From Tridacna crocea (lineage: Eukaryota > Mollusca > Bivalvia > Cardiida > Cardiidae), in NCBI GenBank assembly GCA_943736015.1, contig OX031057.1, positions 56,936,001 to 57,000,000 of the forward strand: 64,000 nucleotides of DNA. Direction: 5' to 3'. The position numbers were made by a program, and so were the translations under genes. Position 1 is the stretch's first letter. The number at the start of each line of letters is the position of its first letter. Positions 1 to 64,000 of the stretch are shown here, piece by piece. The notes beneath the pieces were generated by a model. It made no database searches. It was not told the DNA's origin and saw only the letters and a program-made list of their open reading frames with translations.

Positions 1-217
1 GACTTCAGTTAGATAAGATGTCGACGAAATTGATTATATTTGGCTTAAAATGAGTAAATGAGTATCTTAAAGTCTAAAAGTCAATACAGATTAAAGCGTG
101 AATTTCTGTATAACTATGTTTTGATCTGTGTAAATATTGACTTCCCCCTGCTCCCCTCTCTGAAAAAAGCATACCTCATTCCATGCTTACCCACTTTACG
201 TCTTTGTATTTTTATAG

Positions 218-337
218 GCTAAACTCGGGTCAAACTCTGATCATCTTAAATGGAAAGAAACCCGTCCAGTGGATGACCAGGACGTGCTTAATATGTGGAC
301 CAATGAAAGCACGCTGATAGTTGTATTAAAGCATGAG
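218..337 (+). CDS. Met-like: Met-like exon 1 of window: end of Sema region
   Basis: Acceptor ...TTTATAG|GCT and donor GAG|gtaata bound 40 open codons in phase 0. The peptide ends [10 protein letters not shown] and runs straight into the PSI exon, as the last Sema strand does in MET and plexins. It has no diagnostic motif of its own; position and phase support it. Confidence 0.7.
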
Positions 338-3300
338 GTAATACATTTGTATTGCGTTTCTTTCTCAGCTCAGATGATGGGACTTATCTGTGAAAGGATA
401 GAAAACATGGAGAAAGCGGAAAATGTTGATAACCGTTATTTTCCACTTTTTCATTTTAAAGCATCTGTACGAGTCTTTTTTTCTTTTAACTCCAAATAAT
501 GGAATGTATTGGTGACATGGAGTTAATACTGGTTTCTGACATAATTTTTTCCTTATCCCACATCATTTTTTATGTCAATAGAATCTGCTTATGTCTTTAG
601 CGTATGGTGAAATTTTAAACAATTCTTTTTTTTTCACATTTTTCAATCTACAACAAAGGTACTTAACTAAGGCATTTTCTCCATTTCTCATATCGTTTTA
701 AAAACCCTCTTCCAACGTTTGTGAACCCTTTGGACAGCTTAGCTCAGGATAAGACCATAACAACAATCTTCTTCCTTTTTCCTTCAGATTCTCAGTTTGG
801 ATACAGCAGGGTGTAAGTATGAGAAAATCGCTAACTGTAATCACGACATCGACTGTGTATGGTGTGGAGATCCACCGAGCAACTGTACCAGAAAAGATAC
901 TTGTTCAAAGCCACAGGATGTGGATGAATTGGTGAGTCCTTAACCGAGGGTTGTACTTACATGTATCTATCAGATATAAGGTGTCACGCCACTGGTGTTT
1001 GGTAATTTGACCATCTTTGAAGCTCCACAGACCGCTCAATGGTAAACCTTTTGCTTTTCCGTCTCCTGCTGTCTAAAGTACGTGCTTATTCCTTCCAAAA
1101 AATGCATTGAAAATAACATGTCAGCCAGTTGCTAGATCGCTAAATCCCAAAAGACACGGACACCTTAGAATTTTCCCTCTAAAAATCACCTCTTCATCCC
1201 CATGATCCATATTTCTTTTTTTTTTTTTTTTGTTCTTCCAGTGACAAAAATAAGTCCACTCAATATAGATCTATAATAAAAACACATCTAAGTGGTCCCC
1301 ATGTGTCAAAATTTAAAGCAGGTCTAAATTATATACCACTAAGACCTCTTAGCCCCATTAAACAGTGCAAAAAAGTTGCTTCTGCAAAATTTCACATGAG
1401 ACTACTGTTGACTAAATACGACCCGGAAGCAGGCTCGCAGTGGTGCGAAACCATAACATCCGAAAGTATTTGGACTATTGACTTCTACGAACCAGAGGCA
1501 ATCTCGAAGTAGTACGACAGTTATATAAAATAGAATTTGACTTTCAAGTCAGGTTTTTTTTAGCCTTAAGTAACATGAAAGACGTGTAGTATATTCCAAT
1601 TAAAATACCAGAACTGCATAAAGTATGTACACAATGTCATGGCTCCTTTCATTACAATGTTTTCATCTATGACAAATGAAGAGTAATTTCTACAGACCAG
1701 ACTTACCAGTTCAATATGGCTGCCTCCATAGGCACTTTACAAAAGCGAATAAAAATATAATGCTGCCGCTCATGCGGCGCCGCACTAACTGTGCATAACA
1801 CTCATGAATACATAACACTATTGTAGTTTTTTAATTGCGGCGTGATGATTTTCTTTGTACAGTTTTAATTCTCTTTATTTCAATCGTTAACAACCATTTT
1901 CTGCTAAGATGCTTTTCTGCTATTCTTATGAAAACTGATTTGAGAAGTTTTACAACTCATGTGGTAAAATCTGGTTAATAATGCTATCTTTCAAAACAAA
2001 TGTCAAACGATAACATTTCCCCATTAACATTGAAAAGGAAATCCGCGTACTTCCTGTATATGTATACATGAAAATGATGAAAAGATATCTGTTTAACTCT
2101 TTCCCAAAAGACAACATTTTAGACTGGTCCAAATTGAAAGCATTTGCAGACTATAAAACAAATGTGATTAAAGAATTGAAATTTGTTTTAGGAAGGGAAG
2201 AAAACATTGTGGGAAAAGGAGAAAATGCTGGTTACCAGCATTTTCTCCATTTCCCACAATGTTTTCAAAAGGCTTCTGTCACAGGGGTGTTAAAATTCGA
2301 GATTGTGTTGTAAAGGGTTAAAACAGTATCGGTTATTGTAAAGCACCATGTACATAAGTGTCAAGGAAAAATTGCAGCTTCTTTAGTGTTGTTCATGATT
2401 TTTGCCCTCTGTCACAATAGGTACGTTGACGATGGGGATTCGTCCTTGGTTTCCGATTACCAACAATAACGGCAAAATACTAAATAGTACATTTGTCAAA
2501 ATTGTCGTCTCGGCCTGTGCAATCCGCGCTGGCTTATCCGACACAGCACTTAATGACTACATTAGATTTGGTCCTACTGGTCCTGCAGTATACTTGCACC
2601 GGACAGAAAATTACATAAACACGGAAAGTGTCGTTTCGGATAGGTCTGCATGGAGTGCACAGGCTGATCCGAATGACACCTAACCTTTATCCCACCAAAT
2701 GGGCTCAATTTGACCCCAGCGACTATTTTCATGAAGCTATTAAAACTTACTCATGCAAGACTTGTGAGATCTGACGACTTTGTCCAAACCAGTGAGCCAA
2801 AGCAAGAGGTCATGCTAGAGGACTGGCTAGATATAGAGACCGTGGAATTAGACCAAATGACCAAGAACTAGGTGACACGGACCGCAGAGTGCAGCACACG
2901 CACCTTCACCAACAAGCATCAGATGCCAAAATAGATAGATTGATTGACTGATTGATTGATTGATTGATTGATGTTTTACACCACTTTCAGCATCATTTCT
3001 ATCATATCACGATGACAGCTCACACATTAATATCTATCTTATATTTCACTATATCTAGGCTATTGCTCTGTACAAAGCGATTTGGCCAAATGACACACCC
3101 TCAAAAAGCTTTCATTTTAAGAGAGCACTCAACCCCTTAGCCATAAAGGATCTTGTAGACAGATATGTTCCCTGCAGTGAAACTGTACGGATAAAGGTTG
3201 TCGACAGCCACTGAACATTATAAGCAACAATTGGAAACTGGAAATGCTTTGAACTCTGAAAACTCAAAGGATTCCTTCACATTCTATAGAATGTGTCATG

Positions 3301-6300
3301 ATTGACATTCTTGTGTTCAAAACTTATCAGAAGCAAGATGCCAAACCCATGTATGCAACATGTGACATGCAACACCTTCAGCCGTCAAGTTTGTTCGAAA
3401 CCGACTCGTAGTGTCAAGCAAACTATTGCTAAAATTGTTGCTAAAACAACAGGGTGAACCAGTTAGTGGATAGAACAAACAATCTAAAATCAGCTCCGTT
3501 AAATACTGATTTTGTATCATTTAACAGTTTTAACAGTGACTTTCGTTTTCTTTTCTATTTTCCTAGCATCAGCCGTAATTTTTTCAACTTTGGGTCAAAA
3601 CAGACTCTAGTTCGTAGGATTGAGGTCAAAATATATCGGTAGAATAAGGGGTTAATGCAAATTTCTTGATGCCCCTTTTTCGCTTGTTGCAGGCCAATTA
3701 TATGGACTTTGCAACTTCGAGATAAATGCATCTGCGTAGCACTATCTATCATGCAGGTCGTTTCATAAATCGTTTTATTCCATAACTGGCTGAATAATTA
3801 GGTAGGATGTCCCTCGACGTGCAGAAAATTCACCGATAGCATAAACCTCAGATCCAGGTCAGCCCGTGTGAACTGCTAAGACTTACATTGGTACATACAT
3901 GTGGCAGACACAACCCACGTTTTCATAGAGATTGTCTTATCACTGTTTCATTTCAGGTTCAATTCAAAGTTCATAGAATCTATCCGGACATTGGATTTTC
4001 GTGTGGAAATAGTGTGGTTTTTATTGCGGGCGAGAACCTTGATCTGGCCAAAAATAAATCTGTTACAATTGGCGGGAAAGAGAGCATCGTTCTTAGGTAC
4101 AGGGTGATTCATAATACATGTACTTAACGGGTTTTTCAATTTAAAAAGTATTGATGCTTTTCAGAATGGAATGGATATATTCATTATTCTGATACCATTT
4201 TTAAAACAGTTCGAAGGACAAAACTCCTGTCCATTTGTCAGTTTTGTCTTCCTATTGCTTAAAAAAGACAGGGAAAATTGTGACTGTTATAGTGTTACGA
4301 ACTTCTTTTTTTCAACTGCTGCAACGAGTAGATAAACATTAAGTTTACGGGTCGAAATTTAGAAAACAAAAAAGTTCTCCATCGCCCTACCCTAAAAAGG
4401 GAATTTTTTAATATTACTGAATAAAGCAAACAAATCTGATAGGCCATTGTAACTTAACTCTTATCCTGCTAAATAACTGGAATTCAATTTTCAATTCGTT
4501 ATTTAAAACCCAACTATTTCTATTTTACAGTTATGTTTTTAGGGATGAAATCTCCTTATCGGATAATGTAGATCAAAGATCAGACTGCACGTTCTGTGCA
4601 GTCTGATCTTGATCTACACTGTCCGCAAAAGGAAAGTGAGTCGCAATTAGCAGTCTATGGGTTAAAATTACTATAAGCTACTGATATAGTTTCTATCGAC
4701 CTACCAATTTCATATGTTTTGTCCTTCAGGGATATGAGCACGTCAACTGGTATGGAAGTGTTGGTACCAGCTACTGGAGACACCACGAAGTCAACATCAC
4801 TGGTTTTTCATTTGCCAAACAAAACGACAGAATTCGATTTTAAATACATAGAATGCCCCTATATTCCAAAATATCAAACTTTGCTAGATACATCTAGCAG
4901 GTAATTTCATACCTCTTGTTACAGAAAAACTTGAACAATTTAGGAAGTTGGTATCAAGATGGTTAGAACCAAACAAATCTCGTGTAAACTGATACCTAGG
5001 AAAACTCATACCAAGAACAATGCGTACCAAGAAAATTCGTACTGGGACAATGGATACCCAGGACAACATGTAGCCAGACAATTTTCATCTAGTATAGGTC
5101 GTACTTTAAACAATAGTACCAACGGTGATTTTTTCTTATATAACCCCCCGGTCTCACAGACCCCGATTTCCAAAATAATCGTAGTGCTTCGGGAGAGCGC
5201 ATTTTCTCCGATTTACCACGAATTCAAGCCGTTTTTCTCCGATCATCCTTGGACGAGGGGTATTTTTAGACATACATCGGTGTGTTCCCGATGGGCTGCG
5301 AAAAACTACGATGCGATACGATTTCCTACGCTTTTGCCCCGATTTTATTCCGAAGTACGCCGAGTTTAGGAGCCGAGTTACTACGAAACAGTGCGATCTA
5401 GACCGATTGTCCCGATTTCTTACTACGATGGACTACGATGCACAAAGATTTACTGCGACATACGCCGACAGATCCGAATCGACTACGAGTTTCAAATCTT
5501 ATTTCAGGATTATGCCCCGATTTCGTCCAATGGGTATAAATTCCGTGATTAATAGCAAAAAAAAATCAGTTATCATATAGATAGTAGATGTCATCCTCAA
5601 ACTCATTTTGCAGGACAACTGGCTGATCCGGCATAAAATCAGGGTCAGGTTATTTCTCTGTGCTTAATGGTATAGCTTAGGTGCTCGATGGAGGAGGCAT
5701 ATCTGTTGTAGCTGACTGCTTTTTCCTCGAAAGCCCCCTTTTTGGTCCCATTGTATCGAAGTATAGGCAAGCGTCTCGTTTAGAGGTTTGGAAAAAATCT
5801 GCAAATTAATTGTTTTCAAATTTGATTCACCTTTTTATACCAATCGGAATTCGGGGTACTTCGTAGTAATACGGGATGATATCTTAGCAGTTCGTAGTTA
5901 TTCGGTGTAGGTCGGTGTAGGTCGTGATGCTAGTCGCGTATCTCGTCGTAGTTCATCGGCGAGAATCGGGAGTTACTCGTGGTACATCGGCGTTATTCGG
6001 GGTTCATCGCCGAGGTAGGTACTCCGAAATAGGACCGAATAACGCCGATTTGCTTACTACGAACAACGACGACTTAGTACGAGGTACACCGAGGTGCGCC
6101 GATTTCGGCACGATTTTCCGAATCGGGAGAAAAATTTGCGCATGTTGAAATTTTTGTCCCGATTTATTTTTGATCCCGAATTGATGCCGATTTGAGTCAG
6201 GAGGCACTACGACTCTCCCGAAGCTAGCCGATTTCGCGCCGATTTAGAAATTTTCGAAATCGGGATTAAATCGGGGTCTGTGAGATCGGGGGGTAACAAT

Positions 6301-9300
6301 GGATCAATCATGATGACGACGAGTATAATTACATGTACCATAGGATACCTGTTATCCTGTGTACAAATAGTCCTAGGCACTATTTCTGAATACCAAGTGT
6401 CCTACGCACGACTTGTCCTTGGTAGAAATGTTTTCTAACTAGTTTACTTGCATGGATTAGGCAGGTACAAATTGTCCTATTACATTAGAAAATTGGCTTT
6501 TTATTATACATGTAGTTTAACTTTTTTTCTAATATTTGGCCTGTATCTGCCTTTTGAAACAGTTGTCTGACACATTTACCTCCCGCTTTCTATTACTAAA
6601 TGCCAATATAAAAGCCAGGTAGGCTTTCTGGTATCGTTATTCAACCTTAACCAAACGACAAAGATTTGGAAGTTTCTTGATAAAATTTGCACACGACAAA
6701 CCCAAAGTGGCTGAAATGGTAAGATTTGTGTTTGAAGAATGAGAAAACATTTTTGGAAAAGCAGAATAGGTGGGGATAGTCTGGTCCAATTCCGGACGAA
6801 CCCACATCTTACGACCGTGAAAGTTCGCAACAAATGCATTTCTGAAATACAAACTGCATCTGGCAGGTTTCGAGGGGACACGATTCTCATTGTTTTCGAA
6901 GTTAAAAAAACAGTATCATAACCACTGAACTATTTAAGAGACATCTCTTTAACGCAGCTGTTAAATATTGTATTTAAATCGGGATAAAGCCATGTATGTA
7001 GGAGTGGTCTCCCGTAACAATAACAAATTTTTAGCTAGCTGGTAGTTTATCTAAGTATATAGGCCTCTGGCCCATATACAGTATCATAATCATACAAGTC
7101 ATTTACAATGAGTGACGCTAAATATATAACAAAAGGATGGGTGTCCATAAGGCCCTGTTTAGGATAGATTTTTTCCAAAATTTGCTGATTTATAGTACTG
7201 ACTTTCATTGGGTGTAGAATTTAGATTCAGAGACCATGTCTTTAATGTTATATGCTTGTAAAAATAGGTGTGGTAATTTGAAATGATTTCGGTTTCTCAG
7301 ACTAAATTTCAAGTATCTTTCATTTGAAGCTGTAACCGATATACCTTTGAGGTAAGCATTTATGAAACTCGTCCAAAAAAAAAAATGTTACTAAGCTCAC
7401 CACAGAAACGTTTGTCTTGCGGCGTTTCATTTGGGCGTATGACAGTCAAATGCTGCCATCGATAAAATGGAAACAAACAACGGTTATGAAAAATTGATAC
7501 CATAAGAGGTACTTAAAATGAATATAAAACGTTTTTTGGGGGTCACAATCAGTAGAGAAATAATGAAAGAAACTACCCCAGATTAATGCCAAGAATTAGG
7601 TCAATAGTGATCTGGAACATAAGAAAAGCTGGAAAACCAACATCTATTGGTGAGTTTGGACCCCCAAAGTACACAATATATTCTTTCCTTTTCACAGCGG
7701 TGGATTCGAGATGATCCTTCCTATACACAATATCGGCAATATAATAGCAAATGCCTTCCATGTGATCGAAATAGCTTTCGTTGAAAGTGGTATCGTTGTG
7801 GCAACTGTAAGTTATTCCTGTTTGCCTTTGCTGGTGCTTTATCAGACAACACAATTATGGACTTGTCCAATTTTTATAGCATTTGCGCCCGCCAACTGAA
7901 ACGTGACTCACGGGCATTTCCTTTGACCATAGATATTTAGACTTTTCCAAATTGAAATCATTTGCGAATGACAATTTTTATGTGGCTAAACTTTTAATAT
8001 TGTCCTAGAAATGAAAGAAAACATTATGTGAGAGAGAGAAAGAGGTGGTTCTCACAGTGTTTTCAGTAGCCGTCTTCCTCGGGATTGTTGAAACATTGGA
8101 TTGTTTGGTAAAGAGTTACGAAGACTGGGTTATAAAATCGCCCCCGACTCCTTTGAATCTGTCTAGTCAACAACGTCTGGTGTAAGGATAAGTCTAAAAT
8201 AAATAAATGCAGCTATACGTAAAAATATTCTCTGTAATTGTGTTTCCGAATGAAATGTAAAGCTGCCGATTTTCTTTATTTACATTTTCCTTTTGTCTTT
8301 GGAGAAGGGGTCCTGTGTTGCTCAGTGGTAGGGCGTAGAAGTGGTAACCTGGAGATGTCGAGCCCCACTTGAACCACTTGGCTTTCAGTCAGAGTGTCCT
8401 TGGGCAAGATACATCAGAGCTTTAACCTATTAAACCAAGGATATTGATAACTATATGAGCTTTGGCCCTGACATGACTTTACAGTATGCTGAACGCGGCG
8501 TAAAACACCGTTAAATCGATCGATCAATCTGTTGGAGAAACCTCACCTTCCAATAATTGACAAAATGTTTCGAGTATGTTGCGATATTGTTTGGTAATAA
8601 TAAACTTACTAACTTTCTCAAAAGAGATTTTACATAATAACATTGTCCTCTTTTTACGGTGCTTTGTAGCATTTTCTCCTTGTTGTTATGTTTTCTCCTT
8701 ACATTGTGTTATGAGAGATTTCCTAATTGTTTCAGTGAACCTTTTCTTTATCTGGTTTCAAAACATTTTCTACCTGTTACGGTGTATTATAACGCTTTAT
8801 ATTTGTTGCTTTGTATTGTACCATATCAAAATCATGTCTCTGTTACGATGCATTGAAACATTTTCTATATGTATTGGAGTGAAGTGTGATGTAACATTTC
8901 ATCCTTGTTACTGTACTATGAATCAGCTTCTCCCTGTTAAGTGTTAAATGTATGTTCGATTAATGAGGAAGAGTTACATTTTTGCTCATCGATACCTGAG
9001 GTACTTTTATTCATTATTTCCAGTCACAACTCACGGCAGTGGATCCAAACGTTTTACATATATATTTCTTTGTCCCACCTTTACTTGACTATGTTGGAAA
9101 AAGATTGCAGTTAGCTCTTGCTGCACCAACCTATCATTTGATAGACAGACCAAATACCACAACATACCTTTATGGAAACGTATCAGATACCTTTGTACAA
9201 GTACACGAAGATCCAGTGATAGAGGGAATTTATGTGGAACAGAACAGAGAGACTAAAAACATTGTTCAGTTTGAATTCGCAGATAAAGCTGGAAAACTAC

Positions 9301-12300
9301 ATCTCAAAGTACGTAAGAAAAGGGAGCTGAACCATAGCAGTAATACATAACTGAAATCTTATTTCGATATGGCCTGCAACACGCGAAAAGGGGCATTCGG
9401 ACATTTGCGGAAAGAATCGTTTCGGATCGGCCGACGCACTTCGTGTAGCAGCGGCTGATCCGAAACTATACTTTCCTTTTCATGTTTTTTTTTTTTTTTT
9501 TCATTTTGCACAGGTCTACTGTATCACAAAATCTAATGTAGCCGTAAAGCGTCGTCTCGGATTAACCTGCGCGGACTGCGCAGGCTGATCCGAGACGACA
9601 TTTTACGTAAATGTCCCTTTTCGCGTGTTGCAGGCCAATTATTATAAATCATCCAAGATGAGTAAATCCTCTATTTCACGCTTCATTTGAAACGAAAGAG
9701 TCAATGGTGCTATGACTACCAAAACTAGTCACTCATTGGAGTGCGAAAACAACAAACACTTGTGCCTTTATTTGAAGCGAGGTTGAATAGTTTGTCTTTT
9801 AAAATGGACCATTCGTTAAGAATATTGTACAGTGTCGTCAATTCCTTGGCCTAAAGTTCAATACAATATCATTACAAGTAAGATGCTTTTATAATCACTA
9901 ATTTCCGAGTTGTTTTGGCGTCGCATGAACGTCGGCACTATATTTTTTTTTTTCGCTTTTGAAAAGTGGAGGCAGCCATATTCTTCACTCGGCTTCCAGT
10001 CTTTTCGTAACCAGATCATTTCGTGCCTAGGCCATTTCGTACAAGTTTTGTAATTTCGTACGCACCGATACTTTTTAGTTTGGTCATTTCGTACTCACCT
10101 TGCTCATCTCGTATCCACATTAAATTAGTCATTTCATACCCAGTTTTTATTATCATTTTTGGTAGTTTAGAATAGTTTAATACTACTTTCTCGGTTGTTT
10201 GTAAGATGACAACTGCTTTTGTCCATAGCTCCAAATGAAATTATGTTAAATTTCTTCAAAAAATGGCTATGATTGTGTCTTACCATTATTGGTTATTTCT
10301 TTTTTTTAAATTTTAAGTTTACATTTCAATGTTTGTTTAGGACTTCTACATTCATTTCTCACCGTGTTCTGCATAAATTTACTTTGGTTAATTCGGAATG
10401 CTATAATTGGCCTGCAATACGCCAAAAGGGGCATTCGGACATTTGCGTAAAGTGTCGTTTCGGATCAGCCTGCGCAGTCCGCGCAGGCTAATCCGAAGCG
10501 ACACTTTCCGTTTTTATACAATTTTCTGTTTTGCACAAGTCTACTGTAGCACAGAAACAAATGCAATCGTAAAGTGCTGTCTTGGATTAGCCTGCGCGGA
10601 CTGCGCAGGCTGATCCGAGACGACACTTTACGCAAATGTCCGAATGTCCTTTTTCCCATGTTGCAAGCCACAATGTGTCTTATGTGAGAAACAACTGATT
10701 TGCGCGCCATTGATGTTATGCATCAATATTTTCTTGTCATATACATAAACCAACCTGGCAGGAAGGTTTTGTTTTGATTAGTAAGTGGAACCGATATAGT
10801 TTATTCAAGGGAATTAACCTAAGTCAGCTTTTGTTTTCTATGGACAAACCTTGTTTGTTTTTTTCATAATCAAGAGTTGGCCATGTTAGAATCGAAATAA
10901 CCTTCCCTCTGTTGCTGTTTATCGTTCGATTGTGAGTTCATGTATGTGGCGCAATGAATAAATATGTTTATTTATTTATTGCGTCTCATTACACACAACT
11001 GTGGTTTATTGAACGACAAACCAAGATGGAAAGAATGTTATTTCTGAAGGATCATATATATAAATTGATGGTGGACGTATTCCCGAAACTTTCCGTTTAT
11101 CGTTTATTGTCAGGGTAGAAATATTGCCTGGGTTAGACAGACAGATATTGAAGTGGTCCTTGAAACGGAGGGAATGTGCACGGATGTCAAGATAAACAGA
11201 ACCAGCAGCCTTATTTCGTGTGATCTACCATGGCCTAGTTCAGTCTTTGGTGGTTCTAATACCTATGACTTAAGGGTGAGTTTTTCTTTTAACTCTACAC
11301 AAGGCAACAAGATTGTACACTTGTTGAAACTGAACTTAAAGCCCCTTTAAAGTCCGAAATAGGTATTTTTCACCGTTTATAACTCGAAAATCGGATAACT
11401 CATCACAACATATGTAAGATCGGAGTAAACTCGAACTTGCCAGTTACTGCATTGGTTGCTATGATAATTGTACGGCTGCGAAAAATGCATGGAGAAGCCC
11501 GTCGGTTTTAGTGACGCCATTGGCTGACTTCGTTTGGGGCTATAGCCACGGCTACAGAAGCAATGGCTTCAATCGAACATCAAAAGCCAGGACTATAATG
11601 ATGTCATTTGACCTTTAACCTCGGCTATTGTCGGACCGCGCTCGCACCCACGGTCGGTTTAGTTCCAAGATGGCGACTGGGGAAGGAAATGAAATGTAAG
11701 TTATGTTGAAAAGGTAGAAGTACAAACCGTATTCGTTCCATATTATTTATTTGATCAGACCTATATGCCAGCCAATAGTTATGCATCGAAATGGAGTATA
11801 TGTGTTATTTCAAACGAACCGATGGCTTCAGCCGATGATATTTTTCATTATGATTGATGGAGAGGATGTCAGAAGATTCGGACCCAAGAAGATTCGGCCC
11901 AGGGCCTTCCAGCGATTTTCGAGAAGATTCGGCCCAGCAGGTGAGAAGATTCGGCCCCGAGGGTGAGAAGATTCGGCCCAAGTTGTATTATATTGTTTGT
12001 ACCAGTAAAATTACCTGATTGAACTAATTATTCTTGAACGTTAGAGTAATCTTAATCGTCCACGATATTGTTTTGCAGAACGTAACGTTTATTAAGTAAA
12101 AAACTAAAATTATTTCTATTCAAAATCACTATTGTACTGTAGAAGAGCAGCAATATGATATTTGCACTTGTTTCTTCTTTCAGGATTATGGTGCAGGTGA
12201 ACAAAAATGGCACAATGTACTTGGCAAGAATTAACCAATCTTTATTTGATATGATCAGTTCACCAGAATGTGGTATGTATGATTTGGGAGAAATGTTAAA

Positions 12301-15300
12301 AAAAAAAAAATGTTGCTAGGTTGGGGTATCAAACACCAGTCTTCTAGCTTGTGTCAGATTAGTACCATGCAGGCAGGTTTTTTGAAGTTTCATAAGCTTT
12401 ATCAGTACCCTTTACACTCCTATTAATTATGGAGAAATAAGATTGATAATTGCTTATTGGGGTTCATGCCACATTAGCAAATTTTCAGTTATACATGTAT
12501 ATCAACACTCATCCTAACCAGACTCTACTGAATAGGCAGTTAACCAGTACTAAGTCAGATACTGGCATCTGCCTACTTCAGAAAGAATCTTACCTGTCCT
12601 GTACCAAAAATAGTAATAACATGGGAGTTATATCACTTCTCCAAAGAGATAATTGTGTAATCTTATGAAATCATATATATATTGACTTCTATATTGGCAA
12701 GTAAACTGAAACTTAATTTGGTCTCAGCAGAACTGGAAAGATCATTACTTTTCTAGAGCCGTGAAAGTAAGTGCTCAGGCCAAATCAAAATTCTGTTCCT
12801 TGGCAGAAATGTTTGTCATCACAAGATACAGTGGCTTTGAATGATTTTAGTGGTTGAAAAAGAACTAGGATAGGCTATCTTTTCCTGACAGCACAGGAGG
12901 AGTCCTGCAGGGCTCAGTGGTAAAGTGTGGGACTCACAAGCTGGAGGCTCTGGGTTCAAGCTGCACTGCATTCATTGGAGTTTTCATTGCAGTGCCCTTG
13001 GGCAAGACACTTCAAAGCCCTTACCTAGTACTGCTAAAACCCAGAAAATACATGAATATACCAGCTGCTGCAGTGATATGACTGAAATAATGTTGAAGCG
13101 GCATAAAACAGTCGTTAAATATATCCCTTTTTTTTTTTTTTTTTTATAGCTTATACACCTATGGACATCAAGTGAAGAGAAAGCTCTAATAAGTGTGAGA
13201 GGAGAGGTTGATGAGGAGTTTAATAAAAATCAATGCCATGATGTCCTGGTTTACTGGTCTAACTTTTCCATAATTTTAACATTTTCGGACTTTTGAGTGC
13301 TTCTTTGCAGAGGATCATTTTTTCTGTTTCTTTGATAACTCTAAAAAGGCAGAGTGGCTGTATGTGTCAGAAGTCAGTGGCCATTTGTTACCAGTGTCAT
13401 ACACTACCATAGGTTTGGTTGAAGCCCTGTTTCAATAGATTATGTTGAAATCTTCAACATACTTGAATTTAGTTGGATTATTCCCTGTACTGTTGTTCTC
13501 AAGACTGCTTTCCGATAATCTTTTTTAAGTTTGTTCCATTTATTTTTCACCTGCACATTTGTCACATTTATGCCCTAACAATATGGGAAAAGTAGCCAGT
13601 TAACCCATTACCACACAATCCCTACTTTTGATGCCCCTGAGAAAGAAGCCTTTAGAAAACATTGTGGGAAAAGGAGAAAATGCTGGTTACCAGCATTTTC
13701 TCATTTTCCCACAATGTTTTCTACCCTTCACAAAACAAATTTCAAATTTTCAATCACTTTTATTCTGTCGTCTGCAAATGCTTTCAATTTGGACAAGTCT
13801 ATAAATTAAATATTATTGTTTGGTAATAAGTTAAAATTTAAAATTTCAATTTCGTATTTACATGATTTGGTCAGCATTTTTGGTTGGATTTTCGTGAAAC
13901 TTGCACAATTTGTTTATCTCATCAACAGCTTCAAGCTGATTGATTTTGAAAAAACAAACAAACAAACAAACAGTAAGGGAAAAGTAGCCACTTTAATAGC
14001 TATTTCTTGTTTACTTGATAAAGAATGCATTATCTGTCAGATTTCTGTGTACTTGCAAAGTTTGTTTTATCAATAGCTTTAACCCTATTGGTTTTGAAAA
14101 AAAAAAATGAAACAAACAATATCGGAAAAGTAGGCATTTCAAGTTGAAAATTTCCATTTCTTGTTTACATGATGAAAATTTCATTTGTTTTTATGTTGTT
14201 TTTTTTAACTTTGACAGTTTGCAAGAAAATAAGTAGATACACTGCAAGTAGAGCAGTTCAGGCTCTTAAGGGCCACTAGTTCTTTATACTCTACCACAGG
14301 AAGTGATGGGATATTTATATGTTATATTGTCTAATGCCTGTTGCCTCAATTTAAAACAGGACAAGGCTTTTACCCTAATTCTGCTTTAACTTGAAGCAGC
14401 ATACAAAGAAACTTTGGTGGCTGCATTTGATTTCACAAGTTTTTATGAACAACCTTAGACATTTTTATCTCCACTGGCCCAAGGCCAGCAGGCTTATGTC
14501 ATGGCCTGGTGCCCGTTGTACATGTGTGTCTGTGTGTTAACTTTTTTTTCAAACTTCTTCACTGAAACTACCCATTCATTTGATGAAACCTCACAGAAAC
14601 GATCTTGCTATTGTCTTCTCCAGAAATTCTTGAAAGAATTAAAAAGCTGGTTGCCATAGCAACAAAACCGAAAAATTTTGATTGTCTTTGAAAATCTTCT
14701 TGTCTGAAACCATAAGGCCCAGGGCTACCAAATTTGGCATCTAGCTTTATCTTATGGACCTCAATCACTTCAAATTTGTATGGTTAAAAAGCCAGTGGAG
14801 CAATGTACAGAGGCATAATGGGCCTCTTGTTAGATTTATCTGACACTTTGATTTTCATGTTAGTTTTCAAACTTTATTAAAATGATGTTAACTGTTATTG
14901 GCATATCTCATTTATTTTCCAAACTTCTGCTTTTATGACTTAAATATACCGGTACCCTTCAAATGATCAATTTTGTAAGACCTACTTTATAGTAAAAGTT
15001 TGGGTTTACAGTTATAAATGTCGTAGGCTAGACAGGAATTCAGCTAGATTCAGAATCTGGCTAGACCAGATAGGCAATCGATTTTATCAGGACTAGGACA
15101 GATAAAAATTCTTAATTGGTCTGGACTCATTCAGGATCTGGCTAAACAATTTTTAGCCAGATAGAAATTGTTATTCAACTCCTGATCTGCCTTACACCAA
15201 AAAAGGATTTTTATCAAGACTTCAACTAGGCCTACACTGTATGAGTCTTGGTCATAGCCCTGGGAATCTTTGTATTTAACTCTTTAGCAAATAGCAAAAT

Positions 15301-18300
15301 TTTGGACTTGTCCAAATTGAAAGCATTTGCAGACGACAAAATGAATGTGAATAAAAAATAGAAAATTGATTTGGAAAGGGTAGAAAACATTGTGGGAAAT
15401 GGAGAAAATGCTGGTTACTTCATTCTGGTTACCAGCATTTTCTCCTTTTCCAACGGTGTTTTCAAAGGTTGAAATTAAATGCATATGCAGAAATCAAATG
15501 TAGCTGGAATTATGGTAGAGCTAATTGTCTCCAAAAGTTTTGAAAACCTTTTGGGGTGAAAGAAAAATACCAAAAATTTTCATTGAAATATGCGATTTTT
15601 CGGAAGAAAAACAGATCTGTGTCCTCAATACCACCACTATGGTCCAGGCTTGTAAGAAAAAGGCCGATAATCCTTAGAACCTCCTCACACATCCCTTTAT
15701 CAATTCGAAAATGGTACCTTAACCCTTACCCAAACGACAAACTTTTGGACTAGACCAAATTGAAAGCATTTGCAGACTACAATTCAACTCTTGCTAAAAA
15801 GATTTCTGTCTATGATTGGGTAGAAAACATTGTGGGAAAAGGAGAAAATGCTGGTTACCAGCATTTTCTCCTTTTTCCACAATGTTTTCAAAAGGCTACT
15901 ATTCAAGACCCGTAAAAACCAGGGATTGTTTGAGAAAGGGTTAAGTCAAAGTCTATAAACTGCGGAATTATATTCTCTGAATAACCCTGCACCCGCGGAA
16001 TACTAGTATGCTGTCCACGGAGTCTGAGTAAGAGACCAATCAAAACAGTCACCTTTTTTTAATGAATTCAATTATGACTCTAATTTTTAAATTATCTTTC
16101 TATCTGATAGCAACGACAAAATGTACATGTCCCTAACGATCAATGCATGTAGGAAAGTGAAATAAACTATGCAAACATTTCTGTTTATTTGTGTAAAAAC
16201 AAAAAAACAAACTAACTTGAAATATATATATATATCATTAATTATCAAATTTTCAAGTAGATAAATCTGGGAAAAAAAGGTTAATTGCTCTTATAAAACT
16301 AATATTAGGCACCGAATTAGGTGCAGGATGGCGTCCGCTTTTTCCCTCTATATTTCATATCGTCCGCTTTTTTCCTCTTTGTCTATATGGTCCGCTTATC
16401 GCGTCCGCGTTTTAGTCACACCCGTTGCAAAGGCTATGTGTGTTCGCTTCATGACATGCGTACTTGACAGCTTCCCGTTTATTTATAGTTTTCTGACGTC
16501 ACTTTAGCTGTGGCTATAGCCCCAAACGAAGTCAGCCATAGATCGAGACAACCTTCGGTATTATTCGTGTATATTCGAACTATGCCATCGACAACCTCAC
16601 GTGATACCATTGCATCTCATAAATGCTACAAAGGACTACTGTTTACACTTTAAATAGTATGTCATCGGAGAGTATGATTGCTCATTCTGAACCTGTTTTC
16701 TTACTTAGATGAAGTAAACTCTTTTTGTATTGATGAAAATTGAATAAGCGATGATCAGCCTGTGTAGTCGTTTTGTTTAAAATGTCGATAAACTTACGTT
16801 TTTCAAGCCTAGAATGGGACAAAACGATCAAGCGAATGAAAGTTTTGTTTCAATGCTGTGAGTGATCACATTGCTTACATCACTATCACGTCAGTCGTCA
16901 GCGATCATTCATGTAAACATGTATTGCGGCATAGTAGGAATTGTTCTAGTTTTTTTTTCTGCCATTGCCTGGAACTTTTACCAACTTTACATATTGTGCA
17001 AGTCATAATACTTACCATATTTTTACATGATAAAAATAAGGTTGACTTTTCTTTTATAAACAGATTGTTTATTCAGTTGGACTTTACTGTGACTTTAAAA
17101 ATGGCTCTAATATAAAAAAAAAAGGAAAAAAAGAATTGGAAAGGAAGAAAGTGCTTGTAGCTAGTATAATTTCTATGTCCTAAATTGTTTTCAGAAATTT
17201 TCGTCCAAAGGGTTGAGGAAAACAAGTTATTTTGCTGAAAAGGGATAATGGTTCTTGTAGATCTAGTACGTTTTGCTGTATAATGTTGTTTGCAGCTCAA
17301 CATTGACAAATGCTACAAGTATACTTTCGCTGCAAACATGAAGAAAACTAGGCAGTTACTCGCAGTAAAATCGTGCAATTATCCCATAGCATAGTTCATG
17401 TGAATACAATTATGAAAATACATTTTTCTGTAACTTTCGATATTTTTTATCGTTCAGCAAATGCAGTATCTAATAACAGCATTTATGTGGAAATAAGTAA
17501 CTCTAACAGACGACAAAAGACGACAACAGATTACAAATAAAAATGATACGGTAATAACCATTGTTATAATCAAAGCGTTGAGAACGCTGAAGTGATATTT
17601 ATCAAGGAACCCATTGTGTTGTATTAATAACTTAAAAGAAAAAGAGACGTACGATATTACGTATTGTTCAAATTTTGGCTAAAAAGTCAACCTACTAAGC
17701 AAATGAGTACTCATGACAAAGTTTGTACTAGTGGTCTCCTTCAATCTTTAGGAGGAGTCAGGAGTAACTTCCCTTGACAGTAGGATGCATGATGGGTAGA
17801 GAGAAAAATCATGTGAACAAATCGAATAGAATAAAGTTTATACCCGAAAACTATGATTTTGAAATGTCTTTAGCCGTTAATATTTAATTCCCAACATTAC
17901 AATTAATTATTTTGATCTATAAATATTCACGCGCAATCAAATGGAGTAGCGATCATAGGATGAACAAGCCATGGGACGAACTGGTTTTTTGAATGAAAAT
18001 GCCAGACCAAGAGATCGGTAGATAAATGTTGTATCATTGCGCGAATAGTAAGCGTATGAGCGAGTAAACCTATTTATAATAATAATAAAAAAAAAAGATT
18101 TCCACGATCGATGGCCTCACCCAATTTTTTTAACATGCCATTTCGAATTACATATCTGAAAAGTACTGAAAAACTTATTTGCCTGAGAAAAGATGGGTTA
18201 AATTACGTTTAGTTCCTTCGGCTTTACACAAAATATTATACATGGTCTTCAGAATTCAACAATGAACTCGTATTGTCTTCGACAAATACTAAACAAAGGA

Positions 18301-21300
18301 GAAAATGATGGTTAGCGTTTCTTCTATTATCACAATGTTTTCAAAAGTCTCCTTCTGCTGGCTTGTTTAAGTAGGGATCAGGTGGTCAAGGGTCTTTAAC
18401 AGAGGACAGAGTTTCCGAGTCGTTCATGGCGAGTGCATATTGTATAGACCACAATATAGGTATATGGGATTCGTCTTTGAATTAGAAGATAACATGTAGG
18501 AGAGAACCAAATTAACGGTTACCAACATATTACAACTCGATTAAAGATTTTTACTTGATTTTGGGGGGAGTAAGGAAGTTGATATTTTTTACATAATCAC
18601 TCGTATTATGAAAATAAAATGTCTACGACCTTCAAAACCAGCCGTTCTGTTTCAGCAACCGATGTTCATTTATCGTGTTTAAAATATATCTTATCTCGCA
18701 ATAATGCCTATCCTTTTACAAATAGAATTAAAATTACACAAAAGTCATCTGAAAAAATATCGATTACCTTGTTAACTATTTGTGTTTTCTACGTGTATTC
18801 CTTGCAGATGTTTTAGCTTAGATGCAATTATTGCACTCGAAATAAAATTACTAGTTTTGTTACCTTGTTCGGAAAAAAGAGAAAGTCGAAACAAAAGCCA
18901 GTTAGATGTTCTTTTAATTTTAACATAATTCTGGGTTTGCCCTTAGAAAGAAATACTTTATAGAAAAGGAAAAACACATTGTGTTACCCAACACTTCACT
19001 CTTTCCCATAATGTTTTCAACCAATCGAAAGACAAAGTCAATTAATATAGATACATTTAGATTGTGGTCTACAACTGTTTTCAATGCAGACAAATCGAAA
19101 TTTTTGTCGTTTGGTAAAGAATTAAAGTTTATACTTCTTAAGTGTTATCTTACCCTCTCAGGTGAACATTGGCCGTAACTTGATATATCATCCTGGAAGT
19201 GTGACCTTTGTAAAAACTAAAACTACTACGACTATTTTCACACGACGGGTGACTTTTAAAAGAACTAAAGAGACTACAATTGCTTTCACTGCTATAAATA
19301 CCACCGTCGAATCCAAGATGATCGAACCAGAAACTTCTGAGACGAGGGACGGCAATGAAAACAGGTTCTCCTCACCTCGCCTAGAGGTCCTGATACCGAG
19401 TATTGGCGTGCCTTTGGTTATTATCGTTTGCTGTGTAGTGATGGTTTATCGCAGATGCCATAAACGTACAAAAAGAAGGTATTTAAACGTATTGTCGTTA
19501 CACATTATAGAACGACCCCTTGATTTGAAGGCATTGAAAACAACGTGGTAAATGAAAGCAATACTGTTCATCAGTATTTTCTTCGACAATATTTTTAAGA
19601 GCAGTTTTTTTTAACATGGGATAAAATGTATATCAAAGGTAGACTTTACTTTCTGAAAAGTCTAATCTTGGTCCACACCGTCCGAAGAGTATATTGAGTG
19701 GTGCCTTGCCGAAACTCCAGAGTCGGCAAAGAATAGAGCTTGAAATCAAGAGCTTGCTACTTTCTGTCCCAACGTTGATAATAGTGATTGCGATAGGATT
19801 CTTTTCTTTCAAAGCTAATCATTGTTTCGCTATAATGGTTGAGCTACTTTAAAACCATCGTGCGAAGGACTAGTTTAAAAAAAAAAAACTCTGGGGAAGC
19901 ATTGATATTGCCGCCTTAATTACGCAGAAATAATTTTCAAAATAATATAAATGCAGTACATAAAAACAAAAAAAAGTCTAAATCTTTTAAAACTCTATCT
20001 TGAGCTGTCGGAATGTTTATAAATATCTAGGATCAAACTGCACGTCATGTATACAATGAAATACACTGTGCCTAGGATGGAACTAGGGGTCTTGCTTTCA
20101 CCCTTTCCCAAACGACAAACTTTTGGACCAGACCAAATTGAAAGCATTTGCAGACGACAATTCAACTCCTGCTGAAAAGATTATTTCTGTCTATGATAGA
20201 GTAGAAAAGATTGTGGGAAAAGGAGAAAATGCTGGTTACCAGCATTTACTCCTTTTCCAACAATGTTTTCAAAAGGCTACTATTCCAGAACCGTAAAAAC
20301 CAGGGATTGTTTGGGAAAAGGTTAAGAACTTGTTTTCGATTTTATAAATGCTCAACCTGCTTTATCGGACTGTGTAATTATTGAGCGATCTTATCTTTTG
20401 CTTCATCAAAACCATTGTTTTCCTTTCCATATTTTATCTGTTTGCATGTTATATGTACATGAATTGATGTAGATCTAAGAAAAGGCTGCAAGTTCTAAAT
20501 AGAAGCTCAGATTGAAAAGTCTGATCTATCTACACTTCCCCGCCCCAAGAAAGGCAACGTTGAAATCGTGCATTTTACCCGTGACTCTAAATCGTCTTTT
20601 TTAAAACTCATTTTCATGTTCCAGGGACATGATTGACCTTGACCTTCCTTTAGTAATCAGATACCGCAATAACCACGTCACATTTATGGACGATCGACCC
20701 TCTTGCCAAGCCACATCGCAGGATAATTCTTCAACAGACGCGTTCATTGCAGGTGAAGCTCATTCTTTATTCTAAAGGATCTTCCAAGATTTTTATTCTC
20801 AAACCAAACTTGAAAAAAGAAACTGGCAAACAATCAGGTAAAACATGTATCGTGCTTGACACCAACTGCAGCTAATCAACGTTTTATCATAATGATTATT
20901 ATTATTTCATTACTATTTTCAGAAAATTGTGAAGATTCAACACAACTGTTAATAAAAAGCATGAAAGAAAAAGAACTGATCCTAAAAAAGTGTGACTTGA
21001 ACATCGACGCACTTATTGGCAGAGGTAAAGTAGATGCTTTTATAGCTTGATGCAAGCCTGCAAGCTTTATTTCCGAACAATGATCAGTAAGATCAGAAAG
21101 CAAAAATGTCAGTCCCAGGTTCAATTTTCTTTAAATTCTTTAGTTATTTTCTTTCAAGTCTCTACGATGTGAGCGGGTTTATGCATCTCCGTGTGTAAAT
21201 ATACCAGGCAAGGCACCATGTAACCAAGGATCTGTAAAATCCAGTGTGTCGAACAACTGAGTCATGGGGTAAAAGGTTCTTAGACATGAAGAAAATTCAC

Positions 21301-24300
21301 CAAAGCGAAAGTTTGCTATCAAGGTCAGCCTGTGTACTGCAGAGAAATGACCTTCCCCTACAAAATGACCCATGGGTCATTTTTCTACGTAGAGAAATGA
21401 CCCCAGAAGTCATTTCAATACGTAGAGGAATGACCCAGGTCATTATTCTACGAAGAGAAATGACCCTCTTAGGTAATTTCTCTACGTAGAATAATGACCC
21501 GGGTCTCTCCTCTGCAAAGAGAAAGACCCAGAGGTCATTCCTCTACGTAGAGGAATGACCCGTGGGTCATTTTGTAGGGGAGGGTCATTTCTCAGCATTA
21601 CACCTGCACGAATTGCCCAAGGCCGACCTTGGACTTTTTTCTAATATTATGGAAAAATAGAAATTTGGTGATCAGGAAACACTCTGCCATCAATGTCGAA
21701 ATATCAATAATATCAATTATAGTGACAAATTTAATTTTACATGAGCAAATTATTTCAAATCAAATGAATCTAAAATTTAGCGGATTCTTTGAGCGTTTTG
21801 AGTTGAATGCATTTCACTAAATGTGCTTTGACGAATCTGTTGAGCTATTTATTTGTAACGACTTGAGACCCGTTTATCTTTTTTCTCAACGGATCTACAC
21901 GACAAATGTAAGAAACATCAACCATGCAAAACCTTGCTTAAATGTTATGAATTGTATTAAATATGACTGTAATACCTGTATTTTTTAACCCTTTCCCAAA
22001 CAGTCCCTGCTTTTTACGAGTCTGGAATAGTAGCCTTTTGAAAACATTGTAGGATAAAAGGAGAAAGTGCTGGTAACCAGCAAAGACAGAAATCATCTTT
22101 TCAGCAAGAGTTGAATTGTGGTCTGCAAAATGCTTTCAATTTCGTCTAGTCCAAAAGTTTGTCGTTTGGAAAAGGGTTAAGAGAGATAATATTCATTGTA
22201 ACAGTTTTTGTTAACTTATAAGCAGATCACAAAGTTTTTTTACTTGTCAAAATTGAAAGCACTTGCACAAGACTGATTCAAATTGTAATAGTCATAGCAT
22301 TTGCACGCTTTATAAATGAAGAATAAAAACTGTGGGGAAAAAAAATACTAATCATAAGCATTTTTTCTACAATGATTTTCAAAGATTTATATTTTTTCGT
22401 AGGTTGTTAAAAGTATAGGTGATGTGGTAAAGGATTAAAGGGAATTCAGCTCTGTAGTTAGTAATTGCCTACTTTTTTACTGCAGTTAACCGCTTATTTG
22501 AGTGTAGTGATATCGGTTCCTGATTTGCATGTAGCATGGTAAAAAAAAACAGATTTCATTTCTTTTAGGAAACTTTGGTGCAGTGTACAAAGGCAAGCTG
22601 TTTTCTGACGAAAGACAAATAGAAATCGCAGTCAAAACACTAAAAAGTGTGTATTACGTTACGTATGTCTATCTGTCTGTCTGTGTGTCTGTCTGTCTCT
22701 GTTTTACACTTTATCTAGGTAGTGTGATAAAAAAGAATATCGGACAGTCTACATCCAAGAATATAATGCAGTTTATATTGTTTTACCATGACTAACACTA
22801 TGCATTAGGGCTTATCAAATAGTTAGTCCTGAATGAATTATTTACTTCAACCTATTTTTATTTATTATATATTCTTTTCAACCAACTTTGAAAAAAGTAC
22901 TATGAGTTGCATCCATCATTATGTGCCACACAACACTATCTGCTATGTATATCAGGATAATACAATTTTAAGTAAACACTTCTGCTATTAGCAATTATGT
23001 TCCAATCTTTTTAAGCACAAAGATTTGAGACGTATCAGAAAAGAATAGTTCCGAAAAACATTCTTAAACTATATCTTCCCTCATGATTTATCATATCAAC
23101 ACTAGTAGTGTTATTCACTGAAAAATGGAAAATATTATACTGAAAAGTCCGAATTGATTTACAGGTATACAATAAATCATACTTTGAAAAAAAAAAGTTC
23201 TACGATTTGCTATTTCTTATATCAATCATTTTGGATGAGTGCCTCCTGAAAACAAAAATGAGAAATGAAAAAATCATTCTTTGTTGTCGGCAAGCTCAAA
23301 AATATAAGCCAGCTAACTACCAGATTCAAGCCCTGAGTGTCTTTGTTGAGAGGTTGTCATTATATCCTAATTACAAATAATGTTTCCTTTGGGGAAACAA
23401 TACCATATTTAAGAACTTTAAAGAGAATGCCGTTCTAAGTTACAATGTCGAAAAATATTTCAGTAATCTCGGTAGAACTTATTCTAGTGGTGTTCTTGTT
23501 TCTCGCTTCGTATATGTCAAGATTACACATAATCCTTCTTATTTCAACACTGTTTACTATTATCACGATGCTAATGTACACAAGTCGTGTAAAATTACAT
23601 GTATGTCATGTAATCCAGCTTTAAATAAACGCTAGATATGCGTACACATACAATATGCCTGCTCGACAGGTGTCTGTTAAATTACTTATGCAGGAATCGA
23701 GCTATTTCGACCAATTATTCTTGAAAATCGATTTGATAGTCTATAAATTAGGCTAAACAAGACGTTTATGTTTAGGGGGAAAAAGAGAGGGATAACCTCA
23801 ATAACACAAAGAATTATTCAAGCCAGAGGAGCACTTGACAAATGCCTTTGACACTAGTTTTATCGCGTAACAAATCCAGATGCTTGCAAAGGAACATCTT
23901 CGCAAGCCAAGGCTGACGATTCACTATGCTACTCTACCCTTGGCGGATCGATCATGATTTTTTCATTCCCCGATTCGCCTTTTTCATTGGATGCAGCCAG
24001 GTCTAACTGCAACGAATGGAATTGCTCGTAGCATATCATCTTTGACAAAAATAGAAAAAGCTTGCTACCTTCGAATAGAAGGTTAACATGGAAACCCACG
24101 TGGATGTCTGCTTCTCGCTTCATGTGTATTCATAAGCGGTTTGTAAAACGACATTTCATTTGCTTTTAAAGATATGATGTAAAGGGGGTAAAAACCAGCA
24201 TCCGATTGAGGGCGCATCTCAGGAATCTCGAAATCGGGCTCAATCAGGCAAGGTAAGATCCACGTAGTGATCGTAACCTTGGCTCGCGAAGATGGCAAAG

Positions 24301-27300
24301 GAAAAACACCCTGTTTTTAGGACAGGATTGGCATCGTCTCAATATCAAATATTTTGTTTCAAAATCAAAAATCATTTTTCTTACGTTTTGTTGTTTTAAT
24401 ACATGGTTGTATTGTTGACGAAAAAGGAAAAGTAGCGAAAACTAGAAATTAATTAGTAAGCTTATATCCCTTTAAGTCACGTCTGTTCTTTTGCTCAGAG
24501 AAACCAAATTGTAGTCATTTTACAACGAACCCTAGAAAGAAGGGTATTGAAAGCAAAGATGAAAATGTAAATGTCATGTAACCGGCATTTAAAATTCCTT
24601 TTCTCAGAATGTTAGTTTCTCCTGTTTCTAAGAGTATTTTCGAAAGTCTTGGATTACTTGATAAAAAGTAACATAATACCGAAATAGCAAGAGTCACATC
24701 TCCTTTCTCAAACAGGGGATAAGCCAGAGAACATGGATATCAACCAGTTTTTGAAAGAAGCGTTTGTAATGAAGGACTTTCAGCACCCAAATGTGATGAC
24801 TTTGCTTGGGGTGTGCCTTGACGCAGGTGACATGCCCCTCGTTGTTTTACCGTACATGAAACACGGCGACCTACTTTCATACCTGCAGGAAGAAAAACAC
24901 GTGAGTTTATGTGACTGGTTCAAAAAACACTTCAGTGTTCTTTCTAAACTAGTACTTTGCACATCATTCCTTCCAAGCTGCTTGCTGCTTTCCTACATAA
25001 TGATCATCGAAACAATGAAAATCAAAGATCTGATAGTATTGACAAAAACAAGAGGGCCACTGGCCCTGGAACGCTCACCTTATAGCTTATGAGTGAAATT
25101 CAATTATTTGAACAACTTTGGTAAAGCTTCACCCAAGGAACATCCCTGCCAAGTTTCATCAAGATTGGCCCAGTGGGTTAGGAGAAGAGGATGTATAAAG
25201 AAATTGTTGACAGACGACGGACGACAGACGCCAGACATAGGGCAATCAAATATCAAAGATCTACACCTTCCAGTTTCAAAGAAGTATTTTAAATTTTCCT
25301 TCTCTGTCCTATGTTCGAACTTGTGGTCACCAGGGCTGGGCCATTTTTACCAGCATCCTTGGAACAAACTTGGTAGAGGTCCAGTCAAAGATGCAACATA
25401 CCAAATATCAAAGCTCTTCACCTTCCGTTTAAGAAAAAAAGAAATTTAAAAATTTCCTTCTTTGTTCCTATGTTCCAACCTGTGACCTCCGGGGCAGGGC
25501 CAGTTTTGACGCCAGGGACATCATATGACCAAACTTGATAGAGGTCCACTAGAAGATTATGCATACCAAATATCTAAGCTCTGCACCTTCAAGTTTCAGA
25601 GAAGAAGATTTCTAAAGGTTTCCTTCTTTGTTGCTATGTTCGAACCTGTGAACCCCGGGGCAGGGCAAGTTTTTACCCAGAGGGCATAATATGAACAAAC
25701 TTGGTAGAGGTCCACTAGGAACTGCTATATGCCAAATATCATACCTCAATGCCTTCTAGTTTTAAAGAAGAAGAACTTTAAAAATTTTCTTTCTTTGTTC
25801 CTATGTTCGAACTTGGGACACCTCGGCACAGGGCCAGATTTGACCCTTAGGCCATAATACGAACAAACTCGGTAGAGGTCCACTTGAATGTGCTATATAC
25901 CAAAAATCAAAGCTCTACGCCATCTAGTTTCAGAGGAGAAGATTTTTAAAAATTTTCCTTCTTTGTTTCTATTATCAAACTTGTGATCCCCGGGGCTGGG
26001 TCAGTTTTGACCCCACGGGCATGATTTAAACAAACTTGGTGAAGATCCACTAGAAGATGCCACATACCAAAAATCAAAGCTCTACGACTCAAATTTTAGA
26101 GAAAAAGATTTTTAAAGTCTTCCTTCTTTGTTCCTATGCTCAAACTTGTGACCCCCGGGCTGGGGCCAGTTTTGACCCCAGGGGCATCACTTGAAAAACT
26201 AGGTAGAGGTCCACTAGAAGATGCAACAGACCAAATATCAAAGCTCTACGCTTTCTACTTTCTGAGAAGATTTTTAAATTTTTCCTTCTTTGTTCCTAGG
26301 TGTTTGTAGAGGAAATTCTTGAGACTGATGCCAAGATTTGTATTACTGCTTTAGATTTGTGTTCTGAGTAATAAAAGAAGGAGTTATCTTTCAAGAGACA
26401 CATATCTGAAAAACACGTATTGGACACTAAATGGAAGTGTACAGTACATGGATGTGAAAAGACTTTTTCACGTAGATCTAATATGACGGTTCACTTAGAA
26501 AAATGTCATCAGTCATCAAAGGAAAACGCTAGAAAACAGGCTATTAATGCATCTACAGTAAATTCCAAGCCGAACACTTATCGTCCTGATTACAGTGATA
26601 TAAGTGACTACGATAGTATTCTGGATTTAGAGGCAGACTTAGATCAGCTGGATGGCATGGAAACACACCTAGAGGACTCAAACTTGCCAGATCAGTTCAT
26701 TGACTCGCTCGATGGAGACGAAAATAACAATAGTTGGTTGGATTACGAAGACGATGTCCAGATCATAAGCCCAGATACAAGTAGTTATCAAACTGGATAT
26801 AGTAATTCAGCGGAAGATCTTTTCCTGTTCCTTCAGAACTGACTATAAAATATGAAGTCCATGAATTCCGGTTCATCCAAAAGACGAGCTACCTGAATTA
26901 TGACATTGTGGGACAAAGCATGTCTATGGAAAGAGACTTTTTTCAGTTTTCTATGTGATTTGGGTATTTTTTTTCTGAATTACATTTATTTTCTTCTTAT
27001 TTTGTTTTCCCATGGAAGTGTCGTGAAGATCACGATTGAAGACACCTTTAAGTTGCTCCTCCATGCTCCTGTCTGGCATTCACATGATTTCTTGTTGCAT
27101 CATGTGATTGCTGTACAAGAGCATGGAAAAGGGTCTTATTGGGTCATTTTTTGTGCTCCTGTTTGCTCCTGTCAAGGTCATCACTGGAATATGTAACATA
27201 TACAGGTGACCTTGACACAAGTAAAGATATAAAAGTTGAAATCTAAACTGGATAAAGGCAGAGAGAGAAAGATATCGTGGCATAATTTGAACAAACTTGG

Positions 27301-30300
27301 TAGAGGTCCACTAGGAGATGCGACATACCAAACATCAAAGCTCTAAGCCTTCAAGTTTCAGAGGAGAAGGTTTTAAAAGTTTTCTTTCTTTGTTCCTATG
27401 CTCAAACTTGTGACCCCTTAAACAATTCATCATAAAATTTCATATTTCTCTGGCCCAAGGGAGACAACTTAAAAAAGAAACACGCAAAAAAGGAGAAAAT
27501 GCTTGTAAGTCTTATATTCTAATATTGTTCTAAAGTGTTATTATCACAAGGCTTCTAATGCAACATGGAATAAAATTTCTAATTAGTTGATAAATAAGGA
27601 TTTATACTGATATATTTCTTGCTATGTTTTTACAATGAATCTGAAGTTGTCTATACTGCAATTTGACTGGAATGTCAGGATAAACGGCCCAGTCCCTTGC
27701 AGACCAATTTTAGACTTGCCCAAATTGGAACGATTTGCAGAAGACAAAAACAAGAACTGAACAAATTACAATATCCTCTCCCACGGCACACATTCAGAGT
27801 TTAAGACTCACAAAGAAGATCGATATGGAACATACGAGCACGTACAATAGCTATACATGTATGATCTCGGAACATATTCTTTTATCAAATTTATGCTGGT
27901 TAAGAATACTTCAAAATTCTCTTACTCTTATGAAAATTGTGATTTATTGTGTAACCCTTCACCCAGGAGAGAATATACAGGATGTTTCATAATATCTGTC
28001 CCCTTTCTAAACCATTATGGTTTCGTCAAAACTTAACACACAACTAAAGCAAATACGTATCTGCATAGCAGACAAAACAAATTTTATATTGACATATAAT
28101 TTGTATTAGTACTTTTGAAAGTGTCAATCCTGCCTGGCGTCAACCTTATAGGAGATATTCAATATGACGTCTGTTTTGGGCAATTACGACGTCAAGTCTT
28201 TGTCTGAAATTATTGATCTAGTTCCTACATGTTTCCTGGCAATGGAGCAGATCTCTCTCCTGATGTCACTCTTAATGATGAACTGTAGATTTTGGGGAAC
28301 TGAGAAACCCGACTTTATAGAGAAACCTCTACATAGTGAAAAGTTACTGTCTGGACAGCGTTGAGTGTCAACAGTATCATTGGTCCGTTCTTTTTCGAAG
28401 ATGATGAAGGTAAAGTTGAAACTATAAATAAGGATCACTACCTTAATCTCCTTAAGAGGAAATTTGTTCCAGCGCTGAAAAGAAGGGGGTTAACATTGAC
28501 AGGATATGGTTTCAACAAGATGCTCCATACACCGCTACAGACGTGTTCGACTGACTGACAAAAATCTTCGGTAGAAATTTCATCTCCCTCAAGACTGATC
28601 AGGAATGTCCGCCACACTCGTCTAATCTGAGCCCCCTTGACTTTTTCTTGTGGAGTTACTTGAAGGACAGGGTATACAGACCCACACCAGCAAATACAGA
28701 TGAACTTAAGAGTGCCATCAAGAGAGAGAGATCTGCTCCATTGCCAGGAAACATGTAGGAAAGTGATCAATAATTTCAGACAAAGACATGACGTCGTAAT
28801 TGCCAAAAAACGGACGTCATAGTGAACATCTCCGAAAAGATTGACGCTGGGCAGGATTGACATTTTCAAAGGTACTAATACAAATTATACATCAATATAA
28901 AATTTGTTTTGTCTGCTATGCAGATACGTATTCGCTTTAGTTGTGTGTTAAGTTTTGACGAAACCATAATGGTATAGAATGGGGACAGATATTATGAAAC
29001 GCCCTGTACTTGTACCCGTCAATGTTTACAGAATTCTTAATAAGGAACAAACAGCAACAAGAACCTATCAACAATTTAATTCAAATACTTTATTTTGTTT
29101 GAATATGCAAACAATATAAAGTTCTTCCAAGAGACGCTAATTCTTAAAACATTTTAAATCTTTACTTCTCATCCCATACCACATCGGATGGACTAAAGAT
29201 GCAAAATGCTCTTGAGAAAATCCCTATGTCGTTAGATGGCCTTGACATTGTCAGCAGCCAAAATGTCGTTTATATCTTTATTAATTAAGATAATTAACAC
29301 CGGTACAGGTGAATTTGGATACCTTGCTCAAGATTTGCGAAAAAAAGATTGATTTGTGTGCAATAATTGCCTTATATCTCCATGAAAAACATAAAATAGT
29401 TATCTGATCAGTGATATAAATGTAGAGCTATTATATCTACCGGAAACAATGTGATAAATTGACAAGAATATTATGTTTGTATGAACAAAGGTGTTTTTCT
29501 GCTTCACATCTTCAAATGTTTATCAGCACTCTGTTTTATCAGATTTAGATCGCAGCACAGGTAAGGATCCGACAGCATAATAAGTGTTGTCTGATCCAAA
29601 CCTGCAATGCCTGATAATGATGAGGTAATGCTTAGTTTTTAAAATAGCTTGTAATTACTGTATATTCATTAGCTTACACAAGTTTTTCAACTGCATACCT
29701 GAGTTACAATTCAATAACTGCTGGAACTTAATAATGTTTGGCCTTGTGTAGTAATACTTCTTTTTACGAGTGAAGCACGACTTGTATTAAAGAAGGGACA
29801 TTTCAAAAAGATAACGCATTTCATCACCAGTGTCATTGTGGATAAAAAATGGACATTTTCTTTCACTTATATGGATTTTGCTCCAAGTAAATGTTTCAAT
29901 AGGTAAGTTATGGTTAGTTGTCCTAAATTTTGCCAAAGTTAGGTAGTCTTTATTTGGTAAAGAAGTAAGATAGTTTTCAAGCTATTTTATCCTTAAATAA
30001 GCCATAGTTGGTACCTTTACTAGACTTTTGTTAACTGTTGTGCCATTGTTGTTGATATTAATCCGTTAGTATTTTTCTATCTTATTTGTATCATCATTCA
30101 TGTATGTAGATTGATTTATCCAAATGTCAGGCCGTCCTATTCCATTTAGTGTACTTTTTATATATTCAATCCATTTGGATTTAAAATCAGTGGTATAGGT
30201 CATGATTTGATATAATTCATATGAAAATTTGCTCTGATTTCCTGTAACTAATCTACTCCAATAAGTTATCATTCTTGTTTTTATTATTTTTTCCAAAGAG

Positions 30301-33300
30301 AACCTACCTGTTTCTGCATATAATGTGGAGTGTTCTGTTTTAAGTGTAAAACTTTTCTAAGGAATGCACGATGTAATTTTTCAAAGAATTTATGATCTTC
30401 ATATCCCAATACATCTGAGGAGAATGTTAAAATAGTATGGTCAAATAACTTAAACACAATATCAACAGGTAAATTCAAATTGTTAACTTTTCTGTAAAAA
30501 TAGTATAGTGCCTTTGTTGCTTGTTGTACAAGATATTTTCTATTTGTTAAGAAACTTCAAGTAGAAGAAAAATAAATACCCAGATATTTTGTTTTCAAGT
30601 TAAAAGGAATATCTTTTTTTCTTCCTACTGCCAAATATTATGATCAGAGTTTTATTAATATTCACCTGTAATTTCCAAGTTTTACAATATTCTGAGAAGC
30701 TATTCGGACATAACTGTAACTTTTTTGGGTCATCTGCAAATATAACAGTGTCATCCACATACAGCAGAATTAATATTTTAGCATTATATCAAATCCATTG
30801 TAGCGTAGGGCTATACCATCATTATTGTAGTTGTTGAGATGGCACTCGAGGTCATTCAAAAACAACGAGAAAGGGACTGGTGACAGATTTTTGCCTTGCC
30901 TGACTCTGCAATTACATAGAAAAAAATTCAGAAAGATTACTGTTTACTGATACGCATGATTTGATATTTTGGTACATATTTCTAATAAGATGAAAAAAAT
31001 ACCATTTATGCCATATGTACATGTAAGTAATTTGGACCACAATCCGACCCGCCATACAGAATCAAATGCTTTAGAGAAGTCTATGTAGCAGCAGAAGAGC
31101 CTTTTATTGTAAAACTTGAACAGTTCAATAATAGAGTTCAGGGTAAATTGGTGATCAGTTATAGAATAGTTTGCTCTGACGCCAGCTTGATTTTCTGATA
31201 AGAGATTGTGAGATAATATACAGTCAGACATAAGTGGAGCATCTCTAAAACTGACCAGCAACAGCCCATGTGCTTAGATCAGCATTACACAATTTGCCAT
31301 TTCTGGGCTTCTGAAAGTTTTCTCGTTGCCATCCTTTCATTTGGCTCATAAAGCAGCCTGTTACTTGTCTAGTTGGTCCGAAAATAGCTTGAAAATATAC
31401 CAAATAAAAGTTTATCCTTTTAAAAAAAATATGACTAAATTTGTTCGGGTGATGGTTAACTTGTGTCTGACTATATAAAGTGTTGTAACCGGTCATTCAA
31501 GACAGAGGTAAAACGCTTACTAACACATCTTAAGAGTGTAATAGGGCGATAATTTTCAGGGTCATTTCTTTCACCCTTATTCTTGTATATTGGTATAATA
31601 ACACCTGATGACCATTCAGTTGGAAATATCCCTAATTTTAGGATTTTGTTAAAGAGGTTTATATAAACTGGTAATAATTTTTCCTGTGAATATTAAATGT
31701 ACTCATTTTTAGTATTAGCTAAGCCTGGTGATTTATTGGAATTAATTTTTTTAATGCTCTTTTGAATTTTCTGTGGTGTGAAGGGAACATTCAATATTGG
31801 GTCATCATCTAATGTCATGTCTTCAAAGTTTATGGTAAGATCCTCATTGTCATGTGACTCATCATCACTGACATTTTAAAAATGTTTATATAATGATTCC
31901 AAACAGATAAGTAGAACTAACATCTCACGATTATCAATCAAGAGAGTCAAGAAAAAGGGTCTTTGACATGAAACTAAAGTGTCGGTGAAATTTCTTCAAA
32001 ATTGTTATGGATCAGTCGTGTTGTAAAACTGTCTTGAAACCGTTTTTTTTGGTATGTTTGTTTTGTTTGTTTTATTCCGCCCGTTAATCCACTGAAAATG
32101 CTTCACGCGAAACAAAGTTTATGCCATGCATTTAAGTCTATCATGTATAGAATAATATTTATGTTTAACACATTACCACACAATCCCTACTTTTGACGAC
32201 CCTGAGAAAGAAGCCTTTAGAGAACATTGTGGGAAAAGGAGAAAATGCTGGTCCCACAATGTAGTATACCTTTAATAAAAAAAAATCAAATTTTCAGTCA
32301 CTTTTATTTTGTTTGTCGTCTGCAAATGCTTTCGATTTGGACGAGCCTATAATATTGTTTTGTGATAATGAGTTAAAGCAATGTTTGCTCCGAAATGGAT
32401 ATATTTCAAAAGCACACGATACTCAACCCGTTGTTCAAAACGTCCAGCACAACATCGTCATTTTCGTCATCAGTCGGCGGAAGGTAAGTTTCATCCTCAT
32501 CTTCAGGAACTTAAGAAGTTTTATTAAAAATTTGCTTGTACATGGCCCACAATCGTCTGTTTTTTCGTCTTCAATATCGTTAAGTTAAACAACGTCCAAC
32601 GTTAAACAAGCTATCCTATGACGTCACAAATCAAGGCATCAACAATAAGTAAAGGAGATAAGTGATACAATGAAATTAATAAGCAGAAATATAAATTGAA
32701 AAAAAGTACTTTTACTATTAGTAACTAATTTACTTTTAGCTCACCTTAGCACAAAGTGCTAAAGGTGAGCTATTGTGATCGCCCTATGTCCGTCGTCCGT
32801 CAACAATGTCTTTAAACATTTTCTCCTAAACCACTGAGCCAATCTTGATGAAACTTTGCAGGAATTTTCCTTTGGCACAGCTTTACCAAAACTGTTCAAA
32901 GAATTGAATTCCGACCATAACTCTGGTTGCCATGGCAACAAAAAGGAAAAAAATCTTTGAAAATCTTCTTCTCTGAAACTAGAAGAGGTAGAGTCTTGAT
33001 ATTTGGTATGTGGCATTCTGAAAATATTGAATTAAATCCTTTTGCCACACTTCATCCTACTTTCTTTGAAAATATATTTTGGTACATAAGCAGGTGTAAG
33101 TTTAAGTATCGCATATATTATAATACAGCTGTAAAAATTATTTCAACGCTTGGGCGCAATATTGAACATACGCTGTGTGTCAAATGTGGGCAATTTTATG
33201 ATGTTATAGCTGTACATGGTCTCTTGTATTGCTATTCTACAAAGGAAATGAGAGAAAAACTTTTCTACATGTTATTATCAAAATATGGTTCACGTGTAAG

Positions 33301-36300
33301 TGATAGCTTTAGAAATTCATGTGATTTAACTAAAACTAGCATTCTTCTTGGTGCACCTATACCAGATTTTTTATAACAATTTTTATTTGTAGAACACATA
33401 GATTTTGTAGTGTCTCTGTTATATTATTTCATGCCACATGGGTAGTATTTAATACATACATGTAGCTGATACTGCTTTTAGGTATAATAATACTTGATGC
33501 ACTTATGTTTGCAATGACGGAAATAGCATCATTTATAAGTGGTGATTATAATATTACCTTAATTATTTCCATTTTATTATTTTCATGTTCAGTGCTATCC
33601 TTATCGTTACTTTTTTCCATTATTTGTCTGTGTAATCTCTCGCTCTCTCTCTCCTTTTTCTTTCTGTTTTTTTTTTTTTTTTTTTTTTATGTGTGTATGC
33701 GTGTTGTAGTTTAGTCTTTGTATACTTGTAAATCTTCACTTGCTCGAGGAAATAAAGATATGAATGAAAAAGTTTGTTCCAATTATGCCCATAGGGTCAA
33801 AAATGCCCCCCCCCCGTGGGTCACAAGTTTGAGCATAGGAACAAAGAAGGAAAACTTTAAAAATCTTATCCTCTGAAACTAGCTGGCGTAGCGCCTTGAT
33901 AGTTGGTCTGTTGCATCTCCTAGTAGACTCCTACCAAGTTTGTTCATATGATGTCCTTGGGGTCAAAACTGGCCCAGCCCCGGGGGTCATAAGTTGGAAG
34001 AGAGCAACAAAGAAGGAAATTTTAAAAAAATTCTTCTCTGAAACTTGATGGTGTTGAACTTTGATATTTGTTATATAGCATGTTCTAGTGGACCTCTACC
34101 AAGTTTGTTCATATGAAGCCCTTGGGGTCAATACTGGTCCTGTCCCGGGGAGGTCACAAGTTCGAACATAGGAACAAAGAAAGAAAATTTTCAAATTCTT
34201 CTTCTCTAAAACTAGAAGGCATACAGGTATGATATTTGGCATGTAGCAATTCCTAGTGGACCTCTACCAAGTTTGTTAATATTATATACTTTGGTTCAAA
34301 AATGGCACTGTCCCGAGGGTCACAGGTTTCAACATAGCAACAAAAAAGGAAAATTTTAGAAATCTTCTTCTCTGAAACTCGAAGATGCAGAACTTTAATT
34401 TTGGTATGCAGAATCTTCTAGTGGACCTCTCCTAAGTTTGGTCATATGATGTCCCTGGCGTCAAAACTGGCCCTGCCCAGGAGGTCACAGGTTGGAACAT
34501 AGGAACAAAGAAGGAAAAATTTAAATTTCTTTTTCTCTTAAACGGGAAGGTGTAGAGCTTTGATATTTGGTATGTAGGATCTTTGAGTGGACCTCTTCCA
34601 AGGATGCTGCTTTGGTCAAAACTGGTCCTGTCCCGGGGACCACAAGTTTGAACATAGGACAAAGAGGGAAAATTTAAAATTCTTCTTTGAAAATGGAAGG
34701 TGTAGAGCTTTGATATTTTATTGCCCTATGTCCTGCGTCTGTCGTCCAGCGTCCGTCGTCTGTCAACAATTTCTTTAAGGCAGGGATGTTCCTTGGGTGA
34801 AGCTTTACCAAAATTGTTCAAAGAATTGAATTTCAATCATAAGCTATAATCTAAGGTGAGCGTTCAAGGGCCAATGACCCTCTTTTTCTAATTACAGCAT
34901 GTCCAGGTTTCCATTTGATAAATGTAGATTTGAAAATTAACATTATCTAAAACTTGTTGATTTGCCCTTTAAGGAATAAAGTCAAGAAAGGCGATGAACA
35001 CTTTGAAGGCGGTGGTAATACAGCTTAGGCCTTTTTGAAAGCCTTGTTGTTGCGAACACCGAAAGTGGACTCTACTGTTTAGTGGGCATGACTATACTGT
35101 ATTTGTTATGAGCTCTTTATATACTTTGCAAAATGTTGAAATAAACGATATTGGCATGTAGCTGACTTGGTCGTGTTTTGGCTTAATTGGAATAATATAG
35201 CTGCTTCACCAAGCGTCTGGTAAACATTAATGGTCTAGTAAACTACTGAATAATACGACAAGCGCTTCTACGATAATCTGTCACCCGTAAATTATATGTT
35301 TATTTGTGATACTATCATGTGACGGGCCTCTTTTAAGGTCTTTCGTCACTAGCGAGATTTCTGCGGCATCGAACTTACGTTCGAGTTTAAACAATTTTTG
35401 TTTGATTTGGTGAATATAGCATATTTCGACGGATTTACTGACTTCCGCTTCAAAATGGCTACTATTACTTTTATTTGTTTCGTTAAATATATCGTAAATA
35501 TAGTTCTAAAAACCTTTTGAGGAGTTTTTGTCCCGCCATATCTTAAATTTTCAACTGTGACAGGAGTACCCTTTTTCCGGTGTTTTATTAGACTCCAAAA
35601 TAGCCTGGAAATGGTTTGGACATTCCGATCGAGGACCTCAAACAGTTTGTATAGAATATGTTTTTGATGCAAAACGCAGCAATTTTCTAAATTCGCTTTT
35701 TGCCGCTTTGTAATTACGATATGACTTACGGGATCTACCTCTATTAATCCAAATTTGCGTTTTTCTCGCGATGTCTTGTGGGTAATTTCAATCCATCAGA
35801 CCAGTATGGTTTCGTATGTTCATGTATATTAAACCTATTCTTCGGAAGTTTTTAGCTCTACTAGCTTTCAGCAAGCAGGGCTTATGTCATGGCGTGGTTT
35901 CCGTCGTCCGTCCGTCCGTCCGTCTGTCCGTCCGTTAGTCTTTTTCTTGTTTACGCGATAAAGTCTGCATTTGTTGCCCGATTTTCATGAAACTTGCACA
36001 GTTTGTTTATCTCATCAATAGCTTCAATTCTATTGATTTTGAGAAAAGTCCAAAAAACAGTATGGGAAAAGTAGCCATTTCAAGTTGAAAATTTCAAATT
36101 CTTGTTTATGCGATAAAGTCTGCATTTGTGGTCAGATTTTCGTGAAAATTGCACAGTTTGTTTATCTCATCAATAGCTTCAACCCTATTGATTTTGAGAA
36201 AAATCCAAGAGACAGTATGGGAAAAGTAGCCATTTCAAGTTGAAAATTTCTAATACTTGTTTACGCGATAAAGTCTGCATTTGTGGCCCGATTTTTTGTG

Positions 36301-39300
36301 AAACTTGCACAGTTTGTTTATCTCATCAAAAGCCTCAACCCTATTGATTTTGAGAAAAATCCAACCAACAATATGGGAAAAGTAGCTATTTCAAATTGAA
36401 AATTTCTAATTTTCGTTTACACTATAAAGTCTGCATTTGTTGTCAGATTTTCGTGAACCTTGCACAGTTTGTTTATGTCATCAATAGCTTCAACCTTTTT
36501 GATTTTGAGAAAAATCCAAGAAACAGTATGGGAAAAGTAGCCATTTCAAGTTGAAAATTTCTAATTCTTGTTTACCCGAGAAATTCTGCATTTGTTGTCC
36601 GATTTTTGTGAAACTTGCACAGTTTGTTTATCTCATCAATAGCTTCAACCCTATTGATTTTGAAAAAAAATCCAACTAATAGTATGGGAAAAGTAGCCAT
36701 TTCAAGTTGAAAATGTCTAATTTTCGTTTACACGATAAAGTCTGTCTTTCTTGTCAGATTTTCATGAAAATCACACAGTTTTTTTTTTATCTTATCAGTA
36801 GAGCTCCAACCCGATTTATTTTGAGAAAAATCCAATCAACAGTATGGGAAAAGTAGCCATTTCAAGTTGAAAATTTCAAATTCTTGTTTACGGGATAAAA
36901 TGTGCATTGTTATTAGATTTTTGTGAAACTTGCACCGTTTGTTTATCTCACCAACAGCTTCATCTCAATCGATTTTGAAATAAATCCAACAAACAGTATG
37001 AGAAAAGTAGCCATTTCAAGTTGAAAATTACCAATTCTTTTTTACGCATTAAAGTCTGCATTTCTTGTCAGATTTTCATGAGTTCCACACAGTTTGTTTA
37101 GTTGCAAGAACACATTTGTGTGTTTTTGGTCTTTTTGCATCATGAATTCATAATGTATGTTAGCATAAAAGCAAAATTCAATTCTCTGCCAGTAGAGCAT
37201 ATTCAGGCCCTTCAGGGCCTTCTAGTTAATTGTTTCTACAATGAAATTGGACAACCGATTGGGAGTGACGTCTTGTTATATTAAATATTGGTTCGAGTTT
37301 TTCTAGCATTACTGCATAAGCTTGTACAATAGACTGAGTACATTTATTCCAAACAATATTTTCCGGGATGGGTTCAGTATCGAACGACTTGAGTGGCTCG
37401 AATAATTCTTTGTTAACTTAGAGAGGTTGTTGGTAATGTAAGGTTAGAAACTGTACATTATACAAGAAAAGGTTTCTACTATCGCCTGTAAAGTTTCATG
37501 TTAGAAATTCAGTAGGATAAGAGTTAAAGGCTTGACTAAATCAGCGGACGGCATCATTCATACGTAATACACGTTCTATGGAGCCTGATCTTGATCCATT
37601 CTGTCCTAGAGAATAGGGCTGTTTTCGCTTTTGACGCTGAAAAGGTATATAAACTCAAAAACCCTCAATTGCTGCCATTTCACTTGAAAAAATCTCAGTC
37701 TTACACTGCACAGATCACTGATCAAACTGCGCAAGACGTGCAGTCTATTCTCAATATCCCTAACAGTGCAAGAAATCAACCCTAGCAGTATTCAGAGTCA
37801 AAATAGAGTTAAAAAATAAACTTCTTTATTATCATTTTTTTCAAAACTCTAATTTTCAGATACCAACAGTGAGAGATCTCGTGAGGTTTGGACTTGATAT
37901 TGCCCTAGGTATGGAGTATCTTGCGTCTTTAAAATTCGTTCATCGCGATTTGGCGGCCAGAAACTGTATGTAAGTATCGGAATTGCTTAAATTTGACATT
38001 TATTTATTCATTCTTTTTTGGCGGTGAATCATTGTTTTTATTTTTCCTAAATCATTGACAAATACTACAGCATATACATTTTCCTACAAATTAACCCTTT
38101 ACTACATAGATACTCATTTCTACGCATTGCTTGTAGGAGCCTTTGGAAAACATTGTGGCAAAAAGTGAAATTGCTCGTCACAAGAAATTTCACCTTTTGT
38201 CACAATGTTTTATGTGCTATGAAAAGGTGTCATATACACATAAGAAACGGCTTCATCCTTGCTGTTATATAGGGTCAATTAGAGATACCATAGAAATGCC
38301 TTATGAGGTAAAGAGTTAAAGGAAACCGGACGGTTACATGAAAAGTGCAAATTAGGCGTTCAGCTAATGGGTAGGTCGCTTTGCAATTTTTCACTAAGTC
38401 ATAATTTATGCCTGCGTATTTCATAAAAAAAAATCATATTAAAGTCTGATTCAGCTTAACATCAGTTTCGAACATTATATTTCTTTTTTCAACTCTGCTA
38501 ATTTCTTACAATTTAGCTACATATTCATCATATCACTGTTCTGTATAGGAGTTTGATTATAACTTGAACTTGATTGAACGCACACCACTTCAGCAGTGCT
38601 TTTAGTGTTTTGATTTGTTACTCAATCTTACTTATCTGAGCTTTATTTCGTTTTGCTTTTCGTAATATTTTAAAGAAGAGAATATAAAGTCTAGACAGGG
38701 CAGAATTCGAAGTTCTCTGGTCCGTATCAGCAACTATTATAAGAATGGTATTTGTCCCATTTTCTAGAATGTTTCTGATTGGCTTATCCTAATCGGAGCT
38801 TACGTTACTCTTTAAATCCAGGATGAAACTTAGATTGAAATTCAGACTGGTTGGTTAATATGGTTAGTATGACTCGCACAAAAGTAGTCTTTAGCAAATG
38901 CACACATATGGATGAGCTTAAAAATTGTGTTGGTTTTTGTTAACTTTAATATATGGCATGCAGCATGCGAAAAGGGGCATTCGGACATTTGCGTAAAGTG
39001 TCGTCTCGGATTAGCCTACGCAGTCTGCGCAGGCTAATCCGAGACGACACTTTACGACTACATTAGATTTTGTGCTACAGTAGACCTGCGCTAAACAGAA
39101 AATTGCATAAAAACGGGAAGTGTGGGCTCGGATTAGCCTGCACGAAATGCACAAGCTGATCCGAAACGACACTTTACGCAGATGTCCGAATGTTCCTTTT
39201 AGCGTATTGCATGCCATTTATCTAAAAGACCTGACTAGAGATTATGGCTTGCACTGCCGAAGGCCTACTATAATTTTATGTACAAAATCCGCGGTTCCCG

Positions 39301-42300
39301 AATTTCTTCCAGGCTTGATGCAAATCACAGGGTGAAAGTCGCCGATTTTGGCTTGACACGTGACATCTACGAGTCCAGTTACTACAGCATAAGAAGTAAA
39401 AATGTCAAACTTCCGATTAAATGGATGGCTATAGAAAGCTTATCAGGAGGAGAATTTAGTGAGAAAACGGACGTGGTGAGTCATGTCCTGTAGCTATATT
39501 GTCTCCTAACAATTAGGCTGGTCACGTTTTGCAGACCTTTTCCGAACAATGTAGATCCAAGATCAGACTGCAGAAAATCTGCAGTCTGATCTTGATCTAC
39601 ACTGTCCGATACGCAGATATGCCCCCCCCCCCGAAAAAATGAATAAAAAGAAAAGTCTTTGGAATACCAAAATTTGTTGTTTTTTTTTATCATCGGCATG
39701 AAAAAATCATGTTACCTATTTCGCAGGATAAGGGTTACAGCACGGACAAAGGCGACAGCCTGTCGCAAGAAAAATGTTACACAATTTTGATCCAGGGTAA
39801 AGGATGTGTCAACTTTCTACCACACGGCAAAATTTCGGACTGGTCAACATTGAGAGTAGATTGATTGAATTTGCGTTTATCTATCGTCGCCACAGGTTTT
39901 CCATTTGGGCGAAGGACCCTTAAGGTTGTTAGTATTATTACGGGGGTTACGCAGATACAGGACGAAACGTATCCTAAGTTTCGCCTGCTTCTTGAACGTG
40001 CTCGGCGTATAGCACCATCACACGGGACCTCGGTTTAACGTCTCATCCGAAAGACTATTAGTAATTTTAGATGGCCAGTCGTGGGGATCGAACCCACACG
40101 ATCATGATCACGAGTCATACCTCTACCAACTGAGCTACATGTACGTGAGCTGGTCGAAAAATTAAGAGTACAATCATTTAGTTGCAGACAATCAGACCGA
40201 ACAATAAAATGGACAGGTTAATATCAGACTAAACAGCCACTGCAGACTGCTCTTAGATCTACACTACCCACAACCAGTTTCACGGTAGGCCTACGGCCAA
40301 AATGTATCTTTGACTGCAGCGAATCAGTGGGAAAAACACTCTATTTGTCATTTTTTACGGCACTCGTTATTTTCGCATACCTTTCCCTTCTTCGGCAAAT
40401 ATTTCCCTATATTAACCACAAGCTGATGAAATAAATTTTAGATCTACATATTACTTACTTTATTTTTTAACCTGATCTTGGTCAACATAACATACAGAAA
40501 TAAAAGTTCTATTTCTTCCTTCTGCCTTCGATGTATGGACTGCGAAATATTTCGTATGATACATGTATAAGCGAATTATCTCTTTCCCAAACAAGCTCTG
40601 GTTTTTACGTGTCTGCAGTAGAAGTCTTTTGAAAACACTGTGGGAAAAGGAGAAATTGGTGGTAACGAGCAATTTCTCCTTTTCCCACATTGTTTTCTAC
40701 CCTTTTTGAGATTTTTCTGCCATTTTATCCAAATAAAAATTTCACGGTTGTCTGCAAACTCTTTCGGCTTGGAAGGGTCCAAAATTTATCGTTTGGGAAA
40801 GGGTTAAATAGCTCACCCGTACACTGCCTTGTATATATAATTTCCCTGGGTCATAGTCGAAGTTCTATTGATATGCCTCCTTATATTTGAACATAAAGGT
40901 CAGGATCAGGTTGAATGAAGCAGGCAATACCATTCCTAACATCGGCTTCTTTAGGTGTTTGTTTTCTAAATCTACAGTTTGCAATGTACAGTTTAAAAAG
41001 AACTAGAAGAACAGTTTTTGGAATGTTAGAAGTATAAATATATGTAAAATCCAGTTGTTTAACAGTAAGATTTGGGTAAATGGTACCGTTGTAAGAGATT
41101 GGAGATAATTTGGTACAGTTTTGGACAGGGCCAAAATGAGTGTTCAATATTGCTAATAGTTCAATCTGCGAATCGATATACCATGTTTATTAAAATAAAT
41201 TAATTTCGTCATAGAATAGGGTAAATTATTCGATATTGGAACTATTGTATGCAATGATCGTTTTTTCCTTTTTAAAGGGAAAGGAAAATAGTCTACTTGT
41301 CCTCACTCATCAAAATAGAGATTTCAGTTTGATTTTTGTACTCATGTGTGAATAAATGTCAGGTTTTTGTTAAGACAAACATGTATCTAGGATCATTAAC
41401 TGGCGGTGTTTGATATTAAAAATCCGTCACTAGAATGGGTGTGATGTGGTTGAAAAACGAGTCCGAAGGACAAGTTTTTTAATCGTGTCAAATCCCATTC
41501 GAGCAAAAGAGTAAAGAACCATACCAGATGAAGAAACAAATGAACCGTGTCAGACGGAAACCCGCCCATTCAAAACCTCTTTGTAATTAGTCATCGGTCT
41601 TCAGTATATGTAGTACACTAAAAAGGAATTGGACTTCCAATTTCGACAGTAGGATGTAACTTATTGGAATCTGAAATCTAAATTAGCCTGCATTAAGATT
41701 AGGACAACCTGTTTCAAGAGCAGACTGTCGGATTTGTCGATTCTCAAGCTGCTTCTGGTCCTTGTAAAATCCCTACAACTTTGAAAACTGTGACATTTAA
41801 AGTATTACTGACTGACTTTAGAAACACATCACTTACTAAAAAACATTTATATGTAGTATTATGAGATACGATTTTAACACTAAATAGGAACTTTTTTTTT
41901 TTAATATTTTGTTGGTCTTCACATAAAAATCGACATTGACTTATTTGGAGCCAGTCAAAGATGATCACTGACCTGATTAAGCATTTTCGTCTTACGGCAA
42001 TTACTGTCCGTGGACGTCGTCGCATCGACCTTACCAAGCGCTGAATGGTTGGCATTTGAATGTTCTGCTATTCCTCCATTAGTGCAACGCCAAGCTTGCT
42101 TGTATTCCGTGGCTGCTGTTACCGACGTCAAGGCTGATGTCCGAGCTCATCCTTCTAGTGCTCTATACATTTTATATCGGAAGACACTGCAGGACTCTCG
42201 AGAACCTCGATTATGTGGTAGGTCAAGAAATTTCGGGTGTTACGGGCAATATGGGCGCGGGCATTGTCCTGTTGGAATGTCAGTCGACGGTTGTTGCCGT

Positions 42301-45300
42301 GATGTTGAAAAAGCGGAGCGGAAAAGATGCCAGAACTTCATTAATGTAGCGTTGTGCGGTCAAATCACCATAAAACAGGACGAGATCCGACCGAAAGTCA
42401 TGGTTAATGGCGCTCCAAACCATGATACTGCTGCCGCCGAACCTATCACGCTCGAGAAGATTGTCATCTATACAGGCGAACTCTACTATCTGCAAAATAA
42501 AGAGAAAAGCGTGGTTCGTCAGAAAACACAACTTTATTCCAGTTTTTGCGTCGGTTATGTATCATATCACGGGCACAGCGCACTCGATTTTGTGGTTGTA
42601 AAACCAGACCCGTAAGCGGCCGTCTGTAGCGGATTCCATGATCTCTTAATCGCCTAGCAACTGTCCTTGCATTGATATGCCTGGAATGGCGCCTTTCTAT
42701 CAAATTTGCCTGGAAATTGCTGTAAGAGAACGTCGGAGATGACATTGCCACATGTAGATATCTTGACGCCGTGTTGATACACGGGTTTGACTGGGACGTG
42801 GCCGATCAGCAACACTACTCGTAGCCAAGAAACGCTGTTGAAGTCTAGAAATGGTTGACTGATGAATGAATGTTGTTTCATGGCGCATGGACAGCTTTGG
42901 TCATTTAGCGCGCATACCTGTGTTAAAAGATAATAAAAGTGGAATTGTTCAAACTGGATAAAGTTTGAGCACGTTGATGATAATAAAAGAATTGAATTAA
43001 GAGGTATAATGTGTTATCTTCATATGCATAAAGGGCATTATTGAGTCACAGAGGCAATCCCTGTCTACTCAAAAGTTTTAAATGATAAAGTTGAGAATGT
43101 GATAAAAAATTTGAACAAAATGTTGGATTGATAGTAAGAAGTCTTAAAATGAAGAAGAAATGTATATAAAATATGATACTGAGTGGTTTGGCATTCCCTG
43201 TCGGTTGTCTGATGCTCGTTGAAACGCCTAACGCACTCCCTATGACTTGTGCCAGCTTGCAATAACTCAACAACTTGAAGGAGCAATAATTGATTCGGAA
43301 AATGATTCCTTGGAACCATATACCAAAGATATGGGCTACTTTTAGGCGAACTGGGGAAACAAAGTAGCAAAAAAGATTGATTAAAAACAAACCATAAAAG
43401 ACATTTAAGTTTAAGTGTGAGGTGGTTTGGAACACATACCTCAAAAGATGCGGTATTAAAACTTGAAGCCACGCCGCAAATAAGATTTAAACAAATATTG
43501 GAAAACAGACACTATATGGCCTACAACACGTGATAAGGGGCGTTTGGAAATATTCATAGAGTGTCGTATAGATCAGCCTGCACAGTCCGCACAGGCTGAT
43601 CCGAGACGACCGTGTGTGGTTTTCTTTTTCACGCAAGTTTACTGTGGAAAAAATCCAACGTTGACTAAAATTGCAGTCTCGGTACAGCCTGTGCCGACTG
43701 CGCATGCTGATCCGAGACAACAATTTATGCAAATGCTCGATAGCCCCTTTTTGCATGTTGCTGGCCATATAAGAAAACATTGGACACAAACATTTAAGAC
43801 TTCAAAAATTGAATGAAAGTGACTAGATAGATATCTATGGTAAAATAAGTTAGTATATCATTTGTTCAAAAAACAATACCATGGCCTAAAAGTTCATTGA
43901 GGTACTGAAGTGATGTACTTGTCAAGTTATGTTTGGATTTCTAGTCACTGTGCAAAGCTGTCTGAAAATGTTAAGCTACGGAGCAAAAATTAAACACCAA
44001 TGGAACTGGCAAAATGTTTCTTCTTGAGGAAGAAAAATAGTAATTTTAACTGCGGGAGTTGGTAAGGTCATTTTAAAAGACCTTGAGAAATTTCAAGATA
44101 TTTCAGAATTCAAAGGATCCCTATGAACTGCAAACTACCTATATATCTGTCTCTTTTTTAAAACTAGATTGGTCGGGATGTACTAGTTTAGGAGGGAATG
44201 TCATGATTCTGTTTGATATACACCCGGTTCTCATTCTAGAAGTATATTTATCAAGGTTATTTTTCGCCAATATTTTTATGAATTGTTTGCAATCAGAAGA
44301 TGTATTACTTTCAAATTTGGAAATTTCTTAAACATAAGACAATGATTGTCCTGAAGAAGGGTTGTTTAACTCTTTACCACACGAGAAAAATTTAGACTGG
44401 TCCAAATTGAAAGCATTTGCAGACGACAAAATACAGGTGACTCAAAAATAGAAATTTGTTCTGGGAAGGGTAGAAAACACTGTGGGAAAAGGAGAAAATG
44501 CTGTTTACCAGCATTTTCTCCTTGTCCCACTGTGTTTTCAAAAGGCTTCTTTCTCAGGGGCGTCAAAAGTAGGGATTGTGTGGTAATGGGTTAATATGGA
44601 CCTAGGACCTAATTATTCTACGTGATTCTGTTGATAATGTTTGCAGAAAATGTCATCTGGTTGTCTTGTTTAAATCTAGTGGTCTTTTGGTGTTACCCTG
44701 TGGGAACTCATGACTAGGGGTCTACGACCGTACGCTGCTGTTGATAACTGGGACATAGAGGCTTACTTAAGGTCTGGGAGGCGGCTCCAACAGCCAGCTT
44801 TTTGCCCAGCTAACTTGTAAGTACATAATTCCTGTTTCCTCTTCGTACGGGCGAGGTACGATAAAAATGTTAGCGGCCTCTTGTACTTCGGAATACCAAG
44901 GAGTTAAATGTTGGTCACTACTGTACAGTATAATATCCTGTCATCTTGATGCACTTTGGCCAACGCTCTTTTTTGTACAGCCTACAACACGTGAAAAGGC
45001 GCATTCGGACATTTGCGTAAAGTGTCGTCTCGGATCAGCATGTGGAATCCGCACAAGCTGATCCTAGATGACACTTTCCGACTATACTCGATTTCGTCCT
45101 ACAGTAGACTTGTGCGAAGCAGAAAAGTGTAAAAGAATGGAAAGTATAGTCTCGGATTAGCCTTCGTGGACTCATCTTCAAATGTTGCAGGCCATTGGCT
45201 TGCAACACGCGAAAAGGGATATTCGGACACTTGCGTAAAGTGTCGTCTCGGATCAGCCTGCGCAGGCTGATCCGAGACGGCACTTTACGATCTCATAAGA

Positions 45301-46202
45301 TTTTGTGCTACAATAGACTTGTGCAAAACAGAAAATTTCATTAGAGCGGAGAGTGACGTTTCGGATTAGCCTGCGCAGAGGGTGCAGGCTTATCCGGGAC
45401 GACACTTTACGCAAATGTCCGAATGTCCCTTTTCGCGTGTCACAGGCCATGTAGTTTATAATATTTGGCCGGGAACTTTTTTACGGAATACGAGCAGTGT
45501 CTGGAATAGCGATAATTAATACGGACCTGTGGTAAGATTCACTTACGACTCGAAAGATGGATAATACGGATGACCCAATATAACCTGCGCGGTGTCCATT
45601 TTGTTACTATTTATATTTGTAGGATGTCACCTTATGCCGTAAAGGCGGCCATTTTGATAGGCCACTTTAACAAGCCAAAACAAATGCCTATCAGATTTTT
45701 TTTTTATTTCACATCATCAGCTATATTCAGAATAACGTGTATGCCATCGTCTATCATTTAAGTCATTACCACGAAATTCAGTCTTTTAAATACCCTGAGA
45801 TGAGAACCTTTTGAAAATCATGTGGAAAAATTTCACCACAATATTTTACTCTTACAAAAATAAGTTTCAATTTTTGAGTCATCTGCAAATGCCTTCAGTT
45901 TAGACAAGTTTGAAAGTATAGCATCTGATAGAGGCTTATCAAAAATGTGTCACTCCTGATATCACGCTTTAAATGTACGTACGTTGTTCTACCTATACAG
46001 GTACAAACTTATGAGGAAATGCTGGTCCTTGAATCCCGAAGACCGACCTGCGTTTACAGACGTCAAGAATTGGATCTCTGAACTGCTTATGCGTGTTCAC
46101 CATCACCTCGGCGACATGGATAGCACAAGCAACATAGAAAATACATATGTTAACTTGTCCAAGGGTACTCTGTGTAAATATGAGAATCTTAGAAATTTCT
46201 GA
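218..46202 (+). CDS. Met-like: MET/RON-like receptor tyrosine kinase, 3' part, 16 exons
   Basis: Spliced gene joined from 218-337, 788-931, 3957-4096, 4730-4900, 7698-7806, 9024-9308, 11114-11275, 19162-19478, 20625-20752, 20923-21024, 22569-22646, 24716-24900, 37860-37969, 39313-39475, 44680-44816 and 46001-46202. Every exon has AG/GT borders and phases match throughout, giving 850 residues plus stop. Numbering from the first visible residue: Sema end 1-40, PSI 41-88, IPT repeats about 89-395, Thr-rich stalk, transmembrane helix about 453-473, kinase about 545-810. Visible kinase landmarks are GRGNFG (558-563), catalytic Lys582 in [21 protein letters not shown] (675-682), DFG (695-697), activation-loop YxxxYY (703-708) and DVWSFGV. 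PSI plus IPT plus this kinase is the architecture of MET and RON, the HGF/MSP-type receptors at the cell surface, which signal through tail phosphotyrosines. The Sema start, signal peptide and any furin site lie outside the window. The ligand in this organism cannot be read from the sequence. Confidence 0.92.
788..931 (+). CDS. Met-like: Met-like exon 2: PSI domain
   Basis: Acceptor TCCTTCAG|ATT and donor TTG|gtgagt bound 48 codons. Cysteines at residues 49, 57, 63, 66, 73 and 79 include the CVWCG signature of plexin-semaphorin-integrin (PSI) domains, a small disulfide-bonded module that follows the Sema propeller in MET, RON and plexins. Confidence 0.9.
932..2096. other. Intron 2, first part: no gene seen
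   Basis: AT-rich intron. It holds a T-run at about 1208-1231 and one short open frame at 1303-1512 without recognisable domains or splice support. No RNA gene or repeat family was recognised up to the family A element at 2097. Confidence 0.6.
2097..2317. repeat. Family A palindromic MITE (TTAA flanks)
   Basis: TTAA occurs on both sides (2093-2096 and 2318-2321). Ends are CTCTTTCCCAAAA and TTGTAAAGGG, imperfect inverted copies. The centre is a near-perfect hairpin, GAAAACATTGTGGGAAAAGG... against its complement, meeting at TGGTTACCA. TTAA duplication and CCC-type ends are hallmarks of the piggyBac superfamily; there is no coding capacity. Confidence 0.8.
2490..2690. repeat. Degraded family B double-hairpin element
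   Basis: It keeps the family B words (GTCGTCTCGGCCTGTGCA, TCCGCGCTGG, AAAGTGTCGTTTCGGAT, GCACAGGCTGATCCGA) in the right order, but both termini are eroded. A further B end lies at about 3668-3700 (CGCTTGTTGCAGGCC). Confidence 0.6.
2936..2972 (+). repeat. (GATT)n microsatellite
   Basis: About nine imperfect GATT units in tandem (ATTGATTGACTGATTGATTG...). Confidence 0.9.
2973..3956. other. Intron 2, last part: no gene seen
   Basis: Apart from the family B end fragment near 3670-3700 I see no gene, RNA or repeat family. The short frames at 3317-3752 overlap on both strands and look like chance. Confidence 0.5.
3957..4096 (+). CDS. Met-like: Met-like exon 3: first IPT/TIG, N-terminal half
   Basis: Acceptor TTTCAG|GTT and donor CTTAG|gtacag; 46 codons plus two bases. 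The peptide follows the IPT pattern: [21 protein letters not shown], then VTIGG. IPT repeats are Ig-like modules forming the stalk between PSI and membrane in MET-family receptors and plexins. Joins exon 4 by completing an Arg codon. Confidence 0.9.
4560..4625. repeat. Family C short palindrome
   Basis: Arms of about 30 nt (left begins CGGATAATGTAGATCAAAG, right ends GATCTACACTGTCCG) around a 5-nt loop, with two mismatches and one indel. The core reads GATCAGACTGCAC / GTGCAGTCTGATC. Same family as 39543-39608. Confidence 0.8.
4730..4900 (+). CDS. Met-like: Met-like exon 4: first IPT/TIG, C-terminal half
   Basis: Acceptor CCTTCAG|GGAT and donor AGCAG|gtaatt; the phases fit exons 3 and 5 exactly. 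It contains the closing IPT strand [11 protein letters not shown], comparable to the F-x-Y-x-x-x-P ending of this fold, and starts the linker into the second repeat. Confidence 0.85.
4935..5143. repeat. Word-like repeat (ACCAAGRACAA) split by the 5144 element
   Basis: Irregular repetition of words such as TACCAAGAACAA, TACCAAGAAAATTCG, TACTGGGACAATG and ACCCAGGACAAC. Related words in inverse orientation resume at 6340-6475, so the 1150-bp element between looks nested inside this older repeat. Confidence 0.45.
5144..6293. mobile_element. Non-autonomous DNA element, TAA flanks, PIF/Harbinger-like
   Basis: Inverted ends CCCCCCGGTCTCACAGACCC and (complement) CCCCCCGATCTCACAGACCC, with TAA directly repeated at 5141-5143 and 6294-6296. 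A 3-bp TWA duplication is typical of PIF/Harbinger. The interior is filled on both halves with short words (CCGATTT, CTACGA, CCGA), giving long imperfect inverted arms and many spurious open frames. No transposase is encoded. Confidence 0.65.
6480..7697. other. Intron 4, last part: no gene seen
   Basis: AT-rich. The overlapping minus frames at 6576-6890 show no domain. An A-run lies at 7374-7384. Nothing else recognised. Confidence 0.5.
7698..7806 (+). CDS. Met-like: Met-like exon 5: start of second IPT/TIG
   Basis: Acceptor TTTTCACAG|CGG and donor ACT|gtaagt; 109 nt, phase 2 to 0. The first base completes a Ser codon from exon 4, then [14 protein letters not shown] begins the second IPT repeat at its usual Gly-Gly strand. 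Confidence 0.8.
7930..8115. repeat. Degraded family A MITE
   Basis: It retains the words CCAAATTGAAATCATTTGCG, GAAAACATTATGTGAGAG and TTGTTTGGTAAAGAG in family order. Termini and hairpin are eroded. Confidence 0.55.
8303..8528 (+). repeat. tRNA-derived SINE, copy 1
   Basis: The head carries an A-box-like TGTTGCTCAGTGGTAGGG, the body the word TTGGGCAAGATAC, and the end GGCGTAAAACACCGTTAAAT followed by GATC-rich short repeats. The same order of words recurs at 12901, so these are two members of one SINE family. Confidence 0.65.
8576..8945. repeat. Diverged minisatellite in intron 5
   Basis: Loosely repeated words TGTTACGRTGYATT and CATTTTCTCCTTGTT occur about every 60 bases. The long plus-strand frames here are hydrophobic by composition and have no domain. 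Confidence 0.4.
9024..9308 (+). CDS. Met-like: Met-like exon 6: second IPT/TIG and start of third
   Basis: Acceptor TATTTCCAG|TCA and donor AAA|gtacgt bound 95 codons, phase 0 to 0. DPVIEGIY opens the third IPT repeat; NTT and NVS are potential N-glycosylation sites, as expected outside the cell. It joins GRN in exon 7 to give the usual IPT turn. Confidence 0.85.
9370..9637. repeat. Family B double-hairpin element
   Basis: Ends TGGCCTGCAACACGCG and CGCGTGTTGCAGGCCA are exact complements. Inside are two hairpins built from CGTCTCGGATTA / TGATCCGAGACG and GTTTCGGATCGG / CTGATCCGAAAC words, separated by a T-run and a CTACTGTA spacer. No open frame and no clear target duplication. Confidence 0.8.
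9988..10160 (+). repeat. Word array of TCATTTCGTAC
   Basis: About seven copies of a word close to GTCATTTCGTACYCAC, spaced roughly 20-30 bases apart and all in one orientation. Minisatellite-like; no coding sense. Confidence 0.6.
10408..10670. repeat. Family B double-hairpin element
   Basis: Same structure as 9370-9637. Left hairpin arms are GATCAGCCTGCGCAGTCCGC and its complement; the right pair reads GATTAGCCTGCGCGGACTGC and its complement. Ends are TGGCCTGCAATACGCC and CATGTTGCAAGCCA. Confidence 0.8.
11114..11275 (+). CDS. Met-like: Met-like exon 7: third IPT/TIG core
   Basis: Acceptor TTGTCAG|GGT and donor AGG|gtgagt bound 54 codons. [12 protein letters not shown] followed by SLISCDLP is the paired-cysteine pattern at the end of MET and plexin IPT repeats. 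Phase 0 on both sides. Confidence 0.9.
11521..11549 (+). repeat. 29-bp repeat, inverted exactly at 16510
   Basis: TGGCTGACTTCGTTTGGGGC plus nine more bases is repeated without a mismatch, in reverse complement, at 16510-16538. The pair flanks about 5 kb of intron 7, including the nested gene candidate. Confidence 0.75.
11670..11695 (+). CDS. Candidate first exon of a gene nested in intron 7
   Basis: ATG in the context CCAAGATGGCGAC (a match to the YY1 motif AAGATGGCG common at promoters) opens eight codons, then AT|gtaagt, a strong donor. Upstream is locally CpG-rich. The two left-over bases are completed by the exon at 12184 into a Met codon. No homologue recognised. Confidence 0.4.
11871..11985 (+). 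repeat. Word array of AGAAGATTCGGCCC
   Basis: Five copies of AGAAGATTCGGMCC with irregular spacers of 4-36 bases, all in one orientation. Confidence 0.75.
12184..12272 (+). CDS. Candidate second exon of the nested gene
   Basis: Acceptor TTCTTTCAG and donor G|gtatgt bound an open frame in phase with the ATG exon at 11670. It encodes [16 protein letters not shown] and onward, 29 complete codons. The family is unknown. It ends in phase 1 and so does not splice directly in frame to 13150; an intermediate exon or a different partner would be needed. Confidence 0.4.
12901..13147 (+). repeat. tRNA-derived SINE, copy 2
   Basis: Head with GGGCTCAGTGGTAAAG (A box) and GGGTTCAAGCTGC (B box), body with TTGGGCAAGACACTT, and end GCGGCATAAAACAGTCGTTA then a T-run. 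Its T-run directly precedes the AG of the candidate exon at 13150. Confidence 0.75.
13150..13248 (+). CDS. Candidate exon with Myb/SANT-like DNA-binding domain
   Basis: After a T-run and TATAG, 33 open codons encode [20 protein letters not shown], followed by [10 protein letters not shown], then a possible weak donor CTG|gtttac; the frame stays open to 13296. W-T-x-x-E-E-x-x-L-I-x-x-R-G-E is the first-helix pattern of Myb/SANT-like domains found in many metazoan regulators and in the second protein of Harbinger transposons. The link to the exons at 11670 and 12184 is unproven. Confidence 0.45.
13550..14290 (+). repeat. Family F (pearl/HINE-like) fragment
   Basis: About three diverged copies of the core unit described at 35860 (GGGAAAAGTAGCC, TTTCGTGAAACTTGCACA, TTTATCTCATCAA), ending AGGCTCTTAAGGGCCACTAG. 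A family A MITE interrupts it at 13614. A (CAAA)n run lies near 13953. Confidence 0.7.
13614..13830. repeat. Family A MITE inserted in a family F repeat
   Basis: TTAA at 13610-13613 and 13831-13834. Removing the element and one TTAA restores a continuous family F core unit, which is direct evidence for TTAA-targeted insertion. The hairpin centre is TGCTGGTTACCAGCA. Confidence 0.85.
14470..14835 (+). repeat. Bivalve-type interspersed repeat with ends like pearl/HINE
   Basis: It begins CCACTGGCCCAAGGCCAGCA and ends AAGCCAGTGGAGCAATG...GGGCCTCTTGTT, with a TGTG-rich run at 14522-14540 and phrases shared with family D (GGTTGCCATAGCAACAAAA, TTTGAAAATCTTCTT). It has no tandem core. Confidence 0.5.
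15280..15474. repeat. Family A MITE, partly eroded
   Basis: TTAA at 15276-15279 and, less surely, 15475-15478. It keeps CCAAATTGAAAGCATTTGCAG, GAAAACATTGTGGGAAATGG and the hairpin centre. Confidence 0.6.
15723..15940. repeat. Family A MITE, well preserved
   Basis: TTAA at 15719-15722 and 15941-15944; ends CCCTTACCCAAAC and GTTTGAGAAAGGG. The hairpin arms of about 34 nt are nearly perfect. Confidence 0.85.
16325..16410 (+). repeat. Word array of GTCCGCTTTTTCCTCT
   Basis: Four or five irregular copies of GTCCGCTTTTYCCTCT or GTCCGC alone, beside the right 29-bp inverted repeat. Confidence 0.5.
16510..16538 (-). repeat. 29-bp repeat, exact inverse of 11521-11549
   Basis: Exact reverse complement of the copy at 11521. 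Just left of it are TGACGTCA (16494-16501, a CRE palindrome) and, reading the minus strand, CTATAAATA (16488-16480). Confidence 0.75.
16540..18925. other. Intron 7, last part: no gene seen
   Basis: AT-rich, with an eroded family A trace at about 18280-18390. I see no supported exon, RNA gene or promoter. Frames at 16858-17309 overlap on both strands and have no domains. Confidence 0.5.
18930..19125. repeat. Degraded family A MITE
   Basis: It keeps CCCATAATGTTTTCAACC and GTCGTTTGGTAAAGAATTAA near its right end; the left end is eroded. Confidence 0.5.
19162..19478 (+). CDS. Met-like: Met-like exon 8: IPT end, stalk, transmembrane helix
   Basis: Acceptor CCCTCTCAG|GTG and donor AGAAG|gtattt (weak), 105 codons plus two bases. 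[16 protein letters not shown] closes the last IPT repeat, a Thr-rich stalk follows, then the hydrophobic [20 protein letters not shown] helix (residues about 453-473) and a basic [10 protein letters not shown] stop-transfer stretch. This makes the protein a single-pass type I receptor. Confidence 0.9.
20101..20321. repeat. Family A MITE
   Basis: Ends CCCTTTCCCAAACGAC and TTTGGGAAAAGG; right TTAA at 20322-20325, left site mutated to TTCA. Central hairpin present with a few mismatches. Confidence 0.75.
20625..20752 (+). CDS. Met-like: Met-like exon 9: juxtamembrane segment
   Basis: Acceptor TGTTCCAG|GGAC and donor GCAG|gtgaag; 128 nt. The first base completes Arg from exon 8 and the last base starts Glu of exon 10. 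Peptide [20 protein letters not shown] is acidic then basic, without a recognised juxtamembrane Cbl site (DpYR). Confidence 0.8.
20923..21024 (+). CDS. Met-like: Met-like exon 10: kinase start, glycine loop first half
   Basis: Acceptor TATTTTCAG|AAAA and donor AGAG|gtaaag; 102 nt. It ends DALIGRG, the first half of the ATP-binding glycine loop, split exactly at the second Gly codon by intron 10. Confidence 0.9.
21342..21593. repeat. Palindromic element made of tandem 24-bp dyads
   Basis: Inverted ends GAGAAATGACCTTCCCCTAC and (complement) GAGAAATGACCCTCCCCTAC. Inside are five spaced copies of a dyad close to TCATTTCTCTACGTAGAGRA, each with CTACGTAG or a one-base variant at its centre, separated by CCC-rich spacers. 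No coding sense. Confidence 0.75.
21989..22176. repeat. Family A MITE lacking half its hairpin
   Basis: TTAA at 21985-21988 and 22177-22180; ends CCCTTTCCCAAAC and GTTTGGAAAAGGG. One arm of the central palindrome is deleted after GGTAACCAGCA. Confidence 0.8.
22205..22436. repeat. Degraded family A MITE
   Basis: It keeps CAAAATTGAAAGCACTTGCA and GATGTGGTAAAGGATTAA; the hairpin is eroded. Confidence 0.5.
22569..22646 (+). CDS. Met-like: Met-like exon 11: glycine loop second half and catalytic lysine
   Basis: Acceptor TCTTTTAG|GAAAC and donor AAAAA|gtgtgt, chosen because only this donor keeps phase with exon 12. It encodes [10 protein letters not shown] and IEIAVKTLK; Lys582 is the ATP-contacting lysine of the VAIK motif. 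Confidence 0.88.
22663..22700 (+). repeat. (TCTG)n microsatellite
   Basis: Imperfect TGTC/TCTG units (CTATCTGTCTGTCTGTGTGT...) 17 bases after the exon 11 donor. Confidence 0.8.
22701..23885. other. Intron 11: no gene seen
   Basis: AT-rich, without a recognisable gene, RNA or repeat family up to the 9-bp duplication at 23886. Confidence 0.5.
23895..24294. mobile_element. Family E element, 400 bp, perfect 9-bp duplication
   Basis: Ends CATCTTCGCAAGCCAAGG and (complement) CATCTTCGCGAGCCAAGG, flanked on both sides by GCAAAGGAA (23886-23894 and 24295-24303). A 9-bp duplication with inverted ends suits Mutator-like (MULE) elements. No transposase inside. Confidence 0.82.
24515..24712. repeat. Degraded family A MITE before exon 12
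   Basis: Traces of the family order (GAAAGAAGGGTATTGAAA, CCTTTTCTCAGAATGTTAG, TTGGATTACTTGATAAAAAG). It ends a few bases before the exon 12 acceptor. Confidence 0.4.
24716..24900 (+). CDS. Met-like: Met-like exon 12: kinase N-lobe, alpha-C and hinge
   Basis: Acceptor CTCAAACAG|GGG and donor CAC|gtgagt, 185 nt. [20 protein letters not shown] contains the alpha-C Glu and beta-4 entry; [13 protein letters not shown] is the MET/RON-specific hinge phrase. Confidence 0.93.
26299..27283 (+). other. Unrelated segment interrupting the family D array
   Basis: Left junction is TTTGTTCCT|AGGTGTTTG, right junction GGCATAATTTGAACAAACTT. About 60 bases of the expected core unit are missing at the joint, so this is an insertion with deletion. 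It carries the zinc-finger ORF at 26375-26842. No inverted ends or A-tail seen. Confidence 0.55.
26375..26842 (+). CDS. C2H2 zinc-finger ORF (partial or captured)
   Basis: Open from 26375 to a TGA at 26840-26842. The peptide starts with KRHISEKH, the tail of one finger, then [20 protein letters not shown] continues into a full C-x4-C-x12-H-x4-H finger, which binds nucleic acid in known families. About 100 residues of acidic, Asp/Ser-rich sequence follow, ending FLFLQN. There is no good in-frame ATG ahead of the fingers; translation would need an upstream exon. It may be the last exon of a zinc-finger gene or a copied fragment. Composition is less AT-biased than its neighbours and the acidic tail is free of stops, so chance is unlikely. 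Confidence 0.5.
   Translation, partial: KKELSFKRHISEKHVLDTKWKCTVHGCEKTFSRRSNMTVHLEKCHQSSKENARKQAINASTVNSKPNTYRPDYSDISDYDSILDLEADLDQLDGMETHLEDSNLPDQFIDSLDGDENNNSWLDYEDDVQIISPDTSSYQTGYSNSAEDLFLFLQN
27426..27977. other. Intron 12 stretch, no gene seen
   Basis: Scattered family A words only (GACTTGCCCAAATTGGAACG near 27712). No supported exon. Confidence 0.45.
27978..29006 (+). mobile_element. Mariner/IS630-type element with about 285-bp inverted ends
   Basis: Outer ends CAGGATGTTTCATAATATCT and (complement) CAGGGCGTTTCATAATATCT, flanked by TA (27976-27977, 29007-29008). Inverted arms run 27978-28263 and 28721-29006 at high identity. Between and into the right arm lies decayed transposase. TA duplication and the transposase type agree with the Tc1/mariner superfamily. 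Confidence 0.85.
28290..28835 (+). pseudogene. Mariner-type transposase remnant, C-terminal half
   Basis: Frameshifted plus-strand pieces include [14 protein letters not shown] (28291 on), [15 protein letters not shown] near 28506 with the second catalytic Asp, and [18 protein letters not shown] near 28625, the typical last-acidic region of this family. The C-terminal piece lies within the right inverted arm. The N-terminal DNA-binding half is absent. Confidence 0.75.
29075..31900 (-). mobile_element. Decayed LINE, reverse transcriptase and C-terminal part
   Basis: Minus-strand pieces in LINE order: SINKSPGLA-like finger region (31730), YRPITLLRC-like region (31540), [11 protein letters not shown] and [13 protein letters not shown] (catalytic Asp, 31060-31190), then C-terminal segments at 30478-30066 and a [12 protein letters not shown] knuckle near 29850. 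The minus 3' end is probably the AATAAAGTATTTGAA near 29100. Several stops and frameshifts; no endonuclease seen. Confidence 0.75.
30944..31261 (-). pseudogene. LINE reverse transcriptase fragment
   Basis: A 105-codon open piece with the A motif [10 protein letters not shown] and the upstream [16 protein letters not shown]. It is bounded by frameshifts; the FADD box region is not intact. Confidence 0.7.
32169..32372. repeat. Family A MITE lacking half its hairpin
   Basis: TTAA at 32165-32168 and 32373-32376. Left end ACATTACCACACAATCC. The palindrome is cut short: GAGAAAATGCTGGTCCCAC. Confidence 0.75.
32748..34888 (-). repeat. Family D (pearl/HINE-like) element, inverted relative to 25050
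   Basis: Starts with a hairpin AGCTCACCTTAGCAC / GTGCTAAAGGTGAGCT (32748-32771) and a GTCCGTCGTCCGTC run. Core units in the opposite sense to the copy at 25050 follow, with TTTGATATTTGGTATGTAG at the unit ends, and it finishes AAGGTGAGCGTTCAAGGGCC. A LINE 3' end is inserted at 33017-33765. Confidence 0.75.
33017..33765 (+). mobile_element. 5'-truncated LINE inserted in family D
   Basis: The open frame to 33376 ends in a C-terminal LINE knuckle ([21 protein letters not shown]-x2-C...H...C), then a stop, an AT-rich 3' region with a CT/T run (33641-33690), and a tail ending AATAAAGATATGAATGAAAA. Family D sequence resumes directly after. Confidence 0.65.
34965..35850 (-). mobile_element. Decayed LINE fragment
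   Basis: The minus frame at 35672-35349 contains [20 protein letters not shown], the linker ahead of LINE reverse transcriptase. Downstream at 35190-34990 are [20 protein letters not shown] and [11 protein letters not shown], matching the YRPISL and QxGFRxGxSC regions. Stops and frameshifts throughout. Confidence 0.6.
35860..37225 (+). repeat. Family F (pearl/HINE-like) element, eight ~157-bp units
   Basis: It begins CAGCAAGCAGGGCTTATGTC and a (CCGT)n run (35903-35935). About eight units follow, each with GATAAAGTCTGCATTTGT, GAAACTTGCACAGTTTG, TTTATCTCATCAA and GGGAAAAGTAGCCATTTC. It ends CAGGCCCTTCAGGGCCTTCT. The order microsatellite plus about 160-bp core matches the described bivalve pearl/HINE layout. 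Confidence 0.8.
37226..37859. other. End of intron 12: no gene seen
   Basis: Eroded family C words near 37575 (GCCTGATCTTGATCC) and 37735. Otherwise nothing recognised before the exon 13 acceptor. Confidence 0.45.
37860..37969 (+). CDS. Met-like: Met-like exon 13: kinase alpha-E and catalytic loop
   Basis: Acceptor AATTTTCAG|ATA and donor TGTAT|gtaagt. [20 protein letters not shown] holds the catalytic Asp677 and the tyrosine-kinase-specific DLAARN. Its two last bases are completed by G of exon 14 into Met. Confidence 0.95.
38095..38315. repeat. Family A MITE, variant hairpin
   Basis: TTAA at 38091-38094 and 38316-38319. The hairpin reads AAAACATTGTGGCAAAAAGT / CACCTTTTGTCACAATGTTTT. Confidence 0.75.
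38320..38953. other. Intron 13 stretch, no gene seen
   Basis: No supported feature between the family A and family B elements. Confidence 0.45.
38954..39216. repeat. Family B double-hairpin element
   Basis: Ends TGGCATGCAGCATGCG and (complement) TGGCATGCAATACGC. The left hairpin GTCGTCTCGGATTAGCCTAC is near perfect; the right hairpin is more diverged. Confidence 0.75.
39313..39475 (+). CDS. Met-like: Met-like exon 14: DFG and activation loop
   Basis: Acceptor TTCTTCCAG|GCTTG and donor GTG|gtgagt. [19 protein letters not shown] carries the DFG motif and tyrosines 703, 707 and 708; [12 protein letters not shown] follows, the tyrosine-kinase P+1 loop. YxxxYY has the same spacing as the autophosphorylation tyrosines of MET and of insulin-receptor kinases. 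Confidence 0.95.
39543..39608. repeat. Family C short palindrome
   Basis: Arms CAATGTAGATCCAAGATCAG... and ...CTGATCTTGATCTACACTG around an AAA loop, 67 bases after exon 14. Same family as 4560-4625. Confidence 0.8.
39895..40145 (-). repeat. SINE with Thr-like tRNA head
   Basis: Minus-strand head TAGCTCAGTTGGTAGAG (A box, 40137-40121) and GGTTCGATCCC (B box, 40094-40084). The T-arm pairs perfectly and an anticodon arm gives a CGT loop, but the acceptor stem does not pair, so it is not a working tRNA gene. The body contains GAGACGTTAAACCGAGGTCC and CGTAATAATACTAACAACC. Confidence 0.75.
40580..40803. repeat. Family A MITE
   Basis: Ends CTCTTTCCCAAAC and GTTTGGGAAAGGG; right TTAA at 40804-40807, left site TTAT. 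Hairpin GAAAACACTGTGGGAAAAGG with complement. Confidence 0.75.
40810..41739. other. Intron 14 stretch, no gene seen
   Basis: AT-rich; short overlapping frames only, no recognised repeat family. Confidence 0.45.
41985..43290 (-). pseudogene. Tc1-like transposase, decayed
   Basis: Minus-strand pieces in order: helix-turn-helix [20 protein letters not shown] (about 43287-43230), then after about 300 unrelated bases [12 protein letters not shown] and [16 protein letters not shown] (42860-42760), the catalytic region [11 protein letters not shown] (about 42530), [20 protein letters not shown] (about 42430), the second Asp region [13 protein letters not shown] (about 42265) and a damaged third acidic region SSDIKCIEH (about 42175). 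Cut-and-paste transposases of this family use DDE residues. Stops and frameshifts prevent function; terminal inverted repeats were not found. Confidence 0.75.
43517..43767. repeat. Family B double-hairpin element
   Basis: Ends TGGCCTACAACACG and (complement) TGGCCAGCAACATGC; flanks read ...CTATA and TATAAG. Hairpins GATCAGCCTGCACAGTCCGC and complement; right hairpin diverged. Confidence 0.75.
43775..44365. other. Intron 14 stretch, no gene seen
   Basis: Nothing recognised. A short plus frame at 44083-44331 has no domain. Confidence 0.4.
44370..44590. repeat. Family A MITE just before exon 15
   Basis: TTAA at 44366-44369 and 44591-44594; ends CTCTTTACCACAC and GTGTGGTAATGGG. Long hairpin with two mismatches. 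Its right end lies 89 bases from the exon 15 acceptor. Confidence 0.82.
44680..44816 (+). CDS. Met-like: Met-like exon 15: kinase C-lobe
   Basis: Acceptor AATCTAG|TGG and donor AACTT|gtaagt. [20 protein letters not shown] then [15 protein letters not shown] are typical of the MET/RON C-lobe (alpha-F to alpha-H). The first codon Trp completes DVWSFGV with exon 14. Confidence 0.95.
44979..45194. repeat. Family B element with internal deletion
   Basis: Left end AGCCTACAACACGTG, right end AATGTTGCAGGCCA. The right half of the second hairpin is lost (GCCTTCGTGGACTC then TTCAAATGTTGC). Confidence 0.7.
45196..45449. repeat. Family B element adjoining the previous one
   Basis: It starts one base after 45194 with TGGCTTGCAACACGCG and ends CGCGTGTCACAGGCCA. 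First hairpin GATCAGCCTGCGCAGGCTGA is compact; the second is GATTAGCCTGCGCAGAGGGT and complement. Confidence 0.75.
45755..45935. repeat. Degraded family A MITE
   Basis: It keeps GTCATTACCACGAAATTC, CCTTTTGAAAATCATGTGG and GTCATCTGCAAATGCCTTC; the hairpin is shortened. Confidence 0.55.
46001..46202 (+). CDS. Met-like: Met-like exon 16: kinase end and C-terminal tail
   Basis: Acceptor CTATACAG|GTAC; ends at TGA 46200-46202. [18 protein letters not shown] is the closing kinase signature (CW...RP). The tail carries TYVNLSKG (Tyr833) and KYENLRNF (Tyr844), two YxNL motifs that fit the Grb2 SH2 consensus and resemble the two-tyrosine docking site of MET. A possible ATTAAA polyadenylation signal is at 46416-46421. 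Confidence 0.95.
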
Positions 46203-46731
46203 CAGAAATACAGAAGTCACTTTTCTGATTCTCAGATTGTTGCATGTGGACAAGGAGTACAGAAAATATATATAAATATTTTTTTTTTGTCAAATCATGT
46301 CTCAAGAAAATCAATCAACATGTGGATCTCTTGAGAATTGTTATAAGTGGATGTGGACATTCAAGACTCACAACTAATTGGTTCTTTCTTTCAAATTTGT
46401 CGGAAGGACTTTCAAATTAAAGTCCTCCCAAAAGAAGCCCCAAGTAAACAATGTACATGTTAAACTACATCTGAATTTGAATTATACATATAACGTATGA
46501 AAATCATTGTATGGATGATAATTTGTTGTTATATAGCCGGTCAAAGTGTTTAGTCGATGTGGAAAAAAGAATTCCAAAAACCGGTAAAACTGGGTAAAAA
46601 GTAAACAAAATACAGAGTGACCTTGCAACTTTTAACCTGCTTTTGAAATTAATACTCCAGCCAACGACTGACTCTTTGACCGACCAAGGAACTACAAATT
46701 TTAATCTTCATAACAGTTTCCATACTTTTAC
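46203..46731. other. 3' untranslated and intergenic stretch after Met-like
   Basis: Contains the ATTAAA at 46416; no open frame of note. The end of the transcript cannot be fixed from the sequence. Confidence 0.4.
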
Positions 46732-46867
46732 CATCTTCGCAAGCCAAGGTTACGATCAGAGCTAGCTGCAACCAATGAAAATGCGTGTCGGGTGATTGTC
46801 GAAATCAAGCTCAATCCGCCAAGGGTAGAGTAGCGTAGTGGATCGTAACCTTTGGCTTGCGAAGATG
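46732..46867. mobile_element. Family E element, 136 bp, perfect 9-bp duplication
   Basis: Ends CATCTTCGCAAGCCAAGGTT and (complement) CATCTTCGCAAGCCAAAGGT, flanked on both sides by TACTTTTAC (46723-46731 and 46868-46876). Same ends as 23895-24294. MULE-type by duplication length; no coding sequence. Confidence 0.85.
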
Positions 46868-46929
46868 TACTTTTACATGGTATGAATTGGATTTCAATCT
46901 AAACGTAATGTCTGAGAGTTTATCCTAAC

Positions 46930-47090
46930 TAAAGAATCCAGACTGTTGAAGACGTCATAGGAAACAGACTTTGAAAATAGTGAGGGAAAAGGAGAAAATG
47001 TTGGTAAGCAACATTTTTCTTCTTACAGCGATTTCTATAATCTGAAGACAAATTTCAAAATTTTTGTATCTGTCCAAGGAGAAATTATCT
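46930..47090. repeat. Degraded family A MITE
   Basis: It keeps AATCCAGACTG, GAGGGAAAAGGAGAAAATG and GTAAGCAACATTTTTCTTC; the right half is poor. Confidence 0.45.
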
Positions 47091-47790
47091 ATAAATTAGA
47101 ATACTATAAATGTCTTTACGTTACGATAATGACGAGATTAAAGTTTATTTTTAAGTATCACCTTTCTGGAAACTGTGCTTCCAGTAGAGATCTTTTAACG
47201 ACACGCTACTGTGCATTCGAATGACTCTTAAGGTTCTTGTATGATTGGCAATGCACAGGAGATCAATTTGACTCGAAAACTTGTTTGAAAAACTTGTACT
47301 GTTACATATCTAGTGATGATCTATAAGCACTAACCAGCTTTCGAAGCAGTATGATAGCATAAAAAACCAGGCCAATCACTGCATGGACCGCAGACATAGA
47401 CAGATTGAACGTGTTGGCGACTTCTCGACTGTGTGTTTGCCAAGTATGTTCACAATCCAACTAGTAGCTTTTTTTCAGGGGATACACATTCATGAGGCCC
47501 ACTGCCCGAATTAAGTAGAGTTCGGTATGTCAATTCCAGCAAAATGTCAAATAAGTGTCTGGTTACACGATAATGTACACAAAAATCGTCAATATTTTTC
47601 GGTATCAAATTCAAATCATTATGCAAATATAAAAAAAAAATCAGCTATCAAAGGAAAAGAAAGATGGATCTTATCAGAAGTAGAAAGGACCCTAAAAAGT
47701 TCTGGGGTATAATAAAAGCGGAGAATACCGGTTGTAGATCAAACTACCCTATTCCACCGGAACAATGGTTAGTACACTTCAAAAAAACTG

Positions 47791-48735
47791 TTGAACCATG
47801 AAACCGAACGAAACGTAACCTATACTATGGAAAGTGCTTTACATCATTATACCATTGAAAATAATTGTGACTTGCTTAATGCACCGATTCGAGATGAAGA
47901 AATAGTTGAAAGTATAAAATCTCTGAAAAATGATAAGTCACCAGGACCAGACGGACTTAGTGCAGAAATTTATAAATACACCTTAGATAATACGTTGCCT
48001 TACCTTAAATCTCTATTCAATGAAATTTTCGAAAATAGTAGAGTTCCAGAAGACTGGTGTTACAGTATAGTTTCGCCAATTCACAAGAAAGGAAGTATGT
48101 CCAATCCTAATAATTATAGAGATATTTCTCTCATTGATTGCGTCTGTAAAATATTTGTTAAAATTTTAGCGAAGCGATTTTCAATTTGGTGCGAAGAGTT
48201 CGAAATAATGGATGAAGCGCAAGCTGGGTTTCGAAAGGGATATTCAACTACAGATAATTCATTTATTCTTATGTCACTAATACAGAAATATTTGTCGAAA
48301 AAGAAAGGACGTTTCTACTGTATTTTCATCGACTTTGAGAAAGCCTTTGACAATGTTATTCATGAAAAATTGTGGGATGCGTTATCGAGTAAAGGTGTCA
48401 GCGGACAGTTTCGTGGTACATTACAGTCTCTGTATAGCCAGTTAAAATCTTGCGTTAAAGTAGGTGATACTTTGACAGAATGTTTCAGTTGTATCGTTGG
48501 CACCCGACAAGGTTGTGCCGGAAGTCCTCAACTTTTTACAATTTTCATCAATCAGCTTGCTGATTTTTTCGATGAAAATATCAAAAAGGGCGTTTCTGTT
48601 TCACCAGATATGCGAGAGTTGAATTTGCTACTTTTTGCAGACGACGTTTCTAGTTTTTCCGACACTGTCATTCAGCTTCAAAGACAAATTGATGGTATTG
48701 CAAAGTTTTCTGATTCTGTAGGTATAAAAAATTAA
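47791..48735 (+). pseudogene. LINE reverse transcriptase
   Basis: 314 codons. KSPGPDG (49-55), AQAGFRKGYSTTDN (143-156), the A motif FIDFEKAFDNV with catalytic Asp181, the B motif GTRQGCAGSPQL, and the C motif LLFADDV (282-285) are all present, so the active-site residues remain. It ends early because of a frameshift in an A-run; the same protein resumes at 48742 in another frame. Confidence 0.88.
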
Positions 48736-49297
48736 CCTTGATAAAAGTAAAATTATGGTCTTTAGAAATGGTGGGGTCATCAAACAAAACGAGAAATGGT
48801 TTCTAAAAGGCAATCAAATCGAAACTGTATCATGGTATAAATATCTGGGTCTACATTTATCTTCGAAACTATCATGGAGCAAATCACATGAAATGCTGTC
48901 CCTACAAGCAATGAAAGCAATAAATCATATATTAAGGGTTCGTAGAAAAATAAGCATTATGGAAATTCAAGATTTATTTAAAATATTTGATTCTGTTGTG
49001 AAACCTATAATCTGCTACGGGGCCCAGATTTGGGGGTATAGTGTCATTAAATAGATTGAAGGAGTCCAAATAAAATTTTGCAAAAAAGTCTGCCATCTTC
49101 CCGAGAACAATTGCGATGTAATGGCACTCGGTGAGTGTGGCAGACTTCCGTTATGCACGTCTTATATGCCGATTTGTGTGAAGTATTGGCTAAAATTAAT
49201 ACGTATGGAAAATACAAGGTATCCAAAGAGCTGTTATGAAATGTTGAGGTAACTTGATTCCGTAGGAAGATACACTTGGGCAACTAATATAAAAAAC

Positions 49298-49846
49298 ATG
49301 CTTTATCTGTATGGTTTTGGTTATGTTTGGATTGCACAGTATGTTGGAAATGATGAAAATTTCATAAGCCTCTTCAAACAAAGAATTGCTGATTGTTTTA
49401 CCCAGCAATGGTTTTCAAATATAGAAAACACACCCAAGGCCCTAACCTACAAACAGTTTAAATCTTTATTACACCCAGAGCTTTATCTCAGTGCCGAAAT
49501 ACCATTTCTTTATAGGAAAATACTATCCAATTTTAGATGCTCTAACCATAGACTTATAATAGAAAAAGGTAGGCATCTCGGAATCGACAGAGAATTGCGT
49601 TACTGCCCTCTTTGTAGAGAAAATAATATTTTGATAGTTGAAAATGAATATCATTTTTTCTTTGAATGTCCGACTTATGAATCTTTACGAGTTAATTATT
49701 TCATTCCATGCTGGCTTCATTGCAAAAATTTAGATGTATTTAACAACATTATGAAGTTAAGTGAATTGTCAACAATTCGCACTGTTGCCAAGTTTCTAGC
49801 TGAGGCATTCAACCTTCGAAAGCATAAACTGAGTAATTTTGAGTGA
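49298..49846 (+). pseudogene. LINE C-terminal domain with zinc knuckle
   Basis: 182 codons after a stop. RYCPLCRENN then EYHFFFECP makes a C-x2-C...H...C knuckle seen at the C-terminus of several LINE clades, probably used in nucleic acid binding. Confidence 0.75.
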
Positions 49847-49969
49847 ATGGGACTTTCATAAAGTATATGTAAATTTTGTCTGTCCATTTATCCATGTATG
49901 TTTTGTGTTCTACCTTTATCTGAGCTTGCTTAAAATTCATTTCAGTAGTCTGGTCGCAATATTGTTTTC

Positions 49970-50255
49970 AATGTTGAAAGCTTTGCTGGAGAGATACTTA
50001 CTTCAGTCAAGCTATTTGTAGTATTCTTGCCTTTTGGTAGAGCCTTACGTTTCGTTTCGGTAAGGCTCCAAGTATGAGGCAGTGATTTTTGTTGTTGTTT
50101 TTGTTTTTCCTTAGTTCTTGTTTTCATGTTCTTGTTGAAAGTTTAGCTGGAGAGATACCTACTCCAGTCATGCTGTATGTAGTATTATTGCCTTTAGGCG
50201 CAGCTTACGTTTCGTTTCGGTAAGGCTCCAAGCATGAGGCAGTGATTTTGTTTTT
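49970..50255 (+). repeat. Tandem duplication in the LINE 3' region
   Basis: Two copies about 160 bases apart of GCTGGAGAGATACYTACTYC...CTTACGTTTCGTTTCGGTAA...GAGGCAGTGATTTT (49985-50090 and 50143-50248). Confidence 0.75.
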
Positions 50256-50820
50256 GTTTTGTTCTGTTTTTCCTTAAAGTTATTGTTTTCATGTTCTTAA
50301 GCATTATATCGGGAAACCATTTAAATTCATTTTCTCAATTGCAGACCAAATTGTTATGAAAATTTTTACGGCTGATTCTATCCAATCCCGTGAACATTAG
50401 CTGACCGGAACATTCCAATTGAGAACTCATCTTGACCTGCACAACTACACTCATTCCAAAAAATAGCTAATAGTTCAGTCCTCAAATTATACTGAACGCT
50501 ATTTTGCTCTCTGATCTTGACCTGCGATATTCTATTAGTCCAAATAGATGGTCTGATCTTGATCTACGTTGATTAATGACCACTAAGCTATTCTTAGCGC
50601 TCTAATGGTTTAGATGCTATGTAGTGCATGTTCAACGCAAAACTCCTCTTGTTATACATATATATCTCCATATAAGTATAATTGTTGTACACTAATAACA
50701 CCTAGTATTCCTCTCTTCTATATATGAATGTTTCACCACGTCTATGTACATGGGCCGGAGGCCTAAATACTCTATTAAGTAAACTATTGTATTATATTGT
50801 ATTGTATTGTATTGTATTGG

Positions 50821-51197
50821 TATCCCCATTTCTCGAACAACAGGCTAATTAGGTCCTTTCGGTACATAGATCTAGTCCCTTCTCAGTGATGCGTAGATGC
50901 AACCGATTCTCCTTAAGCTTTGTACTTGTTGCAGAATCTCATGGTCATCTACATCGATCATAAACTCGTTAATTAAGCAATACACCAAATGTTCTTTTCT
51001 GATCGCTGCCATATTGTCTTAACCCAATGCGAACTAATGTATGTTCGCAATCTCCGAGCAGAGTTGTCGTTCGTTACTCTCACCGTGCATCTCTGCTACT
51101 GGCTAAATGACAAGAATCTTATCAAACCGAGGAAAACATATTTTGTTACTGTTTAACTGTTTCATGATTAACATAATAAAGTAGACAAAAGGAAATA
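50821..51197. other. Intergenic stretch, nothing recognised
   Basis: No repeat family or supported coding sequence. Confidence 0.4.
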
Positions 51198-51536
51198 TTA
51201 TTCCGGATACATTACAGATGAATTCAAACTGATGAATTTACCTGTATACAATGGAACTATTTTTTCAAGCTTCTTTACTGACCAGAATCTTACGCCAACT
51301 GTAACTAGACAAAATTGCTGCGCCCATGAATGATGACAATTTAAACAAAATTGTACAGTCTTACGACAAGAAATTAGAGTTAAAATGTAAACAACGTGAA
51401 GCATTTGTCCATAATATATGAGGTCGGAAAGGAGATTTAATTGTAAATCTGTATGATTGGCCGTATGCTGTTTGAACAGCACACAAAAAAACAATCGGTT
51501 GGTCTTTCTTTCCATGACCGGCGTCTGTGTAGCCAT
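51198..51536 (-). CDS. Possible small ORF, 112 codons, unknown
   Basis: The minus-strand ATG sits in a favourable context (CAAAATGGC) below a stretch with CACGTG-like words; it opens MATQTPVMERKTNR and continues to a stop at 51198. No domain, and the latter half is compositionally like intergenic DNA. If real it may be only a first exon. I cannot exclude chance. Confidence 0.2.
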   Translation of the reverse strand: MATQTPVMERKTNRLFFCVLFKQHTANHTDLQLNLLSDLIYYGQMLHVVYILTLISCRKTVQFCLNCHHSWAQQFCLVTVGVRFWSVKKLEKIVPLYTGKFISLNSSVMYPE

Positions 51537-51539
51537 TTT

Positions 51540-53686
51540 GAGTTATGGTCATGTGAAGAAAATATCACGTGATGACGGACTACTTTCTGAACCAACTACA
51601 GAGGTAAATGGGAATGATCGATCATCTCGTCGTCCACACACGCGCCTTTCAACATATTTCAGCTTCCGTAACCAAACTACGCTTCGCAATCGAAGTCGCT
51701 TTTAGTCAGATTTAAATTCACAAGATAGAAGTCAATTACTTTTGTTAAAAATTCTTAAAATGTAGATGAATATCTAGATCGACAACATTCCCTGATTGTT
51801 TGCGTATAATGACAAAAATATTGGAAAAATTATCAATGTTGTTAATGTCAATGATGTATAAACTACGCACATCGGCATTTTTGCTCTGACGTCATTTTTT
51901 TTCTGATGTTCGGCCTTAATACCGTGCATCAGTTTGCAGCTTGCCCTATTTCACACCGGTAAACCCGATAATGAAATGGCAGGGGTGCTAATGATAAACG
52001 GGTACGGAAGTTTGAGATCATGCGATAGTGGGTATTTCCGTTATTTTCGATATCTTTTTTATGTTACACGCAACCAGCTTAAAAGTGTGGATCAATGGGA
52101 TAACAGAAATGATTGCCATACAATATTCGATTCGAAAATCGAGATATTTGCCATAGAAAACACTTCGTATTATTTTTTTTTTTTCGAAAAATCAATGTTT
52201 TCCGATCACATGCATCATTTTTTAATCATCCGGAATCAAATGTATACCCTACGCTTAATTGTAGTGCACTTATCTATCAGAATGCCAATTTTCGGCCACA
52301 GATTCAGTTTCTGTACAAAACTAGGCGCATTTAAATTGAACCTATTGTAAAATATTTATCAACTGGTATGAGCGGGAAGAATGGCAAGTTGGTAACCTGG
52401 ATGGCAGGGTCTATGTGATCTATGTTAACTGGGATGAGTGGGACAGTGCAAGTACAATAAATGCAAGTTACCCGAATGTCTGCACAATTAAAGCTAGCTC
52501 CGGCCTTATGATATCTAGGAAACGTGTCTCCAGCACCTCTGCATTTACGCAATAATTGAAAATAGTCTGTGCGGCAGTATCATCAAGAAAATGCACGGTT
52601 TCAATAGAGTATAATGGCGTTTTGTGTGGCTATACAAGATGATAATTATTCATTCGTCTTTCACCGATGAGAGGATGATTCTATGCTAGTAGTATGAGTC
52701 GAATGAACAGCCTAAGTTAATGAAATGTGATTATACCATAAGGAATAATGACATCAAACTAATGCTTAATCTGAGCAAGCCAATACCATTTAACTGAACA
52801 TTATAAAGCGCCGTGTGATACGATGTGAAAGTGAGCGTCTTAATCGGCAGCGCTAAATTTTTCTTGTGAGTACAACTAATAATACCTGTAGCGTTTTCAG
52901 AAAGCTGACCATCCTCGAAACTTGTGGTAAGGAATCTGCACCCTCCGTGGTGAATTGAAAATGGTCGGAAATAACATGTTTCCAATAATGTCCACAGAGC
53001 CATAATAAATACGGGCACTTGTATAGATGTTCGTTTGGTGTCAGTTCGGCCACTTTCAACATTATTGCAGTTAAATCGTGGCAGCCAGTGCACATATCCT
53101 TGCTTTTCTGGATTATCTTTTATCAGAATATGCACTTACTTCTTTCCATGCCACTGGCTGCTTTCCTGCTTTACCTTTACCCAAATAATTGTCAACCAGG
53201 GTATAAATAACACGAAATGCCGGGTGATGTTAATGAAGTTTTACTTGATTCTGAATAATACAAAAGAAACTGCAAGATAAATAACAAACAATATAAACCT
53301 ATTCTTATTGCACAATTAGATCTTTTGTCTACATTGTTTATCTGCAGTAAAAGAAATACGCTTACCGGAGAGTGGAGATGAAAACAATTCTATGACTTTG
53401 CAATCAGAGAAAATAAAGGTTACTCGGAGGTGTTGACTGTAATGTCAACACTTGCACGCTGATCAGTACTCTCTCATTCTCACTCGTGAACATATGGATT
53501 ACTAATCACTCAAGACACACTCACTGACATGACAAATGTTAATACATACAGTTAGTGAGGTTATGCAAATTTAGAAATCAAGGTAAAATGATGACTATCT
53601 ACAAATGAACCTATGGTTACATATTGTCCTCCTATGTTGAAATGGCACCCGACATGTCCAATTATTCAAGTAGAACTGTAAATGTA
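51540..53686. other. Intergenic stretch, mostly unrecognised
   Basis: A minus-strand SINE-tail-like piece lies at about 53020-53100 (AATGTTGAAAGTGGC). The plus frame at 51934-52350 has no domain and is rejected. Otherwise nothing seen. Confidence 0.4.
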
Positions 53687-53955
53687 CTAGGACGAAAAAG
53701 AAACGCAGGGTAACCTTTCAAGGTAGTTTAGAGGTGTATAACTTGATTGAGAATTCTATATAATGAATTTTTGTTTACCACTGATCCGTTTTGAATATTT
53801 TGACGAAATTTCATTTCAGTGTGGCCAAAAGGAAGTTTTAGCCCTCTTGCAGGCATTTCTCGATATTTTGACCTGACTGAATTTGATCCGTTTAGGCCAA
53901 GCAATATTATTCTATTTGCTTAGATTAGGTACCCTGCGTTTCGTTTTCGTCCTAG
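53687..53955. mobile_element. MITE with TA duplication, Tc1/mariner-type
   Basis: Ends CTAGGACGAAAAAGAAACGC and (complement) CTAGGACGAAAACGAAACGC, continuing AGGGTA on both sides: 25 of 26 bases match. TA flanks at 53685-53686 and 53956-53957. The 269-bp interior has no frame. Confidence 0.82.
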
Positions 53956-54215
53956 TATGTTATATCAAACAAAGGCACATAACTTTGGAATCACCAGGGC
54001 GTTGAAAAGGCGTAAGGAAAACGCACACAGTGATATATTCATGGAACAAGAAAATCTCCAAAGCGCCAAATATTCGCTGGTGTGAATAATCCAAACTAGC
54101 AATTGATAAAACCTGTAAAGAAAATGAAAAGACTTGTAAATTAATCAAAAAGCATCAATAAGAGAAAATTCCCAATCCAGAATAAAAAGAAAGCACTGAT
54201 ATCACAAACACATAT

Positions 54216-54998
54216 TTACACAAAAAGTTCACAGAAATCGTCCACCGATGAAATAAATGGGATCACCCATTTACCATATCTGTCTGGTTGTCGGCGGTTG
54301 CGAAACGGTGGTCTGGTCAAACGTGGTGGACTGGTGGCAGCAGTTTGGTCTTGGACTGCCGGCTCAGTATTAGCTGGTAGAATGGGCTTATTACCTTGAA
54401 CTTGAGATGGTGTGAACATTGCTGCTGGCGGACTCTCTGGAGGGCTACGGGTACGCATAGGATTGGCGTCATTGCGACCTGAAGGAGTGTTTCTCCTCTG
54501 AGGTATGATGTAACGGGGCACATCAGTATCAGAATCGGTATCGGACTCCGACGACTCTGGCTGCTTCTCTTGACAGTGGCGTGAGTTGTCCTTGCGGACT
54601 TCTCCCGGTCCACCCAAAGGAACGCTATTGAAGGGGAGTAACAGGCCACGATGTAAACATCGCCTGAACTTGTACACAGGAATGTCTGGATTGGGCATCT
54701 CCAGAACAACGTAGGGGCTGGAGTCCCATCGGTCAGCAAGCTTATGCTTGCCCCGGAGGCCAACATACCGGACGAGGACAGTGTCGCCAATCTCTAGCCT
54801 TGTATCCCGGACCTGCTTTTTATAGGCTTCATCATTCTTGGCTGCGTGATTACTGGCCTCTGCTGCAGCGGACCTGTAGGCATACTCCAGTCTATCCCGC
54901 AATCTCGCCATATAAGTCTTATGATCTGAGGTCTGGTCTTTCAGCTGGAGCATACCTAGGTAGGTATCTACAGGGACCCTGGGGTGCCATCCAAACAT
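54216..54998 (-). pseudogene. Gypsy integrase C-terminal part
   Basis: 260 codons: MFGWHPRVPVD follows the integrase core, then LEIGDTVLVRYVGLRGKHKL, an SH3-like integrase C-domain, and a Ser/Pro-rich tail to the stop at 54216. The largest open piece of this element. Confidence 0.8.
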
Positions 54999-55212
54999 AG
55001 ATAATGGGGCGAAAAACCAGTGGAGTCATGCCTGGTACTTTAGTAAGCCTGAACGAGGGGCAACGTAGGTCTTCCAGTAGGCCTTCTGCTCAACTGCTAG
55101 GGTACCCAGCAATCTCTAGTAGAGTCTGGTTGAATCTCACCGCTGAACCGTTCGCCATCGGATGATATGGAGTTGTCCTGGACCTTCTTATCCCTGAAAC
55201 CTTACAAACTTC

Positions 55213-55434
55213 CTATATAACTTTGCTCTCAAAGTTACGGCCCTGATCGCTGTGAAGACGTTCAGGAAAACTGAAAGAACCCATTATAAAGATCCTTTGT
55301 AGTGGTCTGAGCAGTCTGATTACGCACGCAACTGCTTGAGCAAATCGGGTGTAGTGGTCCATAATCACAAGAACATTTTCGATTCCACCCTTGCTTGGTT
55401 CCAGGGAAAGAAAATCCATGCATACAAGCTCCAT
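55213..55434 (-). pseudogene. Gypsy integrase core fragment
   Basis: Contains CMDFLSLEPSKGG (first Asp), IMDHYTRFAQA and LHSDQGRNFES (second Asp). The Glu region falls beyond the break at 55213. Confidence 0.8.
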
Positions 55435-55522
55435 AGGCCTTGTCGTCCGAATAGGGACAAACTCTGCGACTGGATGAGCAGGCCCTTTTCGGACGACACA
55501 GCACTAGCAACTCTCGACCCAC

Positions 55523-55759
55523 TCATTCACTGACTTCTCCATTTAACCTGTAAAAACGCTGCCTTGCCAACCAAAGGGTGTTCTCTTTGCCTTGATGCCC
55601 CCCTGAGTCATGAACACCCCTCAAAGTTAATTCCCGATGGGACTCAGGCAACACCAGCTGTTGTAGTGGTTGTCCATTCAAAGTAGCGGTTCTTAGCAAA
55701 ACTTGGCGGTCGATAACAATGTCTACCCCATTCACAGAAGTAACGTTGGACCTCGACAA
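55523..55759 (-). pseudogene. Gypsy integrase zinc-binding region
   Basis: VHDSGGHQGKENTLWLARQR gives the two His of the H2C2 finger; the Cys pair follows in a broken frame near 55505. Confidence 0.7.
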
Positions 55760-56043
55760 ATTCAGACTTGATACCTCCTCCCCTGGGTCGAAAATCGGTA
55801 CTAAGGAGAGTCAAAACACGGGCAATGGTCCTTGGATTGCTCTACAATCCAATTGACAGAACTTAAATCTCCGGAAGACTAAATCTCCGCACTCCGGATA
55901 TGAGGAGGCACAGTGTCGGAAACACAATCAATCAAAGGGGTAGAGATCATTACAGCCTGAAATACAGCTTTGAGTTCATCATCAAAAACATATCTCCGGG
56001 AAAGACCATTAGAGTGAAGCTTACTGCTATGGTATTCAATAGT

Positions 56044-56391
56044 TCAGTAACTGTTGTAACTGCTCAACTCTGCTAACCAGCGGTGACCTGTCGCATCAAC
56101 TTTGGCAGCGGTAAGAACAAAGATCAGAGGATTATTATCCGTCACGACCTTGAAAGGAGATCCATATAGATAATCCCTAAACTTGTCAGTGACAGACCAT
56201 TTCAAGGCAAGGAACTCCAACTTATGGGCAGGGTATCTGCGTTCTGGTGATCTTAAATCTCTCCTTGCATAGGCAATCACTTTCTTCAATCCTTCTTGAG
56301 TCTGGTACAAAACAGCTCCAAGACCAAGAAAGCTAGCATGAACTAGCATGAACATGGAGTTCAAAAGGCAAAGAATAAGCAGCATAATCAA
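56044..56391 (-). pseudogene. Gypsy RNase H fragment
   Basis: LGAVLYQTQEGLKKVIAYAR and HKLEFLALKW, VVTDNNPLIF are recognisable. The first catalytic Asp position reads His (VHASF), beside a small local duplication (CATGCTAGTTCATGCTAGC). Confidence 0.75.
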
Positions 56392-56706
56392 TAACCGGTG
56401 GGGATGTCAACATCTGCTTAACAGTGTCGAAGCATTCTGCTTTGCATGTTCCCACACCCAAGGCGTGGCTTTCTTCTTAGACTTAGAAGTTTTGGCCTGT
56501 TTGCTTGAAAGGTGGCCTTTAAAGAGACTGTTTAGGAGTTGCACGATTTGTACTTAATTTGCAATGAAACGGCGATAGTAGTAAAAGCATGTAACTCCCA
56601 AAAACTGGCGCAATTCTTTCACGTTTTTAGGGATGGGGCAAGTGTCCACAGCAGATGTCTTTTCTAGATCTGTCCGAATCCCATCCTCGGAAACAATATG
56701 GCCGAA

Positions 56707-57351
56707 TTACTTCACCTGACTAGAACATACACACATGGAGGGTTTGAGACGGAGATTGTGTTCATCGAGCCGTTTAAAGACGGACTCAGCTCTCTGAATA
56801 TGCTCTTGAAAGGTACTCGAAAAGATGAGTATGTCATCAAGAAAGATAAGACATTCTTTGAAATGCATATCCCCTATGCATTTCTCCATCAACCACTGAA
56901 AGGTGGCAGGAGCATTGGTCAAGCCAAAACCCATGCTATTCCACTCATAAAACCCTGGGGGTCCTATGGAAAAGGCGGTAATAGGCTTGTCTTGTTCCTC
57001 TACTTCGCACTGCAAGTAAGCTAAATGAAAATCGATTTTGCTAAAAAAAAACCTTGGGGAGGACAGAACATCTACGGTATCGTCAAATCTTGGAAGCATA
57101 TACGGATCCTTCCTAGTCCTGTTGTTTAGTTTTCTCCAGTCTACGCAGAAGCGTAATGCATCGTTGGGCTTGCGTATCAGGACTATATTGGAGGAATATG
57201 GAGATTCAGACTCTCTAATCACGCCAGCATCAAGTATTTCTTTAACATGCTGTCGAACTTCCCGAAACATGGCTGAAGGAATACGACGATAAGGTTCTTT
57301 AAAACTTTTAATGCTAAATGGGAAAAGGCAGGCTATTTCTGATTTTTCCAC
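56707..57351 (-). pseudogene. Gypsy reverse transcriptase fragment
   Basis: 214 codons: GVIRESESPYSSNIVLIRKP, FSKIDFHLAYLQ (first Asp), GLTNAPATFQWLM and CLIFLDDILIFS (LDD active site). The thumb and tether to RNase H are frame-broken. Confidence 0.85.
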
Positions 57352-57393
57352 ACAGTAATAAATTTGTTATTGTAAGGGCCACTGGTTGTTTAA

Positions 57394-57555
57394 ACCCTTT
57401 TTCACACAATCTGGATTTTTGAGGACCTAACAGTTTCTTCTTGTCCCATAGTGTTTTCTACCCTTCTCATTCTGCAAGTTTTAATTTTTGATTCACATTT
57501 AAATGGTCGCTTGCAAATGCTTTCATTATTTTGGACTTGTCCAAAACTTTGTCAC
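57394..57555. repeat. Degraded family A MITE
   Basis: Left TTAA at 57390-57393; keeps CAAATGCTTTCATTATTTTGG and a partial hairpin arm CTTGTCCCATAGTGTTTTC. More family A debris lies at 57740-57960. Confidence 0.5.
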
Positions 57556-58101
57556 TTGTCACAGAGTTACAGTATTAACTAATTGTAGCCTTGTTTCTGT
57601 TGCTTTGTTGCAATTATCTGAATTATTAGTCTGAAAAACAAAAAGAATATCTCCACTCTTGCAGAATCTAAATCAATCAAAGGCAATTAAAGGTAAAGAG
57701 ATACAAATGTCTTTTAGTTTGCCTGAGTAATGAATTCTTGAAATAGTATGTCATTTTTCCTTTTCCCACAATGGAAATAGTATGTCATTTTTCCTTTTCC
57801 CACAATGGTTTCTAATACAAGCATCCTCTTCTTTGCCCATTACCAACCCAATTCTGATTTTAACAAACAGCTTTAGAAAACCGTGGGAAAAGGTTAGAGA
57901 GTAATTAGCTTATGAAACAGTGTGATAAAAGGAGAAAGAGCTGGTCATCAGAAATACAGCCGATTTCTTTATCAACAATCTTTCAGTTATATTGCCTGGA
58001 TAATAAATTTTGGAAACATTACAAGACGAAGGAAGCGCTAGTTTATTAGTTTACAGTAAAAAGAGTTCAATTCTGTCATCTGCTAAAGTGTATTAATTTA
58101 A

Positions 58102-58321
58102 ATCTCTATCACACAATCCCAACTTTCAACAACCCTTAAGAAGAAAGCTGTGGAAAAAACTTTTGGACAAGGAGAAAATGCCAGTAACCAGAATTTTGTC
58201 CTTCTCCCACAGTGTTTTCTAATCCTTCAAAGAGAGAAATCATCATTTTAGCTGCTTTTAATTTGTCGTCTGCAAATGCTTTCAATTTGGTAACATAAAA
58301 AAAATTGTCGTTTGGTAAAGG
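58102..58321. repeat. Family A MITE, eroded
   Basis: It keeps CTATCACACAATCCC, GACAAGGAGAAAATGCCAGT and GTCGTCTGCAAATGCTTTC; left TTAA at 58098-58101. Confidence 0.6.
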
Positions 58322-58586
58322 AATTTATAATGTCTTAAAAATCAGTCATGTGGTCACAGTGATAAAGGGTGGAAGAAGCGTCAAACTGAGATAACAGTAT
58401 ACAGCCTCAAGCTTTCCATGCCCCCCTCTGCTTTTATCAAAGAAAAACTATTACCAGTACCAGTCAGGACAGTATGAAATATGGACTTAAGTTGTATGAT
58501 AGTCTACAAAAACTGAAAATGTTCCAGTGAAATTTAGGAAACCCTTGGATACAAAAAAAATTGTAGCTGGGTTAACTTCGGGTTAA

Positions 58587-58916
58587 CTCTTTACCAGACA
58601 ACAAAATTCTACATCTGTACATTCAAGAAAAGGGAGAAATGCCTTTTCTTCTTTTATCTGATTTTAATCATCAGAATATTCTCCTTTTCACTCAGTGTTT
58701 TCAAATGTTTTCAGATATTTAGTCACTGCTGTGATTAAGAGAGAAATTTTGGCCGACTTAAGAGCAGTTGTATTCATAGAATGTTAATATGTTTTTGTAT
58801 TTGACTATCACTCTGTCAGAGAGCTCTTTTGATCCAAGTGATATTGAAATTATCAGTACTCAGTAGACGAATACTTTCAAAATAGTCAAATCACAATTAT
58901 GTCATTTGGTAAAGAA
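58587..58916. repeat. Family A-related element, enlarged
   Basis: TTAA at 58583-58586 and 58917-58920; ends CTCTTTACCAGAC and TTTGGTAAAGAA. At 330 bp it is longer than other members and its hairpin is diverged. Confidence 0.55.
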
Positions 58917-59100
58917 TTAATCTCAAATTCTCAAATATTTTATAATATATTGTTGTGAAAATAAAAGAAACATCCTAAAAGACTCTTTATTATCAGTCTG
59001 GATACTTTTCATGCATTTAAGATTAACTAAAAATATTTACAGATTGTAAAGTGAGAATATTAGTAGTAATTATTAATATCTCCTTTTATCATAATGTTAA

Positions 59101-59319
59101 CTCTTTACCACACAATCCCGACTTTTAACGACCCTGAGAAAGAAGCCTGTTGAAAACATTGTAGGAAAAGGAGAAAATGCTGGTAACCAGCATTTTCTCC
59201 TTTTCCCACAATGTTTTCTACCCTTCCCGATACAAGTTTCAAGTTTTCAGCCATTTTTATAATGTCGTCTGCAAATGCTTTGAATTCGGACCAGTCCAAG
59301 ATTTTGTCGTCTGGTAAAG
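59101..59319. repeat. Family A MITE, well preserved
   Basis: TTAA at 59097-59100 and 59320-59323. Left end CTCTTTACCACAC, right end TCTGGTAAAG. The central hairpin is nearly perfect, meeting at TGGTAACCA. Confidence 0.85.
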
Positions 59320-59389
59320 TTAAAGAATATTTCTCAACCTTTTATAATTATGGACTACAGTTTATCATATTAATGTAAAAATCAGAATG

Positions 59390-59540
59390 TAATCACATGT
59401 AATCATAATGTAATCATGATTACAATGCAAAAGTAATTGTAATTGTAATCAATTACATTGAAAATTTGTGTAATCATAATGTAATCAGTAATCATAAAAT
59501 TTGGGAGTAATTGTAATTGTAATCGATTACATTGGTGGTC
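59390..59540. repeat. Word array of TGTAATC / GATTACA
   Basis: About a dozen copies of TAATC, GTAATTGTAATTG and their complements in both orientations (CATGATTACA, CAATTACATTG, CGATTACATTG), making overlapping small palindromes. Confidence 0.7.
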
Positions 59541-60870
59541 CGTAGATGACAACAATTCGCTTCAATTTTCATCGATTTCTTTAATTTTCTTTTTCTACAC
59601 ATTTCTCTTGTTTTTCTATCTAATGGAGAAACTATATTCAAGGGACGTAACCTTGAAAATTTCAATGTTTTTCTATCGTCTACTAAGGGAGGTAACTTTT
59701 GAAAACAGCTAAACCTTTCTTTCTTCAGAACATACCCCCCTCCTTGAAAATACAATTTTCAACTTATTGCAACAATCTTTTCAATTTATATTTAATCAAA
59801 ATGCACAAGCAACCCTCTTCTCCGACTATATGAATATACTATTATACAACTATAATCTATACAGTTCAAAAACCAATACAATCTTTTGCTCTATATAGTT
59901 TTTAAACAGATAGATCTCTATTTTTACCTTTATGTATACAGAAAAAATAGTTACTTGTGCAATTTGATCAAACCATTCACTTCTCAAAACTTCAATATAA
60001 GGAAGATATAATTTTCTCCTTACTTGATACATGTAAAAATGAACTATTCCCATAAAATAGCAAATAATACCAAGTGCTGTACAAAAAGCAGTTTCTTACT
60101 GTAAACTGATATTTGTGATACCACATTCCATAACAAAACCAAATATATTCATAGGAAACTCTTCTATTTAACATACTTGGCTCTGTCATGGAGTCTAGTG
60201 CATATCTTTTTGCTGTAACTATGTTTTCAAAGAAAATTAATGCAGTCAGATACTGCTGAAGCTCAAACAGACTTCTGATCTTTTAATACCTATAATCAGC
60301 AATAATTTTCATATCATACCTAATATTGAACTAAAGTTAATATTAAACTAATATTAACCAAAGTTAATATTAAACTAATATCTATGCAAACTTTTAAATT
60401 TTTCTATATTTTCACTCTGTGGTAGAAAAAACATGACATTTTCAAAACACTTATTAAAATTATGACATCTTTCTCTAAACTTTGAAAAAGCTCAAGATAC
60501 TTGTAAAGATTAAGATCAGCCCATCTCTGCAGTCTGATCCAAATCAACACATTTTTTTTTTTTTTTTGTAACTACAGTGCAGATCTTGACCAAGCATAAT
60601 TTCTGAAAGTTTGATCTGGATCTTTTCTTGCAAATCCTAACCAGCATAACTATTGAATGCAAATTGAAGTTTATTAAACAAACCCAATTAAATACAAGTA
60701 CATCAAAAAACCTGTTTTTTTTTTTGTTTTTGTTTATAGTTAAAACAATCAAGTTGACATCTTTACAATCTGGTAGGCTTCTGTCTCTCTAATGTGCTGT
60801 TAGTAGATCTATTCTCTTACCAAATTCACAAAGTTGGATATTTCCTAAAGATGGTTTGAAGAACACAATG
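59541..60870. other. Stretch left of BEL/Pao, nothing recognised
   Basis: AT-rich, with T-runs near 60551 and 60718, a short AAGTTAATATTAAACTAATA tandem at 60335-60380, and a family C word near 60529. If the BEL/Pao element keeps a 3' LTR it should be here or just right of it, but I cannot delimit one. Confidence 0.4.
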
Positions 60871-60880
60871 CTTAAAAAAA

Positions 60881-60963
60881 AAGGGATTATTATGCCCTTT
60901 TTTCACTTAATACTTTTCTGTACACTATTAAAAACACTGAAGAAAAGGGATTATTATGCCCTT
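60881..60963 (+). repeat. Short direct repeat next to BEL/Pao
   Basis: AAGGGATTATTATGCCCTTT at 60881-60900 recurs as AAGGGATTATTATGCCCTT at 60945-60963. On the minus strand it lies just beyond the pol stop. Role unknown. Confidence 0.6.
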
Positions 60964-60999
60964 TACACTAAAACAACACTTAATTTCTTGAACTTTCCG

Positions 61000-61430
61000 T
61001 TATTCTGAATCAAGCTCTAATGGACAGAGTTTTGTAATGGGTCTAACCACTGTTGAATTTTTCACTCTAATCTCTGCTGCTCTAATATGTCCGTCTTTTC
61101 CGCAATGAATTTTCGTTACACGTCCTAAAGGCCACTGACCACGGGGAGAGTCTGGTGATATGACCAGAACTACATCATCGACTTTAAGATCTTTGTGTTG
61201 ATAAAACCATTTTTTGCGTGGAGCAAGACTGGGTAACCACTCTTTTAACCATCTCTTCCAGAAATGTCGAATTAGTTCCTGAAGCCTACGCCATCTGTTT
61301 CGCAGGCTAAATGATGTCGTATCTACTGTATCTGGAGCAAAAACACCCCCTGCCTGCCCATGTAGGAAATGATTTGGTGTTAATGGAACTATGTCAGCTG
61401 GATTTGCTGACTGATATGTCTGGAGTTTAG
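61000..61430 (-). pseudogene. BEL/Pao integrase C-terminal region, shifted frame
   Basis: After a frame break near 61430 the minus strand continues in another frame: TYQSANPADIVPLTPNHFLH, WRRLQELIRHFWKRWLKEWL, then a GRVTKIHCGKDG strand to a TAA at 61000-61002. This is the conserved domain after the integrase core in BEL/Pao elements (DUF5641 type). Confidence 0.82.
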
Positions 61431-64000
61431 AAGAGCTTCAGCACCTGTGAAAGTTGTAATAAGCTCCTCATCTGTTATGTCAGCATTCCCAACTATAGCA
61501 TCAATAGCTCTTTTTGCGGATTTAATCATTGTCTCATGAACCCCACCAAAATGGGGTGCTAAAGGAGGATTGAAGTGCCACTTTATCCCATGGTTTGCAA
61601 CGTTGTTTGAAATCTGGTCTTCATTTAATGCACTAACTAGCTCATGGAGCTCTCTATTTGCCCCCACAAAATTTGTCCCATTATCTGATAGAACCTCTAT
61701 TGGAAGACCTCTACGATTCACCATACGATAGAACGCATTCATGAATGAGCTTGTGTCCAGTCCAAATGCCATCTCCAGATGTACAGCTCTAGAGTTTAAA
61801 CAGGTAAACAGACAAAGATAACGCTTCTCTCTTCTTTTTCCCCGACCTTGAATGGTGATATAGGGACCACCAAAATCTACTGCGACTTGAGCAAATGCCT
61901 TAAGAGGTTTTCTCAACTGAATTTCTGGTAGTGGTGACATGATCTGTGATACTGGTTTTCCTTTCCTTCTACGACACTCCATACACTGATTTTCCCACTC
62001 TCGAATTGCTTCTCGACCACTTACTATCCAGTATTTTGATGACAGGTCTGCTAACGTTTGGTTGGTACCAGCTACATGAAAACCTTTCTCATGATAATGT
62101 TTGATTATGAGTTTTGTAATCCAATGTTTCCTTGGTAGAATAATTGTGTATCTGACATTGTATGACAGGAACTCTGCATATTTTAGACGACTATCTGACC
62201 GAAGAATTCCATCCTCATCAAGTACAGGATTCAAACTAACTAGTCTGCTTTTTCTGGACAATTGGATTCCACTGGCAACACTATGAATTTCTTCTCTGAA
62301 AGTGTCGCTTTGAGCTTTTCTTATTGCAATACTCTCTATGTCTTCAATTTCACAAGTACTCAGTTCACCAGTCAAACGTTGGTTCTTCTCACTACAACAG
62401 TTTGTTAAAAATCTGTAAACCCAAGCAAATACTCTGAGAAACTTTAACCACTTTGAGAATCTTTCAGGGCTCAAACGCCACTCTTTATCTGGTATCTGAG
62501 GATATGAAATGCCTCTTTTCAGAATTTCTAGAAACACAGAGTTATTACATGTAATTGAGCTTTCTGATGTCTTTATTTCACTTTCTGCACTTTTCACCTT
62601 CTCGACTTTGTTTTCTGGCCAGTTTTCTTCTGGTTCCAACAAGAATTGAGGACCATTCCACCAAAGTGAAGAAGAAGCAATTTCCTGGACAGATGCACCC
62701 CTAGATATGACATCAGCTGGGTTTTCTTTTGTCGGAATGTACCGCCATTGTTGAGGATCTGTTTTTGCATGTATTTCACCTACTCTGTTGGCTACAAATG
62801 GCTTGTACCTCCTGCTCTGTCCTCGGATCCAACAGAGAACATTTAAACTATCAGACCAAAAGATAACTTTTGAAATGCGATGTTCTAAGGCCTTACAAAC
62901 TCTGCTTGTAGTTCGCACTCCAAGAACCGCTGCCATCAGTTCCAGTCTGGGAATACTTACAGTAATAAGAGGTGATACTTTGCTTTTTGTAGTAACTTGT
63001 CGAACTTGTACCGTATTATTTATGGTACTTTTAGCAAAAATAACAGTCCCAATTGCCTTTGAGCTGGCATCAACGAATGCATGCAATTCAAAGTTTTTAT
63101 TGCTTGTAGTAAACCCTATGTAACGTGGAATTTCAATAGATGAAAGATCCTGTAGTTCACTGAACCATTGCTGTACATGTGAAACAATAGTTGGAGGTAA
63201 TTCCTCGTCCCATGTGACACCAGAAACCCATATGTCCTGCATTATCATTTTTGCTCTGACTGTGTATGGCACTATGAAACCTACTGGGTCAAACAGAGTA
63301 GAAATCTTCTTCAAATATGACCTTTTGGTGATTTTCATGTCTGGTGACGGTCCACATATACTGAACCTGAATGTATCATCTTCTGCATGCCACAGAATTC
63401 CTAAAGTTTTCACAGAGGGCAGTCCCCCTTGACTAAGATCTGTTTCATGTAACCTCTCTGATATTGGAATTTGCTCTAAAACAGTTTGAGAGTTTGAAAG
63501 CCACTTCCGAGCAAACATTCCTGCCTTGCTCCATAATAAAGACAACTGTTTATAAAGTTCAACTCCGTCTGTTTCGCTCAAAACTGAGTCTATGGTGTCG
63601 TCCATGTAAGTCGACTTTAAAACACTTTCAACTGCCATGGGATACAGCTCTGCATTTTGTTGAGCATGTCTCTGAGTAACAAACTGAGCAAGAAAAGGAG
63701 AGGCATTGACCCCAAACACAACACTACTGAATTCATATTCCTCAGGCAGATTTTCAGATGATGAACGCCACAAAAACCTATGGTACTTTCTATCAGGTTC
63801 TGCTATTCCTATGCGCAGATACATTTCTTGAATATCACAGATCAAAGCTTCAGGGTACCTACGAAATCTCATTAAAATGTCAAATATGTCTTTTTGTAAT
63901 TTTGGACCTTGATGGATAATGTCATTTAGTGATGTCCCACTATATTTTGCTGAAGCGTCAAATACTAGTCTAACTTTTGTTGTTGTTCTAGCTGGACGAA
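61389..64000 (-). CDS. BEL/Pao retrotransposon pol (RT-RNase H-integrase), partial
   Basis: Open from the right edge of the window to 61389. From the Met at 63872: RT with STYMDDTIDSV (YMDD at 89-92), preceded toward the edge by VRLVFDASAKYSGTSLNDII; RNase H-like HAFVDASSKAIGTVIFAKS; an HYHEKGFH...CMECRRRKGK zinc finger; and an integrase core with VDFGGP, LSDNGTNFVGANRE and PHFGGVHETMIK giving the D, D, E triad. YMDD and this integrase are characteristic of BEL/Pao. The frame stays open for over 2.6 kb and breaks only at 61430, so the copy may be young. Gag and protease lie beyond base 64000. Confidence 0.9.
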   Translation of the reverse strand, partial: RPARTTTKVRLVFDASAKYSGTSLNDIIHQGPKLQKDIFDILMRFRRYPEALICDIQEMYLRIGIAEPDRKYHRFLWRSSSENLPEEYEFSSVVFGVNASPFLAQFVTQRHAQQNAELYPMAVESVLKSTYMDDTIDSVLSETDGVELYKQLSLLWSKAGMFARKWLSNSQTVLEQIPISERLHETDLSQGGLPSVKTLGILWHAEDDTFRFSICGPSPDMKITKRSYLKKISTLFDPVGFIVPYTVRAKMIMQDIWVSGVTWDEELPPTIVSHVQQWFSELQDLSSIEIPRYIGFTTSNKNFELHAFVDASSKAIGTVIFAKSTINNTVQVRQVTTKSKVSPLITVSIPRLELMAAVLGVRTTSRVCKALEHRISKVIFWSDSLNVLCWIRGQSRRYKPFVANRVGEIHAKTDPQQWRYIPTKENPADVISRGASVQEIASSSLWWNGPQFLLEPEENWPENKVEKVKSAESEIKTSESSITCNNSVFLEILKRGISYPQIPDKEWRLSPERFSKWLKFLRVFAWVYRFLTNCCSEKNQRLTGELSTCEIEDIESIAIRKAQSDTFREEIHSVASGIQLSRKSRLVSLNPVLDEDGILRSDSRLKYAEFLSYNVRYTIILPRKHWITKLIIKHYHEKGFHVAGTNQTLADLSSKYWIVSGREAIREWENQCMECRRRKGKPVSQIMSPLPEIQLRKPLKAFAQVAVDFGGPYITIQGRGKRREKRYLCLFTCLNSRAVHLEMAFGLDTSSFMNAFYRMVNRRGLPIEVLSDNGTNFVGANRELHELVSALNEDQISNNVANHGIKWHFNPPLAPHFGGVHETMIKSAKRAIDAIVGNADITDEELITTFTGAEALLNSRHISQQIQLT

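Follow-up and report, generated by a model that had tools for sequence, protein, structure and literature searches.

A TTAA-flanked hairpin MITE, probably of piggyBac type, in the genome of Tridacna crocea

Family A of Tridacna crocea is most probably a non-autonomous cut-and-paste MITE of about 220 bp, inserted at TTAA by a piggyBac-type transposase with duplication of the four target bases. Hairpin-bearing relatives of this family appear to make up about a fifth of the genome. The kind of element is known (a TTAA MITE); what is unusual is the scale of its expansion and the palindrome that it has kept.

The observations behind this explanation are that most intact-ended copies have TTAA on both sides, that comparison with paralogous units gives an empty site in register, that the short TIRs mostly start with CCC, that the copies fall into clusters of different age, and that abundance is very high. 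In the proposed mechanism, a piggyBac transposase, present or past, would move family A in trans. The internal palindrome would stay perfect in source copies, or be restored there again and again; it may be needed for the transposase to bind or at some other step of mobilisation.

The window is the whole 64-kb stretch of DNA analysed here (C2:56936001-57000000), part of a genome of 1.049 Gb in 31 contigs. It contains one copy, termed focal below, that interrupts a recognisable host repeat (family F).

Abundance and TTAA flanks

The TTAA targeting proposed in the initial annotation survived the refuting condition set there, a lack of TTAA at most genomic copies. The exact end CCCTTTCCCAAAC occurs 68,224 times on both strands (reversed pattern, 112), and TTAA directly precedes 58,282 of these occurrences (85.4%; reversed control, 0). 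The string CCCATTACCACACA is found 100,714 times (control, 3), and the hairpin 22-mer GAAAACATTGTGGGAAAAGGAG, present twice in each intact hairpin, 268,892 times in 1.05 Gb (control, 0).

Coverage was estimated from a sample of 20 stretches of 10 kb, taken at round-number positions on 18 contigs (C1-C18). At E ≤1e-6 the sample holds 221 family A copies, which occupy 39,502 of 200,000 bases (19.8%; bootstrap 16.0-23.9%) at a density of 1.1 copies per kb (0.9-1.3). The stricter cut-off of E 1e-20 leaves 153 copies over 30,928 bases. The reversed sample sequence, used as control, gave no family A match. Coverage of individual 10-kb stretches ranges from 4.6% to 45%, with the window at the poor end. 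Exact-string densities agree between sample and genome (0.080 versus 0.065, 0.115 versus 0.096, and 0.245 versus 0.256 per kb), and the sample therefore is fair to within about 20%. Scaled from these 200 kb, family A has roughly a million copies (0.9-1.4 million), fragments and diverged copies counted. "Family" is used broadly here: nearest-neighbour divergence reaches 33% in the sample, and an 80% identity rule would divide the copies into several families. The features are those of a MITE: a length of 227 bp, no ORF of at least 120 aa, TIRs alike at 13 of 16 positions, and the 221 copies in 200 kb.

The sample also gives good support to insertion at TTAA. Both ends are present in 101 copies, with TTAA on both sides in 58, on one side in 31, and on neither side in 12; the last group is taken as decay. 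Nineteen neighbouring pairs lie at most 12 bases apart, ten of them with exactly one TTAA between the two copies. Self-targeting of family A ends was considered for these close pairs and seems unnecessary, as the sample has 1,570 TTAA and 198 of them are themselves next to the end of a copy. By the rule used, no copies are nested within family A.

In the window, 21 non-overlapping matches (E ≤1e-6) account for 6.0% of the sequence. Eleven are flagged with both ends; as read from the table of copies, seven of these (59102-59319 counted among them) have TTAA on both sides and four on one side, with TTAA at 0.72% of window positions as background. The earlier count of at least ten window copies with one or both TTAA flanks is thereby confirmed, through the 11 two-ended copies together with 22223-22433 and the relative at 38095. 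The CCC/GGG-type ends described at the same time are correct for most window copies; CTC, CAC, CCT, ATC, and GTC are the exceptions. Copies other than the focal one are as follows.

2097..2317, minus strand: family A copy; TTAA on both sides
15723..15940, minus strand: family A copy; TTAA on both sides
20101..20320, minus strand: family A copy; TTAA left, TGAA right
21989..22176, plus strand: family A copy; TTAA on both sides, right hairpin arm deleted
22223..22433, minus strand: diverged family A copy; both ends, as extrapolated, are next to TTAA, the model stopping just short of the right one
32170..32371, plus strand: family A copy; TTAA on both sides, hairpin partly deleted
38095..38317, plus strand: relative that shares end type and hairpin and has a diverged body; TTAA left, right end and right TTAA placed by eye
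40580..40803, plus strand: family A copy; TTAT left, TTAA right
44370..44590, minus strand: family A copy; TTAA on both sides
45764..45933, plus strand: diverged family A copy; TTAA left, TTAT right
58104..58321, plus strand: family A copy; TTAA left only
59102..59319, plus strand: family A copy; TTAA left, and on the right a TTAA that lies 2 bases within the end as extrapolated

At 57740-57808, a 34-bp unit that includes some of the family A hairpin sequence is perfectly repeated in tandem, twice in all.

The internal palindrome

From left to right, family A consists of a TIR of about 16 bp, a variable stretch, and the palindrome (33-bp arms); beyond these lie model positions 119-160, which vary greatly, the conserved block 161-190, and the TIR of the right end. 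Across 242 copies, the arms diverge from the consensus by 0.11, the two TIRs by 0.14 and 0.165, and block 161-190 by 0.14. The most divergent stretches of the model are 17-51 (0.24) and 119-160 (0.30, the least conserved). The hairpin was also considered as a module common to unrelated families, and this was rejected: 215 of the 223 hairpin matches in sample and window lie inside family A, and the other eight score only 21-25 bits.

Clustering was performed with the 141 of 242 copies that cover at least 180 model columns; divisions into three, five, and seven groups were tried, and the five-group consensuses were inspected. Median divergence is 3.7% for the CCCTTTCCCAAAC type with ordinary arms (8 copies), 7.7% for the CCCATT type (58 copies), 9.2% for the CCCTTTCCCAAAC type with changed arms (7 copies), 10.9% for the CCCTTTACCAAAC type (17 copies), and 20% for the CCCTTTACCACAC type (51 copies). 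All five consensuses start with CCC, extended to CCCT in four and CCCA in one; the focal copy also starts CCCA. Every consensus has zero arm mismatches. One of them departs from the rest at three arm pairs, and at each of these both sides have changed.

Single copies often break the palindrome. Only 13 of the 132 copies with at least 30 readable pairs are without an arm mismatch, and among the 170 hairpin-spanning copies, 30 of 43 deletions of at least 8 columns are centred in the hairpin (27 copies). The breakpoints of these hairpin deletions are private, except for one pair with 66-84 in common. Hairpins thus break often, yet no cluster founded by broken hairpins is visible in the sample, which suggests that source copies need, or keep restoring, an intact palindrome.

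Changes in the two arms were compared across 186 hairpins in which 25 or more of the 33 pairs could be read (5,949 cells). Matched double changes number 122, unmatched double changes 69, and one-sided changes 879. Shuffles, which ignore relatedness, gave a mean of 39.7 matched cells and a maximum of 60 in 500 trials. When partners were slid along the arm, the share of paired positions discriminated (0.84 for true partners versus 0.36-0.42), and the count of matched changes did not (122 versus 75-94). At the five varying pairs, the derived haplotypes alike in both arms are CGAAG (10 copies), TCTTC (6), CGATC (3), and TGATC (2). Haplotypes changed in one arm only, among the top 25, include TAAAG (in 6 and 6 copies) and CGAAG (in 4, with TGAAG in the other arm).

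The chances are about even that the palindrome is not needed for mobility, and either is kept solely because source elements copy one arm onto the other (by template switching or gene conversion) or just marks a few recent sources. The matched changes are whole haplotypes shared by several copies, so that independent events may be few; together with the failure of the slid-partner control to discriminate the count, and with the existence of one-arm variants, this would fit such an origin. Against it, palindromes without mismatch persist in consensuses that range from 3.7% to 20% in median divergence, and most of the longer deletions strike the hairpin, the broken copies showing almost only private breakpoints.

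A role for the palindrome as a transposase binding site is plausible by analogy, because piggyBac transposase dimers bind palindromic sites via cysteine-rich C-terminal domains (PMC11707139, available text). At 67 bases, the palindrome of family A is much longer than those sites. A bolder proposal appears rather unlikely: that family A is among the largest one-kind MITE expansions in animals, as a result of a source palindrome selected for matched arms and used by a transposase dimer or by the replication machinery. The old question of why some MITEs explode can be put in a testable form: is the intact palindrome needed?

The transposase

Mobilisation of piggyBac type is the likely and best reading of the sequence, because family A combines TTAA with CCC termini and because piggyBac transposons with TTAA and CCC occur in the same genome. 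Hallmarks of piggyBac elements are TTAA, a CC[C/T]T terminal motif, and TIRs of 12-19 bp (PMC2872659, available text). The terminal motif is present in the four CCCT consensuses. The focal copy and its cluster, which start CCCA, depart from it and so count against piggyBac, although CCCAT is also the start of piggyBac elements at L034 and L049/L050 and of one coral piggyBac.

The genome contains 118 matches to the piggyBac domain PF13843; some are pieces of a single gene, and none lies within the window. More than 20 span nearly the whole domain in open frames. Flanks were read at 22 of the 118: about 1.3-1.7 kb per side at 13 loci, 0.5 and 2.1 kb at L042, 1.5-kb flanks at three, and at five only a pair of 0.9-kb pieces lying about 300 bases away. 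These loci are partly non-independent, as L030 and L042 are duplicates and L047 and L048 look like one unit. Nine of the 22 have a candidate TIR pair with TTAA (one pair doubtful, one with TTAT on one side); L037 and L041 have one end only, and eleven have no TIR end. The pairs are listed here by locus.

L029, L045/L046: piggyBac TIR CCCTTTATATAC[GT], with TTAA
L031, L038: piggyBac TIR CCCTAGTCATGC, with TTAA
L034, L049/L050: piggyBac TIR CCCATTTATGCC, with TTAA; start CCCAT
L036, L039: piggyBac TIR CCCTTTCAGYGC, with TTAA; L039 has TTAT on one side
L040: doubtful TIR pair with two rival candidates, one of CCCTCTAGA type (3 mismatches in 13) and one rich in AT (2 mismatches)

TIR starts at these loci include CCCTTT, CCCTAG, and CCCATT, next to TTAA; beyond the first five or six bases, the piggyBac TIRs differ from those of family A, which speaks against piggyBac. 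The family A TIR itself (CCC[T/A]TTACCACAC or CCCTTTCCCAAAC) was found as a piggyBac end at 0 of the 22 loci read. Family A ends near these loci are ordinary MITE copies where the model matched, with a few two-mismatch TIR matches besides. The initial annotation had called for an autonomous piggyBac with matching ends; its view of the mobilisation remains likely, and the partner itself was absent from the 22 loci read, of 118.

A group of piggyBac genes with a 492-aa frame was considered as a recent partner and discarded: its copies L030 and L042 (on C5 and C9) lie within a longer duplicated stretch, with 99.9% identity throughout their 3,108 bases of overlap, which take in MITE copies as well. 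The same frame length recurs in at least three other matches. At L040, a family-A-like hairpin without family TIRs (L040:976-1055) lies beside the piggyBac frame, inside either candidate TIR pair; it could be either an old insertion or a shared module.

It is improbable that another TTAA-duplicating superfamily, such as Kolobok or Sola3, moves family A instead of piggyBac. Kolobok duplicates TTAA (PMC9587614), and in a survey of molluscs its reports are nearly confined to bivalves (PMC10294476), both according to the available parts of these sources; such a mobiliser would also accord with the lack of a matching piggyBac partner among the 22 loci read. However, Kolobok termini are 5'-RR and YY-3' (PMC9587614), whereas all five family A consensuses start with CCC, and the ends of family A are not of the Kolobok form.

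The insertion into family F

The focal copy is a 227-bp element very probably inserted at a TTAA site within a core unit of family F. The features involved are these.

13576..13599, plus strand: interrupted family F core unit, left piece (profile match, model 69-94 over 13576-13601)
13600..13603, no strand: left TTAA target-site copy (sequence reading and profile join)
13604..13830, plus strand: family A MITE, focal copy, 227 bp (sequence, profile join, and copy comparison)
13604..13619, plus strand: left TIR (CCCATTACCACACAAT), identified by eye and conserved across copies
13653..13687, plus strand: internal palindrome, left arm (inverted repeat I11 with 97% complementarity; z -8.4 when folded as DNA)
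13689..13723, plus strand: right arm of the internal palindrome (inverted repeat I11)
13815..13830, minus strand: right TIR, 13 of 16 bases as in the left TIR, counted by eye
13831..13834, no strand: right TTAA target-site copy (sequence reading and profile join)
13835..13897, plus strand: interrupted family F core unit, right piece (profile match, model 93-159 over 13831-13897)
35944..37081, plus strand: family F tandem array with intact units for comparison (tandem repeat and profile source)

A profile was made from seven intact core units (about 155 bp) of the array at 35944-37081. Alone, the left flank of the focal element matches model 69-94 (26 bases, 15.1 bits) and the right flank model 93-159 (16.3 bits). 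With the element and one TTAA taken out, model 69-159 is matched in one piece at 48.2 bits, which bears out the earlier claim that the MITE splits a core unit and that its removal rejoins the unit in register. Shifting each end by up to 8 bases gave 289 pairs of cut points; the top score of 48.2 came from six cuts only, all of which produce the identical joined sequence.

The element had been placed at 13614-13830; the right end is correct, and the start, at 13604, was set 10 bases late. The direct repeat at the junctions reads AGTTAA, and comparison of copies assigns the right-hand AG to the element end. The focal element has no ORF of at least 120 aa and, folded alone, gives z -8.4 as DNA and -8.0 as RNA.

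The description of this site as an empty-site proof holds for the insertion, and the word "proof" is slightly strong because intact family F units read TTCA, not TTAA, at the site. The target presumably was a one-base variant of the intact unit. The empty site is judged from paralogous family F units, the exact empty allele not having been seen. A chance resemblance or rearrangement, to which the TTCA of intact units and the short left piece might lend themselves, is scarcely credible, given that the pieces meet in register (model 94 and 93), that the joined match lies about 17 bits above the sum of its parts, and that the top score comes only from cuts with that same joined sequence.

Family F, at 35900-37230 and 13576-14279, consists of a TCCG microsatellite and core units of about 155 bp; near 14260-14279 and 37200-37230, a short GC-rich palindrome is followed by CTAG (by eye). 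From its layout it looks like a HINE/pearl-type non-autonomous Helentron.

Other repeats occupy the window also. Strong inverted repeats at 38949-39221, 43571-43712, 44980-45449, and 2505-2672 have CTGCGCAGGCT-type sequence in common and apparently represent another hairpin family. Arrays of a tandem unit of about 166 bp, at 25247-26298 and 33770-34718, look like one repeat in opposite orientations. An Rfam scan of the window gave nothing at gathering score. Pfam analysis of 7 of the 17 window ORFs (at least 120 aa) found retroelement domains in three and none in four; the three are listed below.

47791-48735, plus strand: reverse transcriptase frame
56707-57351, minus strand: reverse transcriptase frame
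61389-63872, minus strand: 827-aa frame with Pao peptidase and integrase domains

Comparison with known systems

DNA elements, including MITEs, are known to be abundant in bivalves (PMC10294476, available text), and a genome rich in MITEs is thus no novelty by itself in such an animal. A search of the literature for family A TIR and hairpin strings returned a single match, in an unrelated paper, and no source naming family A was found within its coverage, which excludes RepBase and most subscription papers.

If the extrapolation holds, family A has in this one genome about three times as many copies as the largest MITE superfamily reaches across 98 insect genomes combined (334,508; PMC5199201), and exceeds the highest count of all MITEs in a plant genome (368,869; PMC12550479, which gives 6.04% of the genome for rice). 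Both figures are from the available text of these sources, and the comparison is rough: counting rules differ, and the family A count takes in fragments and diverged copies.

The family F repeat that hosts the focal copy, rather than family A, resembles the oyster HINE, a Helentron-derived element (PMC7492417, available text). By eye, they share tandem core units next to a GTCC-type microsatellite and a right-end palindrome.

The piggyBac transposons of the same genome (CCCTTTATATAC, CCC[T]AGTCATGC, CCCATTTATGCC, and CCCTTTCAGYGC) share with family A the TTAA and the first five or six TIR bases. They differ in the rest of the TIR, and in being about 2.6-2.9 kb long with a transposase domain.

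The nearest described kind is the CMITEs of the coral Acropora (PMC2872659, likened by description rather than alignment, and from the available text). Both duplicate TTAA, with piggyBac as the supposed partner. CMITE TIRs start CCCTTTCCC in two of six families, counted here as like family A, and the TIR start and TTAA of family A also match coral piggyBac elements, with TIRs CCCTTTCCCGTCC and CCCATTCCCTGCCACA. An allele pair with and without the element is a further likeness. In CMITEs the internal region is better conserved than the TIRs; the same is true of the arms of family A, but not of its stretch 119-160. A piggyBac whose TIR matches that of CMITE family I has been isolated, whereas the 22 loci read here yielded none for family A. 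The available text on CMITEs does not contain "hairpin" or "palindrom", whereas family A has a hairpin. Finally, CMITEs are about 100 bp long, with an estimated 1,600 copies, compared with about 220 bp and, by extrapolation, about a million copies for family A.
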